From NCBI RefSeq assembly GCF_013344475.1, contig NZ_JABUOU010000007.1:124001-188000 (forward strand): a DNA stretch of 64,000 nucleotides. Reading direction: 5' to 3'. Made by a program: the position numbers and the translations under genes. The notes below the pieces were generated by a model that saw nothing but the letters and a program-made list of their open reading frames with translations, did no database searches and was not told the origin of the DNA. This document shows, piece by piece, positions 1 to 64,000 of this stretch (position 1 is its first letter; every line of letters starts with the position of its first letter). The stretch comes from Martelella limonii. GTDB lineage: Bacteria > Pseudomonadota > Alphaproteobacteria > Rhizobiales > Rhizobiaceae.

Positions 1-489
1 GATGACCTCGACAGTGTTCGACAGCAGCTCCGGCAGCACGTTGCGGACGGCCTGCGGCAGGATGACATAGGCGAGCGCCTGCGGCATGCCGAGCCCGGTG
101 GAGGCCGCCGCCTCCCATTGGCCGCGCCCGATCGACAGGATGCCGGCGCGGTAGACCTCGCCGTAATAGGCCGAGTTGTTGAGCAGGAAGGCGACCGCGA
201 CGGCCGCAAACGGGCTGATCCGGATGCCGGCGAAGGGCAGTCCGGAATAGATGAAGATCAGCAGCACCAGCGGCGGCATGGCCCGGAAGATGTCGACGAA
301 CACCATGGTCGGGTATCTGAGCCAGCGGCGCGGGCTGGTAGCGCCGAGCGCGACGGCAAGTCCGCCGGCAAGGCCGAAGATCACCACGACGACGCAGAGC
401 TTCAGCGTCATCACAAGCCCGGTCAGCAGCATCGGCAGCGCCTGCCGCATGATCTCGAAATTGAAGAACTGGTCGATGATTGCCTGCAT
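1..489 (-). CDS. Amino-acid ABC transporter permease (3' part missing at window edge)
   Basis: Inner-membrane permease of a polar amino-acid ABC importer (HisM/GlnP type). The gene starts at 489 (MQAIIDQFFNFEIMRQALPM) and runs off the left edge after 163 codons, so the C-terminus is not visible. The visible part has membrane helices and the DIFRAMPPL motif typical of the family, followed by the start of the EAA loop (GQWEAAASTGLGMPQAL) that contacts the ATPase. Its start lies 1 base beyond the stop of the preceding permease gene, so the two permeases are translationally coupled and probably form a heterodimer. Family assignment is secure; the transported amino acid is not known. Confidence 0.9.
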   Translation of the reverse strand, partial: MQAIIDQFFNFEIMRQALPMLLTGLVMTLKLCVVVVIFGLAGGLAVALGATSPRRWLRYPTMVFVDIFRAMPPLVLLIFIYSGLPFAGIRISPFAAVAVAFLLNNSAYYGEVYRAGILSIGRGQWEAAASTGLGMPQALAYVILPQAVRNVLPELLSNTVEVI

Positions 490-490
490 C

Positions 491-1165
491 TCAGTTCGCC
501 TTCCAATCCTGCAGGCCTTCCAGCCAGCGTGCGATGAAAACGACCGGCAGGAAGATCACCAGATAGGCAATCGCCGCAAGCGACAGGGGCGTGGCGCTGC
601 CGGAAAAGGCCTGCGCCGATTGTGCCGCCGACAGGATTTCCGAAACGCCAATCACCGAGCCGAGCGCGGTCATCTTTGTGATCGCCAGCACCCGGTTGAC
701 GAGCGGCGGGGTTGCCAGACGCACGGCCTGCGGCAGCGCCACATGGATCAGCGTCTGGGTGAAGCCGAGGCCGGTCGCGGTTCCGGCTTCCCACTGGCCT
801 TTGCCGATCGAGGCAAAGCCCGCCCAGAAAAGCTCCTCGGCGAAGGCGGCCAGCGTGAGCGCCAGCACGATGAACAGCACCATCGGGCCGGAGAGCCGTA
901 TCCCCGCAGACGGCAGACCGAAATACATCAGCAGGATGACGACGAGCGGCGGGAGCGCCCGGAAGATATCGGCAAAGCAGATGATCGCGACATTGAGCGG
1001 CCGGTGTCCATAGGTCCTGAGGCAGGCAAGCAGGAGACCGCCGAGGACGCCGGCGACGATGACGGCGCCTGCCACCGTGAGCGTGACCCAGACGCCGGCA
1101 ATGACATCCGGCGCATAGGTCCGCATCATGTCCGGATTGAAGAAGGTGTTCAGAAACCTGTCCAT
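491..1165 (-). CDS. Amino-acid ABC transporter permease
   Basis: Second permease (224 aa) of the same polar amino-acid importer. It shows the His/Glu/Gln permease layout: N-terminal helix, the DIFRALPPLVVILL segment, and an EAA loop (GQWEAGTATGLGFTQTL) close to the one in the neighbouring permease. Length is normal for the family. It sits in an operon transcribed leftward in the order binding protein, ATPase, permease, permease, with only 7 bases to the ATPase stop. The pair presumably forms the heterodimeric membrane channel; substrate unknown. Confidence 0.93.
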   Translation of the reverse strand: MDRFLNTFFNPDMMRTYAPDVIAGVWVTLTVAGAVIVAGVLGGLLLACLRTYGHRPLNVAIICFADIFRALPPLVVILLMYFGLPSAGIRLSGPMVLFIVLALTLAAFAEELFWAGFASIGKGQWEAGTATGLGFTQTLIHVALPQAVRLATPPLVNRVLAITKMTALGSVIGVSEILSAAQSAQAFSGSATPLSLAAIAYLVIFLPVVFIARWLEGLQDWKAN

Positions 1166-1172
1166 GGCGGGC

Positions 1173-1943
1173 CTAATGCGATACGCGCGAAAGGAAGGCC
1201 TTGGTGCGCTCCATCTTGGGCGCGCCGAAGATTTCCTCGGGCGTTCCCTCCTCGACGATCACCCCGCCATCCATGAACACCACCCTGTCGGCTGTCTCGC
1301 GAGCAAAGCCCATCTCGTGGCTGACGACCAGCATGGTCATGCCCTTGGATTTCAGGTCCTTCATCACGGCGAGCACCGAGCCGACAAGCTCGGGATCGAG
1401 GGCTGAGGTAGGCTCGTCGAACAGCATCACCTTGGGATCGAGCGCCAGCGCACGGGCAATCGCCACGCGCTGCTGCTGGCCGCCGGAAAGCTCGGCCGGA
1501 TAGGCATCGGCCTTGTGGGCAAGGCCCACCTGATCCAGCATTTCGAGCGCGCGGGCCCGCGCTTCCTCATCCGTGCGCTTCAGCGCCTTTCTCTGCGCCA
1601 GCGTGACGTTTCGGATCACCGACATGTGCGGATAGAGGTGGAACCCCTGAAACACCATGCCCACCTGCAGGCGCATGCGTTTCAGGTCGTTGCGGGTGCC
1701 GGACATGATGTTGCGGCCGGCAATGATGATGTCGCCGCCGGTCGGCTCCTCGAGCCGGTTGCAGCATCTAAGCATCGTGCTCTTGCCGGACCCGGACGGC
1801 CCGATCACGAACACCAACTCGCCCTTTTCGACCTTGAGGTCAATCTTGCGCAGAACCTCTGTTTCGGCAAAGCGCTTCTCGAGCGCGACGATTTCCAGCA
1901 TGTCGTGACCAGTCTCTTGCAGCGCAGCCGGGAAGCGGGCCAT
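1173..1943 (-). CDS. Amino-acid ABC transporter ATP-binding protein
   Basis: GlnQ/HisP-type ATPase that energises the importer. Walker A is GPSGSGKST, the Q-loop follows at VGMVFQ, the signature is LSGGQQQR, Walker B is [12 protein letters not shown], and the H-loop is VVSHEMGF. The open frame extends to 2006, which would overlap the binding-protein gene. I placed the start at 1943 (MARFPAAL) because a strong GGGGAGGG ribosome site lies just upstream; a start at 1901 ([11 protein letters not shown]) matches the usual family N-terminus and cannot be excluded. It lies between the binding-protein gene and the two permease genes in one leftward operon. Confidence 0.93.
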
Positions 1944-1968
1944 GCGGCCCTCCCCGGCGGCATTCACA

Positions 1969-2811
1969 TCAGAAATCGCAGGAGGGCGTGTGGTCGTCGT
2001 CCACATAGCCGTCGAAGCCCGGAACGCCGTAGCCCTTGGTCGGGGTCACGATCGTGGTGCCTTCCTTCGGGGTGACGCCGAACCACTTTTCCGAAAGCGC
2101 CGCCATCGAGCCGTCGATCTTCAGGCATTCGATCGCCTTGTCGACGGTGTTTCTGCCCTCGACATCATCCTTGCGGAAGGCAAGCCCCCAGACCAGACCG
2201 GTCGGATATTCATAGGAAATCTTGACCTGCGGGTTCTTCTTGGCCGCCCAGGCGACGACGGTCGCGCCGGCAAGATTGGCATCGGCGCGCCCGGCAACGA
2301 CGGCTGCAACGGCATCGGTATTGGTGCCGTAGCTCTCCACCGTCCAGCCATATTCGTCCGCACGATCCTTCAGGAAGCTCTCATAGTTGGAGCCCTTGTT
2401 GACCGCGATCGTCTTACCCTTGAAATCTTCGAGGCTGGTGTAGTCGGGGGCGCCTTCAGGGACCAGGAAACCGAAATTGGTGTCCATGAAGCCTTCGGTG
2501 AAGAGCATGTTGGCAGAACGCTCCTCGGTGACGGTAATCGGCGCCGCGAGGAAATCATATGTACCGGCCTGAAGCGCCGGGATAAGTCCGGAAAACTGTG
2601 CAGCCGTCAGCTCCACAGGCTTGCCCAGCCGCTCGCCGATCAGACTTGCGAGATCGACGTTGAAACCCTCGACCTTGCCGTCGAGCGTCGGCATGGCGTG
2701 TGGCGCGAAGGTGCCGTCGAGAGCTGTATTGATGGTGTCCTGTGCCTGCGCTGCCGAAACGGCAAGCAGCATCGACAATCCGGCAAGGCCGGACCTGGCG
2801 TGAAATCTCAT
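1969..2811 (-). CDS. Amino-acid ABC transporter periplasmic binding protein
   Basis: Periplasmic solute-binding protein (280 aa) of the SBP_bac_3 (type 3) family, first gene of the importer operon. A signal peptide is visible ([20 protein letters not shown], cleavage probably after AQA). The mature protein has typical features: the [11 protein letters not shown] segment, the [12 protein letters not shown] motif, and a C-terminal lobe with [12 protein letters not shown] lies 6 bases upstream of the ATG. Ligand specificity cannot be read from the sequence. The upstream gap to 3068 is AT-rich near 2885-2935 and probably carries the operon promoter. Confidence 0.92.
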
Positions 2812-3068
2812 AGTGTTCTCCTACTGGAAGTGCCGTTTTCGGCTTGTTGTCAGGAGATGATTTCATGCGCTTGGTTGCGCCGCAACATAAATTGTAATTC
2901 TGTATCGAATTGAATTATTCGTTTTTCTTATACGAAACCTGCGGCGAGCGCGGCTTTCTGACCGGACTTGCGAGGCGGCTTTCAGTAGTGCCGTTCGATC
3001 GAACAGCCATCAAGTTTCCAGACACCATCTCGAAAAGTGGTGCACTCTCGCTGCGCTGCGACAACCTG

Positions 3069-3956
3069 TCATGTTGAAGCGCTGCGGGTCTCATAGGCGC
3101 CAAGAAGCTCCGCAACCAGCGGGTTGGGGAAACGCCGATGCAGGGTGATGGCGAAGAACTCCTCCTTGAGCCCGGCAAGGGTGCCCAGCTCGATAAGGCG
3201 GCCCGAGGCGAGTTCGTCTCTCACCACAATCGGCGGGATGACCGCAAGACCGGCATTGGCGCGCGCCAGCAGGCGCAGCATCGCCATGTCGTCGGCTTCC
3301 GCTGCAATTCTCGGGGAAATGCCGAGTTGCACCACCATCGCATCGAAGGACGCCCGAAGCGCCGATTCCGGCGTCGGCAGGATCAGGGGCTCGGCAGACA
3401 GAAGCTCCGGCAGCGGCCGCCCGACCAGTCCGGCGGCTGCCGGAGGGCCGATCAGACTGACCGGCTGCTCCGACAAGGCATGCACCAGATAGGGGCTGGA
3501 GGCATCGCGCGCGGGCACAAGGTTGGTCAGCACCACATCGATCGACAGCGCCTCAAGGGCCCGCAGCAGTTCAGGCTGGGCCCCGGATCTGAGCACCGCC
3601 TCCACATCGGCGCGTCCGATCAGGGGTTCGATGAAACCGATCTGGAAGTTTCGGGACAAGGTCGCGAGCGCGCCGACGCGCAGGGCCCTGCGCGCCGTGC
3701 CCGCATTCCTGAGCGTTGCCGCCAGATCGTCCGCCGTTCGGAAGATCGCTTCGGCATGATCAAGCGCGATACGGCCGGCTTCGGTCAGCACCAGGCCCCG
3801 GCCGCGCCGCTCGAACAGGTCATGCCCGAGAGATGCTTCGAGCGTCTTGATCTGGGATGAAAGCGCGGATTGCGAGAGGTTGAGCGCGCGGGCAGCGCCG
3901 GTGAGCGTGCCATCCCGTGCAACGGCCCTGAACAGACGCAGATGGTGGAGGTTCAA
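3069..3956 (-). CDS. LysR-family regulator (NhaR-like), divergent from dabBA
   Basis: LysR-type transcriptional regulator (295 aa). An N-terminal winged helix-turn-helix covers residues 1-60 (LHHLRLFRAVARDGTLTGAA, then LNLSQSALSSQIKTLE), followed by the periplasmic-binding-like effector domain. The NHLRLF-type start resembles the NhaR subgroup, which is often found next to inorganic-carbon transport genes. It is transcribed away from dabB with a 107-base shared intergenic region, so it most likely controls dabBA and itself, perhaps in response to CO2 limitation. That role is inferred from position only. Confidence 0.88.
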   Translation of the reverse strand: MNLHHLRLFRAVARDGTLTGAARALNLSQSALSSQIKTLEASLGHDLFERRGRGLVLTEAGRIALDHAEAIFRTADDLAATLRNAGTARRALRVGALATLSRNFQIGFIEPLIGRADVEAVLRSGAQPELLRALEALSIDVVLTNLVPARDASSPYLVHALSEQPVSLIGPPAAAGLVGRPLPELLSAEPLILPTPESALRASFDAMVVQLGISPRIAAEADDMAMLRLLARANAGLAVIPPIVVRDELASGRLIELGTLAGLKEEFFAITLHRRFPNPLVAELLGAYETRSAST

Positions 3957-4063
3957 TCGGCTTCACTTCCATAAAACAGAACGATTTCTAATTATATATG
4001 TAATTTTTTCAATGAAAGCGAGGCGCTATATCCACGGCACATTCAATCGACCGTGAGGTTTCC
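3957..4063. promoter_or_regulatory. Divergent LysR/dabB promoter region with AT-rich palindrome
   Basis: The 107 bases between the divergent lysR and dabB starts hold an AT-rich inverted repeat at 3990-4005 (arms AATTA and TAATT, 6-base spacer), in a context that fits the T-N11-A pattern of LysR operators. A GTGAGG ribosome site precedes the dabB ATG by 5 bases. Promoter elements for both directions must fall in this gap. The operator assignment is a visual inference. Confidence 0.45.
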
Positions 4064-5629
4064 ATGTCGCATCTCGTTCCCTCGCCACTGCTGGCCCCGA
4101 TCGTGCTGCTTGCCGCTGCCGCCCTCTCGATCGCGCGTCCCGGCCGCCGCCCGGGCCGATATCCTGTGATCGCCGAGGCAAGTGCGCTTGCTGCGATCGC
4201 GGTCGCCCTGGCTGGCCTGGGACAATTGCTGGTCCTCGGCCCGTCGACGGCAAGCCTCTTGAAAGGCCCTTTCATGCTCGCAATCCGGCTCGACCCGGTC
4301 AGCATCACGATGACCCTGCTCGTGGCATTCATCGGCTGGGTCGTCATGCGCTACGCCCGCTCCTACCTCGACGGCGAAGCGCGGGAAGGCAGGTTTCACG
4401 GTTTGATGCTGGCGGCTCTCGCCGCCGTCCAGATCGTCGTCCAGTCGGGCAGCCTGACGCTCCTTCTGCTCGGCTTCATCGCGATCGGCATATGCCTGCG
4501 GCAGCTCCTGCTGTTTTATCCGGAACGTCCGGCTGCAAGGCGGGCTGCAACGAAATTCATGCTCGTCTGGCATGCCGGCGACATTGCGCTGTTTGGCGCG
4601 ACCGGCCTGTTCTTCGCAAGCACCGGCACGGTCGAACTCGGCGCATTGTTTCAGACCGTCGGGCCGCACCTCTCCCTCGTCCAGCATCTGGCCGTCGGCC
4701 TGCTGGTGCTGGCGGCAGCCCTGAAGGCGGCAACCTTCCCGCTGCATGGCTGGCTGACGGAGGTGATGGAAGCGCCGACGCCGGTTTCCGCACTGCTGCA
4801 CGCCGGCATCATCAATGCGGGCGGCTTCCTGCTGATCCGGACGGCAGACCTCGTGCAGGCAAGCCCTGGCGCAATGGGCGTGCTCGTTGCCCTTGGCGGG
4901 CTGACCGCGCTCTTCGGCGCTGTGGTGATGCTGACGCAAAGCGCGGTCAAGACGGCGCTCGCCTGGTCCACGATCGCGCAGATGGGTTTCATGCTGCTGC
5001 AATGCGGTCTCGGCCTGTGGCCGCTGGCCCTTCTCCATATCGTTGCCCATTCGCTCTACAAGGCGCATGCCTTTCTGTCTTCGGGCGGTGCTGTGGCGGC
5101 GGTCGTCAATCTTCGCCGTCCGGGTCCGATCGCCATTCCAAGCGTTGCAAACGTCCTGCGTTCCTTCGCAATCGCGCTCGTTCTCTACGCTGTCGTATCG
5201 GTAGTATTCTCGCTGGCGGCAGGTCCGAAATCGCCGCAGGCGCTCGCCATCGGCGCAATGCTGATCTTCGGCGTCGCCTATCTGGTGGCGCAGGGGCTCG
5301 CCGATGCCGCCCCCGCCGAACTGACCAGACGGACATCGGTCTCGGCGCTCTTCGTCGCGCTCGCCTATTTCACCTTCCAGCAGGTCGCCAAGCTGCTGTG
5401 GGGCGCGAGCCTGCCGCACACGCCCGTTGCGGGTCCGCTCGAATGGGCGCTGATCGTGCTCGCAGTGGCGTCCTTCGGCCTCGTCGCCTTTGCGCAGGCG
5501 CTGTTCCCGCTGTGGGCCCATCACCCGTCCACTGCGGGGCTCCGCGTCCATATCGCAAACGGTCTCTATCTCAATGCACTGCTCGACCGGGCCATCGGCG
5601 GCTACCGGCTGGCGAAATCCAGATCATGA
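4064..5629 (+). CDS. dabB: DabB, membrane subunit of inorganic-carbon accumulator
   Basis: Multi-helix membrane protein (521 aa) of the NuoL/MrpA proton-conducting family. The hallmark HGWLTEVMEAPTPVSALLHA segment, near residue 226, matches the conserved transmembrane 7-8 region of complex I antiporter-like subunits. In DAB systems this subunit is thought to couple a cation gradient to the cytoplasmic DabA, giving directional CO2-to-bicarbonate conversion. It is followed after about 11 bases by dabA and is not near other nuo or mrp genes, which argues for DabB rather than a complex I or Mrp subunit. Start supported by GTGAGG 5 bases upstream. Confidence 0.9.
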   Translation: MSHLVPSPLLAPIVLLAAAALSIARPGRRPGRYPVIAEASALAAIAVALAGLGQLLVLGPSTASLLKGPFMLAIRLDPVSITMTLLVAFIGWVVMRYARSYLDGEAREGRFHGLMLAALAAVQIVVQSGSLTLLLLGFIAIGICLRQLLLFYPERPAARRAATKFMLVWHAGDIALFGATGLFFASTGTVELGALFQTVGPHLSLVQHLAVGLLVLAAALKAATFPLHGWLTEVMEAPTPVSALLHAGIINAGGFLLIRTADLVQASPGAMGVLVALGGLTALFGAVVMLTQSAVKTALAWSTIAQMGFMLLQCGLGLWPLALLHIVAHSLYKAHAFLSSGGAVAAVVNLRRPGPIAIPSVANVLRSFAIALVLYAVVSVVFSLAAGPKSPQALAIGAMLIFGVAYLVAQGLADAAPAELTRRTSVSALFVALAYFTFQQVAKLLWGASLPHTPVAGPLEWALIVLAVASFGLVAFAQALFPLWAHHPSTAGLRVHIANGLYLNALLDRAIGGYRLAKSRS

Positions 5630-5640
5630 GAGGAATTCAG

Positions 5641-8019
5641 ATGTTCATCGATGAAGGTCACTTCGCGACGCTCGAGGCCCCCGATATCCTCGATGCGGCC
5701 CGGAAAGCGATCAGAGCCGTGCCGCCTGCCTTTCCGCTCGACGCCACGGTTGCCGTCAATCCGTTCCTGGGCCAGACGGGCGAGGATTTCGCTTCTGCTT
5801 CCGCGCGCCTTTCGAGGTGCGCAGGCGTACGTCTCTCCCGTTCGCGGCATCATTACCAGTCCGCCATCGCCAGCGGTCAGATCACCGAGCGAGACCTCGC
5901 AGCAGCCCTTTCGGCAAGCCCTGCCGCAAGCAGGCCCGCCAGTGTCGCGCATCTGAAGGCGATCGCCGGCCAGGAGCGGCCGCTCTGCGAACCCGTTCCG
6001 ACGATCGCCGATCTTGCCGCCGGATTCTCCGGCATAGACTGGCCTTCGATCATCGAAAAGACGATCGGTCTTTGGGCGGCCGGCTATTTCGACCGCGGAC
6101 AGGCGCTGTGGTCGCCTGCGCCCGATCAGGCTGCTTTCGCCGCCTGGCGGGTATGGGCAAGTCGCGATCTGACGCCGGAAATTGCGGGGCTCTCCGGCTT
6201 CTGCTCCAATGTGTCCTCCGCGCCGGACCGGCCGGAAAAGGCCATCCTGAAGGCAGCCGACCGGCTTGGGATCACCGCAGAGGCGGCCCCGTCCCTGTTT
6301 CACAGGCTTGTCATGGATCTTGGCGGCTGGGCACAGCATGCCCGCTGGATGCTGTGGCGCGCCGAGCAGAATGGCGCATCGGACGACACGCTCGGCGACC
6401 TTCTCGCCATTCGGCTGATCTGGGAAGAAGCGCTGCTCAACCGGTATCCGGACCTCACGGAAACATGGCAGGAAACGCTTTCGCTTCATGCCGCCCCGGT
6501 GGCCCCCTCATCAGATGACGTGGCAGACGAGATCCTGCAGGACGCAGGCGAGCGCGCTTACCTTCGGGCGCTCTCCGAAAGCCTCGCCGGTGCGGAACAT
6601 GAAGGCGAACACCGTCCCTCCCTGCAGGCCGCCTTCTGCATAGACGTGCGCTCGGAAGTGTTCCGGCGCGCGCTGGAAAACCAGAGCCCGGACATCGAGA
6701 CGCTCGGCTTTGCGGGCTTCTTCGGTCTGCCTGTGGCGCACCGGGAGCATGGCTCGGATATGACCGAAAACCATCTGCCTGTCCTGCTGAAGCCTGCGCT
6801 CCACTCGAACGGCCTCGGCACACCCGAAAGCGAAAACAAGACCCGCATCAAGGCGCGGTCGATCAGGGCGCTCGGACGGTTCCGTCAGGCGGCCGTCTCA
6901 TCCTTTGCCTATGTGGAGGCAGCCGGACTGTTTTATGCCGTCAAGCTGATGAAGGACACGCTCGGCCTTGGCCGCACATGCGCGACATGCCATTCGGCGC
7001 CGAAGCTCGACCCGGCGCTTGGCGCGGAAGCAAAAGCCGCAACGGCCGCCCAGGTCCTGAAGGCGATGAGCCTGACGCACGGCCACGCAAGGGCGGTCCT
7101 GCTCGTCGGCCATGGCGCCAATATCACCAACAATCCGCATCAGAGCGCCTATCATTGCGGGGCCTGCGGCGGCTATTCGGGAGAGGTCTCAGCACGACTG
7201 CTGGCAAGCCTGCTGAATGACGGGCAAGCCCGCGCCGGCCTTGCCGGGCACGGCATCGATCTGGCCGAAGACACCCGATTCATCGCCGCCCTGCACGATA
7301 CCACAACCGACGAGGTCACGCTGTTTGACGAGGATTTCCCGCACGACAAGGCTGAGATCGATCGCATACGGCAATGGCTGAAGAGGGCGGGTGCCCAAGC
7401 GCGCGCCGAAAGGGCTATCCGGCTGCCGGGTGTGCGCGCGCAATCGATCGCGGCGCGGGCCGCCAGCTGGTCGGAAATCCGGCCCGAATGGGGGCTTGCC
7501 GGATGCGCGACATTCATTGCCGCGCCCCGCACCCTGACGGCCGGGGCGAGCCTTGACGGCCGCGCCTTTCTGCACAGCTATGACTGGCGGGCGGATGACG
7601 GCTTCAGGACGCTGGAGCTGATATTGACGGCCCCGGTCGTCGTCGCGAGCTGGATCAGCCTGCAATATTTCGGTTCGACGGTTGCACCGGAGGTCTTCGG
7701 CGGCGGCAACAAGCTCATCCACAACGTGGTCGGCGGCATCGGCGTTGTCGAGGGCAATGGCGGCCGCCTGCGCCCCGGCCTGCCCTGGCAGTCGGTCAAT
7801 GACGGCGAGACCCTGGCGCACACGCCGCTCAGGCTGTCGGTGCTGATCGAAGCGCCCGAGGACGCGATCTCCCGCGTCCTCGATGCCCACCCTGACGTCA
7901 GGGCGCTGTTCGACAATCGCTGGCTCCATCTGCTGGCGCTGGAGAACGGTCAGATCGCAGGTCGCTATCAGAAAGGTGGGATCTGGAGGCGGGAAGGGCC
8001 TGCCGCACTGGCGGCCTGA
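5641..8019 (+). CDS. dabA: DabA, zinc-dependent CO2-hydrating subunit (UPF0753/DUF2309)
   Basis: 792-residue cytoplasmic or peripheral subunit of the DAB inorganic-carbon pump, related to beta-carbonic anhydrases. The putative Zn ligands and catalytic pair are all present: C333 and D335 in FCIDVRS, H491 in LLVGHGANI, and C506 in HCGACGG. The H-to-C spacing of 15 matches characterised DabA. The frame is open far upstream (to 4492) but that part overlaps dabB. The start at 5641 has AGGA 6 bases upstream; an ATG at 5626 overlapping the dabB stop is the alternative. With dabB it should hydrate CO2 and retain bicarbonate in the cell. Confidence 0.93.
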   Translation: MFIDEGHFATLEAPDILDAARKAIRAVPPAFPLDATVAVNPFLGQTGEDFASASARLSRCAGVRLSRSRHHYQSAIASGQITERDLAAALSASPAASRPASVAHLKAIAGQERPLCEPVPTIADLAAGFSGIDWPSIIEKTIGLWAAGYFDRGQALWSPAPDQAAFAAWRVWASRDLTPEIAGLSGFCSNVSSAPDRPEKAILKAADRLGITAEAAPSLFHRLVMDLGGWAQHARWMLWRAEQNGASDDTLGDLLAIRLIWEEALLNRYPDLTETWQETLSLHAAPVAPSSDDVADEILQDAGERAYLRALSESLAGAEHEGEHRPSLQAAFCIDVRSEVFRRALENQSPDIETLGFAGFFGLPVAHREHGSDMTENHLPVLLKPALHSNGLGTPESENKTRIKARSIRALGRFRQAAVSSFAYVEAAGLFYAVKLMKDTLGLGRTCATCHSAPKLDPALGAEAKAATAAQVLKAMSLTHGHARAVLLVGHGANITNNPHQSAYHCGACGGYSGEVSARLLASLLNDGQARAGLAGHGIDLAEDTRFIAALHDTTTDEVTLFDEDFPHDKAEIDRIRQWLKRAGAQARAERAIRLPGVRAQSIAARAASWSEIRPEWGLAGCATFIAAPRTLTAGASLDGRAFLHSYDWRADDGFRTLELILTAPVVVASWISLQYFGSTVAPEVFGGGNKLIHNVVGGIGVVEGNGGRLRPGLPWQSVNDGETLAHTPLRLSVLIEAPEDAISRVLDAHPDVRALFDNRWLHLLALENGQIAGRYQKGGIWRREGPAALAA

Positions 8020-8034
8020 ACTCTGCCGCCCCGA

Positions 8035-9321
8035 TCATGCATTCCGGTTGAGACAGGGGGTTCGATCCTGTTCCGTGCGGTCTGTTTCCGCCTGGTCCAC
8101 CGCCCAGGCGCTGGCGGCCTCGACGGCAACCGGCGTCGCGGTCGGCGTCACGCCGAGATAGCTGTCCGTCTGGCTTGCCGGAATGCCGGGGCGCTGCGTC
8201 ATGCGATAAAGCGCGTAAAGGGCGATGAGCGCGAATGTCGTGCCGAGCACCAGCCAGAAGAAAAACGGCCCTCCCCATTGCATGGCCCAGCCAGTCACCA
8301 GCGGGCCGGCGATCGCGCCAAGCCCAAAGGTAAAGACCAGACCGCCCGACGCCGCCGGCATGTCTTCCGGCGACAGGAAATCATTGGTGTAGGCAAGAAA
8401 CAAAGCATAAAGCGGCGTCGTCATGCCGCCGGCAACAAAGGCCGCGGCCATCAGCGCCCACAATCCGCCCCCGGCCAGAAAGCCGCAAATACATGCCACA
8501 GCCCCGACCAGCGAGGCTGCGAAGATCAGCTTGCGCCGGTCGATGCGATCCGAGATCCAGCCGATCGGATACTGAAAGGCAAGCGCACCGGCAAACAGCA
8601 TCGCCACCAGCAGGGAGATCTGATCCGCCGTCATGCCGATGAGCGTGCCGAACACGGCCCCCATGCCGGATTGCGTCGCATAGGCACTGCCGAGGAAGAA
8701 GATGCCGATCGTGCCGAGCGGCGACTGGCGATAGAGTTCCCGCAAGGCCATTGGCCGCGTAACCTCGGTCCGCGGCGCCTGGCCGACGGTCAGGAGCACC
8801 GGCGCGAACGAAATCGAGACGAGGATCGACGCGCCAATGAACAGCACCGAGGTCTGCGCATCGTCAAGCGTCAGCAGCCCCTGTGCCCCGATAATGCCGA
8901 GTGTCTGGGCGATCATGTAAGCGGACAGCACCTTGCCGCGCGTCTCGTTGGTCGAGGCGTCGTTGAGCCAGCTTTCCGCCGTGACATAGATGCCCGACAT
9001 GCAGAAGCCGATGAGAACGCGCAAAAGCGTCCATGCCCATGGCTCTACGATCAGGGGAAGTGTGATCAGGGCCGCCGACATGAAGCTGCCAAGGGCCGCA
9101 AACACGCGCACATGGCCGACATTGCGGATCAGAACCGGGGTGTAGCGGGCACCGGACAGGAAGCCGACGAAATAGCCGGATGTCACGATTGCAAGCGAGG
9201 CGGCCGAAAACCCCTCGAGACCGCCCCGCAGGCCGATCAGGGTAAACTGCATGCCGTTGCCGAGCATGATCAGCACGATGCCGACCAGCAGAGCCCAGAT
9301 GCCGGAAAAGACCTTGAACAT
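8035..9321 (-). CDS. MFS transporter, YcaD-like
   Basis: Major-facilitator membrane protein (428 aa from the chosen start) with about 12 hydrophobic segments. Recognisable are LGNGMQFTLIGLRG in helix 1, the conserved GYFVGFLSGARY loop, and ESWLNDAS, typical of the YcaD/sugar-phosphate-like MFS subgroup. The frame extends to 9453 but the extra 44 residues look non-coding and polar, so the start at 9321 (MFKVFSGIW) is preferred. It ends 15 bases from the convergent dabA stop and is divergent from the hydroxyproline operon at 9639, so it may import an imino acid or export a metabolite. That link is positional only. Confidence 0.85.
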   Translation of the reverse strand: MFKVFSGIWALLVGIVLIMLGNGMQFTLIGLRGGLEGFSAASLAIVTSGYFVGFLSGARYTPVLIRNVGHVRVFAALGSFMSAALITLPLIVEPWAWTLLRVLIGFCMSGIYVTAESWLNDASTNETRGKVLSAYMIAQTLGIIGAQGLLTLDDAQTSVLFIGASILVSISFAPVLLTVGQAPRTEVTRPMALRELYRQSPLGTIGIFFLGSAYATQSGMGAVFGTLIGMTADQISLLVAMLFAGALAFQYPIGWISDRIDRRKLIFAASLVGAVACICGFLAGGGLWALMAAAFVAGGMTTPLYALFLAYTNDFLSPEDMPAASGGLVFTFGLGAIAGPLVTGWAMQWGGPFFFWLVLGTTFALIALYALYRMTQRPGIPASQTDSYLGVTPTATPVAVEAASAWAVDQAETDRTEQDRTPCLNRNA

Positions 9322-9514
9322 GGGCGCCCCCGATAGTCGACCCGCCACATGCGCCCGACTTCGTCGATCTTTGCATATCGGCGCCATGGCGGGTGTTCTG
9401 ATTGCGCAAGACAATGGCGGAAAAGCGCTCTTTGCGCTTTCGGGTCCACCCATTCCAGGTCAGCCGCGCCATGGCAAAACGCGCCGGATGACGGGCCTTT
9501 CCTCGGCATTTTAA

Positions 9515-9524
9515 TTGTCGACAA
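9515..9524. promoter_or_regulatory. Palindromic operator TTGTCGACAA (site 1) in hydroxyproline promoter
   Basis: A perfect 10-base palindrome in the 317-base gap between the MFS gene and the DHDPS-family gene, 115 bases before the latter's start. Read on the minus strand, CAGTTTGTCGACAAT is identical to the sequence around 15630-15639 upstream of the peptidase operon. Two copies flanking the same pathway point to a shared regulator, most simply the FCD-type GntR protein encoded at 17082-17792. The rest of 9322-9638 holds no convincing gene. Confidence 0.6.
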
Positions 9525-9638
9525 ACTGAATTATAGGTGTTAGTTGGGCTTCAAACGACAGGCTCGGGCAGCGCCTTAAACACGTGGCAGGAATGGGCCC
9601 GCCGACCTCAATTCCTTGTTCATGCGAAAGGACCCCAG

Positions 9639-10571
9639 ATGAGCGACACGATCTTCACCGGCTGTATTCCGGCCCTGATGACCCCCTGCAAGGCCGATCG
9701 CACGCCGGATTTTGAAGCCCTTGCCCGGAAGGGACAGGCGCTCGTCGAGGCCGGCATGTCGGCCGTCGTCTATTGCGGTTCGATGGGCGACTGGCCGCTT
9801 CTGACGGATGAGGAACGGATGCAGGGCGTCGAGGCGCTGGTCGAGGCAGGCGTTCCCGTCATTGTGGGGACCGGCGCGATCAATACGAAATCGGCTGTGG
9901 CGATCACCGCACATGCAGCCCGTGTCGGCGCTGCGGGCCTGATGGTCATTCCGCGCGTTCTGTCGCGGGGAACCTCGGTCCCGGCCCAGAAGGCGCATTT
10001 CTCGGCGATCCTCGAAGCGGCGAACGGTCTGCCCGCCGTGATCTACAACAGCCCCCATTACGGCTTTGAAACCCGCGCCGACCTGTTCTTCGCCCTGCGC
10101 ACGGACTATCCCAACCTGATCGGCTTCAAGGAATTCGGCGGCGCAGCCTCGCTTTCCTACGCCGCCGAACACATCACCTCAGGCAATGAAGACCTGACGC
10201 TGATGGTGGGCGTCGATACCCAGGTTTTCCATGGCTTTGTCAAATGCGGCGCCACCGGCGCGATTACCGGTATCGGCAACGCGCTCCCGAAGGAGGTCCT
10301 GCATCTCGTTTCGCTCTGCAGGTCTGCCGCCGAGGGCGACAGCAAGGCCCGCGTCAAGGCACGCGAGCTTGAGGAGGCACTGATGGTGCTTTCGACATTC
10401 GACGAAGGCGTCGATCTGGTACTGTTCTACAAATATCTGATGGTGCTGAATGGCGATGAAGAATATACCCTGCATTTCAACGAAACCGATGCGTTGACCG
10501 CACCGCAGAAGGCCTTCGTCGAGGAACAATACAGTCAGTTCAAGTCCTGGTATGCCGACTGGGCGGCCTGA
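9639..10571 (+). CDS. DHDPS-family aldolase/deaminase of hydroxyproline pathway
   Basis: 310-residue TIM-barrel enzyme of the dihydrodipicolinate synthase/N-acetylneuraminate lyase family. The Schiff-base lysine is K164 (LIGFKEFGG) and the catalytic tyrosine is Y136 (VIYNSPHYG). In trans-4-hydroxy-L-proline degradation a family member (1-pyrroline-4-hydroxy-2-carboxylate deaminase) converts the imine to 2-oxoglutarate semialdehyde and ammonia. The hydroxyproline epimerase 32 bases downstream makes that role the best guess. The frame is open to 9537, but ATG 9639 gives the family N-terminus (MSDTIFTGCIPALMTPC). Confidence 0.88.
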   Translation: MSDTIFTGCIPALMTPCKADRTPDFEALARKGQALVEAGMSAVVYCGSMGDWPLLTDEERMQGVEALVEAGVPVIVGTGAINTKSAVAITAHAARVGAAGLMVIPRVLSRGTSVPAQKAHFSAILEAANGLPAVIYNSPHYGFETRADLFFALRTDYPNLIGFKEFGGAASLSYAAEHITSGNEDLTLMVGVDTQVFHGFVKCGATGAITGIGNALPKEVLHLVSLCRSAAEGDSKARVKARELEEALMVLSTFDEGVDLVLFYKYLMVLNGDEEYTLHFNETDALTAPQKAFVEEQYSQFKSWYADWAA

Positions 10572-10603
10572 AGCCAGTCGCGGATCATGGTGATGGAGCG
10601 CGC

Positions 10604-11554
10604 ATGCATGTGATCGACAGCCACACCGCCGGCGAACCGACGCGGGTCATCCTCGACGGTTTTCCCGATCTCGGCTCCGGCCCGCTTTCCGAGCGCGCGG
10701 CCCTGCTCGCGACCCGCTATTACGATGCCTATCGCGCGGTGGTGCTTGAGCCGAGAGGCCAGGTGGCCATGGTCGGGGCGCTGCTGGTGCCGCCGGTCGA
10801 TCCGTCCTGCGTGACCGGCGTCATCTATTTCGATGTCGGGGCCGTTCTGGGCATGTGCGGCCATGGCACGATCGGCCTGGCGGTCACGCTTTATCACCTG
10901 GGCCGGATCGGCAAGGGACTTCACCGGATCGAAACGCCGGTCGGCATCGTCACGGTCGATGTTCGGGATGAAAGCACCGTCACCGTCACCAACATCGAAA
11001 GCCGGCGGATCGCGTCAGGGATAACGGTCGAAGTATCGGATTTCGGCCCCAGCCCCATAGCAGGTCCCATAACGGGGGATGTGGCCTATGGCGGCAACTG
11101 GTTCTTTCTGGTCGACCCGAGCCCTGTTCCTGTGACGCCGGCCAATATCCGCGCGCTGACCGATCTCGCCATCGCCACCCGGACCCAGCTCAACGCGCAG
11201 AAGATCGGCGGTGAAAATGGCGAACCGGTCGACCATGTCATCTTTTACGGGCCTTCCGGCAACGATGCCGCGCATAGCCGCAACTTCGTGCTTTGCCCTG
11301 ACGATGCCTATGACCGTTCTCCCTGTGGCACCGGTTCCTCGGCGCGGCTGGCATGCCTTGCCGCTGCGGGCCAGCTGGCTGAAGGCCAGGAAATCATTCA
11401 GGAAAGCATCATCGGCTCCACATACAGGCTTTTCTACAAGGCCGGACAGCATGGCGGCGTGATCCCGTCGATCACCGGTCAGGCCTATGTCATGTCAGTC
11501 GCCGAACTGCTGTTCCACCCGCAAGACCTGTTCCGCAACGGCATCGCCATCTGA
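10604..11554 (+). CDS. 4-hydroxyproline 2-epimerase
   Basis: 316-residue member of the proline racemase family. Both catalytic cysteines are present, C85 in MCGHGTIG and C241 in SPCGTGSSA, which favours an epimerase over the Cys/Thr trans-3-hydroxyproline dehydratases. It converts trans-4-hydroxy-L-proline to cis-4-hydroxy-D-proline, the first step of the cytosolic pathway. GGAG lies 5 bases upstream of the ATG. It is cotranscribed with the DHDPS-family gene and faces the dehydrogenase operon convergently. The exact substrate (4-Hyp versus proline) is inferred from the cluster. Confidence 0.9.
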   Translation: MHVIDSHTAGEPTRVILDGFPDLGSGPLSERAALLATRYYDAYRAVVLEPRGQVAMVGALLVPPVDPSCVTGVIYFDVGAVLGMCGHGTIGLAVTLYHLGRIGKGLHRIETPVGIVTVDVRDESTVTVTNIESRRIASGITVEVSDFGPSPIAGPITGDVAYGGNWFFLVDPSPVPVTPANIRALTDLAIATRTQLNAQKIGGENGEPVDHVIFYGPSGNDAAHSRNFVLCPDDAYDRSPCGTGSSARLACLAAAGQLAEGQEIIQESIIGSTYRLFYKAGQHGGVIPSITGQAYVMSVAELLFHPQDLFRNGIAI

Positions 11555-11670
11555 GCGGCTTGGAGCCCGAGGATCACCAGCGCGCCGGAACGACAGTGCC
11601 GCTTTCGTTCGACCCGAAACGCATGCGCCTGTTCGATCTCAAGACCGAACAGGCGCTCGCCATGACTTGA
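11555..11670 (+). pseudogene. Relic of 3' end of a sugar ABC ATPase (UgpC/MalK-like)
   Basis: Directly after the epimerase stop an open stretch ends with PLSFDPKRMRLFDLKTEQAL and a stop at about 11670. This resembles the C-terminal regulatory-domain tail of UgpC/MalK-type ATPases (…P-x-R-x-H/R-L-F-D-x-x-T…). No start codon or nucleotide-binding domain precedes it and no other sugar importer genes of that type are nearby. I read it as the leftover 3' end of a deleted transport gene. The similarity is by eye and short. Confidence 0.45.
11625..11656. terminator. Perfect 11-bp hairpin between convergent hydroxyproline operons
   Basis: Arms GCGCCTGTTCG (11625-11635) and CGAACAGGCGC (11646-11656) pair perfectly around a 10-base loop. 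A second, smaller hairpin lies at 11667-11686 (TTGAACC/GGTTCAA). Both are in the gap between two convergent operons, where a bidirectional terminator is expected. Neither has a T-tract, so this is a stem-loop that could attenuate or terminate rather than a textbook intrinsic terminator. Confidence 0.4.
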
Positions 11671-11719
11671 ACCGCGATGGGTTCAACCCGTGTGGAGGGC
11701 GGGGCCGTTTCCCTGCCGG

Positions 11720-13249
11720 TCAGTCCCGGTCGCGCAAGCCTTCGGGAAGCAGGTCCGCCGGCATGTCCTGATAGGCCACCGGGCGCAGGAAGCGATCGAT
11801 CGCCATTGTGCCGACCGAGGTGGAGCGCACATCGGACGTTGCCGGATAGGGGCCGCCATGAACCATGGCCGGCGATACCTCGACGCCGGTGCCAAATCCA
11901 TTGACGAGCAGCCGGCCGGCCAGCATTTCGAGCTTCGGCATAAGTCTTGCCGCCGTCTTGTGGTCGCCCTCGTCAATGTGAAGCGCCACGGTGAGCTGGC
12001 CTTCGAGATCGTCGATGACCGCCTCAACTTCCGCAAGATCGCGGCACTTGACGATGAGGCCCGCGGCGCCGAAAACTTCGTCGTGCAGGCTCTTGTCCTT
12101 CATGAAGGAAGCCGCCGTCGTTTCGAATAGGGCGGCCTGACCGCGCCGGTCATCGCCTTCCTGTCCCTCTGCAAGCTGCGTTACATCGCTGTGGCCGACC
12201 AGTTTTGCGATGCCCTCGCGATAGGCCTGGCCTATACCCGCTGTCAGCATCGTCTGCGCCGGCAGCGCCTTCAGAGCCTCCACCGCGCCTGCCTTGAAAG
12301 CTTCAAGCCCCTCGCCTTCGACCGCCAGCACCAGCCCGGGATTGGTGCAGAACTGGCCGGCGCCGAGCGTCAGCGATGCGGCAAAAGCCCCGCCAATCTT
12401 GCCACCACGCGCCTTCAGCGCTTCCGGAAACAAGAGGACCGGATTGATCGCGCTCATCTCGGCATAAACCGGGATCGGTATCCTTCGCTTTGCGGCGATA
12501 TCGACCAGCGCCAACCCGCCCCGGCGCGAGCCGGTGAAGCCAACGGCGCGGATCAGCGGATGAGCCACCAGTGCGCCGCCAATCTCATGGCCGCTATCGT
12601 GCAGCATGGAGAACGTGCCCTCCGGCATGCCGCAGTCGATCACGGCCTGCTGCAGCGCGCGGGCGACAAGTTCCGAGGTGCCGGGATGAGCCGGATGGGC
12701 CTTGACTATGACCGGGCAACCGGCGGCGAGCGCGGACGCGGTATCACCGCCGGCGACCGAGAAGGCGAGCGGGAAGTTCGATGCCCCGAAGACGGCAACC
12801 GGGCCGAGGCCCACCTTGCGCAGCCTCAGATCCGGCTTGGGCGGCGTACGCGCCGCATCAGCCGCGTCGAAGCGCAGATCCTGAAACGCACCTTCGCGCA
12901 CGACGCCTGCGAAGAGACGCAGTTGGGTGACGGTGCGCATGCGTTCGCCCTCGAGGCGCGGTCGCGGCAGACCGCTTTCGGCCATGGCGCGCTCGATCAG
13001 CAGTTCGCCGATGGAGAGGATGTTTTCGGCCGCCTTTTCCAGAAAAGCCGCCCGGTTTTCGAGCGCGGTGTCGCGATAGGCCGGGAAAGCCTGCCAGGCC
13101 AACTGCGCCGCCGCGTCGAGATCGGCCGCGCTTGCGCCGCCGAAGACGCCTTCCAGCGCCTGTCCGGTCGCAGCTTCGATAGCCGTCAGCGTTCCGTTTT
13201 GGCCCATGCGGGTCCGGTTGCCGATCAGCAACTCGCCGGTAATCGTCAT
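11720..13249 (-). CDS. 2-oxoglutarate-semialdehyde (2,5-dioxovalerate) dehydrogenase, NADP-type
   Basis: 509-residue aldehyde dehydrogenase of the class that oxidises 2-oxoglutarate semialdehyde to 2-oxoglutarate. The nucleophile is C301 ([10 protein letters not shown]) and the general base E264 ([10 protein letters not shown]). The cofactor region has [13 protein letters not shown], a hallmark of this class. It supplies the last step of hydroxyproline degradation, linking the pathway to the TCA cycle. The frame extends to 13375 but [11 protein letters not shown] at 13249 is the family N-terminus and avoids overlap with the upstream gene. Part of a leftward operon with the Ldh2-family and peptidase genes. 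Confidence 0.9.
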
Positions 13250-13271
13250 TGGTGCATCCTCTGTCTGGTTC

Positions 13272-14312
13272 TCAACGCGTCTTGATTTCAAGGGTCGCCG
13301 CGCGCACGCGCAATTCATCAAGCACATTCCTGCGCACCGGCATGGCGCCGGCCTTTTCGCTGCGGGCTCTCGCACGGTAGCGCCTCGCGGCTGGAAGACG
13401 CGCGCCCTGGCCTTCGACAGCCTCGAACAAAGCCTCGCCGCGCTTCAGATTGTCGGAGGCTGCCTGTCCCAGAAAGGAGGCCGGGTCGAGCGCGATGATC
13501 AACTCGCCATGAAACGGCACAACCTTCGCGCCGTCATCGAACGCGATCGATTCGGCGCTGGTGAAATCGCCGATCAGCGGCCCGGCCAGCAATTCGATCA
13601 TTGCGGAAAGCGCCGATCCCTTGTGGCCGCCGAAGGTCAGCATGGCACCTTCAACGGCTTTGTCCGGATCTGTCGTCGGTTCGCCATCCGCATCGATCGC
13701 GGTTCCTTCCGGCAAGGGCAGCTTCATGCGCCGGTGCAGTTCGATATCGCCACGGGCGATCGCCGAGGTGGCGAAGTCGAACACGAAGGGATGCTTGCCC
13801 GGGCGGGGCCAGCCGAACGAGAACGGATTGGTGCCGAACACCGGCCTGCTGCCGCCGGCGGGCGCGACCCAGGCATGGCTGACGGTGACGGCGATGGCGA
13901 CAAGGCCTTCATCCGCGATCCTTTCCACTTCCGGCCAGAGCGCAGAAAAGTGAAAGCAGTTGTTGATCGCCAGCGCCGCGATACCGCTCTGCCGGGCCTT
14001 TTCGGTGAGCACCGGAAGCCCGGCCTCGAAGGCTGCAAGCGAAACACCGCGGCGCGCATCAACGCGGACAATGGCCGGCGCGCGGTCTTCGACAACCGGC
14101 GTCGCGGCCGGATCGACCTTGCCGCGCTCTATCAGATCGAGGCAGCTGATCAGCCGGTAGAGACCGTGCGAATGGCATTCATCCATCTGTGCCCGCACGA
14201 CGCAATCGGTGATCGTGCGCGCATGATCTTCCGAGTAGCCGGCGGCCAGCAGCAGGCTTTCGCCCAGCGCCCGCGCCTCATCGGTGGCAATCATTTCAAA
14301 GTCGTCGCTCAT
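13272..14312 (-). CDS. Ldh2/MDH-family oxidoreductase (pyrroline/piperideine-2-carboxylate reductase-like)
   Basis: 346-residue NAD(P)-dependent enzyme of the malate/L-lactate dehydrogenase-2 family. Family marks include the [20 protein letters not shown] region with the conserved active-site His, [14 protein letters not shown], and [20 protein letters not shown]. In imino-acid clusters, relatives reduce delta1-pyrroline-2-carboxylate or delta1-piperideine-2-carboxylate, so it may handle the product of 3-hydroxyproline or D-proline catabolism. Start at 14312 is supported by GGGAG a few bases upstream; the frame itself opens at 14381. The exact substrate is unknown. Confidence 0.85.
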
Positions 14313-14408
14313 GCCATCTCCCTTCAGGCGTAATGCCGCGATCGCGCTATCCGGAAAGCGCCCGGAAGCAATCTGCCCCATGGATCAAGGTGGTGTGAAG
14401 CCCGGCGT

Positions 14409-15548
14409 TCAGGCGAAGGGCTCGGTCGGGCCTTTGCCTGGCTCCGTGAACCAGATCGGCCCCGCCTCGCCCATGTGAATGATGTCCTCTAGCCGGACCC
14501 CGAACCTATCGGGCACCACGATCATCGGCTCGTTGGAAAAGCACATGCCGGGCGAGAGCGGCGTGGTATTGCCGCGCACGATATAGGGCGCTTCATGGAT
14601 GTCCATGCCAAGGCCGTGTCCCGCCCTGTGCGGCAGGCCGGGCAGACGATAATCGGGTCCAAGGCCATGGGCGGTGATCACGCGGCGCGCCGCTTCGTCG
14701 AGGGTTTCAGCCGGAACTCCAGGCCTGGCGGCATCGAAAACGGCCTGCTGCGCCTCCCGCTCGATCCCCCATATCCGGGCGAATTCGGCAGAAGGCTCCG
14801 CCTTCACATAGGTCCGCGTCATGTCCGACTGGTAGCCGCCGACAATGGTGCCGGTGTCGACCAGAATGACATCGCCCTCCGCATAGGTCTGGTCGTGATC
14901 GACGCCATGCGGCAGCGCGGTCGCAACACCGAAGGAGCAGATCGCGAAGCTGCTGCCCGAACCGCAGAGCGCACGGTGGGACTGGTCGATGAAGCGCACC
15001 ACCTCGGAGGCGCGAATCCCCGGCTGGATCATCGCATGGACACGGCGGTGCACTTCGTGTGTCACACCCATGGCATATTGCATCAGCGCGATCTCGGCCG
15101 GCGATTTCACCGCTCTCAGCTCTGAAATCATGTGGCCGCCGTCGCTGAGCCGCTCCGGCGCGATCCGGCGGGCAAGCGCCGAATGGACAAACAGCGGCAG
15201 CACGTCGTCCAATGCCAGCGTCCGACCCTCGCCGAGAAGCTTCGCCACCAGGGCTGCAACATCTTCATGCTCCTGCCATGGCGCAATATCGCCGTCGAGA
15301 CGCTCGAGCGTCTCGATCTTTGAAACCTCGAAGGCAGGGGCGATATAGGTGAGGCTTTCGGCAGTGATGAGCGCCCCGACCAGGCGTTCGCTTGGATGCC
15401 AGGCAAGGCCCGTGAAATAGGTAAGGCTCGTGGTCGAGCCGAGCAGCAGCGCGTCGGCGCCATGCGCCTGCATGGCCGCGCGCAGCCGCGAAATCCTGCC
15501 CTTCCGTTCGTCTTCGCTGATTGCTGAGGGGCGCGTGTCGGCGGTCAT
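14409..15548 (-). CDS. M24 Xaa-Pro peptidase (prolidase-like)
   Basis: 379-residue metallopeptidase with an N-terminal creatinase-type domain and a C-terminal pita-bread domain. The five dinuclear metal ligands are all visible: D in LVDTGT, D in QSDMTR, H in HRAGHGLGMDIH, E in FSNEPMI and E in VRLEDI. It should cut X-Pro or X-Hyp peptides, releasing imino acids for the neighbouring pathway, as from collagen-type peptides. It is the first gene of the leftward peptidase, Ldh2, aldehyde dehydrogenase operon and lies 82 bases after the TTGTCGACAA operator. Confidence 0.92.
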   Translation of the reverse strand: MTADTRPSAISEDERKGRISRLRAAMQAHGADALLLGSTTSLTYFTGLAWHPSERLVGALITAESLTYIAPAFEVSKIETLERLDGDIAPWQEHEDVAALVAKLLGEGRTLALDDVLPLFVHSALARRIAPERLSDGGHMISELRAVKSPAEIALMQYAMGVTHEVHRRVHAMIQPGIRASEVVRFIDQSHRALCGSGSSFAICSFGVATALPHGVDHDQTYAEGDVILVDTGTIVGGYQSDMTRTYVKAEPSAEFARIWGIEREAQQAVFDAARPGVPAETLDEAARRVITAHGLGPDYRLPGLPHRAGHGLGMDIHEAPYIVRGNTTPLSPGMCFSNEPMIVVPDRFGVRLEDIIHMGEAGPIWFTEPGKGPTEPFA

Positions 15549-15629
15549 GGCTGCGGTTTCTCCATCTTCACCCGATCGCGGACCGGGCGTTTGCGTTCAT
15601 GCCACTCGCCTAGCATATTTGTCGCCAGT

Positions 15630-15639
15630 TTGTCGACAA
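15630..15639. promoter_or_regulatory. Palindromic operator TTGTCGACAA (site 2) upstream of peptidase operon
   Basis: A second perfect copy of the 10-base palindrome, in the 121-base gap between the flavoprotein stop and the peptidase start. The 15 bases CAGTTTGTCGACAAT are identical to site 1 read on the other strand. A partial copy (TTTGTCGCC) begins 11 bases before it. The placement fits repression of the peptidase, Ldh2, aldehyde dehydrogenase operon by the GntR protein of the cluster. Confidence 0.6.
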
Positions 15640-15669
15640 TCGCGTTGAGACGCCATCCGCCCAGTTCCG

Positions 15670-16929
15670 TCATCGACCGGAAAACCGGTCGAAGCGCAGG
15701 TTTTCGAGATTGATCGAAGGCTTGTTCTGCATGGCCAGTTCGGCGATCAGACGCCCCGTGGCCGCCGACTGGGTCAAGCCCAGATGTCCGTGGCCAAAGG
15801 CATAGAGCACGTTCGGCGCGGCCTTGGAGCGATCGATCACCGGCAGGCAATCGGGCATGGACGGACGAAAGCCCATCCACTGCCTGCCGCCTTCCGTCTC
15901 AAGCCCCGGCATGAACCGCTTGGCGAGTTTCAGCAGCATATCGGCCCGTTTGAAATTGGCCGGCAGATCAAGTCCGCCAAATTCCACCGCGCCGCCGACC
16001 CGGATGCCGTCTCTCAGCGGCGTTGCGACAAAGGAATGATCGTTGAAATAGAGCTGGCGTTGCAGCGGGAAGGCTGATGCCGGCAAGGTAGTGTTGTAGC
16101 CGCGCTCGGTATCGAGCAGGACCGTTTCGCCGAGACTTCCGGCAAGCCGTTTCGACCAGGCGCCGCAGGCGACAATGACGGTGCGTGCCGCAATCGACCG
16201 GCCATCGGCAAGCCGAATGCGGGCCCCCGCCTCGGTTGGCTCGATGGCCGAGGCTTCGCCAATCCTAAGCGTGGCACCGTCTTGCATCAGGCTGTCGGCC
16301 ACCGCACGGGTAAAATCTGCCGGATCGGACACCTGCAGACCGTCCTCGCTGTAGATTGCATGTTCGAAACACGGGGCCAGACCGGGCTGCAGCGCTTCAA
16401 TCTCGCTGCGTCCGACGCGGTGGAAGTCGAAACCCGCCTCGCGCTTCTTCACCCAGCCGGGCGCTGCAGCGCGGAAGCTCTGTTCAGTATCGTAGAGGTC
16501 CAGCGTGCCGGTATTGACGATAAAGGACGTCAGCCGGGCGTCCTTCCGGATCATTGCGTATTCGGCTTCGGCAAGTCGCATGAGCTCGGCCTGGACCTGA
16601 TGGCCGCGCTCGAAATTTACGCGCGCGCTCGCCCGCCAGAAATGCCAGAACCAGGGCGCCAGCCTCGGCGCATAGGACGGGCGGATGCTGAGCGGCCCCA
16701 GCGGGTCGAGCAGCCATCCGGGCGCCTTCCAGATGATCCCCGGCGACGGGATCGGCACGATCTCCGGGAAGGCGAGAATGCCGGCATTGCCCGCGCTGCT
16801 TCCGGCGGCAATCGCGCTGCGCTCGAGGATCGTGACCGTTCGCCCGGCCGCGAGCAGATAGCGCCCGGCCATGCATCCGATAATGCCGCCGCCAATGACA
16901 ACGGCGTCCAAAGCTGGTTCGTCTTTCAT
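15670..16929 (-). CDS. FAD-dependent D-amino-acid (D-hydroxyproline) oxidase/dehydrogenase
   Basis: 419-residue DadA/DAAO-fold flavoprotein. The N-terminal dinucleotide-binding motif is VVIGGGIIGCMAGRYLL, followed by TILERSA with the ribose-binding acidic residue. C-terminal WMGFRPSMPDCLPVI and GHGHLGLTQS segments are typical of DadA-like enzymes. In this cluster it most likely oxidises cis-4-hydroxy-D-proline, made by the epimerase, to 1-pyrroline-4-hydroxy-2-carboxylate. The frame opens at 17085; the start at 16929 (MKDEPALDAVVIG) is chosen because it begins just before the FAD motif. Confidence 0.9.
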   Translation of the reverse strand: MKDEPALDAVVIGGGIIGCMAGRYLLAAGRTVTILERSAIAAGSSAGNAGILAFPEIVPIPSPGIIWKAPGWLLDPLGPLSIRPSYAPRLAPWFWHFWRASARVNFERGHQVQAELMRLAEAEYAMIRKDARLTSFIVNTGTLDLYDTEQSFRAAAPGWVKKREAGFDFHRVGRSEIEALQPGLAPCFEHAIYSEDGLQVSDPADFTRAVADSLMQDGATLRIGEASAIEPTEAGARIRLADGRSIAARTVIVACGAWSKRLAGSLGETVLLDTERGYNTTLPASAFPLQRQLYFNDHSFVATPLRDGIRVGGAVEFGGLDLPANFKRADMLLKLAKRFMPGLETEGGRQWMGFRPSMPDCLPVIDRSKAAPNVLYAFGHGHLGLTQSAATGRLIAELAMQNKPSINLENLRFDRFSGR

Positions 16930-17081
16930 CGGGACCTCACATTTTTCGAGCGAAAGCTGTCTCGACCTCGTAGCCTCTTCGACCCGTTTCATCCTGCAAC
17001 ACCGGGACTGGCCGAAACGGAACCGCCAAGGTCTTGTTTTGACGAATGTATCAGAGCCGCATCTTGCTGTTGTTTCACGGT

Positions 17082-17792
17082 TCAATCCAGCGGCAGCGTG
17101 CGCGCCTGCCCGGTTTCCCGCGACAGATACTGCTGTATCTGGCGCACGATCTGGTCCGCATGCGCGATCGCCAGCTGGTCGGCCCTTGCGGTATCGCCGG
17201 CCTCGATAGCCGCGATGATATCCTCGTGTTCATTGACATACTGGCGCGGCAGCTGATCGTCGAAGGTCGAATAATAGAGCCGCAGGATGCGGCGCCCCTC
17301 ATCCAGCAGGCGCGAGAAGAAACCGGTGTAGTAAGCGTTGCCCGCCAGTTGGGCGATGGCGACGTGAAACTCGCGGTTCGCCTCGATCATGGCGAACGCA
17401 TCCTGCGCCTCCACTGCGGCAACGAACTGGTCCTGACGGTCGCGGATATCCTTCATCATGGCCCGGTCGTGCGGCGCGCGCGCGGCAGCCCCCCTGGTGC
17501 TGGTCCGGTACATCAGCGTCAGCGCCTCGAAATAATGCGGCATGTCGGCAAAGTTGATGGCGGAAACGATGGTGTTGCGGTTGGGCAGCGTGGTCACGAG
17601 CGTGTCGCTTGCAAGCCTGAGCAGGGCCTCGCGCACCGGCGTGCGCGACATGCCGAAGCGTTCGGAGAGCCTGACCTCGTCCAGCGGACTGCACGGCTTC
17701 AGCTCCATCGCCAGAATTTCCCGGCGCAGTGTCTCATAAACCTTCTGGGTTCCCGATCCGCGCGTTTTCGTTTTCGCCGCCTCTGCCGCCAT
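17082..17792 (-). CDS. GntR-family (FCD) transcriptional regulator of hydroxyproline genes
   Basis: 236-residue regulator with an N-terminal winged helix (VYETLRREILAMEL, then LSERFGMSRTPVREALLRL) and an all-helical FCD ligand domain (REFHVAIAQLAGN, then EHEDIIAAIEAGD). It is the first gene of the leftward block containing the D-Hyp oxidase. By position it should sense a pathway imino acid and bind the two TTGTCGACAA sites. An in-frame ATG at 17828 is possible, but GAGG 5 bases before 17792 supports the shorter form. Confidence 0.88.
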   Translation of the reverse strand: MAAEAAKTKTRGSGTQKVYETLRREILAMELKPCSPLDEVRLSERFGMSRTPVREALLRLASDTLVTTLPNRNTIVSAINFADMPHYFEALTLMYRTSTRGAAARAPHDRAMMKDIRDRQDQFVAAVEAQDAFAMIEANREFHVAIAQLAGNAYYTGFFSRLLDEGRRILRLYYSTFDDQLPRQYVNEHEDIIAAIEAGDTARADQLAIAHADQIVRQIQQYLSRETGQARTLPLD

Positions 17793-17904
17793 TCCTGCCT
17801 CTTTTCTGGTTCCGGGCCTTCCACGCATTCCTGCGGGTGACTTATACTAAACTGTCAGCCGGTTTGACACGATGCTTGCGACATAAATGCCTCCACATCC
17901 GCAC

Positions 17905-18075
17905 AACACCTGCGCGAACTGTGCCCGTTGGCGTGATAGCGATACCATTGGGATTAACTAGATAGACCTGGCCATTGCCGCTCATCGCACCCGCAATCGA
18001 GGATGGCGTGCTGCCGGTGATCCGGTTGAGGATCGCCGCGTTGACGCCCGGCTGAACGAAGTTGACGCTGTTGAT
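17905..18075 (-). pseudogene. Relic of TPS (filamentous-hemagglutinin) secretion domain
   Basis: About 57 codons encode a piece of the FHA/two-partner-secretion N-terminal beta-helix: NSVNFVQPGVNAAILNRITG followed by SSIAGAMSGNGQVYLVNPNG. The N-F-x-Q-P and N-P-N-G-I motifs are diagnostic of TpsA exoproteins. The flanking codons lose the resemblance on both sides, there is no signal peptide, and no long passenger or TpsB transporter gene is present. A full TpsA is usually more than 1,000 residues, so this is the remnant of a deleted adhesin gene. Confidence 0.7.
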
Positions 18076-18163
18076 TTCCGGGCCTTTGTGAACACGGTCG
18101 CGCCGGAAAATCCTGAGCCGGTCCAGATACACGCCAAACCGCCACCTGGAGGCTGATCCTTCT

Positions 18164-20350
18164 TCAGCCTTTTACGATATAGGCTGCTTCGAAATCGGCA
18201 GCGGGCATTGGCCGGCCGAACAGGTAGCCCTGGACTTCAGGACAGTTGAATTTCCGGAGGAGGTCCATCTGGGCTTCGGTCTCGACACCTTCAGCAATGA
18301 CCTTCATTCCGAACGCCTTGCCGAGCTCGAGGATGACACGGACGATCGCTTCGTCTTCGGGATCCGTGTCGATGTCGCGGATGAATGTGCGGTCAATCTT
18401 CAGCCGGCTCACCGGAAATTTCTTGAGGAGGCTGAGCGACGCGAAGCCGGTGCCATAATCGTCAAAGGCGAGCTCCACGCCAAGGTTGCGCAGATCCTTC
18501 AGCATCTGGAGCGTTGCGAAATCATCGTGAAGGCGCGTGTTCTCGACGATTTCAAGTTCGAGAGCGTTGGCATTCAGGGCATATTGCGCAAGTGCTTTCT
18601 CGACAACCGTGACAAGCTTCCCGGTTCTGAACTGGCTTTCGAAGAGATTGACGCCTACGCGGAAATGCGGCACCAGCTTTCGCCATGCCGCAGCCTGCCT
18701 CAGCGCGCTGCGCAATATCCACTCGCCCGTCTCCGCCGATGACGGCTTGGTGCTGAGGACATCGATAAAGGACGCAGGCGACAACAGGCCACGCTGCGGA
18801 TGGTTCCACCGCAACAGCGCCTCGGCCCCCGTCAACTGCATGGTTTCCAATCCGAACTGCGGTTGAAAGAAGAGCACGAACTCATTTTCCAGAAACGCCC
18901 GCTCCAGCTCATTTTCGAAGCTGCGTCGCGCGACCGCGACCTCGCGCAGTGCTGGCACAAACATTTCGGCGCGGCCCTTGCCATTCTTTTTCGCGCGATA
19001 GAGTGCAAGATCGGCTGCGCCGAGCAATTCTTCGGGCCGCCGGCTATGTTGAGGGGCAAGCGCTATGCCGACGCTGATGCCGATCTCGGCACGCAACCCG
19101 GCAAATTCGTAATGCTCCGATACGGTTCTTACAATTTCCAGCGCCTTGAGGAGCGCTGCACGTTCGTCATTTCCCTCCAGCAGGGCAACAAACTCATCGC
19201 CGCCCAAACGGGCAATCATCAGCGCATCGGGGCAGACGCGCTGGAGACGACGAGCCACATCCTTGAGCACGGCATCCCCCGCAGAATGCCCGTGCGTATC
19301 GTTGACCTCCTTGAAGCCGTCAAGATCCATCAACAGGACGGTCAGGGGCTTGAGGCTCGCCATTTCTTTCTTCAGGCACTCCCGCCAGGCACCGCGGTTC
19401 GGCAGATCCGTCAACGGGTCAAGGGAGGCAAGCCGGAAAAGACGTTCTTCATTGTGACGTCGCTCGCTGATATCCCGGACAATCGCGCCGGCACAAACCT
19501 CATCGCCTTCGTACCATGTTGACAGCGAGAACTCCGAGGGGAATTCGGATCCATCCTTTCTCAGGCCAGGCAACTCCACAATCCGGTCGGCAAGCTCAAG
19601 CGGAGCGCCAGACCTCAGCCTTTCCATTTCCGCTTCGAATATCGTGAGCCAGCTGTCGGGCACCAGCATCTCGCACGAGCGATGCAGGATCTCTGCTTCC
19701 CGATATCCGAAAATGGTCTCGGCGGCCTTGTTCCAGAAGGTGACCCTCCCTTCGCTGTCCGTGAAGATGATGGCATCGGGTGCGCTTCGCGCAACGCTCT
19801 CGAAGCGCCGATGGCTGACCGATCGCATGAACTCAAGCCGCCGCAACTCGAAGCGATCCATGACCAGCTCCGCAACATCGGCCAGAAGCTTGCGATCGGC
19901 GTCCGAAAAGGAACCCCTGGGCTTGTTGTCGATCAGGCAGGTCGTTCCAAGCTTGTGTCCGGTCCGTGTAACGAGAGGTTTCCCCGCATAGAAACGAATG
20001 AAGGGATGCCCTAGAACCAGTGGATTTGTCGCAAAGCGCGGATCATTCAGCGCATCGGGTATGAACAGGACTTCGTCCTGGATGAGGGCGTGCGCACAAA
20101 ACGAAACATCGCGGCTTGTCTCGCAAACATCGAGCCCGACGCGCGATTTGAAGAACTGCCTGTCCCTGCCGACAATCGAGATGAGAACGATCGGGACATC
20201 GAAAAGCAGGGCCGCAAGGCGCGTCAATCGATCGAAGTTCTCTTCCGGGGGCGTATCCATGATCTGGAACTGGCGCAAAGCTTCAAGGCGCTCCCCCTCG
20301 TCTCCCGGCATGGGATAAAGTCCGGAATCAGACATAGAGCTACGGTTCAA
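18164..20350 (-). CDS. GAF-PAS-GGDEF-EAL cyclic-di-GMP signalling protein
   Basis: About 728 residues. Order: GAF-like domain (ERLEALRQFQIMDTPPEE onward, to about 170), PAS (FESVARSAPDAIIFTDSEG), GGDEF with intact RLGGDEF near residue 380, and EAL with GAEALLRWNHP near residue 512 plus DDYGTGFASLSLLK. Both catalytic motifs are intact, so it could make or break c-di-GMP; no clear RxxD inhibitory site is seen. No membrane segment, so it is cytosolic and senses small molecules or redox. The start is uncertain: TTG at 20350 has a strong GGAGG-AGGGAG 6 bases upstream; ATG 20335 and TTG 20374 are alternatives. Confidence 0.9.
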   Translation of the reverse strand: MNRSSMSDSGLYPMPGDEGERLEALRQFQIMDTPPEENFDRLTRLAALLFDVPIVLISIVGRDRQFFKSRVGLDVCETSRDVSFCAHALIQDEVLFIPDALNDPRFATNPLVLGHPFIRFYAGKPLVTRTGHKLGTTCLIDNKPRGSFSDADRKLLADVAELVMDRFELRRLEFMRSVSHRRFESVARSAPDAIIFTDSEGRVTFWNKAAETIFGYREAEILHRSCEMLVPDSWLTIFEAEMERLRSGAPLELADRIVELPGLRKDGSEFPSEFSLSTWYEGDEVCAGAIVRDISERRHNEERLFRLASLDPLTDLPNRGAWRECLKKEMASLKPLTVLLMDLDGFKEVNDTHGHSAGDAVLKDVARRLQRVCPDALMIARLGGDEFVALLEGNDERAALLKALEIVRTVSEHYEFAGLRAEIGISVGIALAPQHSRRPEELLGAADLALYRAKKNGKGRAEMFVPALREVAVARRSFENELERAFLENEFVLFFQPQFGLETMQLTGAEALLRWNHPQRGLLSPASFIDVLSTKPSSAETGEWILRSALRQAAAWRKLVPHFRVGVNLFESQFRTGKLVTVVEKALAQYALNANALELEIVENTRLHDDFATLQMLKDLRNLGVELAFDDYGTGFASLSLLKKFPVSRLKIDRTFIRDIDTDPEDEAIVRVILELGKAFGMKVIAEGVETEAQMDLLRKFNCPEVQGYLFGRPMPAADFEAAYIVKG

Positions 20351-20647
20351 GTCAGGCTCCCTCCTCCCCTGCAAAAGGCGCCTTTTATCGTAGCTATTTC
20401 TTCGAGCATATCAAACGGCAGATTCGCAACATCCGCGCCGCCTCGAAACAAGGCCACGAAGCGACCCTGCCGATTGCGCCATCAGCCGTGCAAGTGAACC
20501 TCGGCGTGATGAAAAAGGAAGCGCGGCGCACGCGCAGGATGTGTGGCCGCAAGCTGAAGCCTCACCTTTTCCAGATGGCCGCGGCGACAATATCTGTTTT
20601 GCAAGCGCCGAACCTGTGCCATGGATAGTCAAAAAACGGAGTCGGTC

Positions 20648-21562
20648 ATGACCGAACACAACAACGAAGCTGGTCACGCAATTCTGTTCGGGCTGGGATC
20701 TATGGGCTACGGAATGGCAAGATCGCTGTTGCGCAGCGGGCTCTCCGTTGCCGGCTTCGATGTCAATCCGGACGCGGTCGCGCGCTTCCGGGCGGATGGC
20801 GGCGCGACGGGCGATATGGCGAGCGAAGCCAGGCGCGCATCGATCGTCATGGTTGTTGTCCTGAATGCGGCGCAAACGGAAGAGGTCCTTTTCGGCGATA
20901 CCGGCGTGGTGCCCCTGATGACACCAGGCTCGGTGGTCATCGCCTGCGCGACCGTCCCGCCCGCCTTTGCGCGGCAGATGGAAGCGGCCTGTGAGAAATA
21001 CGAGATCCACTATCTCGACGCGCCGATTTCCGGAGGGGCCGCCAAGGCCGCCGAAGGCCGCCTTTCAATCATGGCGTCCGGCACGCCGGAGGCCTTTGCG
21101 GCCGCACGGCCGGCGCTCGATGCCACCGCCGAGACCGTTTTCGAACTGGGCAATGAAGCGGGAGCCGGATCGGCGATGAAGGCCGTGAACCAGCTTCTTG
21201 CAGGCGTCCATATTGCCGCGATGGCCGAGGCGCTGACCTTCGGCATGACGCAGGGCGTATCGCCGGAGAATTTTGTCGCGGTCATTTCCAAATGCGCCGG
21301 CACGAGCTGGATGCTGGAAAATCGCGCGCCGCATGTGGTGAAGGGCGACTATACGCCTCTCAGCTCCGTCAACATCTGGCCGAAGGATCTCGGCATCGTG
21401 CTCGACATTGCCCGCGAGGCGAAGTTCAGCGCGCCGATCACCGCGGCGGCCCTCCAGCAGTTTCTGGCCGCAGCCGGCATGGGCCTCGGATCAGAGGACG
21501 ATGCCGCGGTCGCCAAGGTCTATGCCCGCAATGCAGGGCTCACCCTGCCAGGGGAGGCCTGA
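20648..21562 (+). CDS. ltnD: L-threonate dehydrogenase-like (3-hydroxyisobutyrate dehydrogenase family)
   Basis: 304-residue NAD-dependent beta-hydroxyacid dehydrogenase. The Rossmann motif is FGLGSMGYGMARSLL, the substrate motif DAPISGGAAKA, and the catalytic lysine is in GSAMKAVNQLLAG. Followed directly by otnK, otnC and otnI homologs, it fits LtnD, which oxidises L-threonate to 2-oxo-tetronate. The frame opens at 20621, but ATG 20648 has GGAG 6 bases upstream. The 270-base gap to the upstream c-di-GMP gene holds no recognisable gene and presumably the operon promoter. Confidence 0.88.
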   Translation: MTEHNNEAGHAILFGLGSMGYGMARSLLRSGLSVAGFDVNPDAVARFRADGGATGDMASEARRASIVMVVVLNAAQTEEVLFGDTGVVPLMTPGSVVIACATVPPAFARQMEAACEKYEIHYLDAPISGGAAKAAEGRLSIMASGTPEAFAAARPALDATAETVFELGNEAGAGSAMKAVNQLLAGVHIAAMAEALTFGMTQGVSPENFVAVISKCAGTSWMLENRAPHVVKGDYTPLSSVNIWPKDLGIVLDIAREAKFSAPITAAALQQFLAAAGMGLGSEDDAAVAKVYARNAGLTLPGEA

Positions 21563-21566
21563 CATC

Positions 21567-22838
21567 ATGGCAACGATCCTTGGCTGCATCGCCGATGACT
21601 TCACCGGCGCGACCGATCTCGCAGGCCTTCTGGCGAGAAGCGGCGTTCCAGTGTCGCTGCGCATCGGCGTGCCAGACGCAGCGCCCGCCTCAACAGCCCC
21701 CTGCGAGGTGATCGCGCTGAAATCGCGCACCGCGCCCGTCTTGGAAGCGGTGGAGGATGCCCTTGCCGCCTTGCAATGGCTGCGGGAGGCCGGCGCGACC
21801 CGTTTCTTCTGGAAATATTGTTCGACCTTCGATTCGACGCCCAAGGGCAATATCGGCCCTGTCGCCGAAGCCTTGATGGCAGCAATCGGGGTTGAGCAGA
21901 CCATTTATTGCCCCGCCTTTCCCGAAAATGGCCGTTCCATCTTCATGGGCAATCTGTTCGTCGGCCGTCAGCCGCTGGCGGAAAGCTCGATGCGGGACCA
22001 TCCGCTGACGCCGATGCGCGATTCCAACCTGATGCGGCTGCTTGAACCGCAGGTCACGAAGCCGGTCGGCCTTGTCGACAGGCTGACCGTCGCCAGGGGC
22101 GCGTATGCGGTCCGGGCTGAGCTCGAAACCCTGCGCCTGAAGGGCGTTTCGCATGTCGTGGTAGACGCCGTTGCCAACGACGATCTGCATGTGATCGCCA
22201 ATGCATGCCGTGACATGCCGCTTCTGACAGGCGGCAGCGCGGTGGCGATGCCCTTGCCCGGCCTCTATCTCGCCGATGGCGTGCTGGCGGACGAGGCCCA
22301 CAGGACAGAGAAAACGCCCCTGCCCGCCGGAGCGATCGTGCTTTCCGGCAGTTGCTCGGCAGCGACCAACGGTCAGGTGGCGGCCTATATCGCAAGGGGC
22401 GTACCTCATTACCGCCTCGATCCGCTGGTTCTGGCCGATGAAGGCGTCAAAGGCGCGCGCGACTGGCTCGCCGCGCAGGACCTCGATCGCGCACCGCTGA
22501 TCTACGCAACCGCAGACCCGCAATCCGTGCGGCTTGCCCAGGAACGGCTCGGCCCGGCCAGATCCGGGCAGATTGTTGAGGATGCCTTGGCTGAACTGGC
22601 CGTCGCCGCCCGCGACATGGGCGCAAGGCGTTTCGTGATCGCAGGCGGCGAGACATCCGGCGCGGTGACCAGGGCGCTCGGCGTGAAACAGCTCGATGTC
22701 GGCGCCGAAATTGCGCCGGGCGTGCCCTGGTGCTTTTCTAGCGCCGGCGAGCATCCGATCGCGATCACCCTGAAATCCGGAAATTTTGGTGCGGAGGGCT
22801 TCTTTACCGAGGCGCTTGCAGAACTGGAGCAACCATGA
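21567..22838 (+). CDS. otnK: 3-oxo-tetronate kinase (four-carbon acid sugar kinase)
   Basis: 423-residue DUF1537 kinase. The N-terminal domain begins CIADDFTGATDLAG, the family signature, and the C-terminal nucleotide-binding part has VIAGGETSGAVTRALG. OtnK phosphorylates 3-oxo-tetronate at C4 in L-threonate/D-erythronate use. It starts 4 bases after the ltnD stop and ends overlapping the otnC start by 4 bases, so all four genes are translationally coupled. The upstream open frame to 21408 lies inside ltnD and is not coding. Confidence 0.92.
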   Translation: MATILGCIADDFTGATDLAGLLARSGVPVSLRIGVPDAAPASTAPCEVIALKSRTAPVLEAVEDALAALQWLREAGATRFFWKYCSTFDSTPKGNIGPVAEALMAAIGVEQTIYCPAFPENGRSIFMGNLFVGRQPLAESSMRDHPLTPMRDSNLMRLLEPQVTKPVGLVDRLTVARGAYAVRAELETLRLKGVSHVVVDAVANDDLHVIANACRDMPLLTGGSAVAMPLPGLYLADGVLADEAHRTEKTPLPAGAIVLSGSCSAATNGQVAAYIARGVPHYRLDPLVLADEGVKGARDWLAAQDLDRAPLIYATADPQSVRLAQERLGPARSGQIVEDALAELAVAARDMGARRFVIAGGETSGAVTRALGVKQLDVGAEIAPGVPWCFSSAGEHPIAITLKSGNFGAEGFFTEALAELEQP

Positions 22839-23485
22839 GCGCGGAAGCCGTTCTCAGAGAACAGATATGCATGCTGGCGAAGTCGATGTTCGATCGCGGA
22901 CTGACGGGCGGCTCGACGGGGAATATTTCGGCCCGCACCGATGATGGCGGGCTGCTGGTAAGCCCGACGGGTCACTCGTTCGGCCGGCTGGATCCGGCGC
23001 GGCTGTCGCGCTTCGACGACAAGGGCAGGCTGATCGACGGCGATAAGCCGACCAAGGAAATGCCGCTCCACAGCGCCTTTTACGAAACCCGGAAATCGGC
23101 GGGCGCCGTGGTCCACCTCCACAGCTGTCATTCCGTCGCCTGGTCGCTGATGCCCGACGCGAACGAGGATAATTTCCTGCCGCCGCTCACACCCTACGCC
23201 ATCATGAAACTCGGCAAGGTCAAGCTGCTGCCGTTCTTCCTTCCGGGCGATAGCGCCATAGGCGAGGCCATTCGCGGGCTTGCGGGCAAGCGCACGGCGG
23301 TGATGCTGGCCAATCATGGCCCGGTCGTCGCCGGCAAGGATGTCGAGGCCGCCTGCAACGCCATCGAAGAGCTTGAGGACACCGCGCGGCTGGCAATCAT
23401 GATGCGCGGTTTTCAGCCGCGCATGCTGAGCGAGAACCAGATCGCGTCGATCGTCGACAGGTTCGAGGTGGAGTGGGAGAAATGA
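22835..23485 (+). CDS. otnC: 3-oxo-tetronate 4-phosphate decarboxylase (class II aldolase)
   Basis: 216-residue class II aldolase/adducin-family enzyme. Visible are TGGSTGNISARTDDG near the N-terminus, EMPLHSAFY with the catalytic acidic residue, and the metal-binding histidines in VVHLHSCHS and MLANHGPVVAG. In the OtnC role it decarboxylates 3-oxo-tetronate 4-phosphate to dihydroxyacetone phosphate. The start codon overlaps otnK (ATGA), and its stop overlaps the otnI start, giving tight stoichiometric coupling. Confidence 0.92.
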   Translation: MSAEAVLREQICMLAKSMFDRGLTGGSTGNISARTDDGGLLVSPTGHSFGRLDPARLSRFDDKGRLIDGDKPTKEMPLHSAFYETRKSAGAVVHLHSCHSVAWSLMPDANEDNFLPPLTPYAIMKLGKVKLLPFFLPGDSAIGEAIRGLAGKRTAVMLANHGPVVAGKDVEAACNAIEELEDTARLAIMMRGFQPRMLSENQIASIVDRFEVEWEK

Positions 23486-24231
23486 AGTTTTCCGCCAATC
23501 TCGGCTTTCTGTGGAACGACCGCCCCTTGCCGGAAGCGATCCGCTGCGCGAAGACCGCCGGCTTCGATGCCGTGGAATGTCACTGGCCCTACGATGTTCC
23601 GGCCGAGGACGTCAGATCCGCCCTCGATGAAACCGGCCTGAAAATGCTTGGCCTCAACACCCGGCGCGGCAAGGCCGGCGAAAACGGACTGTCGGCCCTT
23701 CCCGGACGCGAGGCCGACGCAAGAGCCGCGATCGATGAGGCCGCCGACTATGCCGGCGCGATCGATGCGGGCGCCATCCATGTCATGGCGGGGTTTGCAA
23801 GCGGGGCGGAGGCGCATCGGACCTTCGTTTCCAATCTCGCCTATGCCTGCAAAAGGGCGCCGGACAGAACGATCCTGATCGAGCCGCTCAACGCCTATGA
23901 CGCGCCGGGCTATTTCCTGTCGGGCACAGCGCTTGCGCTCTCGATCATCGAGGAGGTGGGGGCCGGAAACCTCAAGCTGATGTTCGACTGCTATCACATC
24001 CAGCTTCTGGAGGGCGACCTGACCAACCGCTTTCTGAAACTGCTTCCGCATATCGGACACGTTCAGTTTGCCTCCGTCCCCGACCGGGGCACTCCGGACC
24101 ATGGCGAAGTCGCCTATGACCATATCTTCAAGGTGATCGAAGACAGCGCCTATTCGGCGCCGCTCGGCGCGGAGTACAAGCCCAATGTCAAGACCGAGGA
24201 CACCCTCGGCTGGCTCGATCGTTTCAGATGA
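23482..24231 (+). CDS. otnI: 2-oxo-tetronate isomerase (hydroxypyruvate isomerase family)
   Basis: 249-residue xylose-isomerase-like TIM barrel. Metal-site segments are ILIEPLNAYD and KLMFDCYHIQ, and the C-terminal part has GHVQFASVPDRGTPDHGE. With LtnD, OtnK and OtnC this completes L-threonate breakdown: OtnI converts 2-oxo- to 3-oxo-tetronate. It begins within the otnC stop (ATGA). The open frame from 23473 adds three residues (GTG start) but the ATG at 23482 is the coupled start. Confidence 0.9.
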   Translation: MKFSANLGFLWNDRPLPEAIRCAKTAGFDAVECHWPYDVPAEDVRSALDETGLKMLGLNTRRGKAGENGLSALPGREADARAAIDEAADYAGAIDAGAIHVMAGFASGAEAHRTFVSNLAYACKRAPDRTILIEPLNAYDAPGYFLSGTALALSIIEEVGAGNLKLMFDCYHIQLLEGDLTNRFLKLLPHIGHVQFASVPDRGTPDHGEVAYDHIFKVIEDSAYSAPLGAEYKPNVKTEDTLGWLDRFR

Positions 24232-24357
24232 ACCTCATCCGTCCACTCCCAGAGGTTCCATGCGCCTGGACCTGTCGGAACGAGGGGAAGGACAGACAAC
24301 GAAGCCGCGGAGGACCTTGGGAATTGCTCGGTCGACGTAGGCAAGGGCTTTCATAGC

Positions 24358-25272
24358 CTAGGGTTCACCGACCGTCTTGAATATGTCGGCGATGACGCTG
24401 CGCAGCCATTTCTGGCCGGGTTCGCGTTCGGTCCGGAGGTCCCAGCACAGATCGAAGGAGAACACGACTTCCTCGAGCGGAAGCGGCGCCGATATGAGAT
24501 GTTCGAGCCGTGGGTCGAGCGAAAGCAGGCGGCGGGGCGCGATCGCGATAAGATCGGAATTGGCGACGATATCGGGGATGTCGAACCAGCTCGCGACCGT
24601 CATCGGCAGATGCCGCCGCAGGCCGCGCGCCAACAGCGCGTCCTCGATGACCGTGGTGCCGGTTGCCGATTGCGACAGCTTGACGTGGGGGAGCTCGGCG
24701 TAGAGCTCCGCCGTCATCGGCGCGCCGGCGCGGGGATGATCGGGGCGCATCAGAACCACCACCTCTTCCGCGAGAAGACGCTGGCTTCGCACCGTTTGCG
24801 GCTGCAGGCGGCCGGGCGTCAGGCGCACCTGCATGTCGACCCGGTCCCAGACGCCCTCCTGCGAGATCGAAAATGGCAGGATATCGATCGAGACACGCGG
24901 CGCCTCGGCCTGGAGACGGCGCACCAGCCGCGGCAGAAGGAATCCGGAGACATAATCCGCCACCTGGATCGTGAACACCCGCTCGGCATCGGCGGGCACG
25001 AACAGATGCTGCTGCGAGATCGCGGTCGAGATGAAGCCGAGGCCGCGCTCGATGTCGGCATTGAGGTCGACAGCGCGTTTGGTCGGCTCGACGCCGTCGG
25101 CCGTGCGGAAGAACAGCTCGTCATTGAGCATCACGCGCAGCCGCCCGAGCGCATGGCTCACGGCCGAGGGCGAGAGGCCAACCTCGTCCGCGGCGCCTGC
25201 AATCGAGCCCCGGCTCATGATCGCGCGGAAGATCACCAGCAGATTGAGATCGAAATTGCGCAGGTTCACCAT
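24358..25272 (-). CDS. LysR-family regulator downstream of TRAP genes
   Basis: 304-residue LysR regulator. The helix-turn-helix is clear (LNLLVIFRAIMSRGSIAGAA, then LSPSAVSHALGRLR), followed by the co-inducer domain. The start overlaps GTG/ATG alternatives at 25275 and 25272, with GAGG 8 bases upstream. It lies only about 10 bases after the TRAP large-subunit stop on the same strand, so it is probably the last gene of the TRAP operon rather than divergently controlling it. Its targets (TRAP genes or the adjacent otn operon) are not evident. Confidence 0.88.
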   Translation of the reverse strand: MVNLRNFDLNLLVIFRAIMSRGSIAGAADEVGLSPSAVSHALGRLRVMLNDELFFRTADGVEPTKRAVDLNADIERGLGFISTAISQQHLFVPADAERVFTIQVADYVSGFLLPRLVRRLQAEAPRVSIDILPFSISQEGVWDRVDMQVRLTPGRLQPQTVRSQRLLAEEVVVLMRPDHPRAGAPMTAELYAELPHVKLSQSATGTTVIEDALLARGLRRHLPMTVASWFDIPDIVANSDLIAIAPRRLLSLDPRLEHLISAPLPLEEVVFSFDLCWDLRTEREPGQKWLRSVIADIFKTVGEP

Positions 25273-25282
25273 CACCTTGTCC

Positions 25283-26563
25283 TCATTGCAGCAGACCGGA
25301 GATGGCGAGCGTCACCGGCGGCACGAAGGCGACCAGCAACAGCACGGCGATCATCACCGCCAGCATGGGCATCAGCGGCCGCGCGATCTGCCCGATCCGC
25401 AATCCGCTGATCGCGGCCCCCACGAACAGGGTATAGCCGAAGGGCGGCGTGGCCATGCCGATGGTGAAGTTGATCGAAACCATTGCGCCGAACTGGACCG
25501 GATCCATGCCCAGTTGCTTGCCGATGGGAACGAGGAAGGACGCCAGCACGATCATCGCCGCGAGATTGTCCATGACGCAACCGATCACGAGAAGCGATAG
25601 ATTGAGCATCAGCACATAGAGCACCGGCATGCCCGAAAGAGGGGCGAGGCTTTCCGTCAACCGCCCCGGGATCTCCTCGAACGCCATGATCCAGCCGAAG
25701 CCGTTCGCAAGCGCGATGATGAACATCACAATGGTCATCGTCTTGAGAGAGCCGCGGGTAACCGCACCGATGCGCGAGATTGACAGTTCGCGGTAGACGC
25801 CGATGCCCAGGATCAGGGCAAAAACGCTGGCGACGATCGCCGCTTCCGTCGGCGTGACGATGCCGCCATAGATGCCGCCGAGCACGACGATTGGACCGCA
25901 CAGCGCCCATTTCGCATCGTTGAAGGCGCGCCAGATTTCCGTGCGGCTGGCCTTTGGCTCGGGCGTGATGCCGTTACGGCGCGCATGCCACCAGCAGACC
26001 GCCATCAGGCCGATCGCCAGCAGTAGGCCGGGCACGATGCCGGCGAGAAACAGGTCGCTGATCGAGGTCTCCGACATCACACCCCAGACCACCATGGGAA
26101 TGGAGGGCGGCAGCATCGGGCCGATGATCCCGCCGGCAACGGCAAGCGCGGTTGCAAAGGCGCGGGAATAGCCGCGCTTTTCCATTTCGGGGATCATGAT
26201 CGCGCCGATGGCCGCGGTTGTCGCCGGGGCCGAACCTGAGAGTGCTGCAAAGAAGGCGGCGGCCAACACGGCGACCATGCCGAGACCGCCGGTGCGGTGG
26301 CGCACCAGCACATCGGCAAAGCCAACGAGCCGGCGCGAAATACCGCCCGCCGTCATCAGATCGCCAGCGAGGATGAAAAAGGGAATGGCCAGAAGACTGA
26401 ACGATTGTGTACCGGAGACCATGCGCTGGGCGAAGATCATCAGGTCGATATCGGCCGTCCACAGCGCGGCGATGGTTGCAAGCCCGATGGCAAGCGCGAG
26501 CGGCACGCGCATCAGCAGCATGGCGGGCAGACCGATGGCGAGCGAAAGGATCGTCAGGCTCAT
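25283..26563 (-). CDS. dctM: TRAP transporter large permease DctM
   Basis: 426-residue membrane protein of the TRAP DctM family, with about 12 helices. Characteristic segments: IPFFILAGDLMTAGGISRRL, SGSAPATTAAIGAIMIPEM, and GMATPPFGYTLFVGA. It is the Na+-coupled transport subunit. The frame opens at 26797 but the true start is ATG 26563, overlapping the dctQ stop by 4 bases. Together with dctQ and dctP it forms a complete tripartite importer for a carboxylate-type substrate. Confidence 0.92.
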   Translation of the reverse strand: MSLTILSLAIGLPAMLLMRVPLALAIGLATIAALWTADIDLMIFAQRMVSGTQSFSLLAIPFFILAGDLMTAGGISRRLVGFADVLVRHRTGGLGMVAVLAAAFFAALSGSAPATTAAIGAIMIPEMEKRGYSRAFATALAVAGGIIGPMLPPSIPMVVWGVMSETSISDLFLAGIVPGLLLAIGLMAVCWWHARRNGITPEPKASRTEIWRAFNDAKWALCGPIVVLGGIYGGIVTPTEAAIVASVFALILGIGVYRELSISRIGAVTRGSLKTMTIVMFIIALANGFGWIMAFEEIPGRLTESLAPLSGMPVLYVLMLNLSLLVIGCVMDNLAAMIVLASFLVPIGKQLGMDPVQFGAMVSINFTIGMATPPFGYTLFVGAAISGLRIGQIARPLMPMLAVMIAVLLLVAFVPPVTLAISGLLQ

Positions 26564-27111
26564 TCGATAATCTCCCCGGCGTCCCCGCCCCGCGAGCCGC
26601 CCACACCGATCGCCGTGTCCGGCGTCTGTGCCGGGGCCTGTCCAGGGGCTATGAGACGGGCGGCCGCGTGCAGCATGAACAGGGCACCGCAGACCGGTAC
26701 CGCGAGATAAAGCACCTCGATCGGCAATTGCAGCGCGGCGGTCCTCTGGCCTCCGGTGCGGATGACATAGGCGATACCCGCCGTCAGCGTTATCCACCCG
26801 AAGAACAGAGCGAGGGCTGCCACCAGCCGATCCGACCAGAGCCTGAGACGCGGGCGGTGCGCCGGTATGGTCTCGATTGCCACATGAAAACCTTCACGCA
26901 GGCCGACGGTCGCATAAAGCAGCACCAGCCACGTGAAGAGGATGATGGCCGCCTCCTCGGTCCAGCTGGGCGGCTTTCCGAGGAAGTAGCGCATCAGAAC
27001 CTGCGTCACCAGCAGGGCGAGCATCACGTAGATGATCCCGACGCAAAGCGTGGCGACGAGCCGCGCGGTAACGCGGCTCGTGGTCTCGATGAGGGCGGCA
27101 AGGCGGCGCAT
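26560..27111 (-). CDS. dctQ: TRAP transporter small permease DctQ
   Basis: 183-residue membrane protein with four predicted helices, the standard DctQ layout. The conserved QVLMRYFLGKPPSWTEEAAI segment and EGFHVAIE (the R-E-G-x-H-V motif) identify the family. Start placed at ATG 27111; an in-frame TTG at 27120 overlaps the dctP stop and is an alternative. It lies between dctP and dctM in the leftward operon. The C-terminal 40 residues are Gly/Pro-rich and probably disordered. Confidence 0.85.
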   Translation of the reverse strand: MRRLAALIETTSRVTARLVATLCVGIIYVMLALLVTQVLMRYFLGKPPSWTEEAAIILFTWLVLLYATVGLREGFHVAIETIPAHRPRLRLWSDRLVAALALFFGWITLTAGIAYVIRTGGQRTAALQLPIEVLYLAVPVCGALFMLHAAARLIAPGQAPAQTPDTAIGVGGSRGGDAGEIIE

Positions 27112-27116
27112 GGGGC

Positions 27117-28133
27117 TCAATTGCCGACGGCTTGCAGCGCGCCGTTCAGGAGGTCCGGGCCGATCGTCGGTTCAAACTGCTTGTAGACCGGGCCGACTTT
27201 CTCGCGAAACGCTGTGACATCGTCGATTTCGTTGATCTCCATGCCCTTTTCCTTCAACGCCGCGACCACCTGGTCTTCAGCCGCAGAGACGGCGGCGCGT
27301 TCGGTCTCGATGGCGGATTTTCCCGCCGCGATCACCGCCTGCTGCACATCCTCAGGCAGCTTGTTGAAGGTGCGCTCGGCCATCAGCAGCTGGATTGCCG
27401 AATAGGTATGGCGCGTGAAGCTCAGGTATTTGGTGACATCGGCATAATTGTTGGAATTGACGACCGAAGTCGGGATCTCGAGCCCGTCAATGGTGCCCTG
27501 CTGCATGGCGGTGAAAACCTCGCCCCAGGCCATCGGCACGGGGCTTCCGCCGAGCGCCGAAAACATCTCGATGAAGACGGGGTTCTGCATTGTGCGGTAC
27601 TTGACGCCTTCGACATCTGCGGGCGTTCGCACTGGCCTGGTGTTGTTGATCATGTTGCGAAATCCGCCTTCGGCCGCCCCGAGAGACACGATCCCGTGCT
27701 TGCCCAGGTTCTCAGCCAGCTGCTGGCCCACCGATCCGTCGAGCACCGTGTGCGCCTGTTCGGCGTTGCCAAAGAGGAAGGGCAGATCGAGGAGCTGATA
27801 GGTCGGCTCCAGATTGGCGACCACCGCATTTGTGATGATGCCCATGTCGATCGTGCCGAATTGCAGCCCTTCGAGGATCTCCTTGTCGTCCCCGAGCTGC
27901 CGGTTGGGAAACAGCGATACCTCGACACGGCCCGGCATGGCGGTCTCGATCGCGTCCTTGAAGGCATGCGCCGTGATGGCATATGGGTCCGTTGGACTGT
28001 CGGCGGTCAGCCAGGCGAGCTTCAGGTTGAATTCCGCCGCGTGGGCAATGCCGACAGGCATGATGGTTGCCGCAGCCAGAGCCGCAGCAGCCACGGTGAC
28101 GCATAAGGCCCGTCGTGTAATGGTCTTGATCAT
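27117..28133 (-). CDS. dctP: TRAP transporter substrate-binding protein DctP
   Basis: 338-residue periplasmic binding protein with a signal peptide (MIKTITRRALCVTVAAAALA, cleavage near AHA-AEF). The carboxylate-binding arginine is in VKYRTMQNP, and EIPTSVVNSNNY follows, as in DctP proteins. It captures an organic acid and delivers it to DctQM. It starts the leftward TRAP operon and is divergent from the deacetylase-fold gene at 28351. Substrate not identifiable; neighbours suggest a sugar acid or a ureide. Confidence 0.92.
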   Translation of the reverse strand: MIKTITRRALCVTVAAAALAAATIMPVGIAHAAEFNLKLAWLTADSPTDPYAITAHAFKDAIETAMPGRVEVSLFPNRQLGDDKEILEGLQFGTIDMGIITNAVVANLEPTYQLLDLPFLFGNAEQAHTVLDGSVGQQLAENLGKHGIVSLGAAEGGFRNMINNTRPVRTPADVEGVKYRTMQNPVFIEMFSALGGSPVPMAWGEVFTAMQQGTIDGLEIPTSVVNSNNYADVTKYLSFTRHTYSAIQLLMAERTFNKLPEDVQQAVIAAGKSAIETERAAVSAAEDQVVAALKEKGMEINEIDDVTAFREKVGPVYKQFEPTIGPDLLNGALQAVGN

Positions 28134-28202
28134 GTCTTCCTCCCTTGATCTCGCCGGTCCCGTGCCGGGAAACTATCAGAACACTACACGAGGGAGACGG
28201 AC

Positions 28203-28240
28203 TGCACGAAATGCATAATCGGCAGTGCCGCATGCACGAA
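28203..28240. promoter_or_regulatory. Direct repeats TGCACGAA 30 bp apart flanking palindrome, dctP/deacetylase control region
   Basis: In the 217-base gap between divergent dctP and the PuuE-like gene, TGCACGAA occurs at 28203-28210 and 28233-28240, exactly 30 bases (about three helical turns) apart. An 11-base palindrome CGGCAGTGCCG at 28220-28230 lies between them. Further TGCATG repeats follow to about 28275. The arrangement looks like a cooperative operator for a regulator controlling both directions; the protein is unknown. Confidence 0.4.
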
Positions 28241-28350
28241 GTTCACCCTACCATTCTGCATGCGGTGCATGTCGCCGTGCAAGGATTGAAGTTCCCGCAT
28301 ATGCGGGCGGCGGTTAAACCTTGAGGCGCAACACGCCAGGAACATCCGCC

Positions 28351-29256
28351 ATGACCGATACCGAAGACAGATACGAGACGATCGCGCTTCCCGCCGATCT
28401 GCTTTGGCCCAAGGGACGGAGGATCGCGGTCGTGTTCAACGTGGCATGGGAGATATGGCGCGACGGCAGGACCTCCGGCGTCGGGCCGATGGGCAATGTG
28501 CTGCCGGGCGGTCTCTTTGATCCCAACGCCGATTCCTACGGTCGCTACAATGCGGCGTCCGGAAGTCGGCGATTGCTCGATATCCTCGAGCGAAACGGGG
28601 TGCGGGCGAGCATTCTGGCCTCGGGACTGGTCGCCGAGCGTCAACCCGAAGCCCTGTCGCGGGCCGCGCGGGCGGGTCACGATATCGTCGGTCACGGGCT
28701 GTCGCAGGACATGCTGTCTCCCATGCTGAGCGCGGAGGACGATCGCGCATCGATCGAGCGCAGCACCGCGGCGATCACGGCGGCGACCGGCGCGCGCCCG
28801 TCGGGCTGGGTCAGTCCGCGTGTCACTTCAGGTCCTTCGGCTCAACGAAGGCTGATGCGGGCCGGATATCGCTGGCATGGCGACGCGCTCGATGCCGACC
28901 GGCCTTATCTGCAGCGGTTCGCCGAGGGCGAAATCCTCGCGATCCCGATGTCGGTCGAATTCAATGACCTGCCCCATGCCATGCGCTTCGGGCGGACGCC
29001 GGGTCAGTTCGTGGATCTCTTCGTGGAAGCCCTTAACGGCATCAAGTCGCAGCCCCCGGAAACGATCATTCTCGACATCTTCGCCCACGGCCATTGCTTC
29101 GGCCGGCCTGCCGCCGCCTGGGCGATCAACGACATCGCAGCCCATTGCTTCGCGGACCCATCTCTCTGGCTGACGACAAGGGCGGAGATTGCAGACCATT
29201 GTTATGCGGCGATGAACGCAAGGCCGACCCAGGCCAGGCACCATATCCACCCATGA
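28351..29256 (+). CDS. Polysaccharide-deacetylase-fold hydrolase, PuuE (allantoinase)-like
   Basis: 301-residue NodB-fold hydrolase. The first motif is degenerate (VVFNVAWEIW instead of the deacetylase D-D), as in PuuE-type ureidohydrolases. The metal His is in DIVGHGLSQDML, the arginine motif is GARPSGWVSPR, and the last motif is IFAHGHCFGRPAA. This points to ring-amide hydrolysis rather than chitin deacetylation. It converges on an M20 N-carbamoyl-type hydrolase, the pair of activities that follow one another in ureide breakdown. The frame opens at 28321 (TTG); ATG 28351 preferred. Confidence 0.82.
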   Translation: MTDTEDRYETIALPADLLWPKGRRIAVVFNVAWEIWRDGRTSGVGPMGNVLPGGLFDPNADSYGRYNAASGSRRLLDILERNGVRASILASGLVAERQPEALSRAARAGHDIVGHGLSQDMLSPMLSAEDDRASIERSTAAITAATGARPSGWVSPRVTSGPSAQRRLMRAGYRWHGDALDADRPYLQRFAEGEILAIPMSVEFNDLPHAMRFGRTPGQFVDLFVEALNGIKSQPPETIILDIFAHGHCFGRPAAAWAINDIAAHCFADPSLWLTTRAEIADHCYAAMNARPTQARHHIHP

Positions 29257-29309
29257 TGCTTGCTCTCATGGACATCAGAGCCCGCAAAACTTGAAGTACC
29301 TCATGAAGG

Positions 29310-30560
29310 TCACAACCGGCTAAGCAATTCCAGCACCGACGTCAGGAACATGCGGGCGCCTGCGATGCTGTCTTCCGGCCTGACGAACTCAGCCTCGTTG
29401 TGGCTCAGGCCGTCGCGGCAGGGAACGAAGATCATGGCAGATGGCGCATGGCCTGCGAGAAACAACGCATCGTGAAAGGCGCCGGAGATCATGGCTCTGG
29501 TCCTGAAACCGCCCTTCTGCGCGGCAATCTGCAATGCGGAGACGACGTCATCGGCAAAGGTGACGGGCGCCATGTCGACGGTCTTGCTGATGGCAACGGT
29601 CACGACTTCCGCTTCGGCCGCTTCCGCCAGCCGTTTGCGGATGCGCGCTTCAAGCCGGTCGAGAACATCGGCTTGCGGGTGGCGAAGGTCGATCGAGCAG
29701 CCGGCCGTCGCCGGAATCGCATTGACGCTGCCCGGCGTCACGGCAATCCGTCCGACCGTGAAGCGGGCCTCGGCGTTTTCGGGCATGATCGTTGCATAAA
29801 GTTCCGCAAGCGCCGCCGTGAGCGCCTTCAGTGGATCGCGCCGGTATTGAAGCGCCGTGGTGCCGGCATGCGCCGTCTGCCCTTCGAAGAGAACCTCCAG
29901 CCAGCGGGTCCCCTGCACGCCGGTGACAATGCCCACGGGGATCTCTTCGCGCTCAAGCGAGGGGCCCTGCTCGATATGGAGCTCGAGATAGGCGGCGACC
30001 GGACATCCGAGCGCGCGATGACCGACATCAGGCGCAAGCGCCGCAATCGTTGCAAGGCGCTCGTCATCGAACAGAGCGCCGTCATCGACCGCGCGCAGCG
30101 CTTCCCATCCGTCCGGGATGCTGCCCTCGACGAAGGCACGCGATCCCATGCAGCCCGGTGCGAAACGGCAGCCTTCCTCGTTGGTCCAGACGACCACTTC
30201 GACCGGCCTCTGCGGCACGACACCGGCATCCGCGAGGCTTTCCAGAACCTCGAAGGCGGTCAGTGTGCCAAGCGCGCCATCGAAACGGCCGCCCGCAGGC
30301 TGGCTGTCGAGATGCGAGCCGATCAGCAAGGGCGGCAGGCTCGGATCGCGACCCTCCATGCGGATGAACAGGTTGGCCATATCGTCCTGAAAGACGGAAA
30401 AGCCGCGCGCTTTGGAAAGCGCCGTCAAAAACGCGCGGGCTTCACGATCGCGGCGTGTCAAGGCCTGCCTGTTCACCCCGCCGCCAGGCGTGGCACCGAT
30501 CGCGGCGAAGGCGTCGAGGCGCGCAAGGAGACGGTCTGCACTGACCTGAGGCGACGTCAT
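29310..30560 (-). CDS. M20-family Zn hydrolase (N-carbamoyl-L-amino-acid / allantoate amidohydrolase type)
   Basis: 416-residue dinuclear metallohydrolase of the hydantoinase/carbamoylase M20 subfamily. Metal ligands: H and D in IGSHLDSQPAGGRFDGA, E-E in WTNEEGCRFAP, H in LELHIEQGP, and the last H in LSHNEAEF. These enzymes remove N-carbamoyl (or related) groups from amino acids or ureido acids. Its start overlaps the end of the tenA-like gene by 4 bases, so the two are translated together. Actual substrate unknown. Confidence 0.9.
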   Translation of the reverse strand: MTSPQVSADRLLARLDAFAAIGATPGGGVNRQALTRRDREARAFLTALSKARGFSVFQDDMANLFIRMEGRDPSLPPLLIGSHLDSQPAGGRFDGALGTLTAFEVLESLADAGVVPQRPVEVVVWTNEEGCRFAPGCMGSRAFVEGSIPDGWEALRAVDDGALFDDERLATIAALAPDVGHRALGCPVAAYLELHIEQGPSLEREEIPVGIVTGVQGTRWLEVLFEGQTAHAGTTALQYRRDPLKALTAALAELYATIMPENAEARFTVGRIAVTPGSVNAIPATAGCSIDLRHPQADVLDRLEARIRKRLAEAAEAEVVTVAISKTVDMAPVTFADDVVSALQIAAQKGGFRTRAMISGAFHDALFLAGHAPSAMIFVPCRDGLSHNEAEFVRPEDSIAGARMFLTSVLELLSRL

Positions 30561-31213
30561 GCCGCCGGTTCCTGTTGATAGGCGGCAGTGTGGAAGTCGA
30601 TCTCGAGCCGCATCGCCTTGCCGAAGACGGCGCTGAGATGCGCCCTCTGGCCTTCACTGAGCGTTTCGCCCGCCTCGTCGAGCCGAACCTTCAGCCATGT
30701 GGCCTGGGCGGCAAAGGCGTCATCGGTGTGAAGCCCCACCCATTCCGCCAGAAGCGGATCGGAAATGCTCTGCTGCGCCGCGTCCTTCGACCACGTCCAA
30801 TACATCCATTCGGCGGCAAACATCGCCGCGACGGTGTCTATGAAACCACCGTCGCGCGCGATTGCGAGCATGCCCTCGCGAAACCGCGCAACGGCCGGAA
30901 CGTTCACGTCGAAGTCCGCCGCATCAATACCGCGAGCGGCAAATGTCCGCTCGAAATAGGTGATCTGGTGGTTTGCGAGGGCATCGAGCACGCCGATCAG
31001 AAAGCGCCGGTCAGCCATGGTCTCGGCCCTTGCCAATGCATAGGCAAAGATCGAGATCGCCGTCTCGACAAAGGCGCCCTCGAATACAAGATAGCGTTCG
31101 AACGCAGCCTTCGGCAGAGTATCGGCCTTGATGTCCTCGACGAAACGGTGCGTGACCATTTCGTCGAACACGGATCTGTTCTCGCGCAGAATGAAGTCGG
31201 AGAGCTTTTCCAT
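30557..31213 (-). CDS. TenA/THI-4-family protein lacking the catalytic cysteine
   Basis: 218-residue all-helical TenA fold protein. The family outline is clear, including AFERYLVFEGAFVETAISIF, HQITYFERTF, and the C-terminal ARLEIDFHTAAY-like segment (MRLEIDFHTAAYQQE). In thiaminase II the nucleophilic Cys sits in a L-P-C-[FY]-W motif; here the equivalent is AMFAAEWMYWTW, with no Cys, and the upstream Asp is Glu. That is the TenA_E pattern, so it may hydrolyse or bind a different amino-pyrimidine-like compound. Cotranscribed between btpA-like and M20 genes. Confidence 0.85.
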   Translation of the reverse strand: MEKLSDFILRENRSVFDEMVTHRFVEDIKADTLPKAAFERYLVFEGAFVETAISIFAYALARAETMADRRFLIGVLDALANHQITYFERTFAARGIDAADFDVNVPAVARFREGMLAIARDGGFIDTVAAMFAAEWMYWTWSKDAAQQSISDPLLAEWVGLHTDDAFAAQATWLKVRLDEAGETLSEGQRAHLSAVFGKAMRLEIDFHTAAYQQEPAA

Positions 31214-31225
31214 CCGGGCGGCCCC

Positions 31226-32071
31226 TCAATCCCGGCCGAGTGCGGGGCGCGCTGCGTCCATGAAGGTCCTGACCCGTTCCGGATCGACCGGGTTCCACCA
31301 CACACCGCCTTCCTTGAGGGAAGAGGCGACGATCACGCCATTGGTGCGGGCTAGGATGTCGCCGATATTGTCCTTGTTGACACCCGAACCGACCATCAAC
31401 GGCAGGTCCGTTGCCGAGCGGACTTCGTCGATCTCCTCGATCGTTGCCGCGTTGCCGGTGCGCTGGCCGGTGGCGATCACCACATCGGCATCGAAGAAGG
31501 CGAGATCGCGGGTCTGTTCGGGAATGGTGCGGTCGGCGGTGATCGCATGGGCACCATGTTTCACATGGCTGTCGGCAAAGACCTTGATGTGTTCGGCGCG
31601 CAACAGCGCACGATAGCGCAGAGCCTCACCGGCGCGGCCTTCCATGAAGCCTTCATTGGCGACATAGGCATTGGCCCACTGGTTGACGCGGATGAAGTGC
31701 GCACCGCCGGCAAGCGCGATCGCAAGCGCCGGGATCGGCGCATTCGCCAGCACATTGATGCCAAGCGGAACGCCGGTTGCCGTCTTGATCCGATCGGTTA
31801 CCACAGACATGAAGGCCGCGGTTTCATGGCCGATGTCCTCCGGCTTGGAAAACGGGATATCGCCGTGATTTTCAATCACCAGTCCGTCGAGGCCACCGCC
31901 GATCAGGGCGTCGGCATCCCGCATGCACGCATCATAGATGCTATCGACCGATGCGCCTCTGTAACGCGGGGAGCCGGGAAAGGACGGGCAATGGATCATG
32001 CCAAGCAGAACCTTGTCAGCCTGAAATATTTCCCGTATGGCGCTTGAAGTTCCATCTGATATTTTCTGCAT
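31226..32071 (-). CDS. BtpA/SgcQ-family TIM-barrel protein
   Basis: 281-residue protein of the BtpA family. Characteristic segments are LLGMIHCPSFPGSPRY, DGLVIENHGDIPF, GINVLANAPIPALAIA, and VATGQRTGNAATIEEI. Family members are TIM barrels of poorly known function: BtpA affects photosystem I stability in cyanobacteria, while SgcQ belongs to a sugar cluster. Here it is the first gene of a leftward operon (btpA-like, tenA-like, M20) and starts 23 bases from the divergent kinase. GGAGAG lies 4 bases upstream of the ATG. Confidence 0.87.
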   Translation of the reverse strand: MQKISDGTSSAIREIFQADKVLLGMIHCPSFPGSPRYRGASVDSIYDACMRDADALIGGGLDGLVIENHGDIPFSKPEDIGHETAAFMSVVTDRIKTATGVPLGINVLANAPIPALAIALAGGAHFIRVNQWANAYVANEGFMEGRAGEALRYRALLRAEHIKVFADSHVKHGAHAITADRTIPEQTRDLAFFDADVVIATGQRTGNAATIEEIDEVRSATDLPLMVGSGVNKDNIGDILARTNGVIVASSLKEGGVWWNPVDPERVRTFMDAARPALGRD

Positions 32072-32094
32072 AAAACTCTCCAGGAAGCTAAAAA
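32072..32094. promoter_or_regulatory. 23-bp head-to-head gap with two opposing ribosome sites
   Basis: The start codons of the BtpA-like gene (minus) and the kinase gene (plus) are separated by only 23 bases. The gap contains GGAGAG on the minus strand for one gene and AGGAAG on the plus strand for the other, overlapping each other. There is no room for promoters, so each transcript must start inside the opposite gene and the two mRNAs must overlap in antisense. Confidence 0.55.
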
Positions 32095-32994
32095 ATGCGT
32101 GCGTTCGTGATTGGTAATGCCGCTATTGACGAAACCATTTCAGTCGACGGGCTACCGGAGCCCGGCGTCTCGATCTTGGGCCGGATCGTAAGCCGCGATC
32201 TGGGCGGCAAAGGCACCAACCAGGCCGTTGTCATGGCCCGTGGCGGCCTTGAAACCACCCTCGTTTCGGCCACCGGCGACGATTTCCGTTCGGCAACGAT
32301 CTGCGAGCAGCTTGCCCAAGAACCGCTTGATGCAAGGCTTTCGCGGCTTTCCGGCATATCGACCGATTTCTCGATGGTGCTGACCACGCCTGACGGCGAG
32401 AACGCGAACGTGACCACCACCGAAGCCGCCGAAGCGCTGCCGCTTGACGTCGCAATGAAGGCGCTTGGCGAAGCAGAGCCCGGCGATTTTCTCGTCATGC
32501 AGGGCAATCTCAACGCCGCAACGACCGAGGCGCTTTTGAAGAGCGGCCGCGAACGCGGCATGGTGACAGTTTTCAACCCGTCGCCCCTTCGCCCGTATTT
32601 CGATCGCCTCTGGCGTTTCATCGACATTGTCTTTCTTAACGAGAGCGAAAGTCTGAGCCTTGCCGGCAGCACCGGACAGACGGCCGCCGAAACCCTTCAT
32701 GGCCTCGGCATTCGCCAGGTCGTGCTGACCGCGGGCACCAACGGCGCCATTTTGAGCACGAGCGGCGGCGACTTCGTCCACGTCCCCGCCGTCAAGGCAA
32801 CGGCCATCGACACCACCGGCGCCGGCGACACTTTCATGGGCGCGGCACTGGCATCGGCCGCCCATCGTGGCGGTGTGCTCGACGCGCGCGCCATTTCCCA
32901 CGCAAGCGCTGCATCTGCACTGACCGTTGCCCGACGCGGAACGCGCCGGGCCTTTCCCAGTCGGGACGAACTTGCGATGATTTTCGCCGGCTAA
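32095..32994 (+). CDS. PfkB-family sugar/nucleoside kinase
   Basis: 299-residue ribokinase-like enzyme. The N-terminal PfkB motif is GGKGTNQAVVMARGG; the catalytic anion-hole motif is TTGAGDTFMGAALA, with the Asp base. NPSPLRPYFD and LNESESLSL are also typical. It phosphorylates a sugar or nucleoside brought in by the neighbouring ribose-type importer, which lacks its own dedicated kinase. It points away from the rest of the locus, alone on the plus strand. Substrate not predictable. Confidence 0.88.
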   Translation: MRAFVIGNAAIDETISVDGLPEPGVSILGRIVSRDLGGKGTNQAVVMARGGLETTLVSATGDDFRSATICEQLAQEPLDARLSRLSGISTDFSMVLTTPDGENANVTTTEAAEALPLDVAMKALGEAEPGDFLVMQGNLNAATTEALLKSGRERGMVTVFNPSPLRPYFDRLWRFIDIVFLNESESLSLAGSTGQTAAETLHGLGIRQVVLTAGTNGAILSTSGGDFVHVPAVKATAIDTTGAGDTFMGAALASAAHRGGVLDARAISHASAASALTVARRGTRRAFPSRDELAMIFAG

Positions 32995-33038
32995 GGGGGT
33001 CGCCGGCGCGTTGGGAATGCAAGTCCGTCCCGGTCTCG

Positions 33039-33809
33039 TCATTCCGTTTCGGCAAGCCAGCCGAGGATGTTCTTCCAAAGCGTGCCATAACCGTCCCATT
33101 CGCAGAAGGCGGGCGAAAGCCAGTGCGGGCCGATATCCGAGGTCCAGACGGCGCTTCTGCCCTTGCCGGCCCGGCCTGTCACCAGCAGCGGATGACCGCC
33201 CTGTTCTTCCGGCAGACGGGCAACCACTTCGATATCGTCGCGTTCGCGCAACTCGACCTCGTTGACGCCGAGCATGACCGGCCAATCACCTGAAATACCC
33301 GCAAGCGTCGGATGATCGGCCAGCAGGATGTCGGGCGTCGTGCCTTCCGGTATTTCCACGCGGTCATCCCACGGTAGGCAGGTCACCGGCAGCACATCCT
33401 CGACGGCGGTCCGCCGCCAGCGCGCCTTGCCGTCTATGCCCTGGAACGAGAAGTAGCCCCCGCACATCAACAGGCCACCGCCCTTTTCTACCCAGGCCTT
33501 GATCAGCTTCAGGCGATTGGGAACAGTCTTCGACTGCTGCCATACGGCGGGCGGCAGAAGCAGCGTGTTGGCGCCGATGTCAGACAGGATGATCACGTCA
33601 TATGTGTCGAGCCCTTCCATCTCGAAGGGAAAGCCGTCCGCAGCCTCGTGGGCGGTCATGTAGGTCAGTTCGAATTCGCTGCCCTTCAGCGCATCGACCA
33701 GCGGCTTGGCACCAAGGTGGAAGTGGACGCTGCCGAACTGGTCGAACCCCTTGTAATGGGTTTCGGAGGTGACCCAGCTTTCACCGACCAGAAGTACTTT
33801 CTTTGTCAT
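33039..33809 (-). CDS. GATase1-like protein (putative glutamine amidotransferase, DUF1355 type)
   Basis: 256-residue class I glutamine amidotransferase-like protein. It starts MTKKVLLVGESWVTSETHYK and has YDVIILSDIGANTL and GGGLLMCGGYFSFQG; the trailing part carries GKGRSAVWTSDIGPHW. This family (often found with sugar importers and ThuA-like proteins) has no firmly established activity. The Cys in LMCGG sits near where a GATase nucleophile lies but the full catalytic triad is not obvious. It is the last gene of the LacI, ABC and phosphotriesterase-like operon, 127 bases after the latter. Confidence 0.75.
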   Translation of the reverse strand: MTKKVLLVGESWVTSETHYKGFDQFGSVHFHLGAKPLVDALKGSEFELTYMTAHEAADGFPFEMEGLDTYDVIILSDIGANTLLLPPAVWQQSKTVPNRLKLIKAWVEKGGGLLMCGGYFSFQGIDGKARWRRTAVEDVLPVTCLPWDDRVEIPEGTTPDILLADHPTLAGISGDWPVMLGVNEVELRERDDIEVVARLPEEQGGHPLLVTGRAGKGRSAVWTSDIGPHWLSPAFCEWDGYGTLWKNILGWLAETE

Positions 33810-33936
33810 TTCAGTCCCGTTTCTGTTCGAATTTCAGAGCAGTTCCGCATTTCACGGAAACCGCGAAACAGCTCCATCTCTTTGTCTTGGCGCATTTTCG
33901 CGATCGTCAGGTGTTTCCACCTGGCCGCGATATGCT

Positions 33937-35013
33937 CTATCGCACGGCGCTGTCGAAAACCGCGCGCGGATTGTCAGTCATGAACCGCACAAGCATTGCC
34001 TGATCAAGCCCGTGGCGGGCGAGGCGCGGCAGAAAGTGGCGCAGCACATAGGCATAGCCGTTGCCGCCATAATGCGTGAGCATCATCTTCAGGAAGACGT
34101 CATGCGACAGGAGAAGACGTCCGCCATGGCCCGCCTCGACCAGCCTGACGATCGCACGGGCACACTCCTCGTCGCTCGGGCACTGCACCTGCTGGTCGGC
34201 ATAGAAGAAATCCATGCCGATCATGTCGTACTCGATAAAGGCACCGCGCGATGCGAGTTCGCTCTGATAGGTGAAATCGTCATGGGAAGGGTTCATGTGG
34301 CAGAGCACGGTATGATTCAGGTCCGCGCCCTCGCCCGCAACCGTATCCAGCACCTCATGGCCGAGGCGGAACCAGCCCGGCAGATGCACCATCAGCGGCA
34401 GGCCGGTGCGGCGCTGAGCCTGGGCTGCGCCGCGCAGAGACTTGCGCTCTGCTTCAGTAAAATCGGCGGAAACGCCGATCTCGCCGATCAGCCCGATCTT
34501 TACGCCCGTGCCGTCAATGCCGGCCGTCGCCTCGTCAACGATCTCGTCGGCAATATCCTTCTCCGACATCGATGCGAGCTTTTCGGGGTGGGAATCCTGC
34601 AGATAATATCCCGCGCCGATGACGATGTTGAGGCCCGTGGCCGCCGAAATGCGCTGCATGGCTTCGGGATTGCGCCCGATGCCCTGGCAGGTGGGTTCGA
34701 CCAGCGTGCGCCCGCCGGCATCGACGAACGGCTTCAGTTCTGAAATCGCGAGCTTCTCATCATCAAGCGTGATGTTGTGCTTGTTGACGAAGGGATCCTG
34801 ACGCAACTCGCTCAGGATCTCCATGCAGACGAAACCGCCAGCGAGGTACTGCCGCTCCGGCGTCCTAGGCGGGTTCCACCAGCATGTGCAGTCATTCAGC
34901 ACATGCTCGTGCATCAATGTCACACCGATATCGGCAGCACTGACCGGCCCGTTGACCGTCATGACCTTGCCGGAGCCCGTATGGGCTTCGGAAAGTTCGG
35001 TTGCAGACATCAT
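33937..35013 (-). CDS. Phosphotriesterase-family metallohydrolase (PHP/lactonase-like)
   Basis: 358-residue TIM-barrel hydrolase. The metal-binding HxH is in TLMHEHVL; the bridging acidic residue is in GLIGEIGVS, where true phosphotriesterases have a carboxylated Lys; histidines follow in MVHLPGWF and LCHMNPSHD; and the final Asp is in LLSHDVFLK. Such PHP-type enzymes are often lactonases in sugar-catabolic operons. The start overlaps the permease stop (ATGATG); GGAGG supports 35013 or 35010. Probably opens a lactone or ester of the imported compound. Confidence 0.88.
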   Translation of the reverse strand: MMSATELSEAHTGSGKVMTVNGPVSAADIGVTLMHEHVLNDCTCWWNPPRTPERQYLAGGFVCMEILSELRQDPFVNKHNITLDDEKLAISELKPFVDAGGRTLVEPTCQGIGRNPEAMQRISAATGLNIVIGAGYYLQDSHPEKLASMSEKDIADEIVDEATAGIDGTGVKIGLIGEIGVSADFTEAERKSLRGAAQAQRRTGLPLMVHLPGWFRLGHEVLDTVAGEGADLNHTVLCHMNPSHDDFTYQSELASRGAFIEYDMIGMDFFYADQQVQCPSDEECARAIVRLVEAGHGGRLLLSHDVFLKMMLTHYGGNGYAYVLRHFLPRLARHGLDQAMLVRFMTDNPRAVFDSAVR

Positions 35014-36017
35014 TTCCCTCCCCTGCTCCGGCGGAAGCTGAAATTCGCGCCGAATATCCGGGTGTTAAGCCAGATCGCCAGAAGAATGATCGCCCCGGTA
35101 ACGATCTGGGTGAAGAACGGCGAGATATGCATCAGGATCAGACCATTTCCGATGACGGCAATGGTCATGGTGCCAAGCACGGTCCCGAGGATGGTGCCGC
35201 GACCGCCCATCAGCGATGTCCCGCCAAGAACCACGGCGGCGATTGCCTGCAGTTCAAACCCGACGGCTGCGTTGGATGAGCCGGAACCGAGGCGCGCTGC
35301 CATCAACAGGCCGGCCAGTCCGCAGGCAAGGCCAGAAAGCACGTAGACCGACATCAGCACGAATCTGGCAGGCATGCCGACGCGGCGTGCCGCCTCCAGA
35401 TTGGAACCGATGGCGACAACCTGGCGACCATAGCGCGTCTTCGAGATTACGATATAGCCGATGATCGCGACGATGACCGCGATGATGGCCGGGAACGGCA
35501 CGCCGAACACTTCACCACGGCCGAGGAACAGAAAACCCTCAACATCGCGGATCGGGATCGAATAGCCTTTGGTGAGATAAAGCGCGAGGCCACGGAAGAT
35601 CGAGAGGCCGGCGAGCGTGACGATGAAGGCGGGAATGCCCTGATAGGAGACGAACCAGCCCTGGAACAGTCCTATGAAGGCTCCGAGCGCCAGCATGGCG
35701 ACGATGGCAAGCGGCCAGGGCATGCCGGCGGCGATGATCATCGCGACCACCGCATTGATGACCGCGATGATCGAGCCCACGGAGAGGTCGATACCGCCGG
35801 TGATGATCACGAAGGTCATGGCGATGGCGACGATCAGGATCGGCGCTGCCTGCCGGATGACATTGAGCAGGTTGCCGGTCGTCAGGAACGTATCGGTGCT
35901 GACCGAGAAGAAGATGAAGCAGACGGCGAAGAAGAAGGCGATGGAGAGCACCTGGGCGTTTTCACCGAGAAAGTCGATGATCGGCGAGCCCTTGGCGCGT
36001 TCGGTATAGGCGCTCAA
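35010..36017 (-). CDS. Ribose-type ABC transporter permease
   Basis: 335-residue RbsC-family inner-membrane permease. Helices alternate with the conserved TGGIDLSVGSIIAVINAV segment, GWFVSYQGIPAFIVTLAGLS, and AVVLGGTSLMGGRGTILGT. It forms the membrane channel of a pentose/nucleoside-type importer. It overlaps both neighbours by 4 bases (ATPase upstream, phosphotriesterase-like downstream), so the operon is tightly packed. Confidence 0.93.
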   Translation of the reverse strand: MSAYTERAKGSPIIDFLGENAQVLSIAFFFAVCFIFFSVSTDTFLTTGNLLNVIRQAAPILIVAIAMTFVIITGGIDLSVGSIIAVINAVVAMIIAAGMPWPLAIVAMLALGAFIGLFQGWFVSYQGIPAFIVTLAGLSIFRGLALYLTKGYSIPIRDVEGFLFLGRGEVFGVPFPAIIAVIVAIIGYIVISKTRYGRQVVAIGSNLEAARRVGMPARFVLMSVYVLSGLACGLAGLLMAARLGSGSSNAAVGFELQAIAAVVLGGTSLMGGRGTILGTVLGTMTIAVIGNGLILMHISPFFTQIVTGAIILLAIWLNTRIFGANFSFRRSRGGK

Positions 36018-36823
36018 TGTCTTTGTCCCCCGACAATGAGTTGGACGAGGTCTTCGAGGCTGGTGTCGCCGATCATGCGTTCGGCAACCTTGGTGCCTTC
36101 ATACATGACGGCAATACGGTCGCAGACACGGAACAGGTCCTGCAGGCGGTGGGTGATCAGGACGACCGAAACACCCTTGGCCTTGACCCGGTTGATCAGG
36201 TTCAGCACGGCTTCCACCTCCGCCACGGCCAGCGCCGAGGTCGGTTCATCCATGATCAGGACTTTCGGCTGGAAGGATGCAGCGCGCGCGATCGCGATCG
36301 CCTGACGCTGACCGCCCGAGAGCTTCTCCACCTTGGCGGAAAGACGCGGAATGCGGATCTCGAGCGCCTCGAGCATGCGCTCGGCCTCAACCGTCATCTT
36401 CTTGCGATCAAGAAACAGGCCACTGGAGATTTCGCGGCCGAGAAACAGATTGCCCACGACATCGATATGGTCACACAGGCTCAGATCCTGGAACACCATT
36501 TCGATGTTGCGATTGCGGGCATCGGCCGGTCCCGACAGCGCGACGGCTTCGCCGCCAATCCTGATCGTGCCGCCGTCTGGAATGTAGGTACCGGAAATGA
36601 TCTTGGTGAGGGTCGATTTCCCTGCGGCATTGTCGCCGACGAGGCCGAGGCACTCGCCGGGATAAAGGTCGAGGTCGACCCCGCGCAGCGCCTGATGCGA
36701 GCCGAAGGTCTTGGTTATGCCGCGAAGGGAAATGGCCGGTTCTTTCGAGGGCCTCTCCGGCGAGCGGAGGGGGGCATCCCCTCCACTGCCGGCGGCACCC
36801 ATTTGCTGGATATCCGACATCAT
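36014..36823 (-). CDS. Ribose-type ABC transporter ATPase (single domain)
   Basis: 269-residue ATPase with one nucleotide-binding domain, in contrast to the two-domain RbsA of the other importer in this window. Walker A is GDNAAGKST, the Q-loop is MVFQDLS, the signature KLSGGQRQA, Walker B VLIMDEPTSAL and the H-loop LITHRLQD. A functional transporter needs a homodimer. Its stop overlaps the permease start; its start overlaps the binding-protein stop by 4 bases. Confidence 0.93.
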   Translation of the reverse strand: MMSDIQQMGAAGSGGDAPLRSPERPSKEPAISLRGITKTFGSHQALRGVDLDLYPGECLGLVGDNAAGKSTLTKIISGTYIPDGGTIRIGGEAVALSGPADARNRNIEMVFQDLSLCDHIDVVGNLFLGREISSGLFLDRKKMTVEAERMLEALEIRIPRLSAKVEKLSGGQRQAIAIARAASFQPKVLIMDEPTSALAVAEVEAVLNLINRVKAKGVSVVLITHRLQDLFRVCDRIAVMYEGTKVAERMIGDTSLEDLVQLIVGGQRH

Positions 36824-37773
36824 TTAAAGATAGCGCGGTAAGGTTCGACATTGGTGTTGTCGACGATCGTGACAGGCACCGAGATCGAAGCTTCGACGGT
36901 CTCGCCGCTGGAGAGATCGTTGAGCGCCTCGACGGCGGCAGCCCCCATCAGCGCCGGATCCTGCTGGATCACGGCGACGACGAAGCCGTCATCGATGCCG
37001 TTGATCGCCTGGGCCGTCAGGTCCCAGCCGAAGATCTTGATGTCGTCCTGCTTGCCCTGGCTTTCGACAGCGGCGATCGCACCCATCAGGGCCGGCTCGC
37101 CAGTGGCGTAAATGGCGGTCAGGTCGGGGTTGGCGGTAATCAGGTTTTCCGCCGCTGCAAGCGCTGTATCCTGCACATTCTGGCCATCCACGACGCCGGC
37201 AAGCTCGATGCCGTCAACACCTTCGATTGCGCCCTGGAAGCCTTCCTGACGCACGTTCTGAATGTAGGAGTTCAAGGCGCCGACGACGCCGACCTTGGCC
37301 TTGCCGCCCATATCCGCCTTCACATAGTCGAGGAAATAGGCGCCGATGTCTGCGCCAGCCTTGGCGTTGTCGACACCGATCTGGGCTTTCTGCGGGCCTT
37401 CAGGCAGGATCGCGTCGATCGCGACAACCGGAATTCCGGCCGCATCGGCCTGCTCGACGGCGGGCATGATACCGTTGACGTCGATCGCAACGACAGCAAG
37501 GCCGTCCACGCCTTCCTGAATGTAGGTTTCGACAGCGTTGTTCTGCATCGCCGGGTCGTTATTGGCATTGTAGATCTGCAGTCCAACGCCGAGTTCCTTC
37601 GCCTTTTCTTCCGCACCGCGATTGATGTCGTTGAAGAACAGGGCCTGCTGGTTGATCTGCACAAGCGCGAACGTCTTGTCAGCGGCGACTGCGCCGGTCG
37701 AAAGGCCGCCTGCCAAAACACCGGCGGCAAGCGCTGTCGAAAGGAGTGTCCTGCGGGAAAATCTGAAAGTCAT
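36820..37773 (-). CDS. Ribose-type ABC transporter periplasmic binding protein
   Basis: 317-residue Peripla_BP_4 protein. A twin-arginine-like start (MTFRFSRRTLLSTALAAGVL) precedes a signal peptide ending near VAA-DKTF. The RR plus hydrophobic core suggests possible Tat export. The ligand domain has YNANNDPAMQNNAVETYIQE and GEPALMGAIAAVESQG, typical of ribose/galactose-type binders. ATG 37773 has GAGGA upstream; the longer frame to 37899 lies across the lacI 3' end and is not coding. First transporter gene after lacI. Confidence 0.92.
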   Translation of the reverse strand: MTFRFSRRTLLSTALAAGVLAGGLSTGAVAADKTFALVQINQQALFFNDINRGAEEKAKELGVGLQIYNANNDPAMQNNAVETYIQEGVDGLAVVAIDVNGIMPAVEQADAAGIPVVAIDAILPEGPQKAQIGVDNAKAGADIGAYFLDYVKADMGGKAKVGVVGALNSYIQNVRQEGFQGAIEGVDGIELAGVVDGQNVQDTALAAAENLITANPDLTAIYATGEPALMGAIAAVESQGKQDDIKIFGWDLTAQAINGIDDGFVVAVIQQDPALMGAAAVEALNDLSSGETVEASISVPVTIVDNTNVEPYRAIFK

Positions 37774-37793
37774 GCGTTCATCCTCTGGCTTGG

Positions 37794-38828
37794 TTATGAG
37801 CGTCGCTTTTTTTCGATCGCCGGCGGCGCGACGGAACTCCGCACGACGATTTCCACGGGCAGCAGTTCTTCCCGTTCGAGGGAGCCGGACTGCTGCCAAT
37901 CGGTTTCAAGAAGAAGAGACAGGGCGCGCGCGCCGATCGAGCGGACCGGCTGGCGCACCGCCGTCAAGGGCGGCGAAAACAGGTGGAGCGGGCCGACATC
38001 GTCGAAACCTATGACCGATACCCGGTCGGGAACGCTGACGCCCTCGGAATAGAGGACCTCGATCATGCCGATCGCGATTTCGTCGGAACTGGCAAAGATC
38101 GCGGTGGCCGGAAGCTTCTCGTCGAGAAAACGCCGCGCCGCATGACGACCGGCCGAAACGGTGTATTCGCCGCAGTAGCGGGTGATCTCGACGTTTTCGC
38201 CAAAACGCTCGCGAAGCCCCTGCTCGAGCCCTGCGTGGCGGCGGGTGGTGGAAATCATCGCTTCGGGTCCACCGACAAAGACCACCTTGTTATGGCCGAA
38301 CTCGGCCAGATGCCGTCCCGCAAGATAGCCGCCCTGGTGATTGTCGCAGAACAGCTTGGGGACCATGGCGCCCGGTACGTCCTCGTCGACGATGACAACC
38401 TTTCCGGTGCGGTTGATCAGGGCTGCAAGCTCGCCATCATCCGGATGGTTGGTGACGAAGATCAGCCCGTCGACGTGGTGATGCTCGATGAGACCGAGAT
38501 ATTTCTTCTCGCGTCCAGGCCGGTTGAGCGTGGCATTGAGCGAGACGGCAAGACCAAGCTTGTCCGCCTCCTCCTCGATCGCGGCGACGAGCATTGCGAA
38601 GAACGGGTTCGAGATATCGGGAATGACGAGTCCGATCATGTCGGAGCGGCCGCGGCTGAGGCGCTGTGCATGCGGGTTCGGAACATAGCCCAGATCGTGG
38701 ATGGCGGTTTCGATGCGCATCCGCGTTTCATCCGGCAGGACCAGTGAGCCGTTCAGGAGACGCGAAATCGTCGCCACGGAAACGCCCGCAGCCTTCGCCA
38801 CATCTTTCAGGCCTGGTGCCTTTGCCAT
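37794..38828 (-). CDS. LacI-family transcriptional regulator
   Basis: 344-residue repressor. N-terminal helix-turn-helix (LKDVAKAAGVSVATISRLLN) and hinge (RLSRGRSDMIGLVIPDISN), then the sugar-binding core (VIGFDDVGPLHLFSPPLTAV). It is the promoter-proximal gene of the leftward operon lacI, binding protein, ATPase, permease, phosphotriesterase-like, GATase1-like, with 20 bases to the transporter genes. The strong tandem operator 45 bases upstream of its start indicates autoregulation and control of the whole operon. Confidence 0.93.
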   Translation of the reverse strand: MAKAPGLKDVAKAAGVSVATISRLLNGSLVLPDETRMRIETAIHDLGYVPNPHAQRLSRGRSDMIGLVIPDISNPFFAMLVAAIEEEADKLGLAVSLNATLNRPGREKKYLGLIEHHHVDGLIFVTNHPDDGELAALINRTGKVVIVDEDVPGAMVPKLFCDNHQGGYLAGRHLAEFGHNKVVFVGGPEAMISTTRRHAGLEQGLRERFGENVEITRYCGEYTVSAGRHAARRFLDEKLPATAIFASSDEIAIGMIEVLYSEGVSVPDRVSVIGFDDVGPLHLFSPPLTAVRQPVRSIGARALSLLLETDWQQSGSLEREELLPVEIVVRSSVAPPAIEKKRRS

Positions 38829-38872
38829 CTCGTTCGCCCTCGGAAGGCCTTTGCGACCTTCTCAGTTTCATT

Positions 38873-38903
38873 TTGTAAAGCGATTTACTAAACCGCTTTA
38901 CAA
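38873..38903. promoter_or_regulatory. Double LacI-type operator upstream of lacI
   Basis: A 31-base near-perfect inverted repeat: 15-base arms around a single central C at 38888, with 14 of 15 positions matching. It resolves into two adjoining LacI-family boxes with central CG: GTAAAGCGATTTAC (38875-38888) and CTAAACCGCTTTAC (38888-38901), sharing one base and offset by 13. Arms begin TTGTAAAGCG and end CGCTTTACAA. It lies about 45 bases before the lacI start, ideal for repression of the operon. Confidence 0.75.
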
Positions 38904-39331
38904 GAAAAGTTCAAATCCCGCCTTTTGTCAACTCCATTGTGCTCGCCTCGAAGGTTCCGGATGTCGCCCGCCGGTTCATGGACACGCTCTACATGTTCAG
39001 GATTGGGTTCAGCTGGGTGGCTATGAAAGCCTTGTTCTGCCCGTCCATCCGCGATCGCGCAGCCTTCGGCTGTGGAAGGAAAGAGGCCCGATCATTCGCC
39101 TTCAGATCGGCCTTGAGGACGCCGCTGATCTGGAAGCCGACCGCGCCCCGTGCGCTGGCGTCTGCAGAATTGACCTGATCTGCCGGGTGAAGAAAACCGG
39201 GATGTCTGGTCAACGTCTAAGCCCTCTGACCCGTACCCGAGGAGACGCGTCGGCTGAGCAATTTGAAAATGAGGGTAAAGAGATGGTGCGGGAACGCGCC
39301 TTTCATTTCCCGACGCGCGCCGCGAGCTGGA
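38904..39331. other. Intergenic stretch with no recognised gene
   Basis: Between the lacI operator and the repeat block before the second importer. Short open frames exist on both strands (for example minus 38989-39213) but none has a ribosome site or recognisable domain. It separates two leftward ribose-type ABC loci and may contain degraded sequence. Confidence 0.5.
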
Positions 39332-39408
39332 GCGGGCCATGACGGCAATCCGACATGCCCCAATGCAACATGGCCCAATGCGACATGGTCCAATGCGACA
39401 TGGCCCGC
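39332..39408. repeat. Four 15-bp tandem repeats inside a 10-bp inverted repeat
   Basis: Four consecutive 15-base units cover 39346-39405, consensus CAATGCGACATGGCC with 0-4 changes per copy. They are enclosed by a perfect inverted repeat, GCGGGCCATG at 39332-39341 and CATGGCCCGC at 39399-39408. The block ends 8 bases after the stop of the second importer's binding-protein gene (read leftward), where a transcript end or mRNA-stabilising structure could lie. Confidence 0.7.
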
Positions 39409-39415
39409 CCCTCTA

Positions 39416-40369
39416 TCAGTCGCGCTTCGCCGTCCAGCCCTTGTAGCTGTTGATGTTGTCAGCCGTGATGAGTTCGGGCTCGAGCAGAACGGTGGTCTCC
39501 GCTATCTCCTCGCCGTTGAAGAACTTGTAGCCGAGTTCGAGTGCCTCACCGGCCATCAGATAAGGGTCCTGCGATGCGGAAGCCTTGACCAGCGAATTCG
39601 GGTCCTTCAGCGATTTTTCGGTGTCCGGCGCCCCGTCTACACCGGTAATGATGACATCGCGGCCAAGCTGCCTTGCAGCAAGCTGTGCGCCAAGCGCCAT
39701 CGGGTCATTCGCGCCGAAGACGGCGTCGAGATCGGAATAGCGGGTCAGCAGGCCCTGCATCACGTTCATGCCGCCTTCGCGCGCCGCGCCGCCATTCTGA
39801 TCGTTAGAAACGACATTGATGCCGTCATTGGCCTTGAACACATCCATGCAGCCGGAGAACCGGTCGTTCAGCGACGAAGAGGACGGGCCCTTGATGATGG
39901 CGACATTGCCTTTGCTGTCGAGCGCATCGACAATGTACTGGCAGGCTTTCTTGCCGGCGGCGATATTGTCGGTCATGACCGTGACATCGGCGCCGGGTGC
40001 CGACACGTCGAAGGCCGCAACGGTGATGCCCGCCTTCTTCGCACGCTGTACCGCAGGCGCAATCGCGGTGTCGTCAACCGCATTCAGCATGATGATGTCG
40101 ACGCCCTTCGCGATGAAGCTGTCGATCTGGCTGACCTGCTTGTTGAGGTCGTAGTCGGCGGAGACCGACGTGATTTCAACATCCGGGTTGATCTCGCGGG
40201 CGCGATCCTCAATACCCTTGATGGTCGCGACGAAGAAGGGGTTCCCCAGAAGACCGACGGAAATGCCGATGCTGTTCAAGGGCTTGTCCTCGGCCTGGGC
40301 AGCAAGGCTGCCGGTCGTCAGGGCAAGCGCCGCCGCCCCGGCAAAAAGGATCTTTTTCGAAATACGCAT
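39416..40369 (-). CDS. Ribose-type ABC transporter periplasmic binding protein (second system)
   Basis: 317-residue Peripla_BP_4 protein with a clean signal peptide (MRISKKILFAGAAALALTTG, cleavage after AQA). Ligand-domain motifs include ISVGLLGNPFFVATIKGIED and AVFGANDPMALGAQLAARQL. The chosen ATG at 40369 has GGAGGAAG upstream; the open frame to 40411 is upstream leader. Third gene of the leftward ATPase, permease, binding-protein operon. Sugar specificity unknown. Confidence 0.92.
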   Translation of the reverse strand: MRISKKILFAGAAALALTTGSLAAQAEDKPLNSIGISVGLLGNPFFVATIKGIEDRAREINPDVEITSVSADYDLNKQVSQIDSFIAKGVDIIMLNAVDDTAIAPAVQRAKKAGITVAAFDVSAPGADVTVMTDNIAAGKKACQYIVDALDSKGNVAIIKGPSSSSLNDRFSGCMDVFKANDGINVVSNDQNGGAAREGGMNVMQGLLTRYSDLDAVFGANDPMALGAQLAARQLGRDVIITGVDGAPDTEKSLKDPNSLVKASASQDPYLMAGEALELGYKFFNGEEIAETTVLLEPELITADNINSYKGWTAKRD

Positions 40370-40414
40370 GTAGTCTTCCTCCACTTTGGTTTTCTTCGGG
40401 TTTTCGGGCACGGG

Positions 40415-41398
40415 TCAGGTCGTGCCGGAACTCCTGCCGCGGAACCGGTCAAGCGTCACGGCGGCAATGATTACGAGGCCTTTGATGATGAACTGCCAGA
40501 TATCGGACGTACCTGTCAGAATGAGGCCGTTTGAAAGAACAGCGATGATCAGCGCACCGATCAGCGTGCCCCAGATGGAGCCGACGCCGCCGATGAAACT
40601 GGTTCCTCCAAGAATGACGGCGGCAATGGCATCAAGTTCGTAGGATTGACCGAGCTGCAGGCCATTGGCGGCATAGAGGCGCGCGGCGGACATGACCCCG
40701 CCGAGACCGGCCATCAGGCCTGAGAAGCCGTAGACGAACAACAGGACGACCGGCACCTTGATCCCCGTCAACCGGGCAGCCTCCTGGTTTCCGCCCACTG
40801 CATAAATCCAGGTGCCCAGAACGGTGCGGCGAAGAATGAACCAGGCGACGAGAATGACGGCCAGCGCCAGAATGGCGAGAATCGGCACCCCCAGAATGTC
40901 TCCGTTACCGATGATCGCAAACGGCAGATCGCCATTGAAGACCGTCGTATCTTGGCCCATCAGACGCGCCACACCGCGCACCGCCGTCAATGATCCAAGG
41001 GTCACGATGAAGGGCGGCAGCTGCAACAAGGCCACCAGCGAGCCGTTGGCGAGCCCGAAAAACAGCCCCAGCCCCAGCCCTGCCGGCACGCCGAGCCATC
41101 CAAGCTCCGGCATGAGCGAAAAGATCACCGCTGCCATGGCCGAAGCCGCAAGAATGGAGCCAACCGAAAGGTCGATGCCGCCGGTCAGGATGACGAAGGT
41201 CATGCCCGCCGCCAGCACGATGTTGATCGAGGCCTGCTGCAGAACGATCGAAAGATTGTTGACCGCAAGAAACTTGCCCGTCAGCAGCTGAAATCCGATT
41301 GCAAGCAGGATCAGCACCGGCAGCATGCCCACCGTCTTTGCCAACGCGCTGAAATTCAGGGACCTGCTTCCCGACGATCCGCTCCCGGCTTCACTCAT
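40415..41398 (-). CDS. Ribose-type ABC transporter permease (second system)
   Basis: 327-residue RbsC-family permease. TFVILTGGIDLSVGSILAAS, LLQLPPFIVTLGSLTAVRGV and AVILGGTSFIGGVGSIWGT are the diagnostic segments, close to the corresponding ones of the permease at 35010-36017. The N-terminal 20 residues are Ser/Gly-rich and cytosolic. It follows the ATPase by 32 bases and precedes the binding protein by 45. Confidence 0.93.
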   Translation of the reverse strand: MSEAGSGSSGSRSLNFSALAKTVGMLPVLILLAIGFQLLTGKFLAVNNLSIVLQQASINIVLAAGMTFVILTGGIDLSVGSILAASAMAAVIFSLMPELGWLGVPAGLGLGLFFGLANGSLVALLQLPPFIVTLGSLTAVRGVARLMGQDTTVFNGDLPFAIIGNGDILGVPILAILALAVILVAWFILRRTVLGTWIYAVGGNQEAARLTGIKVPVVLLFVYGFSGLMAGLGGVMSAARLYAANGLQLGQSYELDAIAAVILGGTSFIGGVGSIWGTLIGALIIAVLSNGLILTGTSDIWQFIIKGLVIIAAVTLDRFRGRSSGTT

Positions 41399-41430
41399 AC
41401 TCGTCTCCCTGGCCCTACGGCCTTCCCTCT

Positions 41431-42954
41431 TCAGGCGGCGGACCGTGTACCGGTCGACAACCGCATAATTGCTTCCTGCTCGATCGGCTTGCCGGCAGCT
41501 GACCTGACCTCACCCGCAATCCTGCCCTCGCGCATGACGATTGCGCGGTCTGCCACGTTGATGATCTCCGGCAGCTCGCTTGAGATCATGATGATGGCAA
41601 GTCCCTGCCGCGCCAGCTCATCGATGATCCTGTAGATCTCCGATTTCGCCCCGACATCGACCCCGCGCGTCGGCTCATCAAGAATGATGACCTTGGGATG
41701 CACCTCCAGCAGCCGGCCAAGCAGCACCTTTTGCTGATTGCCGCCCGACAGCGATCCGACATTGGCGAAAGGCGAATGCGCGCGGATGGAGAGCGCCTCG
41801 AACTGACGCCTTGCACGATCGCGTGCTGCACGGAAATTACGCATGCCGCCCGGTCCGGCATCTTTTCCCATCACGCAGACATTGATGTTGTCGGCAATCG
41901 TCATATCCAGAAAAAGACCAAGCTGCTTGCGGTCTTCGGTCAGGTATACGATGCCTTCGGAAAGGGCAGCGCCGGGGCTGTGCGGGGTGACCTCGGTGCC
42001 ATTCAGAAAAACCTTGCCGGCGCTTGCCCTGTCAGCACCGTAGATCAACCGCGCAAGCTCCGTGCGGCCGGAACCCACGAGCCCCGCAATACCCAAAACC
42101 TCGCCCCTGCACACACGGAAGGAGCAGTCTTTTACCTTGGTGCCAGCGCTCATGTTCTGCACCTCGAGGACGACTTCGCTGTCTTCGCCGTGGTCCACAT
42201 GCTCCTTGGTATAAAAGGATGAAAGCTCGCGGCCCACCATCATCGAGATCAGGCGCTCCGCGCTCAGCTGGTCACGGGTGAGCGTTCCGATATAGCGCCC
42301 GTCGCGCAGCACCGAGCAGCGGTCGGCAAGGCGGTAGATTTCATCCATGCGGTGGCTGATATAGATGATCGCGATGCCATCTGCCTTCAGCGCTGCAATC
42401 ACCTCGAAAAGGCGTTCCGTCTCCCGGCTCGAAAGCGAGGTGGTCGGCTCGTCCATGACAATGATCCGGGCATTGGTGGACATGGCGCGCGCGATCTCCA
42501 CCAATTGCCGCTCCCCGAGCGACAGGCTTCCAACAATCGTCGACGGTGAAAAATTGACACCAAGCCGCTTCAGAATTGGCCTGGTCGCGTCCCGCATTTC
42601 AGCGCGATTGACGATGCCGGCCCGCGCACGCTCCGCTCCCAGAAAGATGTTCTCGGCAACCGTCAGATTGGGAGCGAGCGAAAGTTCCTGATAGATCACC
42701 GCGACGCCGCGCGCCTTGGCCGCTTTCGGATTGCCGGTCGGCATCGCTTCTCCGCCAACGAGGATGGAGCCGCCCTTGTCCGGGACATAGGCGCCGGAAA
42801 GGATCTTCATCAAAGTGGATTTGCCGGCGCCGTTCTCGCCCATGAGCGCATGCACCTCACCGCCATAGGCCGTGATCGCGACATCGGAAAGCGCCTTCAC
42901 CGGACCAAAGGTCTTCGAGATGGCTTCCATTTCAAGAAGCGGGGAAGAGCTCAT
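41431..42954 (-). CDS. Ribose-type ABC transporter ATPase, two-domain (RbsA type)
   Basis: 507-residue protein with two fused nucleotide-binding domains. The first is canonical: Walker [10 protein letters not shown], signature SLGERQL, Walker [12 protein letters not shown]. The second has the usual degenerate Walker A ([10 protein letters not shown]) with signature LSGGNQQK and Walker [13 protein letters not shown]. Frame opens at 43095 but ATG 42954 with GAGG 7 bases upstream is preferred. First gene of its operon; no dedicated regulator or kinase accompanies this importer, so it may share the neighbouring locus. Confidence 0.92.
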
Positions 42955-43363
42955 GAAAGCACCTCTGCGCATGCTGCTGCAAGATTGTTGCAAGGAGAAC
43001 ATGGGAGGCGCGGAAAGAAAGGATAATTTTTCGATCGGGGCATCATTTGAAGTCCGTCCTCCCCTACGGATACTTCCGATGTCATTCTGGCTCACGAGCG
43101 TTACCGCAGATCGCCTGAAAATTCAAATCGAAGCATTGGCCTTGGCCCTGAAAGCCGCGACGGCGCGCGGGCACCATGCGACTTGGTGCCCAGAATTTCC
43201 GAAAGCATGGAGTTGGTTGGCAGATCCGGCGTGTGTCCCTCTCCAACCCGTCGAACTCCAAAACACTCTGGAGCGACACCCGGTTGGTGCCGGGATGCCG
43301 CTCCGAGGCGGTTTCGTCCCGCATTGCAAAAACGCGTCTCCGGCCCGGCGTCGTGCGCCCCGT
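42955..43363. other. Intergenic region upstream of second importer, with hairpin
   Basis: 409 bases between the RbsA-type gene and the NDH-2 pseudogene end. Open frames here are short and on the wrong footing. A stem-loop with arms GGGCACCA (43169-43176) and TGGTGCCC (43184-43191) and a 7-base loop stands out. The importer promoter should lie in its left part; nothing else recognisable. Confidence 0.5.
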
Positions 43364-44666
43364 CTAGTCGACGCGGATATTCGGGCGCACCGATGCCGCG
43401 ACCATGGCGGACAGCCACAGCAATGCAGCGCGCCACGCTCCATGCAACTCCACCTGATGCAGCCGGTAAAGCGCGGCGTGGCTCAGCCGGGCGAACTGGC
43501 CTTGAATGAAGCCGCCTTTGTAGAACCCCTGACGTCCGAGCGTGCCGAAGGCATTGTATTTGCCAAGCGACACCAGCGAACCCAGATCGCGGAACCTGAA
43601 AGGCGGAATCGGTCGGCCCTGGAGCGAAGCCGGCAGGTGCCTGGCAAGATGAAGGGCCTGCTGGCGGGCCACCTGGGCGGTCGGGGGCAGAGGCCGGTCC
43701 GATGGCGCGACCGTCAGGCTCGCACAATCCCCGATCGCGAAGACGTTATCGGTGCCTTTGACGCGCAGATCTGGTCCAACGACGATCTGCCCCGATCGGG
43801 CATGCTCGAATTCGCCGATGCCAGCAAAGGGGCCGGGCGCCCTGATCCCCGCCGCCCAGACCCGAAGCCTCGAATCGATGCGACGGCCATCGGCCAAGAC
43901 AAAGCCATTCTCATCCGCCGTGACAACGCGCGTCGAGGTGAGCACCCGGACGCCGAGCTCGGACAGCTGCTTGTGCGCTCCGGCGGCGACGCTTTCGGGA
44001 AAGGCGGCGAGGATGCGGGGACCGCTCTCGATCAGCGTGATCCCGAGCTTTGGATCCAGACCGCTGCCGTAGCCCTTGGCGATCGCGACAAGCTGGTGAA
44101 CCTCCGCGGCGAGCTCGACGCCGGTCGCGCCGCCGCCGACGATGGCGATGTTCAATGGCGTGCCCATTTCGGCGGCGCGCAGGAGATCGTCGTAGAAGAG
44201 CCGGTTGAAGTTCTGCGCCTCATGCAGATCATCGATGAACTGGCACCACTCGGCAACGCCCGGTGTGCCGAAGTCATTCGCGCGGCTGCCCCCGGCTAGA
44301 ACCAGGAAATCGTAAGGTAAGGACCGCTCGGCCAGCACCTCCGCTCCCTCCTCGGACAGGATCGGCGCGAGCACGATCCGCCTTTGACGCACATCGACAT
44401 CCGTCATCGTTCCCGGGATGAAACCGAAGCCGTGCGTTGCCGCATGGGCCAGATAGGAAATCTTCTCCTGATAGGCGTTGGCCGTGCCGGCGGCGAATGT
44501 GTGCAGCATCGGCTTCCAGACATGCCATAGGTTGCGGTCTACGAGCGAGATCTACGCCTCGCCCCGCAAGCCCAGTCGATGGCCAAGTCTTGTCGCGAGG
44601 GCCAGCCCCGCGATGCCTCCGCCTACGATGACGACATGTGTCCTGCCATTCTGCTTTGGCTGCATG
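43364..44666 (-). pseudogene. NDH-2 type NADH dehydrogenase interrupted by in-frame amber codon
   Basis: Reading leftward from ATG 44666 the product is a type II NADH:quinone oxidoreductase: FAD motif HVVIVGGGIAGLALATRLG, NADH motif IAIVGGGATGVELAAEVHQL, and FAIGDCASL near the end. After about 37 codons a TAG at 44554-44552 interrupts, and the same frame continues with ISLVDRNLWHVWKPM and the rest of the protein. No frameshift is needed, so a single base change or a sequencing error would explain it. Without suppression only a truncated piece, or an internal restart at 44509, could be made. Confidence 0.8.
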
Positions 44667-44715
44667 ATCATTCTTCCTGATGGCGCGCTTTCGCGCGGAT
44701 TTCGCTCCCGGCCGT

Positions 44716-44880
44716 TCAGAAGCGCGTGACGACCAGGCCGTTCCATCCGAGATCGACATGGGCCAGAATGTAGAAGGGAATATCGACGGCGCGGGGCCTC
44801 CCGAAAATGAGCGTCTCCCCCATCATGACGATGAGCGGCGAGACCTCGAACGAGGCGAGAGCCGACAGGCATCCCGGAAT
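44716..44880 (-). pseudogene. Possible C-terminal relic of an unidentified gene
   Basis: Leftward from 44880 an open frame of about 54 codons reads like protein: LASFEVSPLIVMMGETLIFG, then a hydrophobic IPFYILAHVDLGWNGLVV end. It is preceded by an in-frame stop and lacks a good start, while another frame just upstream (plus 1) also looks protein-like, suggesting a frameshifted remnant. Family not recognised. It sits 50 bases before the NDH-2 pseudogene, so both may be decaying together. Confidence 0.3.
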
Positions 44881-45442
44881 TCACCTGCCTCCGCTCCGAC
44901 ATTCGCATCGGCCAACGCGAACAAGGGCTTTATCCGCTCTTCGCGGTAAGCAGCTGCCAATGACGGAGAGTGCGACCTCGCCTCCAAAATTTCATTGCCT
45001 AACAAGTCATTCAAAATTAGCACATCCGGATCAGCGCGCAAGTGGCTCCATGCGACGCGCACCGACAGCCCGAATGTCCCCGCTCCTTCTTCGGGAACAG
45101 GCTGGAGGCGGGATACTCTGACCATAAAATACGGGCTTTCCCGTCATTTCACGCTGACGATGATTAAGGGTCGCAAACTGATGCGGTGGATGCCCGACGG
45201 AGGTCGCTGATGGCTGGGTGCTGCCCGCACTCTGTCCGACGCCATGTCATTGCGAGCATGACGCAAAGCATCATCGCCAATGCCCTCAACGCTGTTGTCG
45301 CACGAAACCCACTTGGCGCGCTCGGGCGGCCGCCAATTGCCCGTGAGGTCGCGCTCATCTGATGACGATTACGCCCTTTGGAGGCGCTTTCCAGCTTTGC
45401 CGGATGGCTCTATAAGCGCGACGCTCGGGAAGATTTTTCGTG
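44881..45442. other. Intergenic stretch with no supported gene
   Basis: Several short frames cross this 560-base region on both strands (minus 44823-45125, minus 45164-45358, plus 45280-45516) but none shows a recognisable domain or credible ribosome site. It borders the NDH-2 pseudogene and the relic above, so it may be further degenerate coding sequence. Confidence 0.45.
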
Positions 45443-46108
45443 TCAGGCTCGCGCAGGCTGTTCGAGCGCGGCAAGAACGGCGTCGCCGCCCGAATAGAGG
45501 GTCTGGCTGTCGATGATCCGTGCCCCGTGCCGATCGGTAACGACGAGCTGCGGGACGCCATGGACGCCGAGCTTCGCCATCAATGCGAGCGCGTCGGAAA
45601 TGCGGCGGTCGGTCGCCTCTTTCAGCGCCGCGTCGCCTTCGATCGCTGCCTGAATCGCCACTGAGTCGCGTTCGATCCCGAAGCGGCCGGCAACCGTCTC
45701 AGCAATGGCGGCCACCACATCGGCACGGGCCGTGTCCAGACCGTCGACGTAACGGGCCTTTTGCGCCGCATGCAGGAACAGCGGTTCGAGGGCGGGGTCG
45801 ATCTGGCCCAGCGCGACGAGGCCGAGGGTCAGCGCCTGAGATGAAAACACGCCGCCCGGCGCACGCATCACACCTTGATGATAGGCCTCGCTGAAGGGTT
45901 GGCCGGTCAGCGCCTGGATGCGGCCGTCATTGGCGCGGGCATGGTCCGCGATCGCGGAGACGGGGCGGGGCGGCACAAAAAGGCCAGTCGGCATCAGCGT
46001 CAGCCGCTCGCCATAGGTCTCGGCGACGCGCTTCAGCTGAGGCGCAGCCGCATAGCACCAGCCGCAGAGCGGATCGAAAAGGTAGGTAAGATGAAACATC
46101 TCAGGCAT
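45443..46108 (-). CDS. DsbA-family thioredoxin-fold protein (FrnE/HCCA-isomerase-like)
   Basis: 221-residue protein with an N-terminal CxxC, C15-G-W-C18 in YLFDPLCGWCYAAAPQL, inside a DsbA-type thioredoxin fold. HGVPQLVV is the cis-proline segment. No signal peptide, so it is a cytosolic DsbA-like protein rather than a periplasmic disulfide oxidase. Start at 46108; an in-frame ATG three codons later is possible. Divergent from the LysR gene at 46207, which probably controls it. Confidence 0.85.
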   Translation of the reverse strand: MPEMFHLTYLFDPLCGWCYAAAPQLKRVAETYGERLTLMPTGLFVPPRPVSAIADHARANDGRIQALTGQPFSEAYHQGVMRAPGGVFSSQALTLGLVALGQIDPALEPLFLHAAQKARYVDGLDTARADVVAAIAETVAGRFGIERDSVAIQAAIEGDAALKEATDRRISDALALMAKLGVHGVPQLVVTDRHGARIIDSQTLYSGGDAVLAALEQPARA

Positions 46109-46206
46109 CCTTATGCTTGTGCGTAATTGACGCCCTTATATTTTTTCCTGTTTTGAAGATATATGGGCTATTATTGCCAACACTGTTGCATGATATGAGC
46201 GAATAG

Positions 46207-47109
46207 ATGCTGGATCGGATCATCGCCGCGGAAGTCTTCATCGAAACGGTCGAACGTGGCAGCGCCACGGCCGCCGCCGAGGCGCTTGGAATGTCGCGCG
46301 CCATGGCGTCCCGCTATCTCGCCGCGATGGAAGACTGGGCCGGAACACGCCTTCTGCACCGCTCGACCCGTCACATGTCGCTATCAACCGCCGGAGAGCG
46401 GGCGCTTGTCCGCTGCCGGAAGCTGGTAGAAATCGCAAACGGCATATCCGGCCAGGCGTCTGATGACGGGACGCCCCAGGGACAGTTGCGCGTTGCCATG
46501 CCCGGAATGCTGGCCGACGTGATCTTCCTGCCCATGGCGCCCGATTTCGCCAGTCGTTATCCGAAGGTATCGATCGATCTGCAGGTCACTGACCGGCTGG
46601 TCGATCTCGTCCAGGATCGGATCGACGTATCCCTGCGGATCAGCGGGTCGCTGGACAGCGCCGTGATCGCGCGTCGGCTCGGCGGCGTCAAGTCGGTGCT
46701 TTGCGCCGCCCCTGCCCTCATCTCGCGGATCGGCCTGCCGGAAGCCCCTGAGGCGCTTGCCGCCTGCCCTTGCGTGACCTTTGCGCAATTCGGCGGCGGC
46801 AGTTGGACCCTTTCTGGTCCTGGGCGCACCGCCCGGATCGAGGTCGATGGCCCGTTGCAGACCAACGAGACCCTGATCCTTGCCCGTGCGGCACTGGAGG
46901 GGCTGGGCGTTGTCATGCTGCCGGTCTTCGCCGCCCGCCCCTATATCGCCAGCGGAGAGCTGGTCCATGTATTGCCCGAATGGGAACCTCTCGCGCTATC
47001 GCTCTACGCGATCTATGCGTCGCGGCGGCACCTGCCAGCCGCCACACGCGCCTTCATCGACTTCATCGCCGAAAAGATCGCGCACGAAGCTCCCTTTCAA
47101 GGACACTAA
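46207..47109 (+). CDS. LysR-family regulator divergent from DsbA-like gene
   Basis: 300-residue LysR protein with an N-terminal helix-turn-helix (AEVFIETVERGSATAAAEAL, then MSRAMASRYLAAME) and a standard effector domain (DVSLRISGSLDSAVIARRLG). The 98-base gap to the divergent DsbA-family gene is AT-rich, as expected for a shared LysR promoter. Target otherwise unknown. Confidence 0.87.
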   Translation: MLDRIIAAEVFIETVERGSATAAAEALGMSRAMASRYLAAMEDWAGTRLLHRSTRHMSLSTAGERALVRCRKLVEIANGISGQASDDGTPQGQLRVAMPGMLADVIFLPMAPDFASRYPKVSIDLQVTDRLVDLVQDRIDVSLRISGSLDSAVIARRLGGVKSVLCAAPALISRIGLPEAPEALAACPCVTFAQFGGGSWTLSGPGRTARIEVDGPLQTNETLILARAALEGLGVVMLPVFAARPYIASGELVHVLPEWEPLALSLYAIYASRRHLPAATRAFIDFIAEKIAHEAPFQGH

Positions 47110-47394
47110 CGCCTGGGTGCCACGCTGACTGGATGCCGCCTTTCCAGACCCTAAAACAGCCGCTCTTGCGGCGACTGAAGCCGGTGCCTCGAAGGGGCGC
47201 TTTCCGCTCAGGCAGGGGTCACCTCCAAACCATGATCTCTCTCTCACGATACACTTCCCTTCCTCGGCTTTCTCGAGGACAGGAAGGCATGCTCGACCCA
47301 AGCGCCGCCATCGAACACCGAGTATGCGCAGCGGAAGCAGATCGATAAGAGGGTCGGTCCGGCCGCCAGTTCGGCGCGGTCGAGCGCGCAGGCG

Positions 47395-47556
47395 TCAGGC
47401 AACCCGGCGGGTCGCGCCGAGCCAGCCAAGCACCTGCCCGGCCTTAAAGAGCGCATCATGCGGCCAAGCGTGCCGCCGCAGCCAGATTGGAAATCCAGCC
47501 TGATGTGAAGGTTAACACGCGCTCCTTGCCTTGCAGGCCGGCCAGTTCGCCCTCCG
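47395..47556 (-). pseudogene. Internally deleted remnant of a second hemA
   Basis: Leftward, this stretch first resembles the HemA internal region (ELAGLQGKERVLTFTSGWIS, compare [20 protein letters not shown] in the intact gene), then, after a frame change and a large deletion, the HemA C-terminus (AGQVLGWLGATRRVA versus [15 protein letters not shown], both followed by stop). So two HemA segments more than 250 codons apart are fused in about 160 bases. It is a relic of a duplicated or acquired 5-aminolevulinate synthase gene lying just downstream of the intact one. Confidence 0.8.
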
Positions 47557-47561
47557 TGTTG

Positions 47562-47750
47562 TCAACCGCCGACCTTCAAGTCGGGCGCTGAGGGATCAAC
47601 GGTGTGCTCGACCTTTTCCCGCTGCCTTTTGGCTTCTCTCTCTCTTGCTTGCTCCCTTTCTCCATCACGGTGTGACTTCAGTGAGTAGAAGATGGTCGCG
47701 GCGAGTACGCCAAACTTGAATATTATAAGGACTATGGGAATCCAGTTCAT
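47562..47750 (-). CDS. Small single-pass membrane protein, hypothetical
   Basis: 62 codons starting ATG 47750. The N-terminus is one hydrophobic helix (WIPIVLIIFKFGVLAATIFY), followed by a strongly charged tail rich in Arg, Glu and Lys (REQAREREAKRQREKVEH). This is the pattern of many short bacterial membrane proteins. No clear ribosome site and no recognised family, so it may or may not be expressed. It lies between the hemA relic and intact hemA. Confidence 0.45.
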   Translation of the reverse strand: MNWIPIVLIIFKFGVLAATIFYSLKSHRDGEREQAREREAKRQREKVEHTVDPSAPDLKVGG

Positions 47751-47808
47751 CGTTTTGACTCTGTCACTTTGTGTTGTTTTATGCGTTCGATCGCGAAATT
47801 GTACGGCC

Positions 47809-49038
47809 TCAGGCGACGTGACGGGCCTTGCCGAGCCAGTCGAGCGCCTGCCCGGCTTCGGAGAGCGCTTGCGTCAAAGCGAGCATGTGATCTTGGGTGT
47901 GAAACGGCGTCGGCGTGATCCTCAGGCGCTCCTGCCCCCGGGCTACCGTGGGATAGTTGATCGGCTGGACATAGATGTCGTGCTGATCGAGAAGACGCGC
48001 GCAGATCTCGCGACAGAGATGCGCATCGCCCACGATCACGGGCAGGATGTGGCTTGGCGTATCGAGTACCGGGATCCCGGCGGCCTGGAGCATGGCCTTC
48101 AGTGCGGCAGCATTTTCCGCCTGTCGGGTGCGCTCCTCCGGATGGGTCCGGACATGGCGCACCGCCGCAAGGGCGCCGGCGGCGAGATGCGGACAGAGGG
48201 AGGTGGTGAAGATGAAGCTGTCCGCCATCGAGCGGATCACATCGACCAGCAGCGCCGGGCCCGCGACATAGCCGCCCATCACCCCGAAGGCCTTGGCAAG
48301 CGTGCCTTCGATGATCGTCAGCCGGTCGGCGAGGCCTTCGCGGTCGGCGATGCCGCCGCCCTCGGGTCCGTAGAGACCGACGGCATGGACCTCGTCGAGA
48401 TAGGTGATCGCGCCGTAACGGTCGGCGACGTCGCAGATCGCCGCGATCGGCGCGATATCGCCGTCCATGCTGTAGACGCTCTCGAAGGCGACGATTTTCG
48501 GCCGGGCAGGATCAATTCCCGCCATCAGTTCCTCAAGGTGGGCAACATCATTGTGGCGGAAGATGAAACGCTCGGCGCCGGAGCGCCTGATGCCCTCGAT
48601 CATCGAATTGTGATTGAGCGCGTCGGAGAAGATCGCGCAATCCGGCAGGATGCGGCCAAGCGTGCCGAGCGCGGCCAGATTTGAAATCCAGCCTGACGTG
48701 AAGATCAGCGCCGCCTCCTTGCCATGCAGGTCGGCAAGCTCGCTTTCCAGCGCGACATGCTGATGATTGGTGCCGGAAATATTGCGCGTGCCGCCTGTTC
48801 CCGCGCCGGAAAGATCGATCGCACGATGCATTGCGTCGAGAATATCGGGGTGCTGGCCCATGCCGAGATAATCATTGCTGCACCAGACGGTCACCCGCTG
48901 CGTGGTGCCATCCGGCCTGTGCCGCAGCGCCGCCGGGAAAGCGCCTGCGATACGTTCAAGCTCCGCGAATGTCCTGTAGCGTCCATCAAGTTTCAGCTCC
49001 GAAAGCAGAGCCTGAAACCTGTCATCGTAATTCGTCAT
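47809..49038 (-). CDS. hemA: 5-aminolevulinate synthase
   Basis: 409-residue PLP enzyme joining glycine and succinyl-CoA in the first step of heme synthesis (Shemin pathway, alphaproteobacterial). The PLP lysine is K249 in [13 protein letters not shown]; other markers are [26 protein letters not shown], and [14 protein letters not shown]. The chosen start (MTNYDDRFQ) has AGGTGG upstream; an upstream in-frame ATG at 49104 is less likely. Divergent from cydAB across a 614-base gap, consistent with heme supply for the bd oxidase. Confidence 0.95.
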
Positions 49039-49652
49039 GATATTGCCACCTGCAATGTGCGGTCCTGCGTTGGCCGGATCAGGAGACTCCGAATAGCCAT
49101 ACACTTCCCCGAAAATAGCTATTGTATGCCTCTAATGCAACGACTTTCGCCCATACACCCATCGCGCGCGGTTTTAAAGCTTTTCGGAAAGCAATTTTAT
49201 GCTATCTTATCAGCTGTATAGTTGGCGAGCACGATCACCGGAACACAGTCGCCTTTACAAATTTAACCATACAATATATCATCTTTGTATGGACGGTAGA
49301 GGCGCCAAGAGATGCGGAAAAAGCGACTGATCGGGAACGACGTCCCGCCGGGCCGGGCTGCGCGCTGTGAGCGGCTGCCCGCGCAGAGCGAGATTGCAGT
49401 GGCTTCGGTCGTCGATGCGGAAATCGTGACACGCGCCAGCGCGATCCGCTCCGAGACCAGTTCGGGCGTTTCGATCTTCCCCGCCGCGGCGTTCGCAACC
49501 CTCGCCCATCCCGTCGAGGCAGTGAGACCTTCGCCTGGCGTCGCGCCCGATCGCGACGGGCCGGAGGCAGGGCTTTGCCTTCTTGCCGACCGCATTGACC
49601 ACCCCTTGGCCGCAACCCGAGCCATTTTCCAGGCTTCAGAAGGAGCACTTTC
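49039..49652. promoter_or_regulatory. hemA/cydA divergent control region with CCATACA elements
   Basis: The region between divergent hemA and cydA holds repeated CCATACA/TGTATGG elements: single copies at 49098-49104 and 49151-49157, a TTGTATG near 49122, and a perfect inverted pair CCATACAA (49267-49274) and TTGTATGG (49285-49292) separated by 10 bases. These resemble operators of MocR/GntR-type regulators. From about 49300 to 49650 open frames are present but no credible gene. AGGAG lies 7 bases before the cydA ATG. Confidence 0.45.
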
Positions 49653-51071
49653 ATGTTCGGCCTGACCGCCCTTGAACTCGCGCGCATCCAGTTCGGCTTT
49701 ACCGTGTCGTTCCACATCATCTTTCCGGCCATCACCATCGGGCTCGCCAGCTTCCTGGCGGTGCTGGAGGGGCTCTGGCTGTGGAAGAAGGATACGGTCT
49801 ATCGCGATCTCTACCATTTCTGGACCAAGGTCTTTGCCGTCAATTTTGCGATGGGCGTCGTCTCCGGCCTCGTCATGGCCTACCAGTTCGGCACGAACTG
49901 GAGTTACTTCTCTGCTTTTGCCGGGTCGGTCACCGGACCGCTTCTGGCCTATGAGGTGCTGACGGCGTTCTTCCTGGAGGCCGGCTTTCTCGGCGTCATG
50001 CTGTTCGGCTGGAACAGGGTCGGCCCGGGGCTGCACTTCTTTTCCACCATCATGGTCGCGATCGGCACGCTGATTTCGGCAACCTGGATTCTCGCCTCCA
50101 ACAGCTGGATGCAGACGCCGCAGGGCTACGACATCGTCAATGGCGTGATCGTGCCGACGGACTGGCTGAAGGTGATCTTCAACCCATCCTTCCCCTACCG
50201 CCTGCTGCATATGACCATTGCCGCCTTTCTGGCAACCGCGCTGTTCGTGGGCGCCTCCGGTGCATGGCATCTCCTGCGCGGACGCAACGATGCACATGTG
50301 CGCAAGATGTTCTCCATGGCGATGTGGATGCTGATCGTCGTGACTCCGATCCAGATCGCCGTCGGCGATCAGCACGGCTTGAATACGCTGGAGTACCAGC
50401 CCGCCAAGATCGCGGCGATCGAAGGCCACTGGCGCAACGAACCCGGCGAGAAGGGCGTGCCGCTGACCCTGTTCGGCTGGCCGGACATGCAAGCCGAGGA
50501 AACCAAATATGCTGTCCAGATCCCCCATCTGGGCAGCATCATCCTCACCCATACCCTTGACGGCCAGTTTCCCGGCCTCAGCGAATACCCGCCGGAGGAC
50601 CGCCCCAATTCCACCGTCGTATTCTGGTCGTTCCGGATCATGGTCGGTCTCGGCTTTCTGATGCTCGCTCTTGGCGCCTGGGCGCTGTGGCTGCGCCGTG
50701 GCGGGAGGCTATATGAAAACCGCTTGTTCCTGCGCTTTGCCACCGTCATGGGGCCGAGCGGCCTGATCGCCATTCTCGCAGGCTGGTTCACCACCGAAAT
50801 CGGCCGACAGCCCTGGGTCGTCTATGGCGTGATGCGAACCTCGGATGCGGTCTCGAACCACTCGGCGCTCGCCTTGTCGGTCACGCTGCTGATGTTCATC
50901 GTCATGTATTTCTGCGTCTTCGGCGTCGGCGTCGGCTACATGCTGAAGCTTGTCGCCAAGGGGCCCGGCGTCAGCAGGAACGATAACCCTCCGCAGACGC
51001 CCGGACAAAGTCAACGCCCATCGCGGCCGCTGTCGGCGGCGCCCGACAACACCGATCCGTCGATCAACTGA
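49653..51071 (+). CDS. cydA: Cytochrome bd oxidase subunit I, CIO type
   Basis: 472-residue membrane subunit. Heme ligands appear at H21 (FTVSFHIIF), H186 (YRLLHMTIA) and M330 (FWSFRIMVGLGF). The periplasmic Q-loop between helices 6 and 7 is short, and GWFTTEIGRQPWVVYG is typical, both marks of the cyanide-insensitive (CioA) subgroup. It carries b558, b595 and d hemes and oxidises quinol, reducing O2. AGGAG 7 bases before ATG. First gene of cydABX. Confidence 0.94.
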   Translation: MFGLTALELARIQFGFTVSFHIIFPAITIGLASFLAVLEGLWLWKKDTVYRDLYHFWTKVFAVNFAMGVVSGLVMAYQFGTNWSYFSAFAGSVTGPLLAYEVLTAFFLEAGFLGVMLFGWNRVGPGLHFFSTIMVAIGTLISATWILASNSWMQTPQGYDIVNGVIVPTDWLKVIFNPSFPYRLLHMTIAAFLATALFVGASGAWHLLRGRNDAHVRKMFSMAMWMLIVVTPIQIAVGDQHGLNTLEYQPAKIAAIEGHWRNEPGEKGVPLTLFGWPDMQAEETKYAVQIPHLGSIILTHTLDGQFPGLSEYPPEDRPNSTVVFWSFRIMVGLGFLMLALGAWALWLRRGGRLYENRLFLRFATVMGPSGLIAILAGWFTTEIGRQPWVVYGVMRTSDAVSNHSALALSVTLLMFIVMYFCVFGVGVGYMLKLVAKGPGVSRNDNPPQTPGQSQRPSRPLSAAPDNTDPSIN

Positions 51072-51077
51072 GAGGAT

Positions 51078-52091
51078 ATGAACATGGGTATCGACCTGCC
51101 TCTTCTATGGGCGATCATCATCGGCTTCGGGTTGATGATGTATGTGATCATGGACGGTTTTGACCTCGGCATCGGCATTCTCTTTCCCTTCGTAAAGGGA
51201 AAGGAGGATCGGGACGTCATGGTCAACAGTGTCGCGCCGGTCTGGGATGGCAACGAGACCTGGCTGGTGCTTGGCGGCGCCGGACTGCTGGCCGCCTTTC
51301 CGCTGGCCTATGCCACGATCCTGAGCGCGCTCTATTTCCCCTTGATCCTGATGCTGGCCGGGCTGATCTGGCGCGGCGTCGCATTCGAGTTCCGCTTCAA
51401 GGCAGATGAGGCGCACCGGCCATTCTGGGACAAGGCCTTCGCCTGGGGCTCCTATATCGCGACCTTCTTCCAGGGGGTCGCGATTGGCGCCTTCATCAAC
51501 GGTTTTGCGATGGAGAACGGGGTCTATGCCGGCGGTGCGCTGGCCTTCCTGACGCCGTTCAGCCTGTTCACCGGGGCCGCCCTTCTGGTCGCCTATGCGC
51601 TTTTGGGAACGACCTGGCTGGTGATGAAGACAGAGGGGGCGCTGCAGGATCGAATGCGGCAGCTCGGCAGGCCGATCACGCTAGCCCTGCTCGGCGCGAT
51701 CGCGCTCGTCAGCCTGTGGACGCCGCTTGCCCATCCCGACGTCGCCGAGCGCTGGTTCACGCTGCCCGACCTGATCTTCTTCCTGCCTGTTCCCCTGCTG
51801 GTTCTGCTGGCGGTCTTTCTTCTGCTGAAGACGCTTGCCGGCAAAAGCCATGCAGCGCCCTTCATCCTCTCCCTTTTTCTGCTGTTCGTGGGCTATTCGG
51901 GGCTCGCCATCAGCCTGTGGCCGAACATCATCCCGCCGGGCGTCTCGATCTGGCAGGCGGCAGCGCCACCCGAGAGCCTGGGATTTGCGCTTGTCGGGGC
52001 GCTGTTCATCATCCCCTTCATCCTCGCCTACACCGCATGGTCCTATTACGTGTTCCGCGGCAAGGTTCGCGCCGGAGAAGGATATCACTGA
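51078..52091 (+). CDS. cydB: Cytochrome bd oxidase subunit II
   Basis: 337-residue membrane subunit with about eight helices. Family segments: VIMDGFDLGIGILFPFV, PVWDGNETWLVLGGAGLLA, FPLAYATILSALYFPLIL and IWRGVAFEFRFKA. It pairs with CydA in the bd oxidase. Start ATG 51078 (second ATG at 51084 possible), 6 bases after cydA. Its stop overlaps the start of the following small gene (TGATG). Confidence 0.94.
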   Translation: MNMGIDLPLLWAIIIGFGLMMYVIMDGFDLGIGILFPFVKGKEDRDVMVNSVAPVWDGNETWLVLGGAGLLAAFPLAYATILSALYFPLILMLAGLIWRGVAFEFRFKADEAHRPFWDKAFAWGSYIATFFQGVAIGAFINGFAMENGVYAGGALAFLTPFSLFTGAALLVAYALLGTTWLVMKTEGALQDRMRQLGRPITLALLGAIALVSLWTPLAHPDVAERWFTLPDLIFFLPVPLLVLLAVFLLLKTLAGKSHAAPFILSLFLLFVGYSGLAISLWPNIIPPGVSIWQAAAPPESLGFALVGALFIIPFILAYTAWSYYVFRGKVRAGEGYH

Positions 52092-52234
52092 TGCGCGACC
52101 TTCCTGAGACCCGCAACAAATGGCTGAGCCGGATCGGCTGGCTGATCGCCATCTGGGCCGGGAGCGTTCTCGCTCTGGCTGTCTTCGCCTATGGAATGAG
52201 GCTGTTGATGAGCTTCGCCGGGATGACGACCTGA
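52091..52234 (+). CDS. CydX-like small bd-oxidase subunit (DUF2474)
   Basis: 47-residue protein (MRDLPETRNKWLSRIGW then a single hydrophobic helix). Its ATG overlaps the cydB stop (TGATG), so it is translated with the oxidase. Short one-helix proteins of the DUF2474 type follow CIO-type cydAB genes and probably stabilise the complex like CydX. It is too short for the usual gene-finding cutoffs but its context is strong. Confidence 0.8.
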   Translation: MRDLPETRNKWLSRIGWLIAIWAGSVLALAVFAYGMRLLMSFAGMTT

Positions 52235-52414
52235 AGAAATAGGGCGAGCGCGTCGCCTCAGGCACGACCTCCCCCGCGAACGGCGGCATGGCCTGATTGT
52301 CCGGCCCCTTCTCTTCAAACGGGCCGGCACACATGCGGCATGCCGGGAGTTTTGCGGGTAAGAGAGAGAGGACATTCTTGCCGCTCTCCAGCTTCTCCTA
52401 AAAGGCCCGCTTCA

Positions 52415-55400
52415 TCAAAACCGGTAGCCGAAGCGTACGGAGCCGACATGCGACTGATAGTCGTCGGCAAACGCACCGTCGTACTGGAATTTCAGCTCCA
52501 TGCCCTGGCGCTTTGCAAGATCGAGCCCGAGCGAGACATGCCCGACGGTATCGGCAATCGGCGTGAAGGTCGAGAAACTGTCCATTGAGGACAGGCCTGC
52601 AAAACGCGCGGTGGTCTCCCAGGCGTCCGACGACAGGAACGTAACGCCGAGATCGCCGTAAAGCCGCGCCGGCCAGTCCTCCTTGAACGGGATTCGCACG
52701 CCGAACTCGATCCCCGGCGTCACGCCGAAGGCGGTATCGGAATTGCCGTCGACCATCAGGTTCAACGCACCGGCGCCGGTTTCAGTATAGCCGAACTGCT
52801 GCATGTTGATGACATCGAAATCGACCCTCGGGCGCATGTAATACTGATCGCCGAAAGCCACTTCATAGGATGCGCGGAACCGGGCAAAGAGCATCGCGGA
52901 ATCCGGCTCGCCCCGCGCCGTGGCGGAGAGTGTGTCGAGATTGATGTAACGCTTGGAATCGCCGGAATTGTAACCCGCGCCCGCGACCAGGCCGAGGAGC
53001 CAGGGCCCCATTTCCCGCTTCAGCGCAACCGCGCCGGTAAAGGACTGCTGGTCCATCTTTTCCGAGCCGCTGTCATCGCGGAACCAGCTATTCTCATAGG
53101 AAAGCGCTGAGCCCAGGAACCAGCCATCGCTGATTTCCGTCTGGCCGCCGAACTGCAAGCCGCCGACCGATTGCGTGTAGCCGCGCGCATCGCCGTGCGC
53201 CTCCTGCGTCGTCTCGCCGCCAAGCGCGCGGCTCCAAACGCAAGACCCCTCATCCATCATCACACCGGTCGTCTCGAAGGCCGGGCAAGACAGCACGCTG
53301 CTGGCGGCTGCGATTGCGGCAGAGGGCGAAGCCGCCAATGGCGCGGCCGCCGTCTGCGAGTCGAGCTCCAGCAGCATGTCGGAGAAGGTTTCCGGCTCGG
53401 ACTGATGGAACGCACCGAACGCCTGTCCGAGCGAGATCTCGTCCGTGTCAAATTTCAGTTCACTCGCGCTGCCGTCGGAGATTTTGTCCCAGGACTGCTG
53501 CATCGCCTTCGAGACTTCGCCGGCATTCTTGCCGAGCGAAACGCCATTGCCGGTGAAATGCGCATCGTCAACGGAGAAACCTTGCCAGCCCTCGGACGAT
53601 TTGGTGACCTCGGTGAAATCGAAGACCAGCGAGGACAGCGCCGTGATCGCCGACATATCTGCCCCTTCAGCCTTCAGAAACTCGGTGCGTGTCTTCGGAA
53701 GCAGCGCATTGGCGTTGACATCAACGCCCCAGGTACCGGCGAAATCGCCCTCGATCAGCACTCTATCAGCAGTGCCGTTTTCCATGTCGACATCGACATC
53801 TGTCAAAAGCCCGCCGCTGCTGGACGTATCCGTCCGCCAGTCGAACCTGTCGCTGCGCTTGAAGTAGCTGAAGGGCGAAAACGTGGTCGAAAGGCCGAGA
53901 TCGGCGACATCATAGGCGCTGCCATCGGCTTTGGTACCGACACCCAGAAGATCGCCGGTAAAGGTCGTGGAAATCGTGTTCCACGCGCCGCCGGGATTGA
54001 TGCTGCCGGCGTTGAGAACGCCATCGACATCAGCGATCGCACCGGTCACGAACGTGCCCGTGCCCTGGTTGAGCAACAGGCTGGTACCACCCAAAGCCGC
54101 CATCTTTACCGCGCCGTCAGCCGCAGACGAAGACGGCGTCGCGAATGTGTGGTGCAGCAGATTGCCGCTCAGCGTGCCGTAATTGTTATGGGTGATGCTG
54201 GTCGTCGCCGCACCTGACGCATAGACCGCACCGCCCAGGAAATCGCCATTCGTCGCCGAAGCGCCCGATCCCGTCACCGACCCGCCCTTGTTGATCGTCA
54301 GCGTCATGGTCGGGCTGGTCGTCTGCGCCCATACGCCCCACGCCGTCGGATCCTTCGCCGTGACCGAGCCGTCGACCGTCACGGCCAGCGAGCCGGTCAT
54401 CGTGTTGCCGTCCGCACGATCGCCTTCGGTATTGTTGAAGCGGCCGAGTGTTCCCGCATAGGTCTTGCCGTTCTGGGTGAAGATGCCGCCCGATCCGCCA
54501 ATGGCCTGCGCCACGATCCCGTGGGCATATTTGCCGGTGGTATAGACGGATGCCCCTGATGCGACCGAAACGTCGACGGTTCCTGCGCTTTCGGCGTTGC
54601 CGCTATCGGTATAGTAGAAATTCGATCCGCTCGAGAGGCCGCCGTAATAGCCGTAGGTGGCATTGAGCTTCTGCGCCAGATCGCCCGCCACCCCACCGCC
54701 GCCGGAAACCGTTTGCGCCAGAACGCCGAAAGCGCCGTCGCCGGAGGTGACGATAGAGGCGTCGCCTTCGACGGTGACGCTCACCTTGTCTGCGCTGTTG
54801 GGCGCCTGTTCCTTGATGAACGTCATCTTGTCGGTGACCGTCGAAGCGGCCGTCAGGAAGCCGCCGCCGCCACTGATCGACTGGCCGACAATACCGACAG
54901 AGCGTGTGCCATATGTTCTGATCTTGCCGGAATGCGAGATACTGACCGCGCCGCCATGGGCGTCACCCGATCCGTCGTCGGACCCTAAGGTCGCGCTCAA
55001 CACGTTGGATATGGTGTCGTCATTGACCGCGTTGGCTGTGCCAAGCGCCACACTGACGAGACCGCCGCCGCCGCCGATGGACTGGGCAATGATGCCCTGC
55101 GAGCCATCGCCCTTGGTCACGATCTGGGTATCCGAGAGCGTCTTGACGGTTACAGTGCCGGCCGTTCCGGCGCTGCCAACCGACGTTCCGCCGAGGCCGA
55201 TCTTGACCTTGGAAATGGCAAGTCCCGACGAAAACCCGATGCCGCCGCCGCCGGCAATCGACTGGGCAACCACGCCGTGGGATGCGAATCCGCCGGTATA
55301 GATGCTGCCGGCGTAAACCGAGACATCGCCGCCATCGCCGCCGCTTCCCCCTGCCGAGCCGATGGTGAGCGTGGCGCAGCTATCCTTGTCGTCGGAGTCG

Positions 55401-58400
55401 CTATCCGAACTGCTCGCGCTGGACGCGCTATCGCAACTGCTGCTGTCGGAGCTGCCCGACGCACTGGAAGAACTGCTGTCGTCGGAATCGTCGCTGCCGG
55501 ACGAAATCGCGACCGCGCCGCCGCCGCCGCCGATCGACTGCGCGACAATGCCGGACGACATCGTGCCATAGGTATGGATTGTGCCGGTCCCGACAATCGT
55601 TCCGGAACCATCCTCGCCGATGGTCACGGTTCCACCGGCTCCGCCCGCTCCACCGGTCGAACCGACGGTTACGCCGAATGTCAGCGTTTTGTCGTCGCTG
55701 TCGTCGTCGCTGTCATCATCACCACCGTCATCGTCGTCGTCGTCATCCGACGATGCAACCGCGGCCATGGACAGTTGCGTCGCTTCCGCCGCGTCGTCGC
55801 TGTCGTCATCATCATCATCGTCGTCGTCATCCTCGTCCTCCTTGATCGAAAGAGAACTCTTCCCGGAACCGGCCGCACCGCCGCCGCCGCCGATCGACTG
55901 GGCGAGAATGGCATCCGACCAGTCTCCCTTTGTGGTGATCGTGCCTTCGCTTGAAATGCTCACCGCGCCGCCATCGCCGCCTGCCGACCCCTTCGCGCCA
56001 AGGCCGATCGTGAGGGCCCAGTCGGCATCGCCGCTCCCGCCGCCGCCGGAAGACGAACCGCCGCCGCCGCCGATCGACTGGGCGAATATCCCGCGTGACA
56101 CATGACCGCCGGTGTAGAGTGAGGCCCCGGCATCATCCATGTGGACATCGACACTGCCGCCATCATTGCCTGAACCACCATCGGCTCCCAGACCGATATT
56201 CAGCGCCGCCGACTTGATGCCATTCGCGGCCTTCGTCGAGCCGGAGCCCGTTCCGGCATTGCCGCCGCCGCCGCCGATCGAATGCGCCAGGATGGCATCA
56301 GCATAGCTGCCCGTCGTGCTGATCGCGCCATAATGGCTGACGCTGACCGTGCCGCCGACCCCGCCGATGCCGCCGGAACCGCCTACATAGGAATTCACCG
56401 AGACCGCAAAATCCGTGCCGGCATCCACGGCCTCCTCGTCTTCAGCCAGCCAGGAGGTGATCGATTTAGCGACAGAGCTGGCGGTCGCATCGCCGCCATT
56501 GCCGCCGCCGCCGCCGATCGATTGGACGACGAGGCCGCCCGCTCCGTCGCCGGTGGTGACAACCCTTGAGGTCTTGTAGATATGCGCGTTTGCCGTGCCG
56601 CCATCGCCACCGGCACCAGCATTGCCGCCATGGGCAACGGATACAGAAAGCGAAACCGTGTTGCCCTCTTCATCGAAGGGAACGCCCGCGGAAATCGCTT
56701 TTGAGGACGCCTGGCCACCCGAACCGCCGCCACCGCCGATCGACTGGACGACGATGCCCTGGGCATCGGTCCCGGACGTCGAAACCACGCCGTTGGTATA
56801 GACCTTTGCCTCGCCGCCATCACCGCCATAAGCGCCCGTGCCGCCATGCGCAATCGAAATGGCAATGCCGAGACCGGCAGCGGTCGATTTGCCATTGCCG
56901 CCAACGCCGCCGCCGCCGCCGATCGACTGCACCAGCATGCCGGTTCCGTGATCGCCCTTGGTCGACACGATGCTGTAGCCGGACGCACCTTTGGTCCCGG
57001 AACCATATTGCGTGACCTGCGCGGAACCGCCCTCTCCTCCCGCACCGCCGCTTCCACCGGTGGCGCTTGAAAAGCCGATGCCCCAGGCCGTGGCCTGACC
57101 ACCGGCACCACCACCACCGCCAACGGAGTGGGCAATCATCCCCATCGCATAGTCGCCGGCAACAGAGATGGACGTGCCGCTCTCGGTTATGATCAGAGCG
57201 CTTCCGCCATCACCCCCGGGACCGCCGGCGCCGCCGACCGTGTGAAACAGGCCCTTCTTGTTGCGCCCCTGACCGCCGCCGCCGCCGATCGATTGGGCGA
57301 CGATGCCGTGCGCTTCCGAGCCCACCGTGCTCAGATTGCCATAATTGTGGACGTCGACCGTGCCGCCATTGCTGCCCGACGTGGCACTGTCGCTGCTGCT
57401 CTTGACGGCCGAACTTGAGCTCGTGCCCGCTCCGATCGCGCCCGTCGAGCCGGTGCCACTGTTGGTGCCGCCGCCGCCGCCGATCGACTGCGCGAGAATG
57501 GCGATCCCGCCGCCCAGTTCCGTCTGGTCGGAGCTGCTGGCCGCAGTTTTTGCCCCGGCATAACCGCCATACGTCGAAATATTGCCCTTGTTGGTGACCG
57601 TCACCGTGCCAGGCACCGAACCGGAATTCTGCCCGCCGACCGTCTGGCCGTCATAGGGGCTTGCTACGGCAGTGCCATACGTCAGGCTCGTCGTGGGCAC
57701 GCTTCCGGCAGATTCAAGCAACCCGCCACCGCCGCCGATCGATTGCGCCACTATGCCGTGGGAATCGATGCCATGAACCGTGATGTTGCCCGTATTGGTC
57801 ACAGTAACGTCATCGCTGGTCGAACCGTTTGCGCTCGTATCGCCCCAGGTGAGCGTCCCACCATCCGAATTCGTATAGATCCCATCGCCATCTGCCGCAG
57901 ATGCCGATTGCGCAATGATGCCGTGCGAATGATCGCCGTATGTGGTGAGACCGAAATCATTGGCTACGGTCACGATCTGGGCGAGACCGCCCCACCCGTT
58001 TTCACCCTTGTAGGTCGATGATCCACCGCCGCCCAGAGATTGGGCGATAATGGCGCTTGAAGTATCGCCGTGGGTTATGATCTGCCCGCCGCCGGTGAGC
58101 TTGACATTGACGTTAGCACCACCGCCGCCTGGCGCTTCCCGTCCATCCTTGGTGCTTTCATACGAGGTGCCGCCCTGGCTGACGGCGAGAATGCCGGGAG
58201 AGTAGTCGCCTTGGGAATCAAGCAGGGTCGATGACGCCCCGTAGACCGTCACGGCAACCGGCGATGCGTTGAACCCCTCCATCGCCTTCTTGCCGCCACC
58301 CGGCAGGCCATCGCCCGATCGCGAGATCGCCATGATCGCCGCACCGGTTTTACGGGTGAGCTGAACGCTCTGATAGACGGTTCCAAGGTAAACCGCACCG

Positions 58401-59524
58401 GCAGACTGTGTGGTGATCTTGCCCGCCATCGGCGTTTGCGCTGAACCGACCTGAACCTCGGCAGCCGTTGCATTCGGATTTTCTACATCGACGGAACTGC
58501 TCCCGCCGCCATCGCCACCGGGGCCTGTCTCGAAGCTATTGGTGTTATAGGGTGTATTGCCGCCATATGAAGCGGCCAGAATGGCCGGCCCGCTCTTGGT
58601 GGCGTAGACGGATTTCGATGTGTAGACCGAAACGGGCAAGGCATATCCGCTCGAGGTGTAATCGCCCGAACCCGAATAGGTGGCCGGACCGCCAAGGCTC
58701 AGCGCGGCAATGCCGAAGGTGGCGCCGGACACCGTTCCGGTTGAATGCACGGAGACGGCACCCCCCTGACCTGCATTGGCATCCTTGTCATGGGAATCGC
58801 GCGTGGCCCCTCCTTGTGAGAGCGCGAAAATGCCGCCGCCCACCAAGCTTGAGACATCCCCGGAGCTTATGATGGAAACATTGCCGCCATCCCCGGCCCC
58901 GGTCTCCTTGTTCGTGTCGGTCCCGCTCCAGTTGAGCGCGCCGAGCGACACCGCATTCAGCCCGTTGGACTGGGTTCTGCCGATACGCAGATTGCTGTAG
59001 GGAATCTCATCTCCAGGGGCAAAAAGCAGATCGGTGTCGCCAGCCTCGCTCACCGTGACCGTCGCGCTATTGGTGACCTTCACACCAAAGCCCGACCACG
59101 CCCAGTTGGAATGCACGCCATAGGTCTGACCGCGGTAGGTATCGCTCCCGCCGCCATCGCCTGGATTGATGAGCGCCATATAGGCACCGCCATAGGCATA
59201 TTGCGTCGTTGTCAAAGTCCCGGAAGAAATCGTGCAGCTGATTGTCTGCGAAGCAATGTCGCTGTTTCTGCTCTCAAACTGATCCTTGTCTATGTTTGAA
59301 GCCGTTTCGGTCGTCACCCAGGACGGTTCGCACGTCACCGACGCATAGGCGCGGGTGTAGCCACGGGAATAAAACGGCATGGGAACACCGGCAAGCGTTC
59401 CGGCAAGAGCCGTGGAATGAAACAGAAGTGACGATGCAATCCATCGCCTCTTGCCGGCCACGTGTTTGCGAACCTGTTTCGGATCAACCTGGCTGACCGA
59501 TATATAGTGCCGCTTCTTATCCAC
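52415..59524 (-). CDS. Giant autotransporter with glycine-rich repeats and C-terminal beta-barrel
   Basis: About 2,369 residues from a GTG at 59524 (AGGG 8 bases upstream); the frame opens at a TTG at 59641. A long basic N-region and hydrophobic stretch (WIASSLLFHSTALAGTLAG) form an extended signal. The passenger has more than 20 repeats, each ending in a strand like GIVAQSIGGGGG, spaced about 45-110 residues, with earlier copies reading ILA-x-S-x-GG. Poly-Asp inserts lie near residues 1227-1277 and a Ser/Asp-rich one with two Cys near 1341-1383. The last ~285 residues are an autotransporter barrel ending VRFGYRF. Surface adhesin or biofilm role inferred. Confidence 0.93.
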   Translation of the reverse strand: MDKKRHYISVSQVDPKQVRKHVAGKRRWIASSLLFHSTALAGTLAGVPMPFYSRGYTRAYASVTCEPSWVTTETASNIDKDQFESRNSDIASQTISCTISSGTLTTTQYAYGGAYMALINPGDGGGSDTYRGQTYGVHSNWAWSGFGVKVTNSATVTVSEAGDTDLLFAPGDEIPYSNLRIGRTQSNGLNAVSLGALNWSGTDTNKETGAGDGGNVSIISSGDVSSLVGGGIFALSQGGATRDSHDKDANAGQGGAVSVHSTGTVSGATFGIAALSLGGPATYSGSGDYTSSGYALPVSVYTSKSVYATKSGPAILAASYGGNTPYNTNSFETGPGGDGGGSSSVDVENPNATAAEVQVGSAQTPMAGKITTQSAGAVYLGTVYQSVQLTRKTGAAIMAISRSGDGLPGGGKKAMEGFNASPVAVTVYGASSTLLDSQGDYSPGILAVSQGGTSYESTKDGREAPGGGGANVNVKLTGGGQIITHGDTSSAIIAQSLGGGGSSTYKGENGWGGLAQIVTVANDFGLTTYGDHSHGIIAQSASAADGDGIYTNSDGGTLTWGDTSANGSTSDDVTVTNTGNITVHGIDSHGIVAQSIGGGGGLLESAGSVPTTSLTYGTAVASPYDGQTVGGQNSGSVPGTVTVTNKGNISTYGGYAGAKTAASSSDQTELGGGIAILAQSIGGGGGTNSGTGSTGAIGAGTSSSSAVKSSSDSATSGSNGGTVDVHNYGNLSTVGSEAHGIVAQSIGGGGGQGRNKKGLFHTVGGAGGPGGDGGSALIITESGTSISVAGDYAMGMIAHSVGGGGGAGGQATAWGIGFSSATGGSGGAGGEGGSAQVTQYGSGTKGASGYSIVSTKGDHGTGMLVQSIGGGGGVGGNGKSTAAGLGIAISIAHGGTGAYGGDGGEAKVYTNGVVSTSGTDAQGIVVQSIGGGGGSGGQASSKAISAGVPFDEEGNTVSLSVSVAHGGNAGAGGDGGTANAHIYKTSRVVTTGDGAGGLVVQSIGGGGGNGGDATASSVAKSITSWLAEDEEAVDAGTDFAVSVNSYVGGSGGIGGVGGTVSVSHYGAISTTGSYADAILAHSIGGGGGNAGTGSGSTKAANGIKSAALNIGLGADGGSGNDGGSVDVHMDDAGASLYTGGHVSRGIFAQSIGGGGGSSSGGGGSGDADWALTIGLGAKGSAGGDGGAVSISSEGTITTKGDWSDAILAQSIGGGGGAAGSGKSSLSIKEDEDDDDDDDDDDSDDAAEATQLSMAAVASSDDDDDDDGGDDDSDDDSDDKTLTFGVTVGSTGGAGGAGGTVTIGEDGSGTIVGTGTIHTYGTMSSGIVAQSIGGGGGAVAISSGSDDSDDSSSSSASGSSDSSSCDSASSASSSDSDSDDKDSCATLTIGSAGGSGGDGGDVSVYAGSIYTGGFASHGVVAQSIAGGGGIGFSSGLAISKVKIGLGGTSVGSAGTAGTVTVKTLSDTQIVTKGDGSQGIIAQSIGGGGGLVSVALGTANAVNDDTISNVLSATLGSDDGSGDAHGGAVSISHSGKIRTYGTRSVGIVGQSISGGGGFLTAASTVTDKMTFIKEQAPNSADKVSVTVEGDASIVTSGDGAFGVLAQTVSGGGGVAGDLAQKLNATYGYYGGLSSGSNFYYTDSGNAESAGTVDVSVASGASVYTTGKYAHGIVAQAIGGSGGIFTQNGKTYAGTLGRFNNTEGDRADGNTMTGSLAVTVDGSVTAKDPTAWGVWAQTTSPTMTLTINKGGSVTGSGASATNGDFLGGAVYASGAATTSITHNNYGTLSGNLLHHTFATPSSSAADGAVKMAALGGTSLLLNQGTGTFVTGAIADVDGVLNAGSINPGGAWNTISTTFTGDLLGVGTKADGSAYDVADLGLSTTFSPFSYFKRSDRFDWRTDTSSSGGLLTDVDVDMENGTADRVLIEGDFAGTWGVDVNANALLPKTRTEFLKAEGADMSAITALSSLVFDFTEVTKSSEGWQGFSVDDAHFTGNGVSLGKNAGEVSKAMQQSWDKISDGSASELKFDTDEISLGQAFGAFHQSEPETFSDMLLELDSQTAAAPLAASPSAAIAAASSVLSCPAFETTGVMMDEGSCVWSRALGGETTQEAHGDARGYTQSVGGLQFGGQTEISDGWFLGSALSYENSWFRDDSGSEKMDQQSFTGAVALKREMGPWLLGLVAGAGYNSGDSKRYINLDTLSATARGEPDSAMLFARFRASYEVAFGDQYYMRPRVDFDVINMQQFGYTETGAGALNLMVDGNSDTAFGVTPGIEFGVRIPFKEDWPARLYGDLGVTFLSSDAWETTARFAGLSSMDSFSTFTPIADTVGHVSLGLDLAKRQGMELKFQYDGAFADDYQSHVGSVRFGYRF

Positions 59525-59686
59525 GTTTCGCACCCTAATATATTTATTAGCAATGTGAGAAAGATGGCAGACCGACCTCAATCGCGCCACATTATATTTC
59601 TTCGGTACCAGGAAAGGTCTCCGAAAAGACTGAATCGTCAATTCAATTCCGTTTGGCGGATTTGATGATTTTGAATGCAGAAACGA

Positions 59687-59881
59687 TCAGGACGACTGCT
59701 GAAAAGTCGCGTTTGATTTTCTCCACAGACAGTGCACCCTGATGAAGCGCTCGCTTTTTGCGACAGCCATTTCCACGCGGGCAAGGTCTGCCCATCCTGA
59801 CTGCAGGACACGGTCGACAAAGATGCCGGCTTCATGACAGCCGGCATCGCGCAGCGCGTTTCGAAGCACTCCCGCCCGCAA
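59687..59881 (-). CDS. Possible short protein, hypothetical
   Basis: 64 codons with a TTG start at 59881, reading RNALRDAGCHEAGIFVDRVL and RVEMAVAKSERFIRVHCLWR before the stop. It looks more protein-like than the overlapping frame but has no recognised family and an unremarkable start. It follows the secreted-protein stop by 10 bases on the same strand, so it could be an operon-distal gene. Low certainty. Confidence 0.25.
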   Translation of the reverse strand: MRAGVLRNALRDAGCHEAGIFVDRVLQSGWADLARVEMAVAKSERFIRVHCLWRKSNATFQQSS

Positions 59882-59891
59882 CGCATGACTT

Positions 59892-60662
59892 TCAGTCTGC
59901 GATCCGGATCCAGGCTCCGTCTCGGTCGATCCGGCATCCCTGCGGCCCTACTCCAAGCATGGCGGCAGCGATCGCGGGCAGCTTGATGACGATGCTGGTG
60001 GACAGGTCGATGCGGTCAGGGTTCGTGACCTGCATGAACAGCGTCACATCGCTGCTCGCGCCTTCTGCCTGTTCCATCGGTGGAACGAAATTGGTGATCC
60101 ACCCCTTTCCCGAAGTCTTCCACTTGAGCCCCGCCGCCTCTGACATTTCCAGCTGCGAGGGATGGAATGGCGGCGAAAACTGCAGCGTTCTCTCCCCCTG
60201 GTTCATCGCATCCAGAATACCTGCGCGGCTGGCGATCATATCCTGAAACTGGGCCGGGCAGCCTTCAATGCTGGCAGGCCCCACTTCGGCACGCCATCTG
60301 CCGCTTTTCGGTTGCGGGCCCTCCACCGGAACGCCTGCCTTGAAGACCTTGCTCTTCGGTCGGCAAAGGGTTGGCCCTTCGTAGCGGATGTCATCCGTTG
60401 CAGCCATCACCGCGAGCTCATCCGGGCGGGTATCGGGTGGTGCCCATTGCGCGGGTTTGCCCTTGCTTATCACGAACATGGTCGAGCCCTCCGGCCGCAA
60501 GGCGGCCTCGGTATCAAGAGCAGCCAGCATTGCCGGATCGGCACTGACGAAATCGACCCTGACGCCCTCTTCGATCAGCACCACCATTGGCGGGCAGCCG
60601 ATCTGAGCAGAAGACGTTGATCCAAGACAGGCGGCGATCAGCATTGCGATCAATACGCGCAT
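59892..60662 (-). CDS. Secreted hypothetical protein with VWA-partner-like module
   Basis: 256 residues with a signal peptide (MRVLIAMLIAACLGSTSSAQ). Two Cys pairs are likely (GCPPM near the N-terminus with LCRPK, and a later GCPAQ with GCRID). A GKGWITNFVPP segment echoes the GW-motif modules of the large VWA protein immediately upstream, with which it is cotranscribed (1-base gap). Family not recognised; probably a periplasmic partner of that protein. Confidence 0.6.
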   Translation of the reverse strand: MRVLIAMLIAACLGSTSSAQIGCPPMVVLIEEGVRVDFVSADPAMLAALDTEAALRPEGSTMFVISKGKPAQWAPPDTRPDELAVMAATDDIRYEGPTLCRPKSKVFKAGVPVEGPQPKSGRWRAEVGPASIEGCPAQFQDMIASRAGILDAMNQGERTLQFSPPFHPSQLEMSEAAGLKWKTSGKGWITNFVPPMEQAEGASSDVTLFMQVTNPDRIDLSTSIVIKLPAIAAAMLGVGPQGCRIDRDGAWIRIAD

Positions 60663-60663
60663 A

Positions 60664-63654
60664 TCAATTCCCCGTCAGCTGGCGGCGGAGCGCCTCGAAG
60701 GCATCGGCATCAACGCCCTGCCCCGGTTTTGGAAGGACAAGCGCGCGACCTGACCCCGCCTGGGCACTGCCGGTGAGGCTGCCTCTGATCAGGTCGAACT
60801 CGCCGGTGGAAATGTAGGCACTGAAATAGCAGAGCGAACCGAGCGCCGTGACTTCGCAATCACTTCCGCCGGGCTGGTTCAGGCCAAGCCGCTTCCGGTT
60901 TCCCGCCGGGTCCTGATCGGTGAACCATGTCGAAATCCGCCCGTCGCTCCCGCGTGCCGCAACCTCGACCGACCACCCTGCAGGCAGGGCCCCTGATATC
61001 CCCAGATCGGGCTGCTGAAACGTACAGTCGGCCTCTATCGGGCAGCGACGCAGAACGGTGCCTCGCGATGTCGGTGCGGGCGTCGCTTGCTGCGCCTCTA
61101 TCGCGCCGAGCAGCACGCCCAGAACGGCAGATGGATCGCCGGAACTGCTGCCATCCTTTCCCATCGCGGCCATCGCGGTCATTGCGGAGGCCAGAGCCTC
61201 GGCGCTTGCCGCTGCCGCCGGGTCCTGACCTTTCAATTGCTCCGCCAGCTTGGAAACGGCTGCGGCCGGATCCGGCAGAGTGTTGGTGTCTGCTGCGGCG
61301 TCTTGCGGCCTTGTCAACCGGATCTTGTCGGTTACCAGATCGAATGCAGCCCGGTTTGCAGGATCGCCCGCACCGGTCATGCAGGCGATGCCATAGCGAA
61401 ACGACGCACAAGGGCCTGCCTGCTCATCCCAGCCGTCCGGATTGAGCGCAATAATGTCAGGGACTTCCATCGGGCTGTAGAATATCATATGCGGCCGATC
61501 ACTGATGCCACCCGCAGGGGCCGGTTCCAGCCATGGGATGTCGGTGAACCAGCGCGGCGGCAGCGGAAAGGCTATGCCGGTTGCCTGATCGACGAAAACA
61601 CAGGGCAAGCCATCCTGTTCGCACCGGTAGCCGATCTTTTCCGCCGGCAACACCTCATCCGGCCCATGGGTCGGGTCCATATCGCCGGTCATGCCGGCAG
61701 GCGGCGCAAAGTTCAGCGTCTGCGCAATAAAGGCAGCAATCGCCGCGATCGTCGGGTCATTGCTTTCGAAATAGCAAAGCTGCCCCATCGAGACCTCCTG
61801 GCATGGTCCGTTGCTGGCGATCCACTGGTGCGGATTGAGCACGATCGTCTCAATCGTATCTCCGGCACTCTTCATGAAATTCATGCGCGGCAGACCCGGC
61901 TCGCCACCGGTTGTCCAAGCCTCGGTCGTCGGGAAATCTGTAATCCAGCCATCCGGCAGCATGAATGACAGACCGGTTTGCCGGTCCGTAAACGGGCAGA
62001 AGGCGGCCCCCTTGCAGACATAGGCGACATCGTCGCCGAGGCCGATATCCTGCATCGAATCCGGCTCCAGACGTCCTGCGTCCAGCTCCCCGGATTCCAG
62101 GGTCATCTGGTCGGACGGCATCGCGTCGGCATCTTCGGCTGGCGGCAAGGCAAGGCGGGCAGGCGCGGATGGGCTGACCTCAAGCGGCCGGCGCGCCAGC
62201 ACAGCCCGGCCATCATGGCCTTCGACGATATACCGCAGTTCGTAACGTCCCGGTGCATCCGGCGCGGTCAGCGTATTTTCATTGCCACGCGTGTCGCGGG
62301 TGTAAAAATAGGTGAGTTCACCACTGAACGCATCAAAGCCCGGCGTCACTAGATCGACCCAGTCGCCGGAGCTGTTTGGCCCGCTGAAGCGAACAGGAAA
62401 TTCTGCGCCCGGCTGGACCTGATCGGGTGCGATCAGACGCGCTGTTGTCGGCATGACCGTAAGAGGCACCGCAAGGCCGATCGCGCGCGCCTCCGTTCCT
62501 TGCACGATGTAGCGCAGATCATATTGTCCAATGCTGATCGGCACCTGGATCTCAAGCGGATTTCCGGCGCTGGCATAGGTGTAGGACAGCTCGGAACTGG
62601 TGCGCTCAGCACCGGCTTCGACCACATCGATATAGTCGCCCTCATTGCCGGGTCCCTGCCAATGGACGGTGATCACCGCGCCCTGTTCGGCGGAGACCGG
62701 TGCATCGAGGGCGAATTCGGCCTCCGTCACGGCAATCGGCAGGGTTGCCACCACCTCATCCCCCTGAGCGCTCGCCCAGACATAGCGCAACAGATAGTCT
62801 CCGGGGCTCGCTGGCATTCTCACCACGGAAGGTTGCCCATCGCGTGTATAGGCCCAGTTCAGCGACCGGGTTGCCGGCTGGTTTGCCGGAACGATATCGA
62901 CATAGTCGTCCGGGCCGGCCGGCCCTTGCCAGACGACCGTGATGGTGGTGGTGATCGGCGCGGATGCAGGCGCCTCAAGGCTTGCCTTCGGCAGTGCAGC
63001 CACGGGTTTTGGTGCAGGCGGCTTTTCCTCGAGAACGGTTTGCGCGAGTGCCGCCGAAAGGGCGTCCGCATTGCCCGCCTGGATATATCGGCCACCGGTA
63101 TTCTCCGCCAGACAGGCAACCTTGGCACCGTCATCCTTGGAAAGCCCGAAGCCAACGACATGGGCGGTGAAATCGATCCCCGCCGCTTCCAGTTCGTTGC
63201 CGAGCGCGCATGGATCCGCACCGCAGGTTTCAAGGCCATCCGTCACCAGCACGAGTGTCGCCGGGTTCTCGGTAATGCGGAGCGCCTCCGCGCCCTGACG
63301 CACCGCATCGCTCAAGGGCGTGCGCCCCTGGAAACGCATGGCATTGACCGCAGCGACGATATCGCCACCCGCGCCGGGCGCCGGCTGCACCATGACTTCG
63401 ATGTCGGAGCAATCGCCCCTGGTGCGATGACCGTAGGCAACAAGCCCGACTTCGCGCTCCGGCCCGATCTCGCCGACGAGATCGGCGACCGCCTTGCGCG
63501 CGATTTCAAGCTTGGGAACCCCGTCGATCTGCCCCCACATCGAGCCCGATCCGTCCATGACGATGATGGTGCGGCCCGCGTCTTCTGCTGCAGCGTTCAG
63601 CGAAGTCGCACAAAGTGTCGCAATGCCAAGCAGAATAGAAACCAGCGTTTTCAA
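60664..63654 (-). CDS. Periplasmic VWA-domain protein with repeated Ig-like and Cys-GW modules
   Basis: 996 residues from a TTG at 63654, which has GGAGG 7 bases upstream and gives a clean signal peptide (MKTLVSILLGIATLCATSLN). A von Willebrand A domain follows, with MIDAS DGSGSMWG (D34, S36, S38) and LVTDGLETCG. Three Ig-like modules start near residues 238, 330 and 420 (W/F-x-G-P-x4-D-[YW]-[IV]-D). Three C-terminal modules (near 543, 675 and 868) each have a Cys pair then G-[IL]-x3-LP-x-GW. Function unknown; likely binds envelope partners through the metal site. The longer frame to 63729 lacks a signal. Confidence 0.88.
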   Translation of the reverse strand: MKTLVSILLGIATLCATSLNAAAEDAGRTIIVMDGSGSMWGQIDGVPKLEIARKAVADLVGEIGPEREVGLVAYGHRTRGDCSDIEVMVQPAPGAGGDIVAAVNAMRFQGRTPLSDAVRQGAEALRITENPATLVLVTDGLETCGADPCALGNELEAAGIDFTAHVVGFGLSKDDGAKVACLAENTGGRYIQAGNADALSAALAQTVLEEKPPAPKPVAALPKASLEAPASAPITTTITVVWQGPAGPDDYVDIVPANQPATRSLNWAYTRDGQPSVVRMPASPGDYLLRYVWASAQGDEVVATLPIAVTEAEFALDAPVSAEQGAVITVHWQGPGNEGDYIDVVEAGAERTSSELSYTYASAGNPLEIQVPISIGQYDLRYIVQGTEARAIGLAVPLTVMPTTARLIAPDQVQPGAEFPVRFSGPNSSGDWVDLVTPGFDAFSGELTYFYTRDTRGNENTLTAPDAPGRYELRYIVEGHDGRAVLARRPLEVSPSAPARLALPPAEDADAMPSDQMTLESGELDAGRLEPDSMQDIGLGDDVAYVCKGAAFCPFTDRQTGLSFMLPDGWITDFPTTEAWTTGGEPGLPRMNFMKSAGDTIETIVLNPHQWIASNGPCQEVSMGQLCYFESNDPTIAAIAAFIAQTLNFAPPAGMTGDMDPTHGPDEVLPAEKIGYRCEQDGLPCVFVDQATGIAFPLPPRWFTDIPWLEPAPAGGISDRPHMIFYSPMEVPDIIALNPDGWDEQAGPCASFRYGIACMTGAGDPANRAAFDLVTDKIRLTRPQDAAADTNTLPDPAAAVSKLAEQLKGQDPAAAASAEALASAMTAMAAMGKDGSSSGDPSAVLGVLLGAIEAQQATPAPTSRGTVLRRCPIEADCTFQQPDLGISGALPAGWSVEVAARGSDGRISTWFTDQDPAGNRKRLGLNQPGGSDCEVTALGSLCYFSAYISTGEFDLIRGSLTGSAQAGSGRALVLPKPGQGVDADAFEALRRQLTGN

Positions 63655-63677
63655 GATGTGTCCTCCGGATATGATGT

Positions 63678-64000
63678 TCATCGGGCCGCTTGCCCGCGCG
63701 GTCTGGAGCCAAAGCCCGCGCCGACCCATGTCGTCGCGCGCTCACCCAACCTCCTGAATTTCCCCGATGCCTGATCAAGCTGGTGTTGCCATGCCGGATC
63801 GGGCTTCTGTCCGTCCGTGACCTTGAAGAAGGCCTGCAACAGGCAGGCAATGGCAAAGGGCTCGATCAGCGCGGCCTTGACCGCCCAGGCAAACAGCAGG
63901 GCGAACACGAAACCACCCGCCGACCAGGCTCCGGGAATGAGGTAGACCACGGCTGCAGCAGGCGCGAGCATGAGCAGGAACACGATGAACGAGAGCCCAT
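63678..64000 (-). CDS. Membrane protein, C-terminal part (cut by window edge)
   Basis: Leftward open frame continuing beyond 64000. It encodes hydrophobic helices (SFIVFLLMLAPAAAVVYLIP, then AGGFVFALLFAWAVKAALIE) and a hydrophilic C-terminal tail ending RPRGQAAR. It ends 23 bases before the VWA gene start, so it is probably cotranscribed with it. The N-terminus is off the window; family not recognised. Confidence 0.65.
   Translation of the reverse strand, partial: GLSFIVFLLMLAPAAAVVYLIPGAWSAGGFVFALLFAWAVKAALIEPFAIACLLQAFFKVTDGQKPDPAWQHQLDQASGKFRRLGERATTWVGAGFGSRPRGQAAR

What the first reader, a model, noticed from the sequence alone, without database searches (positions are those of the whole stretch)
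28203..38903. Unusual catabolic locus: PuuE-like, carbamoylase-type M20, Cys-less TenA, BtpA, PfkB kinase, phosphotriesterase-like and ribose-type ABC
Seen: a contiguous set of enzyme families rarely described together. Known: PuuE opens ureide rings, M20 carbamoylases remove N-carbamoyl groups, TenA acts on amino-pyrimidines, PfkB phosphorylates sugars or nucleosides, PTE-like enzymes are often lactonases. Inference: the locus may break down an imported nucleoside- or ureide-like compound, with the ring and sugar handled by separate branches. This is the best candidate for an undescribed pathway in the window.
Basis: partly seen in the sequence, partly recalled or inferred. Interest (0 to 1): 0.72.

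Follow-up and report, generated by a model that had tools for sequence, protein, structure and literature searches.

The report
Conserved LacI-controlled riboside-type catabolic operon
Ten neighbouring genes form a bacterial operon, shared by many relatives, that seems to import and dismantle a still unknown ribose-like compound with nitrogen-carbon bonds; a cousin cluster in Salmonella was described as unsolved in 2026.

Summary
The order recurs in 6 of 12 other genomes of the genus; 77 of 80 related loci keep an ABC-PTE-GAT-BtpA core, all with PfkB. TenA and M20 vary. The PuuE-like gene occurs in 0 of 80. A tandem LacI-type operator precedes lacI in 71 of 80. So this is a dedicated catabolic operon, not thiamin salvage.

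Most likely it imports a riboside-like compound: PfkB phosphorylates the pentose, BtpA (predicted phosphate-binding TIM barrel, beside a sugar kinase in 10 of 11 other BtpA loci fetched) processes the sugar phosphate, and PTE, M20 and TenA cut C-N bonds. No substrate is known. The PTE keeps the metal-site residues of mammalian PTER, an amide hydrolase, but its pocket differs, identically in 10 of 10 sequences compared (window included, down to 37% identity). Closest published case: Salmonella STM3547-3550, with GAT and the PTE type in common, unsolved.

The parts
38876..38900 (.). Tandem LacI-type operator, two copies of TAAANCGNTTTA with starts 13 bp apart, 47 nt upstream of lacI
   Evidence: 2 matches in the window, both exact; shuffles at up to 1 mismatch: mean 0.23, 4 of 100 with at least 2; 4 sites in the whole genome, 2 of them here; reversed-pattern control 5; exact pair in 71 of 80 homologous loci, at least one site in 75 of 80, none outside the stretch before lacI, in 1,631,075 bases
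37794..38828 (-). LacI-family regulator, nearest NCBIfam models RbsR (224.8 bits, cut-off 382) and CytR (199.9, cut-off 436), both below cut-off
   Evidence: match in 76 of 80 loci
36820..37773 (-). Periplasmic binding protein, Peripla_BP_4; best solved relative by sequence 5hsg (389 bits)
   Evidence: match in 77 of 80 loci
36014..36823 (-). ABC ATP-binding protein, 269 aa, a single-domain length; overlaps its neighbours by 4 nt
   Evidence: match in 80 of 80 loci, a count that includes ABC proteins of other transporters
35010..36017 (-). ABC permease
   Evidence: match in 78 of 80 loci
33937..35013 (-). PTE-family metal hydrolase of the 3k2g / Pmi1525 group; metal-site residues H35, H37, E178, H210, H239, D305; pocket G213, P242, F307
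   Evidence: match in 77 of 80 loci
33039..33809 (-).
   Evidence: 80 of 80 loci, but it was the query
32095..32994 (+). PfkB kinase, ribokinase-like (184.6 bits against 299.65 cut-off); divergent from BtpA with a 23-nt gap; best solved relative 3i3y/3ikh
   Evidence: opposite strand in 61 of 77 core loci, in line in 16
31226..32071 (-). BtpA/SgcQ family protein; predicted phosphate-binding TIM barrel
   Evidence: match in 80 of 80 loci; a sugar kinase adjoins BtpA in 10 of 11 other BtpA loci fetched
30557..31213 (-). TenA of the Cys-less type (Ala134-Glu135); overlaps the M20 gene by 4 nt
   Evidence: match in 65 of 80 loci
29310..30560 (-). M20 hydantoinase/carbamoylase-family amidohydrolase
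   Evidence: any match in 46 of 80 loci, full length in 43 of 77 core loci
28351..29256 (+). Polysaccharide-deacetylase-family (PuuE-like) gene, judged NOT part of the unit
   Evidence: below the PuuE cut-off and without a match in the 6 and 80 homologous loci examined

Best explanation
It is one LacI-controlled catabolic operon for an imported riboside-like compound, a ribose or ribose-like sugar joined to a nitrogen-bearing group. Shown here: the gene set, its conservation, its own conserved operator-like pair, the protein families, the metal-site residues of the PTE. Inferred: the binding protein and ABC import the compound; the PTE-like metal enzyme and, depending on lineage, M20 and/or TenA hydrolyse C-N (amide, carbamoyl or amine) bonds of the non-sugar part; PfkB phosphorylates the pentose at O5; BtpA, a phosphate-binding TIM barrel, acts on that sugar phosphate (cleavage or isomerisation at C1) and feeds the pentose phosphate pathway; the GAT protein does a conserved but unassigned step on the same compound. 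The compound or a product relieves LacI.
For: Conserved order and co-occurrence. Operator pair. 4-nt gene overlaps. Kinase is ribokinase-like, nearest to solved 3i3y/3ikh; a GAT/PTE-linked PfkB in Salmonella, RikA, phosphorylates ribose (PMC13432705, abstract and passages), though a RikA-like kinase is only 26% identical to ours. A sugar kinase adjoins BtpA in 10 of 11 other BtpA loci fetched: FGGY in 8 (7 of them one close group), PfkB in 2; the BtpA model matches sugar-phosphate/nucleotide barrels such as ThiE, ribulose-phosphate epimerase, TrpA, HisF, TrpF, OMP decarboxylase. PTE keeps the PTER residues said to touch the metal (H26, H28, E169) and three further ones recalled as ligands of the family. 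Amide-type hydrolases stand by GAT together with different transporters in 8 of 10 plasmid contexts and 5 of 6 further chromosomal ones. Nucleoside genes (Bmp binding protein, nucleoside hydrolase, cytidine and adenine deaminase) lie by GAT in L172; a nucleoside hydrolase lies about 8 kb from BtpA in L148.
Against: No ligand, product or phenotype is known for any gene here. The nucleoside link rests on two distant loci. Some contexts point elsewhere: a fructosamine-type locus on a Ti plasmid, peptide-type transporters with gamma-glutamyltransferase; no PfkB-type kinase is annotated in 4 of 10 plasmid contexts nor found in 4 of 6 chromosomal ones. TenA is absent from 12 and full-length M20 from 34 of 77 core loci, so neither is essential. 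The BtpA model is of moderate confidence (pLDDT 78.7, some loops below 50) and its fold matches are loose (11-18% identity, TM 0.48-0.59 by the query's length, 68, 74). Hydrolysis of a lactone by the PTE is not excluded.
Confidence: 0.45

Rival explanations
1. Sugar-amino-acid conjugate pathway: the substrate is an opine- or Amadori-like compound, an amino acid or peptide linked to a pentose or ketose. Amide hydrolases free the amino acid; PfkB and BtpA handle the sugar, as fructoselysine and fructose-asparagine systems do (that comparison is recalled).
For: BtpA-PfkB-GAT with a dipeptide/glutathione-type ABC in L107, L109 and L119, and a gamma-glutamyltransferase after GAT in 2 of these 3; oligopeptide ABC in L151; ribokinase, TenA, gamma-glutamyltransferase, peptide ABC and GAT in L163; GAT near oxoprolinase, SIS protein and fructoselysine 6-kinase on pTiK224; SIS-PfkB-BtpA in L185; peptidases beside GAT.
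Against: The window operon shows no SIS protein and its binding protein is of a sugar-binding family; its kinase scores 184.6 bits for ribokinase against 40.6 for fructoselysine 6-kinase.
Confidence: 0.25
2. Simple pentose (ribose-type) utilisation operon in which PTE is a sugar lactonase and M20, TenA and GAT are passengers or minor side enzymes.
Against: PTE is kept in 77 of 80 GAT loci, and TenA or full-length M20 or both in 76 of 77 core loci; the PTE carries the PTER-type metal residues with Glu178 (114).
Confidence: 0.12
3. Thiamin-pyrimidine salvage variant: M20 deformylates and TenA deaminates an aminopyrimidine, PfkB stands in for ThiD and BtpA for ThiE.
For: TenA model nearest to true TenA structures, the top one with HMP bound; BtpA model's top match is ThiE; TenA with an M20 of ArgE/DapE type in L137.
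Against: No Rfam match, hence no TPP riboswitch, in the window although the genome has 4; LacI-type operator pair instead. Pocket residues changed and invariant in 22 sequences: Cys to Ala134, Asp to Glu45, Tyr to His162. Kinase is ribokinase-like. TenA missing in 12 of 77 core loci.
Confidence: 0.07
4. Uptake and breakdown of an amine- or acyl-modified compound with no sugar at all, for example an N-acyl amine as for PTER, with PfkB acting on a non-sugar alcohol.
For: PTER hydrolyses N-acetyltaurine (PMC11374699, passages); GAT beside a nitrilase-family gene in L155 and near carbamoylase and hydantoinase genes in L164, both without an annotated kinase.
Against: PTER residues R204, R233 and H300 (placed at the substrate by docking) are Gly, Pro and Phe here and in 9 of 9 relatives compared; binding protein, regulator and kinase are all of sugar families.
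Confidence: 0.08

Closest known systems
Salmonella rikA cluster STM3547-STM3550 (PfkB ribose kinase, GAT, DMT transporter, PTE), PMC13432705
   Same: A like cluster on an E. albertii plasmid has a GAT 44% identical to ours and a PTE of the same pocket type (39%) with a PfkB kinase; [quoted passage not shown]
   Different: DMT transporter instead of ABC importer; no BtpA, TenA or M20 reported; the E. albertii kinase is only 26% identical to ours. The Salmonella sequences themselves were not read here, except the solved GAT relatives.
Solved proteins 5hsg (binding protein) and 3i3y/3ikh (carbohydrate kinase)
   Same: Best solved relatives of SBP (389 bits) and PfkB (237 bits). That both come from Klebsiella, and that 3i3y holds ribose, is recalled.
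   Different: No pathway was found in print for 5hsg (3i3y was not searched for); their home locus was not read. Pantoea dispersa and the unnamed L136-L138 show a comparable gene set with another M20 beside GAT.
Mammalian PTER, N-acetyltaurine hydrolase (PMC11374699)
   Same: Same PTE subgroup (9efa, 'phosphotriesterase-related protein', 210 bits), all six metal-site residues.
   Different: Three substrate-side residues replaced.
TenA, Cys-less type (thiamin breakdown-product salvage, recalled)
   Same: Fold; Tyr138 and Glu204 kept.
   Different: Other pocket residues changed; no TPP control.
E. coli SgcQ (sgc operon) and BtpA 'photosystem I biogenesis' protein
   Same: BtpA/SgcQ family (TIGR00259 219 bits against 153.4).
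   Different: Below the photosystem equivalog (196.7 against 400); kinase-linked here, PTS-linked in sgc (the sgc make-up is recalled).

Membership tests
PuuE allantoinase | Score above the curated equivalog cut-off and linkage to the operon | tested here: not met
   82.8 bits against 424.6; 0 of 80 loci
rikA-type cluster (PfkB, GAT, DMT, PTE) | GAT of PF07090 | tested here: met
rikA-type cluster (PfkB, GAT, DMT, PTE) | PTE with the shared pocket signature | tested here: met
   10 of 10 sequences, window included, share six metal-site residues and G/P/F
rikA-type cluster (PfkB, GAT, DMT, PTE) | DMT transporter | tested here: not met
   ABC importer instead
rikA-type cluster (PfkB, GAT, DMT, PTE) | Ribose kinase activity of the PfkB | not testable with these tools
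   Only 26% identical to the RikA-like kinase of E. albertii
PTER N-acetyltaurine hydrolase | Metal-site residues | tested here: met
   H35, H37, E178, H210, H239, D305; H26, H28, E169 of PTER named in the paper, the other three recalled as ligands
PTER N-acetyltaurine hydrolase | R204, R233, H300 at the substrate | tested here: not met
   Gly213, Pro242, Phe307, mapped by counting from E169 along the alignment; roles by docking in PMC11374699
TenA thiamin salvage | Cys of the TenA_C type, or TPP control | tested here: not met
   Ala134; no Rfam match in the window. Cys-less TenA proteins can also salvage (recalled), so this lowers rather than excludes the role
Hydantoinase/carbamoylase M20 | TIGR01879 above cut-off | tested here: met
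   374.3 against 204; the substrate is not implied
Ribokinase RbsK | TIGR02152 above cut-off | tested here: not met
   184.6 against 299.65
BtpA/SgcQ family | PF03437 and TIGR00259 above cut-off | tested here: met
   232.8 and 219 bits

The most novel reading that the evidence does not exclude
The operon degrades a modified or damaged ribonucleoside (for example a ring-opened, reduced or formylated base on ribose): PTE, M20 and TenA dismantle the base in stages while still or after being joined to ribose, and PfkB then BtpA make and split the nucleoside 5-phosphate. BtpA, annotated as a photosystem biogenesis factor, would be a sugar-phosphate enzyme that works just after sugar kinases across bacteria, and the Salmonella rikA cluster would be a short form of the same pathway.
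Probability: 0.2. Interest if true: 0.75.

Novelty: new variant of a known kind. Interest (0 to 1): 0.54.

Why it matters
One operon links four poorly assigned families, BtpA, PF07090 GATase1-like, non-thiamin TenA and bacterial PTER-like hydrolases, to one unknown substrate, in Rhizobiaceae and, in related form, in Pantoea. In R. leguminosarum 3841 the GAT (taken to be pRL90221 by name, mass and position) is reported in proteomics of pea-nodule bacteroids (PMC7900000, PMC7105596, passages), so the operon is probably expressed in symbiosis. Finding one ligand would give functions to all of these families and a lead for the Salmonella rikA cluster, stated in print to be unsolved.

Tried and rejected
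Rejected: PuuE as a member. Thiamin salvage as the main role. TRAP/LysR genes left of the unit as members: DctM and DctP matches in 3 of 80 loci each, LysR in 2. The neighbouring second ribose-type ABC (39416-42957) as a member: best-in-place ABCa2 matches in 15 and ABCp2 in 3 of 80 loci, SBP2 in none. The rhizosphere mutant pRL90234 (PMC4495286, passages) as a phenotype of this operon: by gene number it should lie outside it, and its transductant showed no significant defect.

Led nowhere: literature searches for the family set (0 papers each); a BtpA/SgcQ search swamped by Brucella effectors and SgcQ alone with no paper on its function in the listing; a TenA_E search; the LacI regulon survey PMC4052901 (passages), whose main text has no phosphotriesterase, TenA or ribokinase. 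That the pathway is undescribed rests only, in an open-access library.

Limits: the 80 loci are the best 80 of 399 relatives found with GAT as query and are mostly Rhizobiaceae, so counts are not independent and GAT presence is by construction; operator counts share that kinship. In 'present' means any tblastn match at 1e-10; one search uses at least 45% identity, and its core is defined by SBP, ABC, PTE, GAT and BtpA, so those are present in the 77 by definition. The ten plasmid GAT contexts were chosen by hand from 60 listed of 192 records, and the genes there are named by the depositors. Rows dropped: L084, L066, L064 and L088 from the BtpA alignment and L097, L064, L082 and L085 from the TenA alignment after stop-codon errors; L056 and three loci not from the search for related loci left out of A4 for the fold job. 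Recalled, from no call: that the TenA Cys is catalytic, metal-ligand roles other than those in PMC11374699, the sgc operon make-up, the source organism of 5hsg and 3i3y and the ligand of 3i3y.

Full report
OBSERVATION. The unit, read on the minus strand from lacI, is LacI 37794-38828, binding protein 36820-37773, ATPase 36014-36823, permease 35010-36017, PTE 33937-35013, GAT 33039-33809, [PfkB 32095-32994 on the plus strand], BtpA 31226-32071, TenA 30557-31213, M20 29310-30560. Binding protein and ATPase, ATPase and permease, permease and PTE overlap by 4 nt, as do TenA and M20. The PuuE-like gene at 28351-29256 scores 82.8 bits against a PuuE cut-off of 424.6.

CONSERVATION. TenA relatives at 81-89% identity occur in 6 of 12 other genomes of the genus, and GAT relatives at 90-97% in the same 6 and no other of the 12. 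In all 6 the order LacI to M20, including the inverted PfkB, is the same, and no PuuE or LysR match appears; TRAP-like matches appear in 1 of 6, on the other side of the unit. In four genomes of other genera of the family the order M20-BtpA-PfkB-GAT-PTE-ABC-SBP holds without TenA; one of them is cut by a contig end inside PTE. A scan of one genome each for 84,980 species with the GAT alignment gave 399 confirmed relatives, of which the best 80 were kept; records name Martelella, Rhizobium, Agrobacterium, Ensifer, Phyllobacterium, Roseibium and others. Matches to window proteins in these 80: BtpA 80, ABC ATPase 80, GAT 80 (query), PfkB 80, permease 78, PTE 77, binding protein 77, LacI 76, TenA 65, M20 46, DctM 3, DctP 3, LysR 2, PuuE 0. 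At 45% identity or more, 77 of 80 carry the SBP-ABC-PTE-GAT-BtpA core, all 77 with PfkB; among these 77, TenA with full M20 32, TenA with an M20 fragment 3, TenA without M20 30, M20 without TenA 11, neither 1. The other 3 of 80 (L107, L109, L119) are a different type with BtpA, PfkB, GAT, a GntR-like gene and a dipeptide/glutathione-type ABC (binding protein best GsiB, 217.7 bits against 594, scanned in L109 only), with a gamma-glutamyltransferase-family ORF after GAT in L107 and L109, none found in L119. PfkB lies on the opposite strand in 61 and in line in 16 of the 77.

In an even sample of 398 genomes of the phylum, strong matches to SBP fall in 10, BtpA in 11, GAT in 16, own genome included; SBP and BtpA share 9, and all SBP and all BtpA genomes are in the GAT set (P values, without correction for kinship). 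In G256 the BtpA and GAT lie on different contigs. Three loci of another family of the phylum (L136-L138, unnamed, probably enterobacterial) have the set with another M20-like ORF after GAT; the one scanned (L137) just reaches the ArgE/DapE subfamily cut-off (218.2 against 217.6), and TenA is present in 2 of the 3. Pantoea dispersa has TenA and an M20 metallopeptidase beside GAT.

CONTROL REGION. The stretch before lacI holds two TAAANCGNTTTA sites 13 bp apart at 38876 and 38889; 4 of 100 shuffles of the window gave two or more matches at up to one mismatch, so the window alone would not prove them. Conservation does: an exact pair at that spacing is in 71 of 80 loci, at least one site in 75 of 80, and none lies outside the stretch before lacI in 1,631,075 bases of these loci. 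The own genome, 4.54 Mb, has 4 sites in all, 2 of them here; the reversed control pattern has 5 matches, so the two other sites look like chance and the regulon is probably this operon alone. Four TPP riboswitches exist in the genome, none in the window.

THE PARTS. PTE: best solved relatives are 3k2g (552 bits), Pmi1525 3rhg/4qsf (234), 9efa, named phosphotriesterase-related protein (210), then PHP (128). PTER was shown in 2024 to hydrolyse N-acetyltaurine, and its authors found 3k2g as the top structural match of its model (PMC11374699, passages read). Our protein keeps the PTER residues said there to touch the metal (H26, H28, E169) and three more that I recall as ligands of the family; the three residues placed at the substrate by docking (R204, R233, H300; mapped by counting from E169 on the alignment) are Gly213, Pro242 and Phe307, and the same in 9 of 9 GAT-linked PTEs compared, from 77% down to 37% identity, including the E. 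albertii and Streptomyces forms with a DMT transporter. So this looks like one specificity group, and probably not N-acetyltaurine.

TenA: model pLDDT 94.9, nearest folds are TenA proteins including HMP complexes. Across 22 sequences the position of the H. pylori Cys is Ala134 with Glu135 next to it, the Asp aligned in H. pylori TenA is Glu45, a Tyr is His162, while Tyr138 and Glu204 stay. BtpA: no clear solved relative by sequence, best E 0.015; the AlphaFold model (pLDDT 78.7, with some loops below 50) matches phosphate-binding TIM barrels at 11-18% identity. In 190 genomes of the class, 10 hold BtpA-family matches at 1e-20, 12 places; 11 regions were fetched, the own operon being the twelfth place. 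In 10 of 11 a sugar kinase gene adjoins BtpA: FGGY in 8, PfkB in 2; the eleventh (L184) has only a partial BtpA and none was found. Seven of the FGGY kinases are at least 49% identical to one of them, so they count as about one event; with the separate FGGY and the PfkB cases there are still three kinase types. This points to BtpA acting on a freshly phosphorylated sugar.

GAT contexts. Ten plasmid contexts, chosen by hand from 60 listed of 192 records, 8 or 10 kb either side, names as annotated: a PfkB-type kinase (PfkB, ribokinase, fructoselysine 6-kinase) in 6 of 10; an amide-type hydrolase in 8 of 10 (nitrilase family, M24, M20, PTE, proline iminopeptidase family, oxoprolinase, PIG-L deacetylase, gamma-glutamyltransferase, carbamoylase); transporters of at least five kinds. 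Six more chromosomal contexts, the remaining GAT places of the 398-genome sample: PfkB in 2 of 6, M20 or creatininase in 5 of 6, and in L172 a Bmp nucleoside-type binding protein, nucleoside hydrolase, cytidine deaminase, creatininase-family protein and adenine deaminase round GAT. L148 has nucleoside hydrolase, PfkB, amidohydrolase and BtpA in about 10 kb. The picture is a module, GAT often with a kinase, with or without BtpA, to which different C-N hydrolases and importers are attached.

LITERATURE. The nearest report is PMC13432705 (outline with abstract and four passages read): STM3547 is a PfkB ribose kinase, RikA; [quoted passage not shown] The window operon shares GAT and PTE type with an E. 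albertii cluster of that make-up but has a different importer and adds BtpA, TenA and M20; the kinases are only 26% identical. In R. leguminosarum 3841 the operon is on pRL9; pRL90221, 'putative glutamine amidotransferase' of 28.31 kDa, is listed as changed in pea-nodule bacteroids of gpxA (ratio 0.71) and gmcA (given as -0.72) mutants (PMC7900000, PMC7105596, passages). That pRL90221 is this GAT is inferred from name, mass and position.

MECHANISM. Shown: gene set, order, operator pair, families, metal-site residues. Inferred: import of a riboside-like compound; phosphorylation by PfkB; action of BtpA on the phosphate; C-N hydrolysis by PTE, M20 and TenA; GAT step unknown. That 76 of 77 core loci keep TenA or full-length M20 or both, and that other lineages put another M20 type beside GAT, suggests that these enzymes trim parts of the nitrogen side that differ between lineages or natural variants of the substrate, while PTE, GAT, PfkB and BtpA deal with the common core. 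The glyco-amino-acid rival is serious because of the gamma-glutamyltransferase and peptide-transporter forms and the Ti-plasmid locus.

VERDICT. It is a new variant of a cluster type already flagged as unsolved, not a new kind of system.

Noticed in passing
window 32071-32095 and 32095-32994: PfkB lies on the opposite strand inside the operon, divergent from BtpA with only 23 nt between them; PfkB is on the opposite strand in 61 of 77 core loci. BtpA-TenA-M20 must be transcribed across PfkB in antisense or from a promoter inside it; a possible conserved noncontiguous operon.
   Followed up: partly
G000:C1:523384-524148 (L175): The same genome has a second BtpA-family gene next to an FGGY carbohydrate kinase, with a DeoR-like ORF and an ABC transporter near.
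   Followed up: partly
window 24358-29256: A LysR regulator, a TRAP transporter and the polysaccharide-deacetylase-like gene lie left of the operon and look like a separate unit.
   Followed up: no
window 39416-42957: A second, separate ribose-type ABC importer (binding protein, permease, double-length ATPase) sits directly upstream of the operon.
   Followed up: no
L149:20598-20609: In Pantoea dispersa a further exact operator match lies 21 nt before a gene annotated as aminoimidazole riboside kinase; it may be a fructokinase of a sucrose operon with a similar operator.
   Followed up: no
L077, L105, L129 and L169-L171: A paralogous module, GAT with a second sugar-type ABC and (in L169-L171, and begun at the end of L077) an ArgE/DapE-like M20, with a kinase match in L077, L105, L129 and L169, sits beside the operon in some Rhizobium loci and alone in others.
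   Followed up: partly
L075:13239-13536, L095:13240-14452: M20 is present only as fragments or split in 3 of 77 core loci (L075, L095, L131), which suggests loss or sequence errors.
   Followed up: no
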